Shown here: positions 1-47,081 of the stretch, one piece after another | Layout: each line of letters opens with the position of its first letter | Position numbering within the stretch: position 1 is the first letter of the stretch | Source of the DNA: Anaerolineae bacterium | GTDB taxonomy: Bacteria > Chloroflexota > Anaerolineae > J102 | Assembly: GCA_027002405.1 (NCBI GenBank) | Contig: JALWZT010000252.1 | Coordinates: forward strand, 1 to 47,081 | Reading direction: 5' to 3' | Length of the DNA stretch: 47,081 bases | The notes under the pieces: generated by a model | The model's database searches: none | Told to the model about the DNA's origin: nothing | The model's input: only the letters and a program-made list of their open reading frames with translations | Position numbers and translations under genes: made by a program

Positions 1-1799
1 GGGTGGTGGTGAAGGTGGGGGTGGGGGAAGGGGTGCCGTTGTTAGACGTGGGACAGGCACACCCGTTCCACCAGCAGGCGTTGTTGTCGATGAAATTCAT
101 CAAGGTGGTGTATTTGGGCGCGTTGTTATCATCCCGGTGTTCGCGAGCGCCCCAACTGCCCCACTTTGTGTATTCACCCTGATTAAGGTAGTGGGCAAAG
201 AGGTGCGCGCCCGAATTGCGCCAGCCCTGAAGATACTGGGCATAGCTATCCCCCATGCGCGGATCCCGATTCGCGGTGGTGAACAGGGTGGTGATGCGCC
301 CATTGTTTTCGACACCATTGTATCCCACCAGATGTTGGCCCCCTTCATAGAAGATAAGCTCCACCTGGTGGCTGTTGGCTACGGGGATGTAGTTATTCAT
401 CCAACCGATGGCCTGTTGAATGGCACCTCCGGGCGGGCCGGAGGAGAGGACACCTCCCTGTTGCAATTCGGTGAAGAGCTTGCTCAAACCGCCATCAGGA
501 TCATAGGTCCATCCCTCCACTTCCGAGGCCACGCTGGGATCGCCCAAATAGCCGCCGAAATAGGGCGCGATGGCCACCGCGTCCATGTTCACATCACAGG
601 GCCCCTGGCTCCACAGGGGGCAATCCAACGCCTGGTCCCCGACCCAGGTATTGGCAGCCTGGGCGCCCATGACGCACACAACCCGGTCCGCGTCCGCGGC
701 AAAGACGTTCTTCCAGATCTGGCAGATTTCGGCGCTGCGTTTGCCAAACCAATTGATGCGTTTGGTGTAGCTGCTGGCCGAGCCGCCGGGCCATTCCGCG
801 TTCCCCTGTTGTTCGATCCAATTGCCCTGACTAAAAGCACCATTCCAGACTTCGTTGGAGTATTCCACATACACCCGTTGGGTGGGGGGCAAGCGGTCAT
901 GAACCAGGGTGGCAAATTGGGTGATGTAGTTGTCATCCGCCATGTGGGGCATGGTGAACCAGGGATCCGCGGCGAGTCGAGTGATCAGGTCCATCATGAC
1001 TTCCACGGGCACGCCCGCGGGGGTGGTGTAGCGCACATCATCGACCAGGGGGCGATCCGACCATTGGCTTTGGGGCGAGCCGTTGGTTCGCATCCAATCC
1101 ATGAAGCGAATGGTTTTATATTTGCGGACCCGGTCCAAAAATTCCGGCAGGAAGACCTGGGTCTGATAATTCGATTCAAAGGCCGCGGGCACGACCCGAA
1201 TGTGACGCAGGTAGTTGCCCGTGCCTTGGGGGTCGGTGGCCGTAATTTTGAGATAAATGCCCATATCGGTGGGATTCACGTTGATGACATCGCGGCCCGG
1301 CGCCGAGGCCGCTACATCCTTGGTGGCATCCCAACCATATTCGATGGTCCCTTCCCCATCGTAAAGTACGATATATGGCCCGCCCGGGTAATGGCCTTGC
1401 AATCCCACAAACATCAACGTGCCCACAAAGGTGTATTGTTCGGGATCGCCAGGCTGAGGCAGGGACCGCACCCAACCTTGAGCGTCCAGATCAAGCAGCG
1501 CCTCTTCTCCCGTATCCCACGTGCCAGCGTTCTGGGTAATCCACTCGCGCGAGGCCTTGAACGCGTCCACGAAAACGATTTCCATGGAGTAGTCCACCAC
1601 GCTATCCAGGTTTGTGCCGATGGGGGAATTCAGATTAGGCGGGCACACGCCACCGGGACAACAGGGGTCTGAGCTCTGGCCGTAGGTGGCATGCATGGTG
1701 GGACGGAACATCAGCCCCACAGTCCATACCATCCCACTCAAAACAAGGGCTAACATCCCCCAGCGCCACATCCTTCGCGGGGAGGTCTTGAAAGGCATA
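1..1799 (-). CDS. Secreted cellulose-binding-domain type protein, C-terminus truncated by left window edge; apparent frameshift near 1740-1744
   Basis: Minus-strand reading from ATG at 1799 gives MPFKTSPRRMWRWGMLALV, then after a shift at the T5 run LSGMVWTVGLMFRPTMHATYGQ (signal peptide), then an uninterrupted frame to the edge: ...NLDSVVDYSMEIVFVDAFKASREWITQ...YPGGPYIVLYDGEGTIEYGWDA...RVYVEYSNEVWNGAF...CPTSNNGTPSPTPTFTTT (Pro/Thr linker). Not in the ORF track because it has no stop in the window. Confidence 0.82.
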
Positions 1800-1820
1800 A
1801 GGATACTCTGGTGGTGGGAG

Positions 1821-1845
1821 GGGGCGGCTCCATCTGCCGCCCCCT
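1821..1845. terminator. Intergenic hairpin GGGGGCGGC-tccatct-GCCGCCCCC
   Basis: Perfect 9-bp stem with 7-nt loop between two same-strand genes; no clear U-tract. Confidence 0.4.
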
Positions 1846-1854
1846 TGGGTTGTA

Positions 1855-4800
1855 TCATCTGAACATGGGCCACGCGGCATCCGACACCCACACGCTCTTG
1901 GGCCCCAGACGGTAGGTGGTGCCATTCACATACACCACCTCTAACCAATACCGGTATTGCCCGTGGTCCCGGACCATCCCATCCCACTGGTGATAGAGGC
2001 TTCCTTTGGGCATCCCCGCCCGTCGCGCGGACACAAAGCCTATTGGCACCGGCTCGGAAGCAGCACCAGGGATCAGCGCGGCACGCCACAGGCGGAACCC
2101 GGCGATCCATGTCTCGTTCATCGTCCGCCATGTGATCTCCACGATGCCCTCTCCGCCACGCGCCTGGAAGCTGGTAAATTCGATTCCGGTGGGGCTCTGA
2201 ATTCCCACCCGATCGCTGTCGGTTTTATCTGGCAAAGACTCCAACGCGCCCAACGGCCCGCTGGGCCCGTCCGGGTCCGCGGTGCCATCATGGGCTCGGG
2301 CCATGTTCGTTGTCTTGCCGCCCGGAAGCTGGGTCGTGTCCGCCTTGCCCGTGAACGTGATGACGACCGTGCGGGACAGGCCGGGCGCCAGGGGATTGCC
2401 ACCGAGCACGTCGGTCCAGGTGATGGTGCCGTCGTTGTTGTGGTCGTCGGAGTCGGGTTGGGCGTATTGGCCGTTGTTGCCGTAAGTCAGATACCCTGTG
2501 TTGTAGGTGTCTTCCAGGGGGAGGGTGGCCAGCCAGGTTTGGCCGGTGTTGGTGATGCGGATGGTGAAGCTGATGGGGGCTCCCACCCGTACCGGGTCGG
2601 GGGTGTTCAATTGTTTGGTGAGGGTGTAACTGGTGGTGATGGTGAAACCGAAGTCGATGGTGGGGTTGGTTTCGTTGGTGCCCAAGGTGAGGGAGACGTT
2701 GTGGTCCGTGGGGTCGCCGTCCGAGTCTTTGGTATCGTCGCCCACGTTTTGGGGGCTGGCGGTCCAGTTTTGCAGGGGGCCGGAGGTGAAGTTGGAGGCG
2801 TCCACGGTGACGGTGTAGGTTCCGGCCGCGAGGTTGGCGAAGGTGTACACGCCCGAGGCGTCGGTGGTCGTCGAGTCGGAGGCCGTGCCGCTGAGGGAGA
2901 GGGCCACGTTGGGGATGCCCGGTTCGCCCGCATCCTGGACGCCGTCCCGGTCGATGTCCCACCAGACCAGGTCGCCGATGCGGCCATTGGCCTGGATCAC
3001 GGTATTGGGTTCGGCACTATCCTCATCGTCATCGGGCAGGCCATCGTTCAGATCATCCACCGTGTGGTCCGCGGCCGGGTCTGAATCCACATCCTGTTGA
3101 TCCGCCTCGGTGACCTCGGCCCAGTTGGTGTAGTTGCCCGAGGCCAGCACCTCGGCCCGCAGATGCAATGTCACGCTGGCTCCATCGGCCAGGTTGCCGA
3201 TGGTCCACACGCCTGTGATGCTGTTGAAGGCGCCACTCCCGTCGTCGGAGACATAGCTGTAACCCGAGGGGAGCTGGTCGGTGACCTGCACACCTGTCGC
3301 GTCATTGGGGCCGCTATTCGTCACGGTGATGGTGAAGGTGATCACATCCCCCACATGGGGCGTGGTGTCGTTGATGTCTTTGGTCAGGCTGAGGTCGATA
3401 AGGGGCCGGAAGCCAAAGTCGAAGGTTTCGTCCACCTGATTGTCGGGGAAGTTGTTGGGCCCGGCCGCGCCGTTGCTGTCGCCGTTGCCGTTTTCGCCCG
3501 TGGGCAGGGCTGTCACATCGGTGATGGTGAAGTCCGGCCCTTCCACGGGGGTGCCAGAGCCGCCCGTTTGGGTGCCGTCGGAATCCTTGACGTCGCCACC
3601 GCCCTGATTGGGCGTTACGGCCAAGGGGGCAGAGGAGGGAGGTGTAGGAATCTGCACCCGATAGGTGCCGGGGATCAGCCCGCAGAATTGGTACTTGCCA
3701 TCGGAACCGGTGACGTAGGTGTAAACCTTGTCATCGCCTTGGGCCAGGCCCTGGCTGGCGCTGGTCTCGATGTTCCCATTGCTCCCGGCCCACACCAGGC
3801 GCACGCCCACGCCACTCAGGGCCGTGTCGCTGGCATCTTGCACGTTGGCAGTGGTCCCGGGGAAGTCATTCCATACGTAATTGCCCACGCAGGCCAGGGG
3901 CTGCCAGTAGTCCTCCACTTCGCCATTGCTGGCCGCACCGCCCCACTGGGTCCCGGTCAGGGTGTCGGTGGTCAGGCGGAAGCGCATGTGTACTTCGCCG
4001 CCGTCGAAGGTGGCGTGGCTGGGCACGACGGTGCAGATGATTTCGTTGTTTAGGTCGGTGTTGGCAGTCACCGTGGTCAGGGCGAAGGATTCGTCCTGGT
4101 CTACGCCGCCGCTGCCGTTATCGAAGTCCCCGTCGCCGTTCCAATCGACCCAGGCCATCAGGGTAGCCGCGCTGCTCAAGCCGTTGTGGGCCGTTACCCG
4201 GAAGCAGGCTTGGCCGTCCGGGATCAGCGGCGTCACCAGTTCCACGCCGTCCTCGTCGTCGTTGTTGCTACAGGTTCCTACTGCGGTGCCCGTGTTGCCG
4301 TCATCCCCCTTGCCGCTGCCGCCGCCTGCGGCGCCGGCATGGCCCGTGGTGTCTACCTGGCCGTCCCCTTCGCCATCGACGCAGGAACCCAGGTAGAGGT
4401 TGGAGGTGATGGTATGGTTGGGACCGCCTTGGGCGTTGGTGGTGTCGAAGCTGTCGGGCAGGTCGCCCCAGTCCTTGTTGTGGTAGAGACCCGCGTCCCA
4501 GGTGGTATTGTTCTCCCCGGCGCTGAGGTTGATGGCGCCGGTGCAGCCGGTGGAGGGGTCTGCGTCGCTATCGGTGGTGTCGGCGCCCTGGTTGGCGGGG
4601 CTGAAGGCGTAGCCCGAGGGCTTGATGAATTTCACCGAATAGGTCCCGGCCACCAGGTTGGTGAAGCTGTAGTTGCCGCTGCTGTTGGTGGTGGTGCTCT
4701 GGGCCGCGGTGCCGGAGCAGGAGCTGTTGGTGTACAGCTCCACGGTGACGTTCTGGATGCCCGTCTCGCCCGCGTCCTGGACGCCGTCCGCGTCGGTGTC

Positions 4801-7227
4801 GTTCCACACGAAGTCCCCTAGGGACCCGGTTTGGAGTTGTTTGAAGCCGAAGTCGAGATCATGGTTGTTCTGCCCATCTCCGCCCGTGGTAAAGACCACG
4901 CCGATATTTCCTGCACCGTCCACATTGGCTACGCCATCGCTATCCCGTTTATCCGCGCCGGGGTCGCTGCCGCCGTTGTCCGCGACCGTGGGGCCGTTGA
5001 CGCCTGCACCGCAACTATTGGTGATGGCGCTTTGCGTGGGGTCGATCTTGATGCGGCATTGGGCGTTGCGTGGGATGATGTGGATGCTGCTATCCCACGC
5101 GGCCGCGGGCCAGCCATTGGCCGCGTTGATGTTCCCTGTGTTGTCTTTGAACAGATACTGGCCGTTGGCATCGGTGGTAGTGGTCGCGGTGGCCTCGTAG
5201 CCGTTGCCCGGATTGCCGTCGGTGTCGCATTCCAGCGTGACCGTGGCGCCACTGACCACGGGCTCGCCTGGGTCCTGTACGCCATTTTCTGCGCCTACGC
5301 CGCCAGCGCCGATATCGCACCACAAGCGGTTGCCGATTTCCAGAGGCGCGGGATAGCTCAGGGCTTCCAGGTCGCCCAGGCCGTTGGCCTTGCCAAACTG
5401 GCCCGGATCGTCTTGATAAATCTGAAACACATGGGTGGGCGCGCCATCCACATTATTTTGCCAATAAATCCCCCCCACATCCATCTTGTCAAAACCAATA
5501 CTATTCTGAGGGGTCTTGGCGGTGACCACGACATCCTCCAGCAGCCATTGGGCCAGGGCTCCTGACGCGGGTTCGGTATGGACCGTGACGCCGTAGTAAT
5601 TATTGGTGCCATCGCCCCAATAAAATTCCCCACCGAACCATTCAGGGGAGGGATTGGGCGATGTGGTCACCCGCTGAGCACCACAAGTTTGAGGTACATT
5701 CTTGTCACTACCCCCTTCCCGTAGGGGATAAACATAATTGCCACTGCCGGCGTCATAGTAGGCACACCAAAGGTTGCCGAAGGGTTGCGTGTTGGTCAGG
5801 CCATCGCCATCGCTATCTCCATTGGGATCGGGCGTTTGATTTCCCCATTGGTCACCCATGCGATCGCGTATGCCCAGGGTAATGTCTTCCCCATAAAAGG
5901 CCAAATCCCCTACCATCAACTGGCGGGCAACCCGGTAGTCATTTTGCAAAGCCGCCTGACCGATATCGGTGATCCAGGGATTCATGCCACTGGGGTCCAC
6001 GGCTTCGTTGCCATTGGGGTCCTGGGTGGGATTAAAAGCCATCACGGTGGTCCAGGTGCCGGAGGAAGGTATCAATTGCTGCACATAGACCATGGCCTCA
6101 TTATCGCAGGTCTGCCCCACATAGACCTTATCATCCTTGGTGGCCATGCCAAAGGGATAGATGGTTCCCGTACAGCGATTAGCATCGGTGGGATCAGGAA
6201 TGGCCCATTGGCCCGCGAGGGTGCCGGTGCTGGTGTTGATGCCGATGACTTTGTGGTCATCGATGAGCACCACGTAAAGGATGCTGTCATCCCAGGAGAT
6301 ATCGATATCCCCCATGCCGCATCGCCCCACCTGGTCGAAGTAGGTTTGCTCATAGCCGGTGGGGTAGGGGGTGTCGATATCGCGGCCGTGATCGCCACAA
6401 AGGGTGAACCCCAGGTCGCTCTCTACGTTCACCCATTGCTGAGGCGCGGCCGTGGCCTGGCCGGTCTTGGGGTCAATGGGGGTGCGGTAGATCTGGCCTC
6501 GTCCGCCCGGGCCATAGCCCACCAGATATTTGTGGAAGGCCGCGGTGTAGAGATACCCATGGGTCCGGTCCCAGGCCATGCCATACGCGGCGCCGATCTG
6601 GCCAAAGGTGGAAAGCTGGGTATAACTGCCATCGGTAGGCGAACCGGTGACTGTGCCGTTGTGCGCATTGGCTCCCACCCCGCTGCGGCGCATGGAGATG
6701 AGCCCGGGATTATCGGCGTAATCACCATCGTACGCGCCCTGGGACATGAACACGGTGGCGACAACCGGGTCGGGCTGAGAATACTGGGCAGGATTGTTGA
6801 CGCCAATCTCAAGGTTCGAGGTGCCTGTGTTGGCAAAGACCACCGTGGTGCTCCCCGCCGCCCCATCAAAAAGATAGGATGGTAAATCGGTCACTTCCAA
6901 TCGCCAGGTTCCCGCGGAGGGGACGTTCAAGGTAAAGGTGCCGTCGTTGGCGGTTACCGTACTGACTCCGTTGCTGGTCCCCGACGCGCTGGCCGGATAG
7001 GCCGTGACCGTGACGCCGGCCACGCCTGGTTCGGGAAACTGGGGGGTGGTGTTGATGTCACCAGTAGCTGTGTCGCGCTGGCCATTGGCATTGAGATCGC
7101 GATACACCACACCGGTCAATGTGGCGGAAGTCTCCCCCGGCGCGGCCAGGCCCTGAATGCCTACCGCCAGCACCAAAAAGGAGAAGACCAGAGTGAGGGA
7201 CAGGAGTCTGTCAAGTCCTATTTTCAT
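1855..7227 (-). CDS. Giant SdrD B-like / DUF11 / GEVEDY multidomain secreted surface protein (1790 aa)
   Basis: Signal peptide; repeated GDFVWNDTDADGVQDAGETGIQNVTVELY-type SdrD B modules; DUF11-like segment SLTKDINDTTPHVGDVITFTITVTNSGPNDATGVQVTDQLPSGY; GEVEDYWQP; C-terminal FnIII-like GIEFTSFQARGGEGIVEITWRTMNETWIAGFRLWRA. Confidence 0.9.
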   Translation of the reverse strand: MKIGLDRLLSLTLVFSFLVLAVGIQGLAAPGETSATLTGVVYRDLNANGQRDTATGDINTTPQFPEPGVAGVTVTAYPASASGTSNGVSTVTANDGTFTLNVPSAGTWRLEVTDLPSYLFDGAAGSTTVVFANTGTSNLEIGVNNPAQYSQPDPVVATVFMSQGAYDGDYADNPGLISMRRSGVGANAHNGTVTGSPTDGSYTQLSTFGQIGAAYGMAWDRTHGYLYTAAFHKYLVGYGPGGRGQIYRTPIDPKTGQATAAPQQWVNVESDLGFTLCGDHGRDIDTPYPTGYEQTYFDQVGRCGMGDIDISWDDSILYVVLIDDHKVIGINTSTGTLAGQWAIPDPTDANRCTGTIYPFGMATKDDKVYVGQTCDNEAMVYVQQLIPSSGTWTTVMAFNPTQDPNGNEAVDPSGMNPWITDIGQAALQNDYRVARQLMVGDLAFYGEDITLGIRDRMGDQWGNQTPDPNGDSDGDGLTNTQPFGNLWCAYYDAGSGNYVYPLREGGSDKNVPQTCGAQRVTTSPNPSPEWFGGEFYWGDGTNNYYGVTVHTEPASGALAQWLLEDVVVTAKTPQNSIGFDKMDVGGIYWQNNVDGAPTHVFQIYQDDPGQFGKANGLGDLEALSYPAPLEIGNRLWCDIGAGGVGAENGVQDPGEPVVSGATVTLECDTDGNPGNGYEATATTTTDANGQYLFKDNTGNINAANGWPAAAWDSSIHIIPRNAQCRIKIDPTQSAITNSCGAGVNGPTVADNGGSDPGADKRDSDGVANVDGAGNIGVVFTTGGDGQNNHDLDFGFKQLQTGSLGDFVWNDTDADGVQDAGETGIQNVTVELYTNSSCSGTAAQSTTTNSSGNYSFTNLVAGTYSVKFIKPSGYAFSPANQGADTTDSDADPSTGCTGAINLSAGENNTTWDAGLYHNKDWGDLPDSFDTTNAQGGPNHTITSNLYLGSCVDGEGDGQVDTTGHAGAAGGGSGKGDDGNTGTAVGTCSNNDDEDGVELVTPLIPDGQACFRVTAHNGLSSAATLMAWVDWNGDGDFDNGSGGVDQDESFALTTVTANTDLNNEIICTVVPSHATFDGGEVHMRFRLTTDTLTGTQWGGAASNGEVEDYWQPLACVGNYVWNDFPGTTANVQDASDTALSGVGVRLVWAGSNGNIETSASQGLAQGDDKVYTYVTGSDGKYQFCGLIPGTYRVQIPTPPSSAPLAVTPNQGGGDVKDSDGTQTGGSGTPVEGPDFTITDVTALPTGENGNGDSNGAAGPNNFPDNQVDETFDFGFRPLIDLSLTKDINDTTPHVGDVITFTITVTNSGPNDATGVQVTDQLPSGYSYVSDDGSGAFNSITGVWTIGNLADGASVTLHLRAEVLASGNYTNWAEVTEADQQDVDSDPAADHTVDDLNDGLPDDDEDSAEPNTVIQANGRIGDLVWWDIDRDGVQDAGEPGIPNVALSLSGTASDSTTTDASGVYTFANLAAGTYTVTVDASNFTSGPLQNWTASPQNVGDDTKDSDGDPTDHNVSLTLGTNETNPTIDFGFTITTSYTLTKQLNTPDPVRVGAPISFTIRITNTGQTWLATLPLEDTYNTGYLTYGNNGQYAQPDSDDHNNDGTITWTDVLGGNPLAPGLSRTVVITFTGKADTTQLPGGKTTNMARAHDGTADPDGPSGPLGALESLPDKTDSDRVGIQSPTGIEFTSFQARGGEGIVEITWRTMNETWIAGFRLWRAALIPGAASEPVPIGFVSARRAGMPKGSLYHQWDGMVRDHGQYRYWLEVVYVNGTTYRLGPKSVWVSDAAWPMFR

Positions 7228-7713
7228 AATAACAAGCCTCGAATCATTTGAATGGGGGGAGGGGGAGTGATAAGTGTTCAGTGTTTTCGTCGTTATGGGG
7301 TGGGCCCTGGCTCATGGCGCGCGGAAGCATCCACATCTTTATGAAATCAATTGGCCAGATTGGCACAACTTACAAAAACTTCATAAAAACTAACTCAATC
7401 GCCAAAATCAGGCGAATGTTCCAGAAAGATTGGGAAGGGTCTTGTTGCTTTTTGGTTGCGCCACGAAATGCGATTTTCTGTATAAGGCGAGGAAACACAT
7501 TATTATATACATGATTTGCAAAAAAGATCAAATTTTCTTTAAGGGGGGAGACATACCTATAAAGGGGAATGCTTATAAAGGTAGAAATCTTCCATTTTGT
7601 TTAGTAGCTCTGTTGATGATGGTTTGGTTCTAGTGTGATATTTTGTCAGCTATTGTTTCGATAATATCAAGATATCTCTTCCACTTTCAGTTGCCCCGTT
7701 TTTTAACATGACA

Positions 7714-7742
7714 TCCTGCAAAGGGGCTTAGGCAATGCAGGA
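7714..7742. other. Hairpin TCCTGC...GCAGGA in long 5' intergenic region
   Basis: 6-bp inverted repeat upstream of the 7813 gene; function unknown. Confidence 0.3.
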
Positions 7743-7760
7743 AGTCCGGCGATATGAGCA

Positions 7761-7773
7761 GGCACCAGGTGCC
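7761..7773. promoter_or_regulatory. Operator-like palindrome GGCACCAGGTGCC
   Basis: Perfect 6-1-6 inverted repeat about 28 bp upstream of the TACAAT box. Confidence 0.35.
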
Positions 7774-7776
7774 ATA

Positions 7777-7810
7777 TTTTTTAATCCTTGACTCCTACGG
7801 TACAATGATC
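7777..7810 (+). promoter_or_regulatory. Promoter box TTTTTTAATCCTTGACTCCTACGGTACAATGATC
   Basis: 34-nt sequence with TACAAT -10 at 7801-7806; near-identical copy at 17688-17721 (31/34 by eye). Confidence 0.55.
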
Positions 7811-7812
7811 TC

Positions 7813-9558
7813 ATGTCCCACCTCTCCCGTTCTTTTCTCATCATGGTCTTGCCTGTGCTGCTCCTCGGAGGGCTGGCGGGCTGTCATCGCGCGGCCACGC
7901 CCGTGGCCGTGGCCCCCACCGCCACCCTGGAGGCGAGCACGGCTCCCACCCCGGCTCTTCCCCTGTCCATCCCCACCCTTAGCCCGGCCAATCACATCAC
8001 GCCCCTGGCCGAAGAGCTGGACGAAAAGCAGCAACTGGCCCAAATCGTGGCCATGAACCATCCCCTGCTGCACAAACTGACCACGGACCCTATCTCGGGC
8101 CAACCCTTGCGGGCCGAGGTCTTCGGCGTCTATCCCGCCCGCGAAAGCGACATCACCTCCGAAAGCCAGACCTGCAAGACCGTCACCTGCTATCGGGTGG
8201 ACATCTACAACTGGGCTACCAACACCACCTACGTGGTCATGGTCGATATCGACCATCAGCAGGTGGTGGATGTGGCCGCCATGCCCGAAACCTCTCCCGA
8301 ACTGCCGCCTCATCTCATTCGTGAGGCCATGGACATCGCGGTGAACGCCCCCGAGGTGGAGGAAGCCCTGGGCTTTAAGCCCGACCCGGACGCGCCCACC
8401 ATGGCCGGCGTGAAGACCACCTTTAACAACACCGCGTGCGAGCTTTCCCACCATCTCTGCGTGGCCCCCACCTTCGAGCTGGAAGACAAAGCCCTATGGG
8501 CCATCGTGGACCTCACCGATAAGAAATTGGTGGCCGTGCGCTGGACCAACTACGGCGATTACAGCAGCGGCCTGCCCACGGAAGAGACCGTGGAGCGGCA
8601 GGATATCTTCGAGGAGTACTGCCGCCAAAGCCATGAGTTGGAGAAAGATGGCTGGCGCATGGATTTCATCCTCACCGCGTCCGACGGCCTGCGCCTTTCC
8701 GACGTCACTTTCCAGGGCAAGCCGGTGTTGCGCAGTGTGAAGCTCGTGGATTATCACGTGAGTTATTCCACCAGGGATCAGTTCGGATACAGCGACGCCA
8801 TCGGCTGCCCCATGTTCAGCTCCGCCGCGGTGGTGGCCATGAGCCCGCCCGACATCGGCCCTATCACCGATGACAGGGGGCAGGAGATCGGCTTCTACAT
8901 CAACCAGGACTTCGTCCATCCCCTGTGGCCCCAGCCCTGCAACTATCGCTACAATCAACGCTACGAATTCTACCAGGACGGGCGTTTTCGGGTGATGGCC
9001 GCGAATCTGGGCCGCGGCTGCGGCAACGACGCGGTCTATCGCTTCCTCTATCGCATCGATCCCGTGGCTCCCGATGGTGGCGGCCAGACCTTCGCCCAAT
9101 GGGACGGCGACGAGTGGAAGGTGTGGGAAAAGGAGCAATGGTTCAAGGAGGAGCCCGACACGCCCGTCACGTCCGAGGGGTACCTTTATCGCATCACCAA
9201 CGAGGACGACAGCGGTTACTACATCGAACCCAATCGGGGCCAGTTCGGCGACGGCAGTCGTGGGGACCACGCCTTCACCTATGTGGTCAGGCACCATCCC
9301 GACGAGGGCGATGCAGATATGCTCACCCTGGGCGTGTGCTGCAACCTGGACTATCGCCAGGGGCCCGAGGTGTTCATCGATGGCGAGTCCATCGTGGATG
9401 AGGATATCGTCATCTGGTATGTGCCGGTCATCGAAAATGACGACCGGCCGGGCCATGAATACTGCTGGGCCGACAAGGTGGTGGAAAACGGCATGTACGT
9501 GACCAAAATCTGGCCCTGCTGGTCCGGGCCCATGTTTGTTCCCATGGCACAGCCGTAG
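7813..9558 (+). CDS. Lipoprotein with copper amine oxidase-like domain (divergent)
   Basis: Lipobox LLLGGLAGC. Amine-oxidase-like stretches: DGLRLSDVTFQGKPVLRSVKLVDYHVSYSTRDQFGY, NYRYNQRYEFYQDGRFRV (cf. TPQ-region NY[DE]Y), DHAFTYVVRHHPDEGD, DEDIVIWYVPVIENDDRPGHEYCW. Confidence 0.65.
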   Translation: MSHLSRSFLIMVLPVLLLGGLAGCHRAATPVAVAPTATLEASTAPTPALPLSIPTLSPANHITPLAEELDEKQQLAQIVAMNHPLLHKLTTDPISGQPLRAEVFGVYPARESDITSESQTCKTVTCYRVDIYNWATNTTYVVMVDIDHQQVVDVAAMPETSPELPPHLIREAMDIAVNAPEVEEALGFKPDPDAPTMAGVKTTFNNTACELSHHLCVAPTFELEDKALWAIVDLTDKKLVAVRWTNYGDYSSGLPTEETVERQDIFEEYCRQSHELEKDGWRMDFILTASDGLRLSDVTFQGKPVLRSVKLVDYHVSYSTRDQFGYSDAIGCPMFSSAAVVAMSPPDIGPITDDRGQEIGFYINQDFVHPLWPQPCNYRYNQRYEFYQDGRFRVMAANLGRGCGNDAVYRFLYRIDPVAPDGGGQTFAQWDGDEWKVWEKEQWFKEEPDTPVTSEGYLYRITNEDDSGYYIEPNRGQFGDGSRGDHAFTYVVRHHPDEGDADMLTLGVCCNLDYRQGPEVFIDGESIVDEDIVIWYVPVIENDDRPGHEYCWADKVVENGMYVTKIWPCWSGPMFVPMAQP

Positions 9559-9740
9559 GCCGTAAGTAGAGGAATCAGTGATCAGTAATCAGGAATCAGT
9601 GAGGCTGGCCCTGCAAGCAGGTCATTTCGCCGCGGCGGACGCAGAGGACGCAGAATCAACTGAACACGGACCGCTGCTCCTCGCGGCCTGCTCATCCTTC
9701 ATCCTAATCCTAAACCTGATCCTGGTCCGATTCCATTCCC

Positions 9741-12700
9741 TCACGGCATGGCGTGGGGCTGAGTGGAGGGCAAGAGCCACGTTTCCGTTGGCCCCAGGTG
9801 GTAGGCGCTCCCGTTCTGATAGAGGATTTCCAGCCAGTAACGATAGTGTGCTGGCCGCCGGACCAAAGGATCCTCGAAGCGATAGGCGTCGCCCGTCGTG
9901 ATGCCCGCATGCTGCGCGGGGATAAAGGCCACCTGGAGGGGAGCGGTGAAGTTGCCCGTGGGGAGCTCTATGGCCCGCCACACGCGGAAGCCGATGATGC
10001 GGCTCTCGTTCACCGTGCGCCAGGTCAGGAGCACCGCGCCGTCGTCGCCGCCTTCTGCATGGAAACTGCCCAGCTCGATGCCCGTGGGATTCTGGATGGT
10101 CACGTCGTCTTGGTCCGTTGCCGCGGGGAGGGACTCCAAGGCACCCAACGGCCCGCCGGGCCCGTCCGGGTCCGCGGTGCCGTCATGAGCCCGGGCCGTG
10201 TTCGTGGTCTTGCCACCGGGCAAAGAGGTGGTGTCTGCCTTGGTGGTGAACGTAACGACGACCGTGCGGGACAGGCCGGGCGCCAGGGGATTGCCGTCCA
10301 GAGCGTCGGCCCAGGTGATGGTGCCGTCGTTGTTGTGGTCGTCGGAATCGGGTTGGGCGTATTGCCCGTTGTTGCCGTAAGTCAGATACCCTGTGTTGTA
10401 GGTGTCTTCCAGGGGGAGGGTGGCCAGCCAGCTCTTCCCTGTGTTGGTAATGCGGATGGTGAAGCTGATGGGGGCTCCCACCCGTACCGGGTCATGGGTG
10501 TTCAATTGTTTGGTGAGGGTGTAGCTGGTGGTGATGGTGAAACCGAAGTCGATGGTCCGGTTGATCTCACCGGCGTTCAAGGTGACGCCCGCGTTGTGGG
10601 TGGTGGGATCCCCATCCGAATCGGTGGTGTCGTCACCCACGTTTTGCGGACTCGCTTCCCAATCTTGCAGGGGGCCGGAGGTGAAGTTGGAGGTGTCCAC
10701 GGTGACGGTGTAGGTTCCGGCCACCAGGTTGGCGAAGGTGTACACGCCCGAGGCATCGGTGGTCGTATTGGCCGAGGCGGTGCCGCTGAGGGAGAGGGCC
10801 ACGTTGGGGATGCCCGGCTCGCCCGGGTCCTGGACGCCGTCCCGGTCGATGTCCCACCACACGAGATCGCCCAACGAACCTCTGAGTTGACTCATGGGCA
10901 GATTGTTGAGGGCAATCTCCGGATCCCCCGGTTCTAAATTGAAGGTGAGATAGTAGGGGTTGTTGGCGCAGGTGTGGTCATCTAGATAGCCGTTATCATC
11001 CCCATCGTCGGAACCCAATTCATAGGGATCGGGCTGACCGGTGGGGTCCAATGGAGGTGGATCCTGGGAAGTGCAGGTGGGGCTCAGTTGGTAACCGGGG
11101 GGTGGCGTGACGGTCATGGTGTACACGCCAGGCGTGCCGTCTGTGTAGAATCGGTATGTGCCGTCGCTGCCGTCTTGGGTGATGGTGACCTGCCCGGGCC
11201 CATCCACGGTAATCGAACCGCCCGAGAGAATCTCGCCCGTGTCTTCATCATAGATGAAGCCGGCAGGATCAAAGCTCACGGGCGTGGGATCGTCCTCGCC
11301 AGGGTCGCCGGCATCCCCATTACCCGAGGAGTCGGGGTCTACATGGTTATCCGAGGTGTCCTGCACGGTCGTGCCTTGGGGGGTCTTCCCCGTGGCGACG
11401 GCCTGGTTGTGGAAGGGCCCCCTATTGGTGCCAGGCGTCACCATCGCGGTCAGGGTGATCACCCCGCTGGCCCCCACGTTCAGGACATCTGTGCCCGCCA
11501 GGAGGCTGATGTCCGTGGAGCCATCGTATCCCGAATTGACTGTGAAGTCAGAACTGGTGGGGGCGGCGCTGTTGACCGTGATGCCGGCAAAGGTTTGGGA
11601 GAGATCATCGGTGACCTGGACGTCACTCAAGGTCACATCGCCCAGATTTTCCACCCGGAGGGTGTAAACCACCGTGTAGGTGCCGTCGCCATTGTCCGTG
11701 ACGTGATGCACCCGTTTGGCAACGCCAATGGCGGGGTGTTCGGGCGTGACCGTTGCACTGTCCTGGTCGTCTTCGTTGGGATCGTGGTTGTTGGGCGTGG
11801 AGTCGTGGTCGGTCTGGTCCGCGGCCTTGACCTCCGCGGTGTTGGTGTAGGCGCCCGAAGCGTTGACCGTGGCCGTGATGTGCAGGGCGGTGGAGGCAGC
11901 GGCGTTGAGGGCGCCTACGCTCCATTCGCCGTTGGTGTGGTTGTAGCTGCCGCCGCTGTCGTCCGACACGTAAGTATAGCCCGAAGGCAGGGTGTCGGAG
12001 ATAACCACGCCCGTGGCATGGCTGGGGCCGCTGTTGGTGACGGTGATGGTGAAGGTGACGTTTTCTCCCACCTGGGGATGGGTGGGCGTGACGGTCTTGC
12101 TCAGGCTGAGGTCGATGAGGGAACTGACCGTGACGTCTTCATCATTCTCGGGGTCCTGGTCGGACGGTGTGTCTTCGTCCTGGCCCTGGGTTCCATCATC
12201 GTTGATGAGCGGATAGTTGGATGCCACCGCGTAGGCTGTGTTGTCGTAGGTGCCTGGGGTGAGAGAGGGGGCCGTATCTGCCAGGAAGGTGATGGTGACC
12301 GCGCCTCCGGCGTGGATGGTCCAATGCCCCCAGGTGGGAACGGCGTCCCCCGCAGAAGGTGAGACCGGGTTGGTGCGGCTGGCGTTGGTTTGGGTGATGG
12401 TGGCAGTGCTGGCATAGGTGAAGCCGCTGGGCAGGGTATCGCTGATGGTGACCTCCGTGGCCGCGTCCAGGCCCGTGTTGGATACGGCGATGGTGTAGGT
12501 CACCTGTTGGCCCGCGTACACCGTGGGCGTTGTTGTATCCTTGTCGATGAGCATGCTGGGCGCCACAATGGTGGCCAGATAATCTTCGACTTCGCCATCG
12601 GGCGCTGCTCCCCCCGACCCCAACGTGGCATCGGTACTGAGGCGGATGCGGAGGCCCACTGGCTGGTTCACCACCGCATTCGCCGGGACAGGGAAGGGGA

Positions 12701-15700
12701 GAGTGACCACGCTGTCGTTGGCTCCGGGGGCCACGGTAGCGGTGATGGCTTCGCCGGTATCGGCGAAGTCGCCATCGCCGTTGTAATCCATGAAGCCGTA
12801 GAGGGTGGCGGTGATGGCGCTGGTGTTGGTCACGGTCACGGGCACGGAAACGGTCTGGCCGGGCGTGAATTGGGGGATAATGACGCCGTCTTCATCGTCG
12901 CCATTGCCTGTTCCCTCTCCAACCGGCTGATCATCATCTGTCGCGTTGCCTGTGTCATCCACGCCATCCACAAAGCCATCGCTATCCGCGTCGATCTCTG
13001 TCCCCAGGAACAGGTCGATCTGACCATCGAAATCCGCGTCCAACAGCACATGGCTGGGCCCGCCATCCTGGTCCAGGGTTGCATAAGGTGAGGGCAGGTC
13101 CCCGCGGTCGCGGGAGATGAGACATCCCGTGCCGTCATTCACCACCGCGGGTTCGCTGCCGGTGCCCACCGGCTCCAGGGCGGGCGTTGCATCCGAGACA
13201 TCGATGCGATAGACCTGGTAGGGACCTGTGCCTGCGGCGTCGGTGTTGATCAGGGCATAGAGGTTGCCGCTTTGGTCGAACACCGCCCCCCCTTGTTGGT
13301 GGGGCACAGAGTCTTGCAGGAGTTTGCGGGTGATCACGCCCGTGGTGGGGTCGATTTTGATGAGACGGGTGGGGGAATAGCGGACCGCGTAGATGTTCCC
13401 ATCCTGGGGATTGAATGCGAAGTCTGCGGTGGCCAGATGCCCGGGACTGCCGTCCTCGGTCAGCGGGAGTACGTGGAAAGTCATGGCCCGCAGGTCGATG
13501 ACCGCCAATTGGGTGTTCGCGGACGCGTTCGCGTTGGAGCTCCCCACGTAGAACTTCTCGTTGCGGTCCACATCCCCTGCATTGAGCACGTTTTGGGCTA
13601 CCAGGGGGTCCCCCTGGGCAATGGCGTTGCCCTGGAAGGTGAGCGCATTCTCCGCCAGCACTTCGCCCAAGATCTGGAATCCCCCTGTGTTGGGATTGAT
13701 GCGGGCCAGGAGGCTTTTGCGAGGCGCGGGCTCATTCGAATCCCAGGTCATGGCGTAAATGTAGCCATCCTGGATGTTGAAGCCAATCGCGTTCAGGTCC
13801 TGCACCCCTGCTGTCAAATCCTGCACGATGGGCGGGGGCCCGCTGTCATGGGGGGTTTCGCCGATGGGGTCTGTGCTGAAATCCAGTTGGTCGAAGCGGA
13901 AGCGATAGTTATTGTCCGGGTTCGCGCGGGTCTGATAGAACGCGTCATTGCACTGGGCCACGCCCGCTTTGAAATCCCGGATGGTGAGGGGATAATCTTC
14001 CACTTCGCCATCGGGTGCGGGCCCGGTGGGGCCCACATTGGCGGCCGTGGTCAGGCGGAAGCGGGCATAGGTGTCGCCCGCGGTGACATCGTTGGGCACG
14101 GTCCACGCCAGGGTCGCGGTGGTATCGCCATTGTTGACGGAGGTCGCGGCCCCTTCGTCCGCGTCGAAGACGCCATTCCCGTCGAAGTCGATCCAGCCAT
14201 AGAGGTTGGCCGTGGTGGTGCTGGTCACGGTGACGCTGATGGTCCAGCGTCGCACAAAGCCTGCATCCGCGTTGGAGATTTCAAATTGGTCCGCGATATC
14301 CACGCCGTCCTCGTCATCCACCTTGTTGGTGTCGTCTCCGTCGGCATTCACCGTAGGCTGGCCATTGCTCTCTGCGTCGATGGTGTTACCCAGATGCAGC
14401 CCTGCGGTGATGACGTGGGTGGGACCATTGGTCGCGGCCGTGGTGCCGTAGGTGTCCGGCGCGTCGCCCCAATCCTGGTTGGGATAGAGGCCCGCGTCCC
14501 AGGTGGCATCGTCTTCCCCGGCGCTGAGGTTGATGGCGCCGGTGCAGCCGGTGGCGGGGTCTGGGTCGCTGTCGGTGGTGTCGTCACCCTGGTTGGCGGG
14601 GCTGAGGGCGTAGCCCGAGGGGGTGATGAACTTGACGGAATAGGTGCCGGCCGCCAGGTTGGTGAAGCTGTAGTTGCCGCTGCTGTTGGTGGTGGTGCTT
14701 TGGGCCGCGGTGCCGGAGCAGGTGCTGTTGGTATACAGCTCCACGGCGACGTTCGGGATGCCGGTCTCGCCTGCGTCCTGGACGCCGTCCGCGTCCGCGT
14801 CGTTCCAGACGAAATCCCCTAGGGACCCGGTTTGGAGTTGTTTGAAGCCGAAGTCGAGATCATGGTTGTTCTGCCCATGTCCGCCCGTGGTAAAGACCAC
14901 GCCGATATTTCCTGCACCGTCCACATTGGCTACGCCATCGCTATCTCGTTTATCCGCGCCGGGGTCGCTGCCGCCGTTGTCCGCCACCGTGGGACTGTTG
15001 ACGCCCGCGCCGCAGCTATTGATAATGGCCAACTGATTGGGATCGATTTTGATGCGGCATTGGGCGTTGCGTGGGATGATGTGGCTGCTGCTATCCCACG
15101 CGGCCGTGGGCCAGCCATTAGCCCCGTTGATATCGCCTGTGTTGTCTTTGAACAAATACTGCCCGTTGGCGTCCGTCGTCGTACTCGCGGTGGCCTCGTA
15201 GCCGTTGCCCGGATTGCCGTCGGTGTCGCATTCCAGGGTGACGGTAGCGCCACCGACGACCGATTCGCCGGGGTCTTGGACGCCATTTTCTGCGCCCACA
15301 CCGCCAACACCGGTATCACACCACAGCCGGTTGCCCACTTCCAACGGCGCAGGTGCAGAAAGATATTCTAAATCCCCTAGGCCGTTTCCCTTGGCAAAGG
15401 TGCCGTCGCCGGGGTTGGTACCGCCCGGCGAGGTGTCATAAATCCGATAAGCCCGGTTGCGTTGACCGGTCGTGTTATCCAACCATAAAATCCCACCATC
15501 GAAGAATTGATTGGTATCGTAAATGGGGTCGTATGCATCTTCAACCACTTCGCCGCGACCAGGGACGTTTACCAAGCCCGCCATGGATGTCTCGGTATGA
15601 TAGGGGTAATGCTCCTGATAGTAGAATTCTCCGCCCCCCGGTCCTTGGTTGTTATTGGCACCCCCCGTGGTATGGCCGCCACAGCTCCCATTGTTTTCTA

Positions 15701-17234
15701 GGGTCCATCCTCCTGCACCATCGGAACATGCTTTCAAAATGTCCCCCGCGCTATCGCCGGAATACATGGTGTTATCGGTCGGATCCGTGCTAAAGCGACG
15801 AAAACCCATCTGAGAACCGTAGCGGTCTTGGATCCCCAGCAGCATATCCTCACCGTCAAATTCGATATCGGTCAACCACGGCTGCGGATAAGCGACCTCC
15901 CCCGAATTGAATTGGGGTGATTGGAGATGGGCGAATGTAGGAGACCATGGATTCCAGTCCGCGTCGGAATCTTGGTTGGCATCAAGGGCATAGGAACGAT
16001 TATAAGTTAAGGGAATACTTAATTCGAGGGTAAATGTCCCGGGCGCCCCTGCATCGGTGGAATAAACAAAGGCTTGTAATTCGTTCCTGTTTTGAGAGGC
16101 CTCAGCAGTACAGGTCATGCCTATATAGACTTTGTCCTCATGAAAAGCCAGGGCAAAGGGCCGTAAGTCGTCTGAGCTTTGACATGGTGCGGTCAGAGGT
16201 AATGAGTACGTGGTGATATCCGCAATGCCCAGAGGCAAACCGGTGGTGGTAATAGGTATTTGGTAGAGTTCCTTGGTAAACAGGTTGATGGTCCATAATG
16301 TGCTCAAATCGTCGGAGATATCCAGGTCGCCAAAACCGATCCGGCCTACCTGATCCCATGAATCCGGATCATGATCCCAACAATCGACTTCATCTCCCGA
16401 CTGAGATGGCCAGGTGGTTCCCAATCCCCCCACACATTCGTTGGTAGCCGAGTTATATTGCACATGAGGATCGGTACCGGTTTGAGCACTCAAATCGGCA
16501 TAGACTGTGGTCACGCCATGGAGAATACGAAAGATCAGGCCTGTCTCACCGTGATTGCGGAACTTGGTATGCCGTTTCATAAATGCCGCCGCATAAAGCG
16601 CGTCCGTATTACGATCATAGGCAAGGCCCCAGGTTGTGCCGATATCCGTCTGGGTTGCTTCGACACTAGGCGCGGGGGTGTCAAAGCCATTGGGATCACC
16701 GTTATCGCAGCTCCCATCCAAATTGGCATCCACGCAACCCGCATTATAGTCAAAGGTTAGAAGCGCGCGATTCGAGCCGCTGCGATCGGCGTGATAATAG
16801 ATAGAGGTGGCTAAACGAATATTACTCCCGACGTATTCGTTCGGATTGTTGACACCGATGTTCACTTGGCTGGCCCCATCATCGGCAAATACGACGGTCG
16901 TACTCCCCGCCGCCCCATCAAAAAGATAAGGGGGGAGGCCGGTCACTTCGATGCGCCACGAGCCGCTCCCCGTCGCCAAGGAGAATGAACCATCTGTTGC
17001 CGTGGTCGTGGAAACGCTCCCGGTGCTTCCCGTAGCGCTGGCCGGATAGGCTGTCACGGTCACGTTAGGCACGCCCGGCTCATGGGCATCGCGCACCCCA
17101 TTGGCGTTGTAATCGCGAAAGACAACGCCTGTCATGCCGGAGGGCGTTGCCTCACTTGGAGGAGGCAACCTCAGTATCTCCATCGCCACCCACGCTAGAG
17201 CAACGACCAGAATAAAAACAAACCATTTTTTCAT
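9741..17234 (-). CDS. Giant SdrD B-like / DUF11 / GEVEDY / DUF6923-like surface protein (~2497 aa from the MKKWFVF start)
   Basis: Paralogue of 1855-7227. ATG at 17234 preceded by GGGAGAG Shine-Dalgarno; hydrophobic leader MKKWFVFILVVALAWVAMEIL. ORF track extends to 17297 using an upstream ATG. Same C-terminal domain (GIELGSFHAEGGDDGAVLLTWRTVNESRIIGFRVWRA). Confidence 0.9.
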   Translation of the reverse strand: MKKWFVFILVVALAWVAMEILRLPPPSEATPSGMTGVVFRDYNANGVRDAHEPGVPNVTVTAYPASATGSTGSVSTTTATDGSFSLATGSGSWRIEVTGLPPYLFDGAAGSTTVVFADDGASQVNIGVNNPNEYVGSNIRLATSIYYHADRSGSNRALLTFDYNAGCVDANLDGSCDNGDPNGFDTPAPSVEATQTDIGTTWGLAYDRNTDALYAAAFMKRHTKFRNHGETGLIFRILHGVTTVYADLSAQTGTDPHVQYNSATNECVGGLGTTWPSQSGDEVDCWDHDPDSWDQVGRIGFGDLDISDDLSTLWTINLFTKELYQIPITTTGLPLGIADITTYSLPLTAPCQSSDDLRPFALAFHEDKVYIGMTCTAEASQNRNELQAFVYSTDAGAPGTFTLELSIPLTYNRSYALDANQDSDADWNPWSPTFAHLQSPQFNSGEVAYPQPWLTDIEFDGEDMLLGIQDRYGSQMGFRRFSTDPTDNTMYSGDSAGDILKACSDGAGGWTLENNGSCGGHTTGGANNNQGPGGGEFYYQEHYPYHTETSMAGLVNVPGRGEVVEDAYDPIYDTNQFFDGGILWLDNTTGQRNRAYRIYDTSPGGTNPGDGTFAKGNGLGDLEYLSAPAPLEVGNRLWCDTGVGGVGAENGVQDPGESVVGGATVTLECDTDGNPGNGYEATASTTTDANGQYLFKDNTGDINGANGWPTAAWDSSSHIIPRNAQCRIKIDPNQLAIINSCGAGVNSPTVADNGGSDPGADKRDSDGVANVDGAGNIGVVFTTGGHGQNNHDLDFGFKQLQTGSLGDFVWNDADADGVQDAGETGIPNVAVELYTNSTCSGTAAQSTTTNSSGNYSFTNLAAGTYSVKFITPSGYALSPANQGDDTTDSDPDPATGCTGAINLSAGEDDATWDAGLYPNQDWGDAPDTYGTTAATNGPTHVITAGLHLGNTIDAESNGQPTVNADGDDTNKVDDEDGVDIADQFEISNADAGFVRRWTISVTVTSTTTANLYGWIDFDGNGVFDADEGAATSVNNGDTTATLAWTVPNDVTAGDTYARFRLTTAANVGPTGPAPDGEVEDYPLTIRDFKAGVAQCNDAFYQTRANPDNNYRFRFDQLDFSTDPIGETPHDSGPPPIVQDLTAGVQDLNAIGFNIQDGYIYAMTWDSNEPAPRKSLLARINPNTGGFQILGEVLAENALTFQGNAIAQGDPLVAQNVLNAGDVDRNEKFYVGSSNANASANTQLAVIDLRAMTFHVLPLTEDGSPGHLATADFAFNPQDGNIYAVRYSPTRLIKIDPTTGVITRKLLQDSVPHQQGGAVFDQSGNLYALINTDAAGTGPYQVYRIDVSDATPALEPVGTGSEPAVVNDGTGCLISRDRGDLPSPYATLDQDGGPSHVLLDADFDGQIDLFLGTEIDADSDGFVDGVDDTGNATDDDQPVGEGTGNGDDEDGVIIPQFTPGQTVSVPVTVTNTSAITATLYGFMDYNGDGDFADTGEAITATVAPGANDSVVTLPFPVPANAVVNQPVGLRIRLSTDATLGSGGAAPDGEVEDYLATIVAPSMLIDKDTTTPTVYAGQQVTYTIAVSNTGLDAATEVTISDTLPSGFTYASTATITQTNASRTNPVSPSAGDAVPTWGHWTIHAGGAVTITFLADTAPSLTPGTYDNTAYAVASNYPLINDDGTQGQDEDTPSDQDPENDEDVTVSSLIDLSLSKTVTPTHPQVGENVTFTITVTNSGPSHATGVVISDTLPSGYTYVSDDSGGSYNHTNGEWSVGALNAAASTALHITATVNASGAYTNTAEVKAADQTDHDSTPNNHDPNEDDQDSATVTPEHPAIGVAKRVHHVTDNGDGTYTVVYTLRVENLGDVTLSDVQVTDDLSQTFAGITVNSAAPTSSDFTVNSGYDGSTDISLLAGTDVLNVGASGVITLTAMVTPGTNRGPFHNQAVATGKTPQGTTVQDTSDNHVDPDSSGNGDAGDPGEDDPTPVSFDPAGFIYDEDTGEILSGGSITVDGPGQVTITQDGSDGTYRFYTDGTPGVYTMTVTPPPGYQLSPTCTSQDPPPLDPTGQPDPYELGSDDGDDNGYLDDHTCANNPYYLTFNLEPGDPEIALNNLPMSQLRGSLGDLVWWDIDRDGVQDPGEPGIPNVALSLSGTASANTTTDASGVYTFANLVAGTYTVTVDTSNFTSGPLQDWEASPQNVGDDTTDSDGDPTTHNAGVTLNAGEINRTIDFGFTITTSYTLTKQLNTHDPVRVGAPISFTIRITNTGKSWLATLPLEDTYNTGYLTYGNNGQYAQPDSDDHNNDGTITWADALDGNPLAPGLSRTVVVTFTTKADTTSLPGGKTTNTARAHDGTADPDGPGGPLGALESLPAATDQDDVTIQNPTGIELGSFHAEGGDDGAVLLTWRTVNESRIIGFRVWRAIELPTGNFTAPLQVAFIPAQHAGITTGDAYRFEDPLVRRPAHYRYWLEILYQNGSAYHLGPTETWLLPSTQPHAMP

Positions 17235-17687
17235 TAGAAAACTCTCCCAATAAGAGAAACTTGCTTTTTGTGTTTCCTTCCCTTTGGGCGAAGCCATAAA
17301 GCTCGAGTCTGGCGAAAATTATGTTGGTCGCTTTTCACGCCATTTTTTCGACACGAATTAAGCGAATTTGGCGAATTTTTCTTATCCTTTTTCGTGAAAT
17401 TCGTGTTCATTCGTGTCAAGATCAAAAAACGCCAGTGCCCAGCATAAAGGATGCAGAACGCGGAGATGCTCAAAAATCAGTGTTTAATCAAATGCGGAAG
17501 CGTGAAAATGAATCGTTGGCTCTCCCCCTGTTATCAGAGTGTTTTGTAACTGCTGATGAAACGCCTTCTATTTAGTATAGCAGAAGGGATATCAACAAGA
17601 ACCTGTCGTAAGCGGCAAAAGTGCTCCGTAAGGGAGAGTCATCAGTGATCAGTAATCAGTGATCAGTCATCCGTCATCAGTGTTCAG

Positions 17688-17721
17688 TTTTTTAATCCCT
17701 GCGTCCTACGGTACAATGATC
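17688..17721 (+). promoter_or_regulatory. Second copy of the TTTTTTAATCC...CCTACGGTACAATGATC promoter box
   Basis: Aligned with 7777-7810; TACAAT at 17712-17717. Confidence 0.5.
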
Positions 17722-17799
17722 CGTGTGGTTCACAGGATGCTTTGTCGCTTGACAAGCTGATGAACCATGCCATTTCTCCCTTATTCCTGACCTGATGTT

Positions 17800-18903
17800 A
17801 TGAGCAAGAAATCGCGCAAAAAAAAGCGCCGCGGCCCATCGGCTTCCTCCCCTGCCGCCGGCCGCCCCCCATTCTTGAGCCGTCGGATGGGCCTGATGGC
17901 GGTGGTTGGGGTGTTGCTGCTGGCGGTGGGCCTAGGCCTCTGGTGGTGGTCGCGCGGGGATGGCCAGCAAGAGTCGGCTGCCACCCCGGCGCAGGCCCAA
18001 ATCCCCACCCAAACCGCGCCCGCGGCCACGGCCGAGCCCACCCTGCCACCGAACATGGGCCCGGTCATGGGCTGTGTCCATCGCCCCGGGTTCGTCTCTC
18101 AACTCCATCTGGGCGACCAGATTTACATCGGCACGAACCTCAAGGGCTATACCGGCCTCACCCTCAGCGCCCGCCAACCCGATGGCCGCGTGGCCGTTTA
18201 TCAGCATCCCACCTGGGACGATGCGGGCAACCTGGCGGCTTATGTTCTGGACGAGGATGGCAACATCTACGTGGCCCCTGCCCCTTTTGTCAGCCTGGAT
18301 GAAAACCCGCCCGAGGAGCAGAACAACGTCTATAAAATCGACACCCACACCGGGGTCATGACGTTGTTCATCCAGTTACCTTGGGCCCAACCGCCCAGCA
18401 CCACCAATCCCTATGGCGTCCTGGGCCTCACCTACGACTGCGACACCCACAGCCTCTATGCCAGTTCCGTGGCCGGCTCCACCTATGACGAGGAGCTGGG
18501 TCGCATTTTCCAGATCGACCTGAGCACGGCCTCAGTCGTTAGCCGGTTGGATGGGGTGGATGCGTTTGGGGTGGCCGCGTATCGGGGTGTCTCGGGCAAA
18601 CGCCTCTATTTCGGCTCCGCGCGCAACAGCAGCATCCGCTCGGTGGCCCTGGACGAGACCGGCGCCTTGGGCACGGAACAGCGGCTGGAATTCTATCTGC
18701 AACAGGCACGGGGCGGGCAGGATGAACGGGCCAAGAAGATTCAGTTCCCCAAACGGGACGAGATGCTGGTCAAGGGCATCGAATTCAATTACACCCTGCG
18801 GGCGGCCAGCGATTTCGCCGAGCACGACTACACCTATCGCTACGACCCCGCGAACGACGCCTGGGAATTCGTGCAGGTGAAATTGAGAGAAGGCGTGCAA
18901 TAA
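17800..18903 (+). CDS. Membrane-anchored protein with propeller-like extracytoplasmic domain (hypothetical)
   Basis: Basic N-terminus MSKKSRKKKRRG, TM segment MGLMAVVGVLLLAVGLGLWWW, Pro/Ala/Thr linker, then GDQIYIGTNLKGY..., GLTYDCDTHSLYASSV, GRIFQIDLSTASVVSRL. Confidence 0.75.
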   Translation: MSKKSRKKKRRGPSASSPAAGRPPFLSRRMGLMAVVGVLLLAVGLGLWWWSRGDGQQESAATPAQAQIPTQTAPAATAEPTLPPNMGPVMGCVHRPGFVSQLHLGDQIYIGTNLKGYTGLTLSARQPDGRVAVYQHPTWDDAGNLAAYVLDEDGNIYVAPAPFVSLDENPPEEQNNVYKIDTHTGVMTLFIQLPWAQPPSTTNPYGVLGLTYDCDTHSLYASSVAGSTYDEELGRIFQIDLSTASVVSRLDGVDAFGVAAYRGVSGKRLYFGSARNSSIRSVALDETGALGTEQRLEFYLQQARGGQDERAKKIQFPKRDEMLVKGIEFNYTLRAASDFAEHDYTYRYDPANDAWEFVQVKLREGVQ

Positions 18904-19074
18904 AATACGGCATGGTTCAGATCGTCTATCCGGCATCTTTGCAATGTCAGATGGCCAGCGTTTGGCAAAGCGCGTCAAACGTCAAAGCGTAGCGAAATGA
19001 CCACGCTGGACGTTGGACATTGGACGTTGTAAAGATAAACCATGCCAGAAATAAAAAGTTCGAGGTCATCTATT

Positions 19075-20511
19075 ATGCGTAGAACCTTTTCGCTGTTCAT
19101 TGTCCTGGCGTTGCCACTTCTTCTGGCTGCTTGCGCTCCTGGCGGCGATTCGCTGGACGCCCAACTGCAAACGGCCATCCAGGGCAACCGCCTTGCTCCC
19201 TTGCAGCCTGCGCCCGAAGTCTCACCCGCGAAGCTGCGATTGGGACAATACCTCTTCTTCGACAAAGAACTCAGCGGCAACCGTGACACATCCTGCGCCA
19301 CCTGTCACCAGCCCCTGGCCGACACCGTCGATCACTTGCCGCTGCCCATCGGTACAGGGGGGACGGGCGTGGCGCCCAACCGCCATTTGGGGCCACTAAA
19401 ACCGCTGGTGGCCCGCAACACCCCCGCCCTCTTCAACCTGGGCCAGCCCGGGTGGCGCACCATGTTTTGGGATGCCCGGGTGGAAAAGCTGGAGGAGGGC
19501 ACCATCATCGCCCGCACCAGCCAGGGGCCGGTGGCGCTGCCCCCGGACCTGGAAAACGTGGTGGCCGCGCAGGCCCTCTTCCCGCCCGCGGCCCGGGCGG
19601 AAATGCGGGGCTTCAAGGGGGACCCCATGCGCCAATCGCCGGGCGATGTGGACATCTTCGGCCGGGAGAACGAGCTGGCCAAATTCCAGGATAATGATTT
19701 CCCCGCCATCTGGCAGGGCCTCTGGCAGCGTATCACCGCCATTCCCGAATACGTGGACCTGTTGCAACAGGCCTATCCCGATACCCCCGTGGAAGCCATG
19801 GGGCCTCAGCATCTGGCCAACGCCATCGCCGCCTTTCAGATCGACGCCTTCACCTTCACCCAAAGCCCCTGGGATCGGTACCTGGCGGGAGACAAACACG
19901 CGCTTTCCCCTGAAGCCAAGCGGGGGGCCTTGCTCTTTTTTGGCCGAGCCGGATGTAGTGTCTGCCACCACGGCCCCCTCTTCACCGATCAGCGGATGCA
20001 CAACATTGCTGCGCCCCAGATCGGGCCGGGCAAGCAGCCCGCCATCGAGCATCGCGACTACGGGCGTTTCCTCATCACCCGGCAGGAAGAAGACCTCTTC
20101 GCCTTTCGCACGCCCTCTCTGCGCAACGTGACCCTCACCGGCCCCTACCTGCACAATGGCGCGTACGAGCGTTTGGAAGATGTCATTCGTCATCACATGA
20201 ACCCGGAGCAGGCTCTGGCCAACTACGACGTGATGCACCTGCCGCCCGAAGTACGCCAGCGCACCTGGATCAGCGAAAGCCTGAACCGGGCCATGCTCGA
20301 CCGCCTTGATCCCCGGCTGCAGGTTCCCGCGCATCTCACCGATGAAGAGATTCGCGACCTGCTGGCTTTTCTGGATGCGCTGACCGACCCCGCGGCCAGG
20401 GACCTGTCCAAAACCATCCCCGACCGGGTCCCCAGCGGGCTCCCTGTCTCCGACGACCCCGCGGTCATGCAACGTTTCCTCCAGGACCATCCCTTTGTCC
20501 ATCATCCCTAA
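19075..20511 (+). CDS. Di-haem cytochrome c peroxidase / MauG-family lipoprotein
   Basis: Two CXXCH motifs (SCATCHQ, GCSVCHHG); LRLGQYLFFDKELSGNRDTSCATCHQP; lipobox LLLAACAPGG. ORF opens at 19042 but the 19075 ATG gives a proper signal peptide. Confidence 0.9.
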   Translation: MRRTFSLFIVLALPLLLAACAPGGDSLDAQLQTAIQGNRLAPLQPAPEVSPAKLRLGQYLFFDKELSGNRDTSCATCHQPLADTVDHLPLPIGTGGTGVAPNRHLGPLKPLVARNTPALFNLGQPGWRTMFWDARVEKLEEGTIIARTSQGPVALPPDLENVVAAQALFPPAARAEMRGFKGDPMRQSPGDVDIFGRENELAKFQDNDFPAIWQGLWQRITAIPEYVDLLQQAYPDTPVEAMGPQHLANAIAAFQIDAFTFTQSPWDRYLAGDKHALSPEAKRGALLFFGRAGCSVCHHGPLFTDQRMHNIAAPQIGPGKQPAIEHRDYGRFLITRQEEDLFAFRTPSLRNVTLTGPYLHNGAYERLEDVIRHHMNPEQALANYDVMHLPPEVRQRTWISESLNRAMLDRLDPRLQVPAHLTDEEIRDLLAFLDALTDPAARDLSKTIPDRVPSGLPVSDDPAVMQRFLQDHPFVHHP

Positions 20512-20514
20512 AAT

Positions 20515-20550
20515 AGAGTAATCAGTGATCAGTAATCAGTAATCAGTGGA
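20515..20550. repeat. ATCAGTN heptanucleotide tract
   Basis: GAGTAATCAGTGATCAGTAATCAGTAATCAGTGG, period 7. Confidence 0.85.
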
Positions 20551-20584
20551 AATCTGCGTCCCCTGATTAAAAGATTAAAGACTA

Positions 20585-20624
20585 AAAAAGCCCCGTCAGA
20601 CGTAAGAACTGGCGGGGCTTTTTG
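20585..20624. terminator. Strong intrinsic (bidirectional-looking) terminator
   Basis: AAAAAGCCCCGTCAG - acgtaagaa - CTGGCGGGGCTTTTT; 15-bp stem with one G-T wobble. Confidence 0.92.
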
Positions 20625-20707
20625 CATGTTGAGAGTGAACACAGGATGGGCGCCCTGAGCTGTGTTCTCAACCTTCCATCCTATTCCCTTTCAAAGGAGG
20701 CACTCTC

Positions 20708-20788
20708 ATGATTACTTTTGTGTGGCTTTGGGCGCTCCTCGGAGCCATTTCCACCGGGGATGATGAACCCATCAGCGACCCCTGGTAA
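20708..20788 (+). CDS. Small hydrophobic peptide, copy 1: MITFVWLWALLGAISTGDDEPISDPW (26 aa)
   Basis: Shine-Dalgarno AAAGGAGG 7 nt upstream of ATG; duplicated at 21031-21111 with hydrophobic core conserved and mixed synonymous/non-synonymous differences. Below ORF-track length cutoff. Confidence 0.65.
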   Translation: MITFVWLWALLGAISTGDDEPISDPW

Positions 20789-20798
20789 GTCAACATGG

Positions 20799-20833
20799 CA
20801 ATGGATCGGAACTGCCGGCGTTCCGGTCCATTG
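20799..20833. terminator. Hairpin CAATGGATCGGAAC-tgccggc-GTTCCGGTCCATTG after small ORF 1
   Basis: 14-bp stem with one wobble, 7-nt loop; same hairpin follows small ORF 2. No U-tract, so it could be another RNA structure. Confidence 0.55.
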
Positions 20834-20935
20834 CTTATGCCAGTCCACAATTGGGCTTCTCATGCCGGGCGCCGACAAAGCCACGGCTGTACCTGCTGCA
20901 TCCTATTGGAAATTGCCCCACTGCCTCGATATCTT

Positions 20936-20964
20936 TTGTCTCCGGCGAGGGGTTGCGCTATAAT
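20936..20964 (+). promoter_or_regulatory. Predicted sigma-70-type promoter TTGTCT-N17-TATAAT for small ORF 2
   Basis: -35 at 20936-20941, 17-nt spacer, -10 at 20959-20964. Confidence 0.7.
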
Positions 20965-21030
20965 GTGAAATGCGTGCTCAAGACGTGTTCTCAACCTTCC
21001 ATCCTATTCCCTTTCAAAGGAGGCACTCTC

Positions 21031-21111
21031 ATGATTACCTTGGTGTGGCTTTGGGCGCTCCTCGGAGCCATTTCCACCGGGGGTGATGAGCCAGGCAACC
21101 CCCCCTGGTAA
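21031..21111 (+). CDS. Small hydrophobic peptide, copy 2: MITLVWLWALLGAISTGGDEPGNPPW (26 aa)
   Basis: Same AAAGGAGGCACTCTC-ATG initiation region as copy 1. Its sequence forms the tail of the reported 86-aa ORF 20851..21111. Confidence 0.68.
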   Translation: MITLVWLWALLGAISTGGDEPGNPPW

Positions 21112-21121
21112 CCTGGCAGCC

Positions 21122-21152
21122 ATGGATCGGAACTGCCGGCGTTCCGGTCCAT
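21122..21152. terminator. Hairpin ATGGATCGGAAC-tgccggc-GTTCCGGTCCAT between small ORF 2 and CHAT stop
   Basis: Same stem-loop as 20799-20833, lying between convergent genes. Confidence 0.55.
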
Positions 21153-21155
21153 TGC

Positions 21156-24155
21156 TTATGCCAGTCCATATAGGGAAAACGCTCCCCAATGGAAAGGGGA
21201 TCGCTTTTCGGCATAGAGGCTCAGGCGGGTCGCCAGCAGTGCTTCGGCTACCGAGTCGTGCCGCTGCAGATGCTGATAGCATGCTTCGGAAAATCGAGCC
21301 CCCATTTCGTCTGGGATGGGCCATAGAGCAGCTATCACCCGTTTGGCGCCCCCGACAATAAAAGCATAGGATAAGCCCATGAGTTCATCTCCAGGCCAGC
21401 TTTGGGTCACCGATGTGTCACAGGCAGTTAACATAACAAGATCGGTCTGCCAGGATAGGGACATGATATCAGGGACATAGAGGTTCTCATCGAACAAGAC
21501 CAGGTGCGAAAGGGTCGCGTGGGTGGGATGGAAATAGGCATGGGTAGCAAAGTGGACCACATCAAAGGGGCGTCCTTTCGCCCCATGAAGCGCCTCGCGA
21601 AAGGCAGAAAGGGTCGCTTCTTCGTTGCATAACAGGATGCTTTCTGGCGAAAGGTGGTGAAAAAGGGCCATGGCTTCCCGTACTGTTTCGGGCAGAGGGG
21701 GCAGATGCCCATGGTCGAAGTCGGAAAGGGCGCAGATAAGCCCTCGCATGGTGGATAAGGGGGGCAGGGGCCGAAATGCCCCCGGTCGCCGCAACAAGGT
21801 CTGCAGGATGGGAAGGGAGACGATGTGGCTGAGGGCTTTTTGTAAGCCCAGGGGGATGCCATGAGTGCGTAAGGCAAAGAAGGGAAAGAGGGAAAGTTGT
21901 CCCGAAGAAGAAAGATAAATTGTGCGGGTATCCCCCATGGCATTTTCAAATTCCGAAGGAAGCAGCAAGCGCTCCAATCGCTCCCACAGCCTGGGGGGGT
22001 TCATCTCCTGGCCCCAGTCCAAAAGTTGGCGTCGGTAGCTCAAAAAGGGGTTTGTTGCCAAAGCGAGGATCTGCCTCTCCACGGGCCCCAGTTCTCTGCG
22101 CTCGCTCAGAAGACGCTCGCTATCCAGCCAGAAAAGATAAAGCTCGGTCGCCTGGTCCATTTGGCCATTCAAACCCACGATAAAGGTCCCCCACCGCCCT
22201 TTCCCATGACGTCGATCAAGGGATTTCCGTAGGGTAGGGATATCCCACGAGGGCACCAGGGGGGGAGCGAGGGGGGAGGTTTGCAACGCGTCCAGCTCCT
22301 GGACCAGGTGATCGAAGGTCTGTTCCAGGGTTTCCAGGCGCTCCCAGTTTTGATCCAGGCGTGCCACCTGAATGGCACGACGCAATCGCGCCAATTTTTC
22401 GGCATAGGTGCCCATGACATCAGACACCCCCTGCGAAGGGGCATGCGCCTCTCCATTCAGGAGACGTTCCAGAAATCGGACCGCCTTATAGGTTTCCAGC
22501 GAACGTAGAGCCGACAGGGTATCCTTTTCCTTCAGGGCCAAATCCAATTCCAGGGTCAATACCTGCTGAGCTTCTCTGCCCAACTCGGCCGCGGCCGAGG
22601 GTGACATGGCACCTTTGCGCAACCGATTCAACAAATGGTTCGCCTGATCCAAATGGTCACGCGCGCGAGCATGGTGATGCGAATGCATGGCAAGCCGCGC
22701 CATAAGGAAATGGACGCGCCAGGAAAAGGTATAATGATCGTGGGGCATCAGGCGATAGGCCCGTTCGATGGCCTCCTTGGCTTCGTCGAGACGGTGTTCT
22801 TCGTAGTAAAAGGTTGCCAGCCATGTGAGGGCCTCGGCAGCCTGGTGCGGCATGAACAGTTGAGACAACAACTCGGCCGAGGTCACCAACATCTGGATGG
22901 CTCGCTCCCGCTCCCCTTGAGCCCAGATAACACGCGCCAGGAGAATGCTCGTGATCGCGGCTTGTGCTGGCCGATGTAATTCCAGAAACATCCTGCTACT
23001 TCTTTCCAGATACTCTTGCGCCTGATCCAAATCCCCCAAAATGAACGCATACTGACCGAGTAAGCGCCAAGTTTTTGAGACATGGGCCCGGCTTCCCAGT
23101 TGCAGGAACAGGTGGCTGGCATGATGCAGGCGTTCGATCGCGTGGGTGCGATCGCCCAAATGCCAGGACAATTCCGCTAAACTATGTTCAAGATGGGCGA
23201 CAATGTCGGGGGCCGTTTCTGCCGATACCAGGGTTCGTGCCTGGGTATAGGCTTGCAACGCCATCCGAAATTCCCCCAACTGACGATGGATGACACCGAT
23301 ATTATGAAGCATCGATGCCTGAGTGCTCTGAATCCCCGCTTTTCGAAAGTATGCCAACGCGAATTGATAATTTTGCAAAGCCAGCTCCGGCTGATTGAAA
23401 TACAATTGCACATTTGCCAGCGCGCTGCGGCAGCGGGCAAGGGGGACCAGGGCCTCTTCCTGTTGGAAATAATCCAAGGCTTGCTCTGCATGACGCCGCG
23501 CTTGGGCATAATTATCCAGGCGGCGAAATGCGTTGGCCAGCGCGTAATCGCAACGGGCTGTCTCGTAACGGTCGTCCAGGGACAAAAAACCGGAGCGGGC
23601 TTCTTCTAGGAATGCTTTGGCTTCGAGATAACGGGTTCTTTGGTGGGCCAGAACGCCGGCAATGCGCCGTTGCTGATAACGGGCCCATTGGGTGCGGATG
23701 TCATGGCCGGATAAATCGATAGTGGCAAGAAGGGTTTCCGCCTGGTCGTATTGCCCTTGATACACGCTGAGGATGGCGGAGGCCAGATGGATGTACGAAC
23801 GCTCTATGGAGTTTTCTGGCCAGTGCGCCAACAAGCGGGCCAGGATGCTTTGCGCTTGCCGGGATTGGCGGCGATCGATGGCAATGAGCGCGGCAAGCCA
23901 TTCGCCATAGGGATGGAGCCGGGCTTCATCCGGGGGGAGTTGGGCCAGCAAGGCCCGGGCGTCATCGTATTCGTTGACCAGATAGGCCACCAAGGCTGAG
24001 CGCAGGATGACCTCGGGCGTGGGGTCTGTTGCGGCCAACAGTTTGAGGCGTTGGCGCGCCCATTTCAACTCCCCCCGACGCAGCGCTTCATCCAGTGCCG
24101 TCAGATCGCTCGCCAGGCTGGTATCGACGGAGGATGGCAATAAAAAGCGCAGCAT
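21156..24155 (-). CDS. TPR-repeat CHAT-domain (caspase-like) protein
   Basis: N-terminal TPR-like helical repeats; C-terminal CHAT with His motif DVVHFATHAYFHP and Cys motif LVMLTACDTSVTQSWPGDELMGLSYAFIVGGAKRVIAALWPIPD. Confidence 0.95.
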   Translation of the reverse strand: MLRFLLPSSVDTSLASDLTALDEALRRGELKWARQRLKLLAATDPTPEVILRSALVAYLVNEYDDARALLAQLPPDEARLHPYGEWLAALIAIDRRQSRQAQSILARLLAHWPENSIERSYIHLASAILSVYQGQYDQAETLLATIDLSGHDIRTQWARYQQRRIAGVLAHQRTRYLEAKAFLEEARSGFLSLDDRYETARCDYALANAFRRLDNYAQARRHAEQALDYFQQEEALVPLARCRSALANVQLYFNQPELALQNYQFALAYFRKAGIQSTQASMLHNIGVIHRQLGEFRMALQAYTQARTLVSAETAPDIVAHLEHSLAELSWHLGDRTHAIERLHHASHLFLQLGSRAHVSKTWRLLGQYAFILGDLDQAQEYLERSSRMFLELHRPAQAAITSILLARVIWAQGERERAIQMLVTSAELLSQLFMPHQAAEALTWLATFYYEEHRLDEAKEAIERAYRLMPHDHYTFSWRVHFLMARLAMHSHHHARARDHLDQANHLLNRLRKGAMSPSAAAELGREAQQVLTLELDLALKEKDTLSALRSLETYKAVRFLERLLNGEAHAPSQGVSDVMGTYAEKLARLRRAIQVARLDQNWERLETLEQTFDHLVQELDALQTSPLAPPLVPSWDIPTLRKSLDRRHGKGRWGTFIVGLNGQMDQATELYLFWLDSERLLSERRELGPVERQILALATNPFLSYRRQLLDWGQEMNPPRLWERLERLLLPSEFENAMGDTRTIYLSSSGQLSLFPFFALRTHGIPLGLQKALSHIVSLPILQTLLRRPGAFRPLPPLSTMRGLICALSDFDHGHLPPLPETVREAMALFHHLSPESILLCNEEATLSAFREALHGAKGRPFDVVHFATHAYFHPTHATLSHLVLFDENLYVPDIMSLSWQTDLVMLTACDTSVTQSWPGDELMGLSYAFIVGGAKRVIAALWPIPDEMGARFSEACYQHLQRHDSVAEALLATRLSLYAEKRSPFHWGAFSLYGLA

Positions 24156-24156
24156 C

Positions 24157-24846
24157 TCAAGTCAGGTGGACCCGTAAAACAAGGGCTGGAGTCGAGTCCC
24201 TATCCAGATAGGGCACTTCAACTCCAGCCAAAAATACCTGTCCTTGCTCATCGGTCTTTCGTTGCAAGATGCGTCCCAGCAACACCATGGTGACCGGAAC
24301 GCCCCGGGCCGCCCCTTCAGGGGTGACAAGGGTCAACAGCAACCCCCCCTCTCCATCGTCTGCGGTTTCCCTTATCTGCTCTAGCGAATAATACCAGCCC
24401 TCTGGATCATCCAGTAACCCGGCACTCAACAGCAGGGTCTCCTCTCGCCCCAGGGCACCCCGTAGGACGTCTTCTTTATTCGGAGGGGTTATATCCTTGT
24501 AGAAAATGGTGATGTCAATATCCGTGTCACTGAGTCGTTGGGAGTTGGGGGATCGTTGATAGAAATCATACGTTCGTTGCAATTCCGCGCGGCAAGTCTC
24601 GCATTGGGCCAGGTGCTCCAATAAGGGATGTTGCGCCCATGCATCCTCCTGCCCATGCGCGAGATCCCAGGCATATTGGGCGAGAGCGATATGATGCTCT
24701 TCACAGGCATCCGCGATCAGGAGGGAGGAGAGATGAGGGGGGAACTCGGTATCGGATGTCCGATTTTCGATGATGCGCCACAGTTTTTGTTCCAGATACG
24801 CGAGCGCTTGTTTGTCGAAAATAGGGTTGTCAGCCATATGAAACAC
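24157..24846 (-). CDS. Zinc-finger (HxxxCxxC, anti-sigma/zf-HC2-like) protein, cistron upstream of CHAT
   Basis: HPLLEHLAQCETCRAELQ motif; ends about 1 nt before the CHAT start (likely translational coupling). Confidence 0.7.
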   Translation of the reverse strand: MFHMADNPIFDKQALAYLEQKLWRIIENRTSDTEFPPHLSSLLIADACEEHHIALAQYAWDLAHGQEDAWAQHPLLEHLAQCETCRAELQRTYDFYQRSPNSQRLSDTDIDITIFYKDITPPNKEDVLRGALGREETLLLSAGLLDDPEGWYYSLEQIRETADDGEGGLLLTLVTPEGAARGVPVTMVLLGRILQRKTDEQGQVFLAGVEVPYLDRDSTPALVLRVHLT

Positions 24847-24849
24847 TGC

Positions 24850-25540
24850 TTCGTAAATAGGATTTGGATCAGGATTAGGATTGAGATCATCAGGACAACG
24901 TTGAGCGAGGCGGCAACGGGCGTGATGCGTGAAACGTGAAACGTGAGGTCATTACGCATCACGCATTACGCATCACGTACTTGGCTTCCCGCGCCAACGT
25001 GGCCGCGAGGCGTTTTCATTGGTATCGGCGAACTGCCGTTCGTGGTGACTGCTTTGTAAATAGAGTAATCAGTGATCAGTTATCAGTGTTCAGTAGCACT
25101 CCCGTGGCCAGCCCGCAGGGCTTCGTATCCGTAGCTCGGAGGTTTAGCTCCGAGCAGAAGAAACAGCGCTGCGTGCCTAGCCGGAATTATCCGGCGCTGT
25201 TTTATAGCCCGGCGACTTCATCGCCTTCATCGCCGGGCGGGCTTCGGTCGGCTAGACAACGCCGAAAAATAGTGCCACGATGGAAAAGGCGACAACGAAA
25301 CGTCATTCCGAGGGAGCGAAGCGACCGAGGAATCTAGCGAAGCGCAAAAAACCACGGCATGGCGCTCGCTTCGCTCGCTAGATGCTTTGCTCCCTCCGGT
25401 CGCTCAGCATGACGAACATCTGCGGGAATCTGCGTTGCATCTGCGTGCATCTGCGTTCTCTCCACTTGCGACTTGCCACTTGCAAACCTGCTTGGCGCTC
25501 TTTGCGACTTGGCGTGAGATTTTCCTCGGTATCGGCGCGC
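24850..25540. repeat. Composite intergenic repeat island 1
   Basis: Contains GGATTA hexamers, GTGAAAC/ACGCATC heptamer hairpin, ATCAGTN heptamers, GCTCGGAG/GCCGGA/GCCCGGCGA hairpins, GGAGCGAAGCGACCGAGG inverted repeat, CTGCGT/TTGCCAC tracts; modules recur elsewhere in the window. Confidence 0.85.
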
Positions 25541-25542
25541 CA

Positions 25543-26361
25543 TTACTTGGGCCGTTCATCAGGAGGATATTTTTTGCGCAGGGCCTGCAAAGCGCGACTC
25601 CGCCATGTGGTGGCTTCGGGGACAGACACGCCAAAAAAGGCCGCCAGCTCTCCATTGGTGAAGTCGAAGAGGTAAATCAACAGCAAAATCACCCGATAGC
25701 GCCGATGGGAGATCTGACGAATGGCTTCCAGCAGCATTTCTCGCTGGATGTGCGCTTGAAGCCAATCTTCGCCTGACCGGTCTCGCTGTGGGAGCTCAGG
25801 ATGGAGTTCGATATCGTCAATCAGGGGGATGATCTTGCGGATATCATCCTTGATGATGTTTTGGGCGGTCTGCCGCAGCCATGGTTCCAGCTCGGTGTCG
25901 TAAAAATAATTTTCGAGCAGGGCCAAAGAAAGCCTGGCCGCCAGTTCCTCTCGCAGATCCGGGGGAGGATGCCGATGGGCTAACCTGACATAGGTGCTGG
26001 AAACGATCCGATGGATCAGGGTCATGACATTTTCATGCCCTTCTTCTCGGCTCCTTTGCCATTTTGCGGAATAGGCCATATAGCCATGGACCACCCGGTC
26101 CAGCCATTCGAGATAGGAAATCTCCTGTTGATTCGCGTGTTGCTCGTACTTCTGAACCCGATAGAATCGACGTACGGCTTTTGGGGTGGCAAGTTTTTCC
26201 ACCAGGTAGGCGACGTCGGATTCCTTGACGTTTGCCTGGGAACAGTCTTGTAATCGCCCTCGGATCAATGCAGCTAAATAACCTTTCGCCGTGGCATTCC
26301 AGTTTTCCGACGGCGTTGGAGGAAAAGGAAAAGGCGGCGGCCATGCAGGTGTCACGGACAT
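25543..26361 (-). CDS. Sigma-70-family RNA polymerase sigma factor
   Basis: C-terminal sigma-4-like HTH: HRRYRVILLLIYLFDFTNGELAAFFGVSVPEATTWRSRALQALRKKYPP. Confidence 0.85.
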   Translation of the reverse strand: MSVTPAWPPPFPFPPTPSENWNATAKGYLAALIRGRLQDCSQANVKESDVAYLVEKLATPKAVRRFYRVQKYEQHANQQEISYLEWLDRVVHGYMAYSAKWQRSREEGHENVMTLIHRIVSSTYVRLAHRHPPPDLREELAARLSLALLENYFYDTELEPWLRQTAQNIIKDDIRKIIPLIDDIELHPELPQRDRSGEDWLQAHIQREMLLEAIRQISHRRYRVILLLIYLFDFTNGELAAFFGVSVPEATTWRSRALQALRKKYPPDERPK

Positions 26362-26666
26362 TTACTTTACCCTGATGAGAAGGCGGTGGGAAAGCTCCAA
26401 TCAGAGTATAGCAAATGTCCTTGCTTTCATGAAAACGCAACGGGTTATCGCTGCTGGGATCGGGGGCGTTTCACTCCAACCACGGAGTTTACGCTGATCT
26501 TGGAGAAGGCTATCAGGAGTTCTATAAAACCCGTGCGGTCTGTAATTGAAACTGCCTTGACCTGAAAAGTGATCAACAGGATGTTCGTCAAATCCAGTAC
26601 CACTACTAAAAATATGTTTTACGATGACCGAATATGTCACTGTGTCATCCGAAACTGTTCCGTAAA

Positions 26667-27310
26667 TAGGATCAGGATTAGGATTGAGGATTGTCAGGCC
26701 GAAGTTAGGCGCGAGCAGGAGTAATCAGTGATCAGTTATCAGTTATCAGTAATCAGTTGCGGGGCTAGCCGGATTCATCCGGCGCCGTTTTATAGCCCGG
26801 CGACTTCATCGCCGGGCGGGCGTGGTGGACGACACTTCGCTCGGTTAAACCACGCCAAATGTCTGCTATGTAAATAGGATTCGGATCAGGATTAGGATTG
26901 CGGATCGCCAGGCCGACGTTGGGCGAGGCGGCAAAGGTTCGTATTGCGTATTCCGTATTCCGTCCAGTCGTTACGCAATACGCAATACGGAATACGAGTC
27001 ACGCCGCCCTGGCCGCGAGGCATTTTCGTCGGTATCGGCGAACTGCCGTTCGTGGTGACTGCTTTGTAAATAGGATTCGGATCAGGATTAGGATTGAGAT
27101 CGTCAGGCCGACGTTGAGCGAGGCGACAGCGGGCGTGATGCGTGAAACGTGAAACGTGAGAGCCTTACGCATCACGCATTACGCATCCCGGGCTCGGCTT
27201 CCCGCGCCAACGTGGCCGCGAGATGTTTTCATCCGTATCGGCGCGCTGCCGCGCGTGGCGACTGCTTTGTAATAGAGTAATCAGTAATCAGTTATCAGTA
27301 ATCAGTAGAG
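26667..27310. repeat. Composite intergenic repeat island 2, two adjacent ~200-bp units with different palindromic cores
   Basis: Units begin TTTGTAAATAGGATTCGGATCAGGATTAGGATTG... and end CGGTATCGGCGAACTGCCGTTCGTGGTGACTGCTTTGTAA; cores are CGTATTG/CGTATTC (26938-27000) or GTGATGC/GTGAAAC (27138-27190). Confidence 0.85.
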
Positions 27311-27319
27311 CCTTCCGAC

Positions 27320-27475
27320 GTCATTCCGAGGGAGCGAAGCGACCGAGGCATGTCCTGAGCGCAGCCGAAGGAAATCTAGCGAAGCGCAAAAACCACGGCA
27401 TGGCGCTCGCTTCGCTCGCTAGATGCCCTTCGGTTCCTCAGGGCAGGCTTCGCTCCCTCCGGTCGCTCAGTAACC
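27320..27475. repeat. GGAGCGAAGCGACCGAGG...CCTCCGGTCGCTCAG inverted-repeat element
   Basis: Near copies at ~25300-25410 and, inverted, ~38675-38860. Confidence 0.8.
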
Positions 27476-27540
27476 GTCTAAAAATGTGTTTCCGTTTTTG
27501 TGCTCATCGACTGAAGTCGAACACTTAAGGCCTACGGCCA

Positions 27541-27733
27541 GACCCCCTCTTCATCTCCCCCGCAAGCGGGGGAGAACAGCGGAAGGGGATCAGATGACGG
27601 CCTCCGCCGTCCAAAACGGCGACAAAAGGGGTCGCCGAAGGGCGACCCTTGGCGCAATCTGATTCAGTTTCCTCATCTCCTCCCCCGCCCGTGTCGGAGT
27701 GGGGGAGGAACCAAAGGAGGGGGTCTGCGCCTC
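27541..27733. repeat. Nested inverted-repeat element bounded by GACCCCCTC/GAGGGGGTC-like ends
   Basis: Contains CCCCCGCAAGCGGGGG and other nested hairpins (GGGTCGCCGAAGGGCGACCC); G/C-run ends are complementary. Confidence 0.65.
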
Positions 27734-27796
27734 CATAGGCACGAGTTTACTCGGCAAGGGTTGCGGCAAAAAAGGGAAGTTATTTCTGGACGCTCA

Positions 27797-27852
27797 CATA
27801 GCAAGGTAAAAACCACGAAGACACGAAGGCACCAAGGCACGAAGGAGAAAAA
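27797..27852. repeat. ATAGCAAGGTAAAAACCACGAAGACACGAAGGCACCAAGGCACGAAGGAG octamer-type repeat
   Basis: Inverted copy at 43580-43632. Confidence 0.85.
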
Positions 27853-27958
27853 ACGCCAGTGTCCAGTTCCTTGTTATGGGATGAGCCATCGCTCATGTCG
27901 ACTGGGGTGAGATGGTTCTTCTGAGGGCGGGTTATGGAGAATCACCGGTGGGGATCCG

Positions 27959-27988
27959 TTGCCCAACCCCGTCGGGCTATGCTACAAT
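27959..27988 (+). promoter_or_regulatory. Predicted promoter TTGCCC-N18-TACAAT upstream of lgt
   Basis: -35 at 27959-27964, -10 at 27983-27988. Confidence 0.5.
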
Positions 27989-28071
27989 GTCCCTCATCCA
28001 TCTTCAGCGCATCCACTGCGGTCATCAGTGTGAATCCGCGCTCCCATTTTCATCCTGCCCCGGAGTTTTTC

Positions 28072-28944
28072 ATGGACCCCATTGCTTTTCATATCGGCTC
28101 GTACCCCGTTTACTGGTACGGCATCATTCTCACTACCGGTGCGGTGTTGGGTGCCTGGCTGGCTTCCTGGATGGCCCGCCAGCGAGGCGACAACCCCGAT
28201 CACATCTGGAACATGCTCATCGTCGTGCTCATTTTGGGCATCATCGGCGCCCGGCTTTACCACGTGTTTTCCCGCCCCGCGGTGGGCATTGGCTGGGACT
28301 ACTACAAGGAACATCCCGCGGATATCTTTATCCCGCGCCATGGTGGCTTTGCCGGCCTGGGCATTTACGGCGCGGTCATCGGCGGCCTGATAGGCATCCT
28401 GGCTTACACCTGGTGGCAGAAACTTCGCTTTTTCCACTGGGTGGATTATGCGGCTGCGGGCGTGCTTTTGGCTCAGGCCATCGGCCGTTGGGGAAACTAC
28501 GTGAACCAGGAACTCTTTGGCCCGCCCACCACCCTGCCCTGGGGCATCAAAATCGATTGCGCCAATCGCCAATTCTACGAACAATACAATTGCAATGTGC
28601 TGGGCCCCGACACCCGCTTCCACCCCACCTTTCTTTACGAATCCCTGTGGAACGCCCTGGGCGTTCTTCTCATGGTCGTTGTGTTCAAAAAATTTCAGCC
28701 CCGCTTGCGCGATGGCGATCTCTTCTTCTTTTACCTTATCTACTACCCCTTGGGGCGGATTTGGGTGGAATACTTCTTCCGCCCCGATGCCTGGACCCTG
28801 GGCGGCCTGCCCACCGCGGTGATCGTTTCCCTCATCGCCATGGCCGTGGGCGCCTTGGGCCTGATTTATAATCACGTCATTCGGAAACCTGCCCCCCAAC
28901 CCGCTCCCCGCTCTTCATCTCAGCGCAAATCCAAGAAAAAATGA
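28072..28944 (+). CDS. lgt: Prolipoprotein diacylglyceryl transferase
   Basis: MDPIAFHIGSYPVYWYGIILTTGAVLGAWLASWMA... and Lgt signature GRWGNYVNQELFGPPT. ORF opens at 27934 but 28072 is the conserved start. Confidence 0.95.
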   Translation: MDPIAFHIGSYPVYWYGIILTTGAVLGAWLASWMARQRGDNPDHIWNMLIVVLILGIIGARLYHVFSRPAVGIGWDYYKEHPADIFIPRHGGFAGLGIYGAVIGGLIGILAYTWWQKLRFFHWVDYAAAGVLLAQAIGRWGNYVNQELFGPPTTLPWGIKIDCANRQFYEQYNCNVLGPDTRFHPTFLYESLWNALGVLLMVVVFKKFQPRLRDGDLFFFYLIYYPLGRIWVEYFFRPDAWTLGGLPTAVIVSLIAMAVGALGLIYNHVIRKPAPQPAPRSSSQRKSKKK

Positions 28945-29399
28945 ACCACACAACCATGAAGAAACCCCTCCTTATCCTTCCCGTCCTTTTCCTGACCCTG
29001 GCTTTGATCTTGACTGCATGTGGCGGTGCTGCTGCGCCCGCTGCCCCTGCAGCCGAAAAGCCCGCCGCAACCGTAGACCTGGCCTCCTTACCGGTGAACC
29101 TGACCGTTGATCAGGTGGCCGCGATCATGAACAACCCCGATGTGGTGCTGATTGATGTGCGGCAGCCCGAAGAATACAATCAAGGCCACATCCCCAACGT
29201 CAAACTCATCCCCCTGGATCAATTGCCTGATCGGATGAACGAGATCCCCAAAGATAAATTCGTGGTCATGACTTGTCGTTCCGGTAATCGGAGCAATCAG
29301 GCCACGCAATTCCTGCGCCAACATGGCTTTGACAATGTGCATAACATGCTGGGAGGCATCATCGCGTGGCAAAATGCGAATCTACCCGTGGAGAAATAA
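28941..29399 (+). CDS. Rhodanese-like domain lipoprotein
   Basis: Lipobox ILTACGG; NPDVVLIDVRQPEEYNQGHIPNVKLIPLDQL, active-site loop MTCRSGNRS; ATGA overlap with lgt. Confidence 0.92.
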   Translation: MNHTTMKKPLLILPVLFLTLALILTACGGAAAPAAPAAEKPAATVDLASLPVNLTVDQVAAIMNNPDVVLIDVRQPEEYNQGHIPNVKLIPLDQLPDRMNEIPKDKFVVMTCRSGNRSNQATQFLRQHGFDNVHNMLGGIIAWQNANLPVEK

Positions 29400-29407
29400 C
29401 CCCTACT

Positions 29408-29437
29408 TTGCTTGAATCACAGGGGCTGGGATATAAT
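29408..29437 (+). promoter_or_regulatory. Predicted promoter TTGCTT-N18-TATAAT
   Basis: -10 TATAAT at 29432-29437, 30 nt before the 29467 start codon. Confidence 0.55.
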
Positions 29438-29466
29438 CACCCTATCTGTCATCGGAGGTTCATTGC

Positions 29467-31041
29467 GTGATTCAACGTAAGACGCAGGATATCGCTTACT
29501 GGTTGGACGCCTACCAGATTGACGACGCCGACCACGAATACATCTATGACTTACTGGCCGAATCGGACGCGCCCATCCCCGCGCGCGATCTGGCATTGGC
29601 CATTATCCGTCGCCGCATGGAAGAGGAAGAACGCTTCCTGCGCGAAACCCTGGCCCAGGCCAATATCTACGACCCCAAAGAAGCCTATCAGGTGGGGGAT
29701 GAGATCTATTTCCCTGCTTTGGGCTTTCGTAAAGGCAAGGTCACAGCCATCCGACCGGGCGCGAATCCTGAACACGGGGATTTCGATGTGATCACCGTGG
29801 CTTTGGAAGGCGCGCGCAAGCCCCGTCTTTTTGCCGCGCGCTTGCAAACCCCCCATAAGCTCAATCGCGACGGCGATACCGAGCTCCCCCTGGATAAACC
29901 CCTCTTCACGCCCGAAGAGATCCTGGCACAGGTTGAGGACGCGCTGGTGGCTAAAATCGAAGCCCATTTGCAGGCCCATACCGACTTCTTCGTGCGAGCC
30001 GGGAATGCCTGGCTGACCGCGGACCAGCTCATCCCGGTGAACATCGGGCATTTGAACATTGCCGAGGCCCTCATCGAAATGGAGGGCAAGCCCGTAACGA
30101 CCCCCAAACTGCTGGAGCAAGTGGAGCTGGAGTCCGATATGCCCGAAAGCATTCGCGTCTTTTCCTTGGACATGGCTCTTCTTCACGACGAGCGGTTTAT
30201 CCCCGTGAGTTTGAACGGTCAACGGGCCTGGTTCTTGCGGCGGTTGATGCCCGCGGCCGCGGTGGAGATCCCCGACGTGTTGCGCTACGAGCCGGTGGCT
30301 TATGACCGCTCCCTGCTCAACGTGGAGCTGCTCCAGGCTGAATACCAGGTCCAGGATGAATGGAGCGATGCCCCCGAACCGGAAGAGGGCGAAGTCCCTG
30401 CCTCCGCGGTCTTTCATCTGATTTACCCCCACCAGGTGGCCGGGACCATGCCCCTCACCCCGACCATTCGTCGGCTCCTATCCCTGGGTTCTCAGGACAT
30501 GGTGGCCGCCATCACCCTGGTGGATGGGCGATGGGGGGACAGATTTACCGGTTGGGTGGTTCCCCAAGGCCGCTACATCGCGGGCCTGGAACACTGGTAC
30601 AAAGAACACAAGCTCCCCATCGGCACGAAACTCTACCTTCAGCCTACAGACCAGCCTGGCGAATATCTTTTGGACTTCAAACCCCAGCGGGCGAAACGCC
30701 ATTGGGTGCGCCTGGCTACGGTTCAAGGCCGCAAACTGGTCTTCCAGACCCAGCAAAAAGCCATCAATGTGGAGGTCGATGACCAATTGCTGCTCAGCGT
30801 GGGAGACCCGTCGGCCATCGATGATCTCCGCCAGATGGTGGAGCTGGAAGGCTATAGCGTGGAAGACCTGGTGGCCATGATCATGCCTGAACTGGCCCGC
30901 ATGAGCCCCCAAGGCACGGCCCATGTCAAGACCTTGTACAGCGCGGTGAATTTAGTACGCAGGCTGCCCCCGGGCCCCATTTTTGCGGCTCTGGTGCAGA
31001 TCGGTGCCACCGACACCGGCAGCGGCTTTTGGAGTCTGTAA
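29467..31041 (+). CDS. Hypothetical protein (524 aa)
   Basis: Long ORF with GTG start, promoter upstream and Shine-Dalgarno-like GGAGG; no recognised domain. Confidence 0.85.
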   Translation: MIQRKTQDIAYWLDAYQIDDADHEYIYDLLAESDAPIPARDLALAIIRRRMEEEERFLRETLAQANIYDPKEAYQVGDEIYFPALGFRKGKVTAIRPGANPEHGDFDVITVALEGARKPRLFAARLQTPHKLNRDGDTELPLDKPLFTPEEILAQVEDALVAKIEAHLQAHTDFFVRAGNAWLTADQLIPVNIGHLNIAEALIEMEGKPVTTPKLLEQVELESDMPESIRVFSLDMALLHDERFIPVSLNGQRAWFLRRLMPAAAVEIPDVLRYEPVAYDRSLLNVELLQAEYQVQDEWSDAPEPEEGEVPASAVFHLIYPHQVAGTMPLTPTIRRLLSLGSQDMVAAITLVDGRWGDRFTGWVVPQGRYIAGLEHWYKEHKLPIGTKLYLQPTDQPGEYLLDFKPQRAKRHWVRLATVQGRKLVFQTQQKAINVEVDDQLLLSVGDPSAIDDLRQMVELEGYSVEDLVAMIMPELARMSPQGTAHVKTLYSAVNLVRRLPPGPIFAALVQIGATDTGSGFWSL

Positions 31042-31073
31042 CCCTCAACCTTACCGATACGAGAATAGCAACC

Positions 31074-31496
31074 ATGCCCTGGAAACGACCCACCCTCGAC
31101 ACCCCTTTCCATATCGATTGGGAATGGTGGCGAGCCAACGAAAGCAATTATCGCTTTTATCTCTACGAACAGCTCTGCGATGCCTGTCGGGAGCGCTATT
31201 CTGTGGACGAAGATGTCCAGGCTGTGGATTGGATCGATCCCGAAACCGCGGAGGTCACCGCGGACGCGGATGCCTGGCTCATCTGTCTGACCAAACATTG
31301 CGCTCAGGAGCCTCATTACATTTCTGTGGATTTGCCTTTGGCCGCGGCTGTGTTTCGCGTCTTTCTTATCAATGGCAACCGCCCTCTCACCCCCCGGCAG
31401 TTGCACGATCACCTGCCCTGGCGTGATGCCCGCACCATCCTGCGGGTCATCGGCAGCCGCAAGATTCATTATGGCATTCGCCCTGTGGTGGACTAA
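31074..31496 (+). CDS. Hypothetical protein (140 aa)
   Basis: ATG at 31074 (MPWKRPTLDTPFHIDWEWWRANESNYRFYLYEQLCDACRERY); in an apparent operon with flanking genes. Confidence 0.75.
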   Translation: MPWKRPTLDTPFHIDWEWWRANESNYRFYLYEQLCDACRERYSVDEDVQAVDWIDPETAEVTADADAWLICLTKHCAQEPHYISVDLPLAAAVFRVFLINGNRPLTPRQLHDHLPWRDARTILRVIGSRKIHYGIRPVVD

Positions 31497-31502
31497 GCGC
31501 CT

Positions 31503-32402
31503 ATGAAGATCAAACGCATTGTCGAAGCAGTTCCCAATTTTTCCGAAGGGCGTCGTCAGGACGTGATCCAGGCGATTGTAGCGGCCTACAACAGCGTGGA
31601 AGGCGCTCGGGTCATCGATGTGTCCTCCGACCCTGATCACAACCGCACGGTGGTGACCCTGGTGGGGGAACCCGAAGCCGTGAGCGAAGCCCTCTTCCGC
31701 GGCATCGCCAAAGCCGCGGAGCTCATTGACATGGACAGGCACCAGGGCGAACATCCTCGCATCGGTGCCACGGACGTGGTTCCCTTCGTGCCCATCAAAC
31801 ATGTCAAGATGGAGGAGGCCGTGCAATTGGCCCGAGACCTGGCCTTGCGGGTGAGCGAGGAGCTAGGCATCCCCGTCTATCTCTATGCCAAAGCGGCCAC
31901 CCGTCCCGAACGCCAGGTGTTGTCGCACATCCGCAAGGGAGATTACGAAGGGCTGAAAGCCGACCTGGAGGCGGGAAAAGAGGAACGTTTCCCCGATTTC
32001 GGCCCGCCCCACCTGGGCAAAGCCGGGGCCACGGTGATTGGAGCTCGCCCTCCCCTTATCGCCTACAACATCTACCTCACCACCGATGATGTGAGCATTG
32101 CCAAAAAGATCGCCCGGGCCGTGCGCCATTCCTCCGGCGGATTGCGCTACGTCCAGGCCATGGGGGTGCTGGTGGAAGGCAAGGCTCAGGTTTCGATGAA
32201 TTTATTGGATTACACCAAAACCCCGGTGTATCGGGTGACGGAATTGATTCGTCGGGAGGCTGCCCGCTATGGCGTGGGGATTCAGAGCGCGGAACTCATT
32301 GGCCTGATCCCGCAGCAAGCCCTTATCGACGCGGCCCAGTGGTATCTCCAGTTGGATAACCTCACCCCTGAGGGGATTCTGGAGAATCATTTGGAGGATT
32401 AA
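31503..32402 (+). CDS. ftcD: Glutamate formimidoyltransferase
   Basis: VEAVPNFSEGRRQDVIQAI; RVIDVSSDPDHNRTVVTLVG; MDRHQGEHPRIGATDVVPFVP. Confidence 0.95.
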   Translation: MKIKRIVEAVPNFSEGRRQDVIQAIVAAYNSVEGARVIDVSSDPDHNRTVVTLVGEPEAVSEALFRGIAKAAELIDMDRHQGEHPRIGATDVVPFVPIKHVKMEEAVQLARDLALRVSEELGIPVYLYAKAATRPERQVLSHIRKGDYEGLKADLEAGKEERFPDFGPPHLGKAGATVIGARPPLIAYNIYLTTDDVSIAKKIARAVRHSSGGLRYVQAMGVLVEGKAQVSMNLLDYTKTPVYRVTELIRREAARYGVGIQSAELIGLIPQQALIDAAQWYLQLDNLTPEGILENHLED

Positions 32403-33231
32403 GCGCGGCCCACATGGCCTCCACGGGCGCGGGCTGGCCGGTCCATTGTTCCCAGGCCAGGGCGCCCTGATACACCAACATTCCCAGACCATTCCATGCC
32501 CGCGCGCCTGCTTCCTGGGCCTGGGCCATAAGGCGGGTACGCGGGGGATTATAGATCAGATCGTAAACCCATTGGTGGGGCAGGATGGGAAGGTCCTGAG
32601 GCCAGGGAGAAGCTTCTTCGTGGGGATGCATGCCCACCGGGGTGCAATGGACGATAAGCTGGACCCGAGGTCCCCAGCGAGGGAGCTCATCCCACGGGTG
32701 GGGCTGGAGAAGCCCCGGTTGGGGGATATGAGGTGCGAGGGACGCGACCAATGTTTGGGCTTGCTCGACGCGACGGGCCAGGATATGGATGGGGACTTGG
32801 CGCATGGCCAGGGCATAGGCCACGGCCCGGGCCGACCCCCCCGCGCCCAGGATCAAAGCTCCCCTCTCGCGCAATGGCCGAAAGGAAAGCCCTTTTGTTT
32901 CCAGGTCTCGCATAAACCCCGGCGCGTCGGTATTGGTGCCCCACAGGGTGCCCTGTTCGTCCACCACCATGGTATTCACCGCGCCGATGGCCCGGGCTTC
33001 GGCCGTGAGGCTATCCAGGTAAGGGATCACGGCCTGTTTATGGGGCACGGTGACATTGGCGCCCCGGAACCCCAAAGCCCGCAGGCCCAGCACGGCTTCG
33101 CCCACCCGCTGCGGGGGGACGGGCAGGAGGGCATAGTAACCATCCAGCCCCGCGGCCCGAAACGCGGCGTTGTGCATGAGAGGGGATCGGGAATGGCCGA
33201 CGGGCCAGCCTATCAAACCTACCAGGATCAT
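32362..33231 (-). CDS. aroE: Shikimate dehydrogenase
   Basis: LIGWPVGHSRSPLMHNAAFRAAGLDGYYALLPVP; GANVTVPHK; LILGAGGSARAVAYAL. Confidence 0.95.
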   Translation of the reverse strand: MILVGLIGWPVGHSRSPLMHNAAFRAAGLDGYYALLPVPPQRVGEAVLGLRALGFRGANVTVPHKQAVIPYLDSLTAEARAIGAVNTMVVDEQGTLWGTNTDAPGFMRDLETKGLSFRPLRERGALILGAGGSARAVAYALAMRQVPIHILARRVEQAQTLVASLAPHIPQPGLLQPHPWDELPRWGPRVQLIVHCTPVGMHPHEEASPWPQDLPILPHQWVYDLIYNPPRTRLMAQAQEAGARAWNGLGMLVYQGALAWEQWTGQPAPVEAMWAALNPPNDSPESPQG

Positions 33232-33254
33232 GGTTGGAAGGGAGTGTCAGGTAC

Positions 33255-33665
33255 CAGGTGGAGGGAACGCAGTCGCCACGAGCGGCGGCTCGCCGATACC
33301 GAGGAAAACGCCTCGCGGCCAGGCTGGCGCGGGAAGCCACGCACGTGATGCGTAAGGCGTGACGCGTAAGGCTCTCACGTTTTACGTTTCACGCATCACG
33401 CCCGTTGCCGTCTCGCTCAACGTAGGCCTGGCGATCCTTCCGCAACCGACGACCATGCTATTTTTAAAGCAGTCCGACGGCGGGCCACCCCGCGCCGATA
33501 CCGACGAAAATGCCTTGCGGCCAGGGCGGCGTGACTCGTATTCCGTATTGCGTATTGCGTAACGACTGGACGGAATACGGAATACGCAATACGAACCTTT
33601 GCCGACTCGCCCAACGTCGGCCTGGCGATTCCTCAGCAACCAGCGATCATTCTATTTTCATAGCA
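33255..33665. repeat. Composite intergenic repeat island 3 (inverted relative to island 2)
   Basis: Two ~200-bp units in reverse orientation, one with the GTGATGC core and one with the CGTATTC core. Confidence 0.85.
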
Positions 33666-33666
33666 G

Positions 33667-34644
33667 TCACTTGCGATACAACTCACGAAACTCCTCCGGA
33701 CTTTGCGCCGTGCGGATGGCTTTCTCCAGGATACGCAGGATGCCCAGATCGGTAATGGCTTCTATCTCGGGCATGAGCTTCAGCCCTTCCATCCCGAACT
33801 TCAACTCCAGGCCCAGGGCGATGGCTTCCAATACGCCCTCGCGATAGCCTTGCTCACGTCCCCGTTCCAGGCCCTCTTCCCGCCCGCGCATCAGGCCCTC
33901 CATAAGGCCTTCTCCGCGGCCTTCTTCTCGCCCGCGCGCCAGGCCTTCTTCCAGGCCCTCCTGGAAACCTTGCTTGAACCCTTCTTTCAGGCCCTCTTCC
34001 AGGCCTTCCTGTTTGATCAGTTCATAGCCAAAGGATTGTATCATCAGGTCCCTCCGTCGATTCAAGAGATGCCGGGCCAGGTCCTTGGACACCAGCCCTG
34101 CCATCAAGGTCATATTCGTCAACATGTCCGCCTTGGCCTCCTCCGTCAGATCGCTGTCCACGATGGCCCGCTCCGCCTCTACGGCCACATCCACGCCCCC
34201 TTGCATCAGCGGCGTCAGGGGCATGAGACACACCTTGTTTTCGCGGAGGACCTCGGCCGCATCCAGCTCATACGGTTTCACCAGGCGGAAGCGGTAGTCC
34301 ACTTCCCGGTCGTGGTAGTGGTCCGTGGCCGAGGGGGAGGGCCGGAGGAGCATGACCACGGTGATGGCATCCAGCTCCTCCCGTAGCACATGCCGGGCCC
34401 GATACTCCAGCAGGCGCTGGGGCATGTTCCGCTGCCAGTAGGTCTGGAACTCGATGAGGACGAGGAATTCTTCCCCATCCTCTTGCACGACGCGCAACAG
34501 GAAATCGCTGGTGCGCACGCTGGTGGTTTCCCAGGGCCGTTCCTCCATGAGGGTACTGCTGGTCACAGGGATGTCCAGCAGGTCGCGCAGGATGGCGGCG
34601 TGACAATGGCGGAGAAGTTCCTTGAGCGCGGCGTCGTACTTCAT
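33667..34644 (-). CDS. Rpn/PD-(D/E)XK-family putative transposase/nuclease
   Basis: SDFLLRVVQEDGEEFLVLIEFQTYWQRNMPQRLLEYRARHV; C-terminal [ER]GxxEG tetrad repeats typical of this family. Confidence 0.85.
   Translation of the reverse strand: MKYDAALKELLRHCHAAILRDLLDIPVTSSTLMEERPWETTSVRTSDFLLRVVQEDGEEFLVLIEFQTYWQRNMPQRLLEYRARHVLREELDAITVVMLLRPSPSATDHYHDREVDYRFRLVKPYELDAAEVLRENKVCLMPLTPLMQGGVDVAVEAERAIVDSDLTEEAKADMLTNMTLMAGLVSKDLARHLLNRRRDLMIQSFGYELIKQEGLEEGLKEGFKQGFQEGLEEGLARGREEGRGEGLMEGLMRGREEGLERGREQGYREGVLEAIALGLELKFGMEGLKLMPEIEAITDLGILRILEKAIRTAQSPEEFRELYRK
33829..34008 (-). repeat. 12-bp coding tandem repeat encoding ~15 xGxx tetrads
   Basis: EGLEEGLKEGFKQGFQEGLEEGLARGREEGRGEGLMEGLMRGREEGLERGREQGYREGVL. 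Confidence 0.85.
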
Positions 34645-34715
34645 GAACTATGAGAGGAGCAAGGAGATTGTAGGGGGATTGTAGCACAGAGCGGCGGGTT
34701 GGGCAACGGCTTCCG

Positions 34716-34871
34716 GGTTAGGATCAGGATTAGGATTAGGATCAGGATTAGGATTGGGGTTGGGCGATATGAGTGATGGCTCACCGCATAACGACGAGAA
34801 TGAGAACGCAGATTTGCGCAGATGCAACGCAGATTTCCACTGATTACTGATCACTGATTACTGATTACTCT
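34716..34871. repeat. GGATTA/GGATCA hexamer array plus CGCAGAT and ATCAGTN tracts
   Basis: TTAGGATCAGGATTAGGATTAGGATCAGGATTAGGATTGGGG ... CGCAGATTTGCGCAGATGCAACGCAGATTTCCACTGATTACTGATCACTGATTAC. Confidence 0.9.
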
Positions 34872-35867
34872 ATCGCTGGCATGGGGTGGGATCTCATGCC
34901 GGTGCTGCCAGCGCCACCACAGGCCCACCGGATACCCCAGCATCTTGGCCACATCCCCCACCACCCGGATGATGGGAATGAGGCCCAGGGTGTAGAGCTT
35001 TTCGAAGGTGTAAAGGGGGATGCCGCCGGGCAGGGGGCGTTCCCACGCCCGCATCAGGCGGGTGTAAGGACGTTTGACATAAACGAAGAAGCCAAAAAGC
35101 CCCCAAAGCCAAAATGCCCGGGTCTTTTTGCGTCCCAGGATGGCCAGGGTGGGGACCGCTACCAGATAGGTGCCGTAGCGGATCGCGTGGCGGTGCCGCC
35201 ACAGGTCGGCTTTGCCATCCCCCCGGGCGTAGCGGTAGTATTGCCAGAAGAATTCCCGTAAACTGCGGCGAGGCCGAAAGCGGGCGATGGCTGTGGGAGC
35301 CCAGGCGAAGAACCCATAGCGCTTGCGCAGTTCGAAATCGAAGATCAGGTCTTCGCAATAGTCCAGCCATTCGGGGTACCCGCCCACGGCTTCCCACGCG
35401 GTTTTGCGAAAAGCCAGGGAACGGCTGGAAGGCAGAAAGGTTTGGGGATCGATCTCGCTGAGATCGGGCAGGGTGGTCGCGCCCAGGGCCATTTCAAACG
35501 CGTTCCAGGGTTCAGGGACAAAAAAGCCCGAGACCACGGCCACGTCGGGGTTTTCCCGCAAGGGGCGGGTGATGGCTTCCAGCCAGGTGGGGACCAGAGT
35601 CACCCCCGCGTCGGTGACCGCGATGATGTCTCCCCGGGCTTCGGCTACGGCCCGGTTACGCCCCTGGGAGATGTTCGCGCCCGGCTGTACCATGACGCGC
35701 AGGGGCAGACGATCCTGGTACGCGCGCAGGTGCTCCAGGGTATCGTCGCTGGAGCCCCCATCCACAATGACGATTTCGTCCGGAGGGAGGGTTTGTTCCA
35801 GGATGCTATCCAGCAGGTCGCGCACAGCACGACCTTCGTTGTATACGGTGGCGATGAGGGAGATCAT
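34851..35867 (-). CDS. Family 2 glycosyltransferase
   Basis: MISLIATVYNEGRAVRDLLDSILEQTLPPDEIVIVDGGSSDDTLE; start at 35867 preferred over the 36089 ORF start. C-terminal codons lie inside a heptamer repeat. Confidence 0.9.
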   Translation of the reverse strand: MISLIATVYNEGRAVRDLLDSILEQTLPPDEIVIVDGGSSDDTLEHLRAYQDRLPLRVMVQPGANISQGRNRAVAEARGDIIAVTDAGVTLVPTWLEAITRPLRENPDVAVVSGFFVPEPWNAFEMALGATTLPDLSEIDPQTFLPSSRSLAFRKTAWEAVGGYPEWLDYCEDLIFDFELRKRYGFFAWAPTAIARFRPRRSLREFFWQYYRYARGDGKADLWRHRHAIRYGTYLVAVPTLAILGRKKTRAFWLWGLFGFFVYVKRPYTRLMRAWERPLPGGIPLYTFEKLYTLGLIPIIRVVGDVAKMLGYPVGLWWRWQHRHEIPPHASDRVISNQ

Positions 35868-35904
35868 GGCGCGAAGGGGGGTTCCACGGGGGGATGGCAA
35901 CACG

Positions 35905-36423
35905 TTAGGCGGCTTCGGCCGCGGGAGGGGTGGGCGCGGGACGCTGAGCCAGTTCCTGATCGATGAGCAAAATGCCCGGGGGATAATCTTTGACCATGCG
36001 CACTCGGGCCAGGACGTCGCTGGCGCTTTTTTCCTCTTCCACCTGCTCATCAATGAACCATTGGAGCAGGGTTTGGGTAGGGTAGTCACCTTCTTCTACG
36101 GCCAGCTTGTAGAGGTCGTGAATGCGGGCCGTGACATGCTGTTCATGTTCCAAGACCTGGGCGAAGATGGCTTCCACCGAGCCGAAGTCGGCTGGCGGTG
36201 CCTCGATGGCTTTGAGAATGACTCGGCCCCCGCGGTCGTTCATGAAATCGAAAAACTTGAGGGCGTGGAAGACTTCCTCTTCATACTGCATGCGCATCCA
36301 ATGGGCCATACCAGGTAAGTCTTTGTATTCCAGATAAGCCGCCATGGACAGATAAAGGTAGGCGGAGTAGTATTCGGCATTGATTTGGTCGTTGATGGCG
36401 TCTTGCAGCCGTTGACTGAACAT
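35905..36423 (-). CDS. Ferritin
   Basis: LQDAINDQINAEYYSAYLYLSMAAYLEYKDLPGMAHWMRMQYEEEVFHALKFFDFM. Confidence 0.95.
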   Translation of the reverse strand: MFSQRLQDAINDQINAEYYSAYLYLSMAAYLEYKDLPGMAHWMRMQYEEEVFHALKFFDFMNDRGGRVILKAIEAPPADFGSVEAIFAQVLEHEQHVTARIHDLYKLAVEEGDYPTQTLLQWFIDEQVEEEKSASDVLARVRMVKDYPPGILLIDQELAQRPAPTPPAAEAA

Positions 36424-36496
36424 GGGATACCTCGTGAAAGAAAGGATGAAGATGTCGATGACTTATTTTACTCCATTTCAGGGCTGGCGACAATGC

Positions 36497-37453
36497 TCAT
36501 GGGGCGAGAAGGATTTTCAGGCTTTCCCGTTTTCGGGCGTGGGCAAAGGCTTCCAGCCCTTGTGCCAGGGGATAGACCGCGGTGATCAAGGGGCGGGGAT
36601 CGACGCGGCCCTGGGCCAGAGCCCGGATGGCCTGGGGGAAGGGGCCGCAACGGGAGCCGATGATCCGGAATTCCTGCACCACGATGGGGCTCAGATCGAG
36701 TTCCGCGGGGAAAGCGCTGGTGGTTTTGAGGATCAAGGCCCCGCGAGGGCGCAGCACTGAGTAAAGTTGGGCCAGAGATTCGGGCCGGCCGGTGACTTCG
36801 ACTGCGATGTCGAATTCCTGGTCTTGGGGCAAGGCCCGGGCGGTGCGGATCCCCGCCTGCCGGGCCAGGGCCAGTTTGTGAGCATGGCGCCCTACCAGCA
36901 GGGGATCGTAGCCTTCGGCCCGGAAGACCCGGGCGATGAGTTGCCCCAGGCGACCGTCGCCCAGGATCAGGACCCGATCTCCTACGTCGGGGGGCACATC
37001 GCGCAACGCGGCATAGGCCGCGGCCAGGGGTTCGACGAACACGGCCATGTCGTCGGGCACGGAATCGGGAACGGGGTGGAGGAGGTAGAGAGGGCTGACC
37101 AGGTAGGTGGCAAACGCGCCATCCCAATCGAGGATGCCCAAGACTTTGCGGCGTTGGCAGTGGGTAAGCAGGCCTCGGCGACAGTGGTCACATTCGCCGC
37201 AATAGGTGTTGATCTCGCCCACCACGCGGCGGCCTATCCAATCTTCATGGCCTGGGGCTTCGACGACCTCGGCCACGTACTCATGGCCCAAAACGCCCTG
37301 AAAACCGCCTTTGTATCCAGCGGTCAAGGCCAGGTCTGTGCCGCAAATCCCCGCGTAGCGAACCCGCAATAGGGCTTCACCAGGGCCGGGCAGGGGGCGG
37401 GGGTAATCATGACGAAGGGTAAGTTGTTGATTTTGAAGGACAAGTGCAAGCAT
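36497..37453 (-). CDS. Zinc-dependent alcohol dehydrogenase family protein
   Basis: VRYAGICGTDLALTAGYKGGFQGVLGHEYVAEVVEAPG; CGECDHCRRGLLTHCQRR; start at 37453 since the upstream ORF extension is repeat sequence. Confidence 0.92.
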   Translation of the reverse strand: MLALVLQNQQLTLRHDYPRPLPGPGEALLRVRYAGICGTDLALTAGYKGGFQGVLGHEYVAEVVEAPGHEDWIGRRVVGEINTYCGECDHCRRGLLTHCQRRKVLGILDWDGAFATYLVSPLYLLHPVPDSVPDDMAVFVEPLAAAYAALRDVPPDVGDRVLILGDGRLGQLIARVFRAEGYDPLLVGRHAHKLALARQAGIRTARALPQDQEFDIAVEVTGRPESLAQLYSVLRPRGALILKTTSAFPAELDLSPIVVQEFRIIGSRCGPFPQAIRALAQGRVDPRPLITAVYPLAQGLEAFAHARKRESLKILLAP

Positions 37454-37469
37454 GGTTAAATAGAGATTG

Positions 37470-37722
37470 AAGAACAGTCGCCACGTGCAGCAGCGCGTCG
37501 ATACCGAGGAAAAGCTCACGCCAAGTCGCAAAGAGCGCCAAGCAGGTTTGCAAGTGGCAAGTCGCAGGTGGCAGGTGGCAGGTGGCAGGGACGCAGATTT
37601 GCGCCGATGCGACGCAGATTTCCACTGATTACTGATGACTGATGACTGATTACTTCTACTCGCGCCTAACCTCGACCTAACAATCCTTAATCCTAATCCT
37701 AATCCTAATCCTATTTTCAAAG
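37470..37722. repeat. Composite intergenic repeat island 4
   Basis: Ordered modules: GATACCGAGGAAAA, CAAGTCGCAAAG, (GTGGCAG)n, CGCAGATTTGCGC, (ATCAGTN)n inverted, CTCGCGCCTAACCTCGACCT, (TCCTAA)n. Confidence 0.88.
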
Positions 37723-37730
37723 CAATCCTC

Positions 37731-38507
37731 ATGACATCATCCATCCTTCTTACCGGTGCGTCGCGTGGTCTGGGCCGGGCCATCGCCCTGGAACTGGCCC
37801 GCGCGGGCGCTCACCTCACCCTCAATGCCCGTTCCGCCCAGGCCTTGGCCCAGGTCAAGGCCGAGGTGGAATCCTTGGGCGGGCAGGCGGTGGTTCTGGC
37901 CGGGGATGTGAGCCAACCCGATGTGGTGGAGCGTTTGGTCGCGGCCGCGGTGTTGGCTTTTGGCCGGGTGGACGCGGTGATCAACAACGCGGCCGTGTTG
38001 GAACCTTTGGCCCGCATCGCAGACAGCGATCCCGTGGCCTGGCAGCGGAATCTGGCCATCAATGTCCTGGGGCCCTATCTGATGATCCAGGCGGCCCTAC
38101 CCTACCTGCGCAAGGCCCAACCGGGGCGGGTGATCAATGTCTCTAGCGGCGCCGCGGTGCGGGCCATGGTAGGGTGGTCGGCGTATTGCAGCAGTAAGGC
38201 CGCACTGAATATGCTGACCCAGGTGCTGGCCAGGGAGGAGCCGGGCATTGTGGCTCTGGCTGTCCGGCCCGGGGTGGTGGATACCGCGATGCAGGCCGTG
38301 TTGCGTCGGGCGGGACGGGAAGCCATGGAGTCCCAAGTGTACCAACGCTTTATCGATTATCATCGCCAGGGGCAGTTGTTGCCGGCCGAGGTACCCGCTC
38401 GGGCCTTGGCAGCTTTGGCTCTGAAGGCGCCGTTGCGCTGGTCCGGGCGTTTTATCTCCTGGGATGATCCCGAGGTGCAGGCCCTGATCGAAACCCCGGC
38501 GGCATGA
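37731..38507 (+). CDS. SDR-family oxidoreductase
   Basis: LLTGASRGLGRAIALELARAGAHLTLNAR; VINNAAVLE; YCSSKAALNMLTQ. Confidence 0.93.
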   Translation: MTSSILLTGASRGLGRAIALELARAGAHLTLNARSAQALAQVKAEVESLGGQAVVLAGDVSQPDVVERLVAAAVLAFGRVDAVINNAAVLEPLARIADSDPVAWQRNLAINVLGPYLMIQAALPYLRKAQPGRVINVSSGAAVRAMVGWSAYCSSKAALNMLTQVLAREEPGIVALAVRPGVVDTAMQAVLRRAGREAMESQVYQRFIDYHRQGQLLPAEVPARALAALALKAPLRWSGRFISWDDPEVQALIETPAA

Positions 38508-38514
38508 TGATGGA

Positions 38515-38915
38515 ACGCAGGCGCCACGAGCAGCAGCGCGTCGATACCGAGGAAAAGCTTACGCAAAGGCGCAAAGGCCGCTAAGCGGGTTTGCAAGTGG
38601 CAGGGGGCAAGTGGCAGGTGGCAAGTGGCAGGGACGCAGATTGACGCAGATGCAACGCAGATTTTCGCAGATATTCGTCATGCTGAGCGACCGGAGGGAG
38701 CGAAAGCCTACCCTGAGGAATCGAAGGGCATCTAGCGAGCGAAGCGAGCGCCATGCCGTGGTTTTTGCGCTTCGCTAGATTTCCTTCGACGAGGTCCTTC
38801 ACTTCGTTCAGGACAAGCTCAGGACATGCCTCGGTCGCTTCGTTCCCTCGGAATGACGTCGCACAGCTCTACTGAACACTGAACACTGATAACTGATTAC
38901 TGATCACTGATTACT
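38515..38915. repeat. Composite intergenic repeat island 5 with internal GAGCGAAGCGA-type inverted repeat
   Basis: Same module order as island 4 interrupted by the inverted-repeat element at 38675-38860; ends in GAACACT/ATCAGTN heptamers. Confidence 0.88.
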
Positions 38916-40325
38916 CTACTTACGGAGCAGGACCCGAAAGCTCGCGCCCTGGCCCGGCCGAGAATGCACCTGGACCTCGCCACTATGGGCCCGCGCGATT
39001 TCCTGGACGATGGCCAGGCCCAGGCCCGCGCTGCCCTTGCGTCGAGCCTGATCCCCCTGATAAAAGCGGTCGAAGATGCGCTTCTGCATGGCAGGAGGGA
39101 TCCCAGGGCCGGTATCTTGGACTACCAGCTCGGCCATCTCGGCCGCGTCGGCCGCGGGCCCTACCCGGCAATGCACCTCCCCTCCGGCCGGGGTGTGGCG
39201 TAAGGCATTCTCCAGCAGGTTGGAACATAGTTGCATGAGCCGGTCCCAATCCCCCCGCACGATGACGGGCTCGCCCTGGAAGGTGAGGGTGATTTCCTTT
39301 TGTTCTGCCGCGGTCTGAAAGCGTTGGACGCATTCCTGGACCAGGGCTTTCAGGTCCAGGGGTTCCCGGCGGAGGGGAGCTCTTCCCGATTCCAGACGGG
39401 CTAGGTCCAACACCTGGTTGACCAGGTGGGTCATGTGTTGGGTCTCTCGCTGAATGATCGCGGCCGCGCGGCGGGCGCTTTCGAGATCGTCGATGACGCC
39501 TTCGTTCAGGGCCTGAGCAAAGCCCTGAATCACGGTGAGCGGGGTTTTTAGATCATGGGACACATTGGCGAAGAATTCCTGCTGGGCCTGACGCGCGGCC
39601 CGGACTTCCTGGGCCATGTGGTTGAATTGGCGGGCTACATGTTCCACTTCGGCCGGACCCGTGACCTGCAATTGGAAATCCAGATTCCCTTGCGCGATCT
39701 GGTCCGCGGCCTGGGCGATCTGCACCAGGGGCCGGGTGATCCAGCGACTGATGAACCAGGAAAAACCCAGGCCCGCAAGCACGGCCATGAGTGCGGCCCA
39801 TAGCAATTGCTGACCGATTTCAGAGATCACGTTGGGGAAGCGCCGCGGGCTGATTTGGAGGACAAAAAGGGGGGGACGAGGCGGCGCGTTTTTGGGCGGG
39901 AGGATCACGGTGAGGGCGTAGAGGTAGGTTCGACCATCCGGGGCTGTAAAGTGTCCGACAAGGGGTTCGCGCGCGGCTCGACGAATTTGGGTTGGAGGGA
40001 TGTTCAAAGGCAGAGAAGTGCCTACCAGTTTCCCCTGGGCTGAATCTCCCACCACGCGGCCCTGCTGGACCAGGAGGATCCGTCCTTTGCGGGGGGCCAG
40101 GGGGGCGCTGAGTTCTTGCGCGACCACGTCCAGGGAACTTTCCCGACGCATCAGCTCCCGCACCAGGCGAGCGCTCAAGGGGGTGGCCGCGCGTAAGCGA
40201 GCGAGGATCAGCCTATCTTGCAACCCGCGCCATGTCACGGTCAGAGTCAGCCCGGCCACCACCAGGATCAATGCAGTTAACAGCACATAGGAAAGGAATA
40301 AGCGGGTGCGCAGGGTTTTCTTCAT
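38916..40325 (-). CDS. HAMP-domain sensor histidine kinase
   Basis: FFANVSHDLKTPLTVIQGFAQAL; CSNLLENALRHTPAGG; DTGPGIPPAMQKRIFDRFYQGD; GLGLAIVQEI. Confidence 0.95.
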   Translation of the reverse strand: MKKTLRTRLFLSYVLLTALILVVAGLTLTVTWRGLQDRLILARLRAATPLSARLVRELMRRESSLDVVAQELSAPLAPRKGRILLVQQGRVVGDSAQGKLVGTSLPLNIPPTQIRRAAREPLVGHFTAPDGRTYLYALTVILPPKNAPPRPPLFVLQISPRRFPNVISEIGQQLLWAALMAVLAGLGFSWFISRWITRPLVQIAQAADQIAQGNLDFQLQVTGPAEVEHVARQFNHMAQEVRAARQAQQEFFANVSHDLKTPLTVIQGFAQALNEGVIDDLESARRAAAIIQRETQHMTHLVNQVLDLARLESGRAPLRREPLDLKALVQECVQRFQTAAEQKEITLTFQGEPVIVRGDWDRLMQLCSNLLENALRHTPAGGEVHCRVGPAADAAEMAELVVQDTGPGIPPAMQKRIFDRFYQGDQARRKGSAGLGLAIVQEIARAHSGEVQVHSRPGQGASFRVLLRK

Positions 40326-41002
40326 GTGTCGACCATCAGCTTATAACCAACGCCCCATACTGTTTCGATGTGGACTTGCGTGGTGGGCAGTTTTTGGCGT
40401 AACTGCGCGATATGCACATCCACGGTGCGGGTGTTCCCCGCGTAATCATAGCCCCAAACCCGGCTCAGTAATTGCTCTCGGGTGAAGACCATGCCCGGAT
40501 ATTGGGCCAGGGTGTGCAAGAGATCAAATTCTTTGGTCCGAAGGGGGATTATCTGGCCCTGAACTCGGACTTCCCGGCGGGCGATGTCAATGTGCAAGTC
40601 CCCCAAGCGCAAGATCCCCTTGAGGTGTTGCCCTACCGGGGTTTGGGCCCGACGCAACACGGCTTTTATCCGAGCCACCAATTCCCGGGGATTGAAAGGT
40701 TTGGCCACATAATCATCGGCTCCCAGTTCCAGGCCGACAATTTTATCCACATCATCTCCTCGGGCTGTGAGCATGATGATGGGGATGTCGCTGTCCTCCC
40801 TCAGCCGCTTGCAGACTTCCCAGCCATCCAATTCGGGCAGCATCAGGTCCAAAAGCACCAGATCAGGACGTTGGTTTTTGACCATGATCAGCCCTTCTAC
40901 CCCATCGCGCGCGGCAACCACGTCGAATCCTTCCTTGCGCAAATAGAGGGTAACGAATTCGACAATGGAGGGTTCGTCTTCGATGATCAGGATTTTGGGC
41001 AT
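40322..41002 (-). CDS. OmpR/PhoB-family response regulator
   Basis: MPKILIIEDEPSIVEFVTLYLRKEGFDV...PDLVLLDLMLPELDGWEVCKRLR; winged-helix C-terminus; ATGA overlap with kinase. Confidence 0.95.
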   Translation of the reverse strand: MPKILIIEDEPSIVEFVTLYLRKEGFDVVAARDGVEGLIMVKNQRPDLVLLDLMLPELDGWEVCKRLREDSDIPIIMLTARGDDVDKIVGLELGADDYVAKPFNPRELVARIKAVLRRAQTPVGQHLKGILRLGDLHIDIARREVRVQGQIIPLRTKEFDLLHTLAQYPGMVFTREQLLSRVWGYDYAGNTRTVDVHIAQLRQKLPTTQVHIETVWGVGYKLMVDT

Positions 41003-41166
41003 GGCCTCGGTCGGGCCGTGGGATGATGTGGAGCCAGGAGGGGCTTGATTATAGGATCGCATTGTAACGGATATGAGTGAGATTTTCAAGTGTCTGCTCT
41101 GATACTTTACCTTTTCCGCGCTTGAGAAATGTTTGCAAATCGTAAAAAGATTGTAAAATGTAGGGC

Positions 41167-41946
41167 ATGACCGCTTCGCTGAGTTTTTTAGGCCATGCCA
41201 CCATGATGTTCCATTTGTCAGGCCAACATATCCTGACGGACCCGGTGTTGACGGATCGGGTGCTTTATCTACGCCGGCGTCGTTTTTCCGCGCGGACCTG
41301 GCTTACCCGCCAACCGCCACCTGATCTCATCCTGCTTTCCCATTTGCATCTGGATCATTTGCATATCCCTTCTTTGCGACAATTACCCCGAGATGTGCCC
41401 CTGGTTGCACCTCGCGGTTCGGGGCGATGGCTGCGCCGGGTGTTGTGTCGGCCGGTCATCGAAATGGCCCCGGGCGAGGAGCTGGCCCTGGGGGATGTGA
41501 CCATCGTTGTCACCCACGCGGAACATGGGGGCAGTCTCCCTATCTTGGGGCTGGCCCAAGGGTATCTGCTCAAAGGGGAAAAGGTGATATACTTTCCTGG
41601 GGATACCGATGTCTTTCCCCAAATGGCTGAGCTGGCCCAGGCCGAGATTGATCTGGCCCTGATCCCCATCTGGGGGTGGGGTCCCACGCTGGGGGCAGGG
41701 CATCTCGATCCCTGTTCCGCGGCCGAGGCTGTCGCTTTGTTGCAACCCCGGCATGTGGTCCCTATTCACTGGGGCGACTTCCGACCGCTGGGACCCATCT
41801 GGGAGATGCTTGCCTATCTGCACACCCCTGGCCCCAAGTTTCTTTATTACGTGCAGCAGAAGGCCCCCAATACCCAAGTGCACTTTTTGGCGCCTGGGGA
41901 TGTCTTGGAACTTTCTCAGTATCAAAGATTAAAGAACGAAGAGTAA
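41167..41946 (+). CDS. MBL-fold metal-dependent hydrolase
   Basis: FLGHATMMFHLSGQHILTDPVL; LLSHLHLDHLHIPSL; VIYFPGDTDVFPQM. Confidence 0.92.
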   Translation: MTASLSFLGHATMMFHLSGQHILTDPVLTDRVLYLRRRRFSARTWLTRQPPPDLILLSHLHLDHLHIPSLRQLPRDVPLVAPRGSGRWLRRVLCRPVIEMAPGEELALGDVTIVVTHAEHGGSLPILGLAQGYLLKGEKVIYFPGDTDVFPQMAELAQAEIDLALIPIWGWGPTLGAGHLDPCSAAEAVALLQPRHVVPIHWGDFRPLGPIWEMLAYLHTPGPKFLYYVQQKAPNTQVHFLAPGDVLELSQYQRLKNEE

Positions 41947-41951
41947 GGATC

Positions 41952-43448
41952 ATGAATTTGAAACAGCATTTGATGCAGCGAGACCCTGCCGAGTTGCGTA
42001 TTTTTGCCCAGAATCAAGGCCTGGTCTTGGATGAGGTAGATAGCGATGAGCCCTTGGCCGTGGTTTTGGCCCAGGCCATGTTGGCACCTGAGCACGTGCA
42101 AGAAGTGTGGGCGGATCTTTCCCCCGACGCGCGAGAGGCGTTGTTTGCCCTGGCGCAAACCGAGGTGGGCATGCCGGCCCTGGCTTTTCAACGGCGGTTT
42201 GGTGAGATCCGTCGTTTGGGCATAGGCCGATTGCAGGTGGAGCAGCCCTGGAAGACGCCCACAGGCCCGGCCGAGGCGTTATGGTGGTTGGGATGGCTGG
42301 TGCGGGTTTTTCGAGAGACCGAGGGGGAGATGGTGGAATATATCACCCTGCCTTCCGACTTATCTCCCTTATTGCCTGTTTCCGGCCAACGTCCTCAACC
42401 TCCATTTCCCGGACCTGCGCCCGAGCCCCAGGTGGAGGAGAACCTGGGCGAGATGCTTTTGGATGATCTGACGCTTTTATTGGCGTATGTCCAGAATCAT
42501 CCTGTCCCCCTGCGGAAAGATGGTCGCTGGCGAAAGCAAGATTTGACCCGGTTGGTTCCGCGCTTACGCCTGAGCCGCGTGCGCAAACAGCCTTTGGAAG
42601 CGGGCGGGCCTTTGCATTTGCTGTTTCTGGTTGCGAAAAAGCAAGGGCTGTTGGTCACCCGGCGGGGATATCATCGATTGGGGAAAGCATTGCGGCCCTG
42701 GCTGGAACAAACCCGGGCTGCGCAGATGGCTACCCTGTTCCGTGTGTGGCAAGAGGCCGGGCCTGAGGATTGGAATGATCTCTGTCTGATGCCTGAAATC
42801 CGCTGCCAGGAAGGGGATTGGGCCAATGATCCCATCTTGGCTCGTAAGGCTCTGCTCCAGCAGTTGGCCCGAGCTGAGGAAGGGGTCTGGTATGACTTGG
42901 ATGATCTGGTGGCCATGATGTATGAACATTTCCCTGATTTCCAGCGACCGGACGCGAATTATGATACCTGGTATCTGCAAAACTCTGTGGGAGACTTTTT
43001 GCGGGGGTTCGAACATTGGCCCGTGGTGGAGGGCGCGCTGATCCGCTACATCTGGCGCGGGCCTTTGTTCTGGTTAGGCGCGGTGGCGTTGGGGCCCCGC
43101 AAGGAACGATGGCGCCTCACATCCCAGGGCCGCGGCTTTCTCGAACCCTCGCCTGCCAGCCAGGAAGAACCCCCTGCAGCCTCAGAGCCGATCTTGCACG
43201 TGGATCGAACATTTCGGATCACCCTGGCGCCTCACATCTCTGTATGGGATCATCTCCGAGTGGCGCTGTTTGCCTTTTGGCAGGCCAGTGAACCCCGTTA
43301 CCAATATCTCATCACCCAGCGCGGGCTGCGGCGAGCCCAGAAACGCGGGGTTTCGGCGCAGCGCATCCTGGCCTTTTTGGAACGGGCCAGCCAGAATCAG
43401 GTCCCAGGCAATGTACGCCGGGCCTTGAGCCAGTTTGATAACGCCTGA
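41952..43448 (+). CDS. Helicase-associated (XPB/Ssl2 N-terminal-like) domain protein
   Basis: ATG at 41952 after Shine-Dalgarno-like AAGGA; C-terminal LHVDRTFRITLAPHISVWDHLRVALFAFW...YQYLITQRGLRRAQKRGVSAQRILAFLERASQNQVPGNVRRALSQF. Confidence 0.7.
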   Translation: MNLKQHLMQRDPAELRIFAQNQGLVLDEVDSDEPLAVVLAQAMLAPEHVQEVWADLSPDAREALFALAQTEVGMPALAFQRRFGEIRRLGIGRLQVEQPWKTPTGPAEALWWLGWLVRVFRETEGEMVEYITLPSDLSPLLPVSGQRPQPPFPGPAPEPQVEENLGEMLLDDLTLLLAYVQNHPVPLRKDGRWRKQDLTRLVPRLRLSRVRKQPLEAGGPLHLLFLVAKKQGLLVTRRGYHRLGKALRPWLEQTRAAQMATLFRVWQEAGPEDWNDLCLMPEIRCQEGDWANDPILARKALLQQLARAEEGVWYDLDDLVAMMYEHFPDFQRPDANYDTWYLQNSVGDFLRGFEHWPVVEGALIRYIWRGPLFWLGAVALGPRKERWRLTSQGRGFLEPSPASQEEPPAASEPILHVDRTFRITLAPHISVWDHLRVALFAFWQASEPRYQYLITQRGLRRAQKRGVSAQRILAFLERASQNQVPGNVRRALSQFDNA

Positions 43449-43579
43449 TCCCTTTATCTTTTATCTCCTGTAACTATACAGGTATCCCACCCAACGCTTT
43501 GCCACGAAGGCTCGAAAGCCCCCCTCCGGCTCCCCCCGCACACGGGGGGAGAGGCGAAGACACGAAGAGAACCTTTTAT

Positions 43580-43632
43580 TTTCTCCTTCGTGCCTTTGTG
43601 CCTTCGTGTCTTCGTGGTTTTTACCTTGCTAT
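43580..43632. repeat. Inverted copy of the 27797-27852 octamer-type repeat
   Basis: TTCTCCTTCGTGCCTTTGTGCCTTCGTGTCTTCGTGGTTTTTACCTTGCTAT. Confidence 0.85.
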
Positions 43633-43673
43633 GGAAGGGTAGGTGTATAGTTACTATCTCCTTTCTATTTCTC

Positions 43674-44996
43674 ATGCACGAATCCTCCCTTTGGCTTCCC
43701 CTTATCGCAGGCTTACTCATTGTCGCGGCCAATGGTTTTTTCGTGGCCGTGGAGTTTGCCCTGGTCACCATCAATCAATTGCGGCTGAAGCAACGGGCCG
43801 AGGCAGGCAGCCGTCCTGCCCAAATCGTCCTGAAGATGCTGGAAGACCCGGATAGGGCCATTGCAGCCTCTCAGCTTGGGATTACCGCGGCCAGCATTCT
43901 GTTGGGTATTGTGGCCGAAGAGCCCTTAACCCGGTTGCTCTCCCCTTATCTGGCGCCCGTCTTGGGAACCTTCTTTGGGCCAGCCGTGGCCGCGGGGATC
44001 GCGGGCACCCTGGTCCTGTTGTTGCTTTCTTATTTCCACATGGTTTTTGGGGAGCAAGCTCCCAAGATTATGACTATTCGCGAGCCCGAACGAGTAGCCC
44101 TGTGGGTGGCGTATCCTATGTGGCTGTTTGCCCGCATCACCTGGCCTTTTGTGTGGATGGTTGATGCCAGCACCAACCTTGTCCTGCGCCTGGTGGGAGT
44201 GCAGGGAACCACGGGCGGGCATGGCACCATCGCCTCCATCGAGGAACTCAAGATGGTTCTGGCCCAAAGCGGGGAGGAAGGCATCATCGAAGAGGACGCG
44301 CGGGAGATGCTGGAGCGGGTTTTTGACTTTGGCGAGCGCCTGGTGCGCGAGGTTATGGTGCCTCGGACACACATTATCGGCGTGGAACGACACCAGAAAG
44401 TCCGGGAATTGTTGGAGCTTTTCAAGGACCACCGGCATTCCCGATTCCCCATCTATGAAAAAGATTTGGACCATATTGTGGGGATTATCCCCATCAAAGA
44501 TCTGGTGGCTTTGTTGGTGGAAGAACCCGAATGGATGGATGTCGCGGTAGGGGATCTGCCCATTGTGCGTGAGCCTTTGATGGTGCCCGAATCCCGTCAT
44601 ATCGATGATCTTTTCGAAGAGATGCGTTCGAAAGGGATCGGGCTGGCCGTGGTGATCGATGAATACGGGGGCACCGCGGGCCTGGTGACCCGAGAGGAAC
44701 TGGTGGAGGAGATTGTGGGGGCCATGTCTGATGAATGGGCCCAAGCTGCCCCCTATAAGCGTGTGGGCCCCTCTACGGTGGAGGTGGATGGCCTCATGCG
44801 TGTGGATGAGGTGAACGAACTGTTGGATATCGACCTCCCCGAAGATGACGCGTACGAAACACTGGCAGGATTGATCCTTTACCGCTTGCGCCGCATCCCC
44901 GAAGTGGGGGAAAGGGTGGATATAGGACCCTATCGCCTGGAGGTGGCGGAATTGGAAGGTCCCAAGATCGCTCGGGTGCGTATTTCTCGCATCTAA
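43674..44996 (+). CDS. CNNM-transmembrane/CBS-pair hemolysin-family (CorC/HlyC-like) protein
   Basis: LIVAANGFFVAVEFALVTINQLRLKQRAEAG; VREVMVPRTHIIGV; CBS pair; VVIDEYGGTAGLVTREELVEEIVG. Confidence 0.93.
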   Translation: MHESSLWLPLIAGLLIVAANGFFVAVEFALVTINQLRLKQRAEAGSRPAQIVLKMLEDPDRAIAASQLGITAASILLGIVAEEPLTRLLSPYLAPVLGTFFGPAVAAGIAGTLVLLLLSYFHMVFGEQAPKIMTIREPERVALWVAYPMWLFARITWPFVWMVDASTNLVLRLVGVQGTTGGHGTIASIEELKMVLAQSGEEGIIEEDAREMLERVFDFGERLVREVMVPRTHIIGVERHQKVRELLELFKDHRHSRFPIYEKDLDHIVGIIPIKDLVALLVEEPEWMDVAVGDLPIVREPLMVPESRHIDDLFEEMRSKGIGLAVVIDEYGGTAGLVTREELVEEIVGAMSDEWAQAAPYKRVGPSTVEVDGLMRVDEVNELLDIDLPEDDAYETLAGLILYRLRRIPEVGERVDIGPYRLEVAELEGPKIARVRISRI

Positions 44997-45059
44997 TGTT
45001 TGGTATTAGGTATTGGGTATTTGAATTGTCCTGAAACAGTCACCATGAGCAATAGCTCA

Positions 45060-45300
45060 CCGCATAACGACGAAAATAGAACGCAGATTTGCGCAGATGC
45101 TCCGCAACGCAGATTGACGCAGATAATCTTTCACCACAAAGGACACAAAGAGCACAAAGATATTCTAAATTTTGTCAAGAGGTAATTTGAGGCGAGGATT
45201 CGCCGACAAAGCCCCAAGAAACAGCCAACCCACTCACTGAACACTGAACACTGAACACTGATTACTCCTGTTACTCCTGCTCGCGCCTAACCTCGGAACG
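45060..45300. repeat. Intergenic repeat island 6
   Basis: CGCAGATTTGCGCAGATG..., CACAAAGGACACAAAGAGCACAAAG, CTGAACACTGAACACTGAACACTGATTACTCCTGTTACTCCTGCTCGCGCCTAACCTCG. Confidence 0.85.
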
Positions 45301-45334
45301 TCCGTGTGAACCACGCCAACAAAGGAAATCTCTT

Positions 45335-46216
45335 ATGATCGATTCCTCGCGATATATCTCATGGCTTCTTTTCGTTTTCTTCCTGGCCTTGGGAGCCGCA
45401 GGATGTGCTCAGAAGCAAACCCCCTCCCCCACGGCCCTGCCCGAGCCCGCGGCCACGTCGCCCGCACAGCCGCCAGGAGCCCCCACGCCTGCCTCGGCTC
45501 AAGCTGCCAGGGAGGCAGGTCTGGACCCCAACGCCATCGCGCTGGACACCCAGGGCCTGGCATCCTCTTGGCGTGCGGTGGCTGTGGAGCCCATCCCCTT
45601 TGGCATGGAGGGGCCGGGCGGCCTCCCCGCGCATCTTCAGGTCCTTTTCAATGATGTGCAGGCCCCTCAAGCCCGCCCGTCGGGCGCGCCGGTGATTTAT
45701 CTCATCCCCGTGCAGCCCTATCGGGCCTTGTGGGAAGCCCACGAAAGCGGAATCGCGCCCACCATGTTGGACCGGATCGCGCAATGGAATCAATCGCTGC
45801 CTCAACCTGCGCCCGTTCGTGGGTTGCCCGCGTTGCCTGTGCGCGAGGCTCAGGGGGTGAATGATCTGGCCACGCAGGTGCGGCCGGTGGCGGGGAAACA
45901 GCACCGGGGTTTTCGTTATGTGGGGCGGTTTGCCTTCCAGGCCCTGCCCGTGACCAACGCGGGGTTGCGTTATGTGTATCAGGGCCTCAGCCAGGATGGG
46001 CGTTACCTGATTGCGTTTTTCTATCCCGTGCGCACCGATGAGCTCCCCGATGATCTGGAAGGGGTCTCGGCAGAAGAGCAGGCCCGTTTGAATGAGAACG
46101 GACTGGGGTATCTGGAAAGTCGGGCCCGGGCCCTGGACGCCTTGCCTGCGGAGGCCTGGAGCCCTGATCTCGCCCGATTGGACGCGCTCATCGCTTCCTT
46201 GCGGTGGCATCAGTAA
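45335..46216 (+). CDS. Hypothetical lipoprotein (293 aa)
   Basis: Lipobox ALGAAGCAQK, Pro/Ala/Thr linker, conserved-looking globular domain. Confidence 0.8.
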   Translation: MIDSSRYISWLLFVFFLALGAAGCAQKQTPSPTALPEPAATSPAQPPGAPTPASAQAAREAGLDPNAIALDTQGLASSWRAVAVEPIPFGMEGPGGLPAHLQVLFNDVQAPQARPSGAPVIYLIPVQPYRALWEAHESGIAPTMLDRIAQWNQSLPQPAPVRGLPALPVREAQGVNDLATQVRPVAGKQHRGFRYVGRFAFQALPVTNAGLRYVYQGLSQDGRYLIAFFYPVRTDELPDDLEGVSAEEQARLNENGLGYLESRARALDALPAEAWSPDLARLDALIASLRWHQ

Positions 46217-46219
46217 TCA

Positions 46220-46632
46220 GGTGCCACGAGCCACGGCTTGCCGATACCGAGGAAAATGGGGCGCAGGTGGCAGGTGAGCATGAGACCTCGGAGGGTCTGC
46301 GCAGACCTCCGAGGTCTGGGGCCACCACGCCCGCCCGGCGATGAAGTCGCCGGGCTATAGAACGGCGCCGGATGAATCCGGCTAAGCCCCGGAGGGGCGC
46401 TGTTTTTCAGCCGGGGGAATTATCCCCCGGTGTTGGGTGACGACGCGAGCCTGTGGCATACGGAATGCCGTCAGGGGTGCGCTAGCCGCCACGCCCGCCC
46501 GGCGATGAAGTCGCCTCGGCGCTACTGAACACTGAACACTGATTACTGATAACTGATAACTGATAACTGATTTCTCCTGCTCGCGCCTAACCTCGACCTG
46601 ATAATCCTCAATCCTAATCCTGATCCTATTTA
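46220..46632. repeat. Intergenic repeat island 7 incl. 35-nt palindrome AGACCTCGGAGGGTCTGCGCAGACCTCCGAGGTCT (46283-46317)
   Basis: Series of hairpins (CCCGGCGATGAAGTCGCCGGG, GCCGGATGAATCCGGC, CCGGGGGAATTATCCCCCGG), heptamers and TCCTAA hexamers. Confidence 0.88.
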
Positions 46633-46645
46633 CAGAACAGCCACC

Positions 46646-47081
46646 TTACCACCGCAGCAGCCAGCGCAGGGCCAGCCGCGCCAACCTGGCCCGCCAGGGC
46701 AGGCGTCGGGCCCGAGGGAAGGGCCAGGGCAGAGGGTAGGTGTTCTCCAGCACCTCTCCATTGGGCCTGTGCAGGCGTAGTCTCAGCATGCCCGGAGGCG
46801 ATGGCGGCAAAGGCAGGGTGTGCACATGGACCCGACCGAGGGGCGCGGGGGAAACATCCCCCTCCCACCAGGGTTGCTCCCCCAGCCAGGCTTCCAGCCG
46901 ACATACCCCCGGCGATTCCAAACCATCATGGACTACCCATAACTCGATCCCATGGGGCGTGAATCGGGCCAGGGGCGCCAGGGGCGCGTAGGAACGGCTC
47001 ACCTGCTCATACGCGGGTTTCGGCGGGCCCTGATAGGGCCACACTCCCCAAGCGATCGCAGGCCAGGGTTCATGCCATTGC
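46646..47081 (-). CDS. GH2 beta-mannosidase-like protein, C-terminal part; N-terminus beyond right edge
   Basis: Frame is open to the edge: QWHEPWPAIAWGVWPYQGPPKPAYEQVSRSYAPLAPLARFTPHGIELWVVHDG, matching the conserved QxNDxWPxxSWxxxDYxGxPKxAY region of beta-mannosidases. Confidence 0.85.
   Translation of the reverse strand, partial: QWHEPWPAIAWGVWPYQGPPKPAYEQVSRSYAPLAPLARFTPHGIELWVVHDGLESPGVCRLEAWLGEQPWWEGDVSPAPLGRVHVHTLPLPPSPPGMLRLRLHRPNGEVLENTYPLPWPFPRARRLPWRARLARLALRWLLRW

What the first reader, a model, noticed from the sequence alone, without database searches (positions are those of the whole stretch)
20662..21155. Tandem pair of unannotated 26-aa Trp-rich hydrophobic peptides convergent with a TPR-CHAT protease
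Seen: two ~170-bp repeats, each with a perfect AAAGGAGG Shine-Dalgarno, a 26-codon ORF (MITFVWLWALLGAISTGDDEPISDPW / MITLVWLWALLGAISTGGDEPGNPPW) and an identical-loop 3' hairpin. Core residues are conserved while third positions also vary (ACT/ACC, GAA/GAG, CCC/CCA), which argues for coding. Copy 2 has its own TTGTCT-N17-TATAAT promoter. Known: tandem small hydrophobic ORFs are typical of type I toxins (Ldr, Ibs), and CHAT proteases act in bacterial conflict systems by cleaving dedicated partners (Craspase/Csx30, CHAT next to gasdermins). Inference: the peptides may be membrane effectors or substrates controlled by the CHAT protein.
Basis: partly seen in the sequence, partly recalled or inferred. 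Interest (0 to 1): 0.82.

Follow-up and report, generated by a model that had tools for sequence, protein, structure and literature searches.

The report
Tiny exported peptides paired with caspase-like protease
Next to a caspase-like protease gene and its sigma/anti-sigma switch, these Chloroflexota bacteria carry a tiny gene for a hydrophobic, probably exported peptide, and the same pairing recurs in at least eight bacterial families, which suggests an undescribed peptide-signalling system that works through a protease.

Summary
Two SD-led 26-aa ORFs (20708-20788, 21031-21111) sit in a 92% identical tandem repeat, convergent with a TPR-CHAT gene. They are coding and not local: every relative with assembled DNA 3' of the orthologous CHAT gene (4 of 4) has a 23-25 aa homologue there, all ending in (D/E)P...W. 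The CHAT gene belongs to a cassette: sigma factor, Zn-motif anti-sigma-like protein, TPR-CHAT. Across the class (about 20 CHAT loci, 8 families) the same spot, about 45-260 nt beyond the CHAT stop and convergent, holds a small SD-led ORF with a hydrophobic or signal-peptide N-terminus and a short tail: ...PW, ...DPPWG, or C-x(2-5)-C. An unbiased scan of 454 kb put 17 of 22 such ORFs there. TPR sequences match Rap/NprR pheromone receptors best among natural solved proteins. Best reading (inferred): the peptide is a secreted signal or ligand sensed by TPR-CHAT, which cleaves the anti-sigma and frees the sigma factor; RRNPP-like input wired to a Craspase-like output. The toxin reading is not supported; CHAT linkage is strongly supported. 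Whether the peptide is ligand, substrate or export reporter needs experiments.

The parts
20585..20623 (+). terminator-like hairpin; its loop carries CGTAAGA (20601-20607), close to the TG[TCA]AAG motif seen upstream of other peptide genes
   Evidence: TG[TCA]AAG in 12 of 21 upstream regions, shuffles mean 1.5, max 6
20638..20666 (+). leader hairpin of copy 1 with inner palindrome GGGCGCCC (20648-20655); GAGCGCTC in relatives
   Evidence: palindrome in 8 of 21 peptide leaders, shuffles mean 0.16
20693..20700 (+). Shine-Dalgarno AAAGGAGG, copy 1
20708..20788 (+). small peptide gene, copy 1 (26 aa, MITFVWLWALLGAISTGDDEPISDPW)
20798..20834 (+). 3' hairpin, copy 1
20936..20964 (+). sigma-70-like box TTGTCT-N17-TATAAT before copy 2
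   Evidence: chance expectation 0.5
21016..21023 (+). Shine-Dalgarno AAAGGAGG, copy 2
21031..21111 (+). small peptide gene, copy 2 (26 aa, MITLVWLWALLGAISTGGDEPGNPPW)
21119..21155 (+). 3' hairpin, copy 2, between the two convergent stop codons
21156..24155 (-). TPR-CHAT protease (999 aa); H868, H872 and C912 invariant in the aligned orthologues
24157..24846 (-). anti-sigma-like protein (229 aa) with H-x3-C-x2-C zinc-type motif and C-terminal beta domain
25543..26361 (-). sigma factor, sigma-70 region 4 (272 aa)

Best explanation
The ORFs are a peptide partner of a sigma factor / anti-sigma / TPR-CHAT signalling cassette. Shown: they are coding, they recur convergent beside the CHAT gene in relatives and in other families, and their form is a hydrophobic or signal-peptide N-terminus plus a short tail with a fixed C-terminal end. 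Inferred: the peptide is exported and trimmed to its C-terminal tail (in three loci the piece after a predicted AxA site is only 8-10 residues: DAFDPPWG, DPIPCSAC, DPSTCGGPGC); the tail is taken up or retained and bound by the TPR superhelix; binding switches the CHAT protease; the protease cuts the zinc-motif anti-sigma protein; and the freed sigma factor transcribes its regulon, probably including the peptide gene (autoinduction). In the window the peptide gene is duplicated and the tail has diverged between the copies.
For: Convergent homologue at the orthologous CHAT gene in 4 of 4 relatives with assembled flank: G001, G011, G018, G009. A profile search of 397 class genomes found only these copies plus one more in G009 at E<1e-6. 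Same layout with other tails in further families; 17 of 22 exported-type small ORFs in 454 kb lie within about 350 nt of the CHAT stop, convergent. Profile A5 on 9 whole genomes: 8 of the 9 hits below 1e-9 are CHAT-linked, the ninth is a copy with an internal stop. Sigma and anti-sigma-like genes directly upstream of CHAT in most loci. Tail type follows the CHAT tree: 11 changes, shuffled mean 20.2, as low in 0 of 200; a separate 13-member CHAT clade has no such peptide. TPR part: best natural matches in the PDB are Rap3T, RapF, RapI and NprR. Anti-sigma profile: top two PDB hits, both weak, are the anti-sigma factors RsiW and DdvA. Upstream motif TG[TCA]AAG in 12 of 21, and a 16-nt identity between the peptide and sigma-gene upstream regions in G009. 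Precedent: Csx29 TPR-CHAT cleaves Csx30, an inhibitor of an ECF sigma factor (PMC10028731).
Against: No binding, export, cleavage or expression data. TPR similarity is generic: the G036 orthologue matches kinesin light chain better than Rap. The window peptides lack a basic n-region and a clear cleavage site, so export is less clear than in relatives. No importer or dedicated exporter is in the cassette. About a dozen related cassettes have no detectable peptide gene. The TG[TCA]AAG motif is not general at sigma-gene promoters. Homology between the W-tailed and Cys-tailed peptides is not shown; they may be analogous.
Confidence: 0.45

Rival explanations
1. Export or envelope-stress reporter: the peptide is made and exported all the time; when export fails it stays inside, its tail is seen by TPR-CHAT, and the sigma factor is released. 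The Cys-pair tails could add redox sensing.
For: Signal-peptide form with very short mature tails; a sigma/anti-sigma output is typical of envelope stress; C-terminal Cys in the Cys-tailed class.
Against: Tail diversification by clade and between the tandem copies fits a specificity tag better than a general reporter; the W-tailed class has no Cys.
Confidence: 0.2
2. Substrate or effector: the peptide is a membrane-active effector that CHAT cuts and thereby switches on or off.
For: Tight linkage with an intact protease (H868, H872, C912); strongly hydrophobic N-termini.
Against: No conserved internal residue fit for a cleavage site; the conserved part is the extreme C-terminus; a likelier substrate, the anti-sigma-like protein, is encoded between sigma and CHAT.
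Confidence: 0.18
3. Output gene: the peptide is a secreted antimicrobial or surface peptide merely transcribed by the cassette's sigma factor.
For: ECF-like spaced motif TG[TCA]AA-N16-20-C[GC]TCC before five peptide genes, shuffles mean 0.06; an orphan copy in G009 away from CHAT.
Against: An output gene would not be expected to stay at one spot beside the regulator across 8 families; mature tails of 8-10 residues are short for a bacteriocin; no immunity gene was seen.
Confidence: 0.12
4. Type I toxin pair (Ldr/Ibs-like).
For: Tandem small hydrophobic ORFs.
Against: No antisense RNA family; relatives are mostly single copy; signal-peptide form in other families; conservation sits at the C-terminal tail.
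Confidence: 0.05

Closest known systems
RRNPP peptide quorum sensing (Rap-Phr, NprR-NprX, Rgg-SHP)
   Same: Small hydrophobic or signal-peptide propeptide gene adjacent to a TPR protein within -60 to 400 bp; TPR array matching Rap and NprR in sequence; variable C-terminal tail
   Different: Receptor is about 940-1145 aa with a CHAT protease, not a 250-500 aa DNA-binding or phosphatase-interacting protein; genes convergent; Chloroflexota, while the RRNPP papers consulted describe Firmicutes/Bacillota
Craspase / CASP module of type III-E CRISPR (Csx29, Csx30, CASP-sigma)
   Same: TPR-CHAT protease encoded with a sigma factor and a sigma-inhibiting protein
   Different: No Cas7-11 or crRNA in the cassette; the inhibitor-like protein is an unrelated zinc-motif protein; a small peptide gene is added
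CalpL/CalpT/CalpS-type CRISPR proteolytic sigma release (from general knowledge; CalpL paper PMC11417357 listed)
   Same: Protease plus anti-sigma plus sigma logic
   Different: Lon-type protease activated by cyclic oligoadenylate, no peptide
Type I toxins Ldr/Ibs
   Same: Tandem short hydrophobic ORFs
   Different: No antisense RNA found, conserved C-terminal tail, linked to a protease/sigma cassette

Membership tests
RRNPP quorum sensing (definition in PMC10075063) | propeptide of 10-100 aa adjacent to the receptor gene, -60 to 400 bp | tested here: met
   23-77 aa, 44-256 nt from the CHAT stop
RRNPP quorum sensing (definition in PMC10075063) | receptor with tetratricopeptide repeats | tested here: met
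   Pfam TPRs; Rap/NprR hits
RRNPP quorum sensing (definition in PMC10075063) | receptor length 250-500 aa | tested here: not met
   999 aa; relatives mostly about 940-1145 aa
RRNPP quorum sensing (definition in PMC10075063) | propeptide secreted and mature peptide bound by the TPR domain | not testable with these tools
   signal-peptide form only, by inspection; no binding data
Type III-E Craspase | Cas7-11 effector and crRNA activate TPR-CHAT | tested here: not met
   the cassettes hold sigma, anti-sigma-like protein, CHAT and peptide; no CRISPR-type array among the window's short-range repeats
Type III-E Craspase | Csx29-like CHAT protease with catalytic His/Cys | tested here: met
   invariant H868, H872, C912; the G036 relative hits Csx29 at 3.9e-7
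Type III-E Craspase | Csx30-type inhibitor of the sigma factor | tested here: not met
   the profile of the anti-sigma-like protein hits RsiW and DdvA weakly, not Csx30; fold search inconclusive
Type I toxin-antitoxin | antisense or cis RNA antitoxin | tested here: inconclusive
   no Rfam antitoxin at gathering score; unknown families not covered
ECF-type sigma / zinc anti-sigma pair | sigma region 4 protein next to a H-x3-C-x2-C zinc-motif protein | tested here: met
   Pfam Sigma70_r4_2, conserved H/C motif; binding of the two proteins not tested

The most novel reading that the evidence does not exclude
A new kind of bacterial cell-cell signalling in Chloroflexota: clade-specific exported peptides, Trp-tailed or Cys-looped, act as pheromones for TPR-CHAT receptor-proteases that switch on a dedicated sigma factor by cutting its anti-sigma; it may be an evolutionary source or sibling of the CRISPR Craspase output module.
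Probability: 0.35. Interest if true: 0.92.

Novelty: new variant of a known kind. Interest (0 to 1): 0.8.

Why it matters
It would be a peptide-sensing system whose receptor is itself a caspase-like protease, in a large, hard-to-culture phylum, and it would suggest what TPR-CHAT proteases with sigma/anti-sigma partners do outside CRISPR. It turns an open question (what activates stand-alone bacterial CHAT proteases) into a direct test: add a 7-10 residue peptide to a purified protein and look for cleavage of the neighbour gene's product. No paper in the held library links CHAT proteases with pheromones or TPR-CHAT with quorum sensing.

Tried and rejected
The exact leader pattern in 85k species hit only Caldilineales/Chloroflexi records plus one archaeal chance match without a peptide, and nothing in viral contigs. 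Rfam: only sub-threshold hits, dominated by the upstream terminator. The anti-sigma model has no good PDB match. No library family for the peptides in Pfam or NCBIfam; the best is Phr_nterm at E=0.007, far below its cut-off. A shared promoter at the sigma genes was found in G009 and loosely in two more, not generally. More distant CHAT genes elsewhere in the phylum showed no such peptide.

Full report
What is in the window. The second ORF stops 44 nt before the stop codon of a minus-strand gene for a 999-aa TPR-CHAT protein (Pfam CHAT 4.7e-46). The CHAT gene is preceded on its own strand by a gene for a 229-aa protein with a conserved H-x3-C-x2-C motif, and before that by one for a 272-aa protein with sigma-70 region 4.

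The ORFs are coding and conserved. DNA and single-peptide searches of relatives found nothing convincing. Searching with the CHAT and the 229-aa protein instead gave seven relatives with the CHAT/anti-sigma-like pair. In all four whose contigs continue past the CHAT stop there is a convergent SD-led ORF of 23-25 codons: MLSILQLLWLLGAIWNDEPGTEPW (G001), MFTLFHLFWLFGALWSDDPGDPSW (G011), MLSIMQLLWLLAVLFSEPGDPPW (G018), MLSNLPWYGLRSVDAGQNEPTDPPW (G009). In the other three the contig ends inside or just after the CHAT gene. A profile of these six peptides, run on 397 genomes of the class, found one further copy (G009, MSIWQLLWLLGLLFAHDEPGDPPW, E=4e-7; not next to CHAT) and then only noise. Over the seven genes the reading frame has 103 synonymous codon differences against 31 and 18 in the other frames. 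Invariant are one Pro and the C-terminal Trp; the (D/E)P...W tail is the best-kept part, while the N-terminal half mostly keeps its hydrophobic character. Record titles of relatives in the same family name Caldilineales / Chloroflexi.

The pairing is general. A CHAT gene from another family (G036) was used to collect CHAT loci over 299 genomes of the class. At two G036 loci the convergent small ORF encodes a 35-aa signal-peptide precursor ending ...ALADAFDPPWG. In other families the same spot holds MKGKIKLLLLVALTTALLVLPQVVAYADPIPCSAC (G188), MRKQLRVIFLALVAAALLALPYIAAADPSTCGGPGC (G181), and 57-77 aa precursors ending CPGSGC, CPGTGC, CHGGGC, CHGIGC, CIGGGC, CDCSFDC, CQCPGGDC, CGCPNGC, GGAGGC, or C..GG-type tails. 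In total about 20 CHAT loci in 8 families carry one. To guard against picking what I wanted to see, I scanned both strands of all 454 kb of held CHAT loci for SD-led, hydrophobic, 20-85 aa ORFs outside long ORFs: 17 of about 22 hits lie convergent within about 350 nt of the CHAT stop, a place that makes up 1.8% of the searched strand length (binomial 6e-26; the loci share ancestry, so this overstates the independence). A simpler control over the 3' ends of 232 genes gave 24 hits; those with a recognisable signal-peptide or W-tailed product are at CHAT genes, except the G009 orphan. On the CHAT tree the tail types cluster (11 changes; shuffled mean 20.2, 0 of 200 as low), and a well-supported 13-member clade of other TPR-CHATs has no such peptide. 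About a dozen CHATs within the peptide-bearing clades also lack one, so losses, divergence beyond recognition or relocation occur.

The cassette. Profiles built from a few members find the sigma and anti-sigma-like genes immediately upstream of CHAT in most loci, and in several families a second sigma/anti-sigma-like pair just beyond the peptide gene. The anti-sigma-like label rests on gene order, the zinc-type motif, and weak PDB hits whose top two are the anti-sigma factors RsiW and DdvA (E 0.06 and 0.16); the sigma label rests on Pfam. The CHAT catalytic residues are invariant in the aligned orthologues. The TPR array is modelled with good confidence over residues about 15-550, the CHAT part poorly. 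By sequence, the best natural solved relatives of the CHAT alignment are the RRNPP pheromone receptors Rap3T (5.9e-9), RapF, RapI and NprR, with kinesin light chain and a CHAT-domain protein (8rot) also listed; for the G036 relative they are kinesin light chains and Csx29. By fold the TPR part resembles LGN, Rap3T bound to pheromone, and separase. TPR arrays resemble each other, so this is supportive, not decisive.

Regulatory signals. A TG[TCA]AAG motif lies 40-115 nt before 12 of 21 peptide starts (shuffles: mean 1.5, maximum 6); in five peptide genes a TG[TCA]AA box is spaced 16-20 nt from a C[GC]TCC box and looks like an ECF -35/-10 pair (shuffles mean 0.06). In G009 the peptide and the sigma gene share the 16-mer TGCAAGAATTCGGCCC upstream. 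A palindrome GAGCGCTC or GGGCGCCC sits in the leader of 8 of 21, always in the W-tailed classes. I infer, weakly, that the cassette's sigma factor transcribes the peptide gene.

Mechanism. The best-supported statement is that the peptide is a dedicated partner of the sigma/anti-sigma/TPR-CHAT cassette; I would put that near 0.85. Its role is inferred. A short tail behind an export sequence, with a fixed C-terminal end and clade-specific content, next to a TPR protein, is the anatomy of a peptide pheromone and its receptor. A TPR-CHAT protease with a sigma factor and an anti-sigma-like protein is the anatomy of the Craspase output, where Csx29 cleaves Csx30 and relieves inhibition of an ECF sigma factor (PMC10028731). 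Joined, they give: peptide binds TPR, CHAT cuts anti-sigma, sigma acts, more peptide is made. I give that 0.45. Rivals are an export-failure reporter, a CHAT substrate/effector, and a mere output peptide. It is not an RRNPP member (receptor size and effector domain fail) nor a Craspase (no Cas7-11, no Csx30), but it may work like both.

Limits. Signal peptides were judged by eye (basic n-region, hydrophobic core, AxA), not by a dedicated predictor. Many loci are MAG contigs; in G195 the end of the CHAT frame is disrupted in the assembly. Homology between Trp- and Cys-tailed peptides is unproven. The literature library is open-access only, so an earlier description elsewhere cannot be excluded.

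Noticed in passing
L090:7595-9616, L087:758-2443, L091, L136, L137, L142, L143: A second sigma/anti-sigma-like gene pair lies just beyond the peptide gene in several families, so the peptide sits between two sigma modules.
   Followed up: partly
L085 (G009 C380), reverse strand 380-454: Orphan copy of the W-tailed peptide with the same leader, next to rod-shape (mreC/rodA-type) genes and a remnant of the gene that flanks the G001 copy.
   Followed up: partly
L182:4691-4879 (G133 C71): A decayed Cys-tailed peptide copy (internal TAG) with no cassette gene detected within about 5 kb.
   Followed up: yes
window 20585-20623; G001, G011 and G009b upstream regions: The hairpins upstream of the W-tailed genes share a GTAAG loop while their stems differ; the same GTAAG motif appears without a terminator stem in G036, so it may be a promoter element inside a terminator.
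   Followed up: partly
window 24900-27300 and 33300-34800: Intergenic stretches rich in degenerate repeats (GGATCAGGATTAGGATTG, ATCAGTAATCAG and others), including between the sigma and anti-sigma-like genes.
   Followed up: no
window 1855-7227 and 9741-17297, minus strand: Two very long ORFs (1790 and 2518 aa) with internal repeats, probably surface proteins; not studied.
   Followed up: no
window 19042-20511: Di-haem cytochrome c peroxidase-like gene upstream of the peptides; in G001 a different gene is there, so it is not part of the module.
   Followed up: partly
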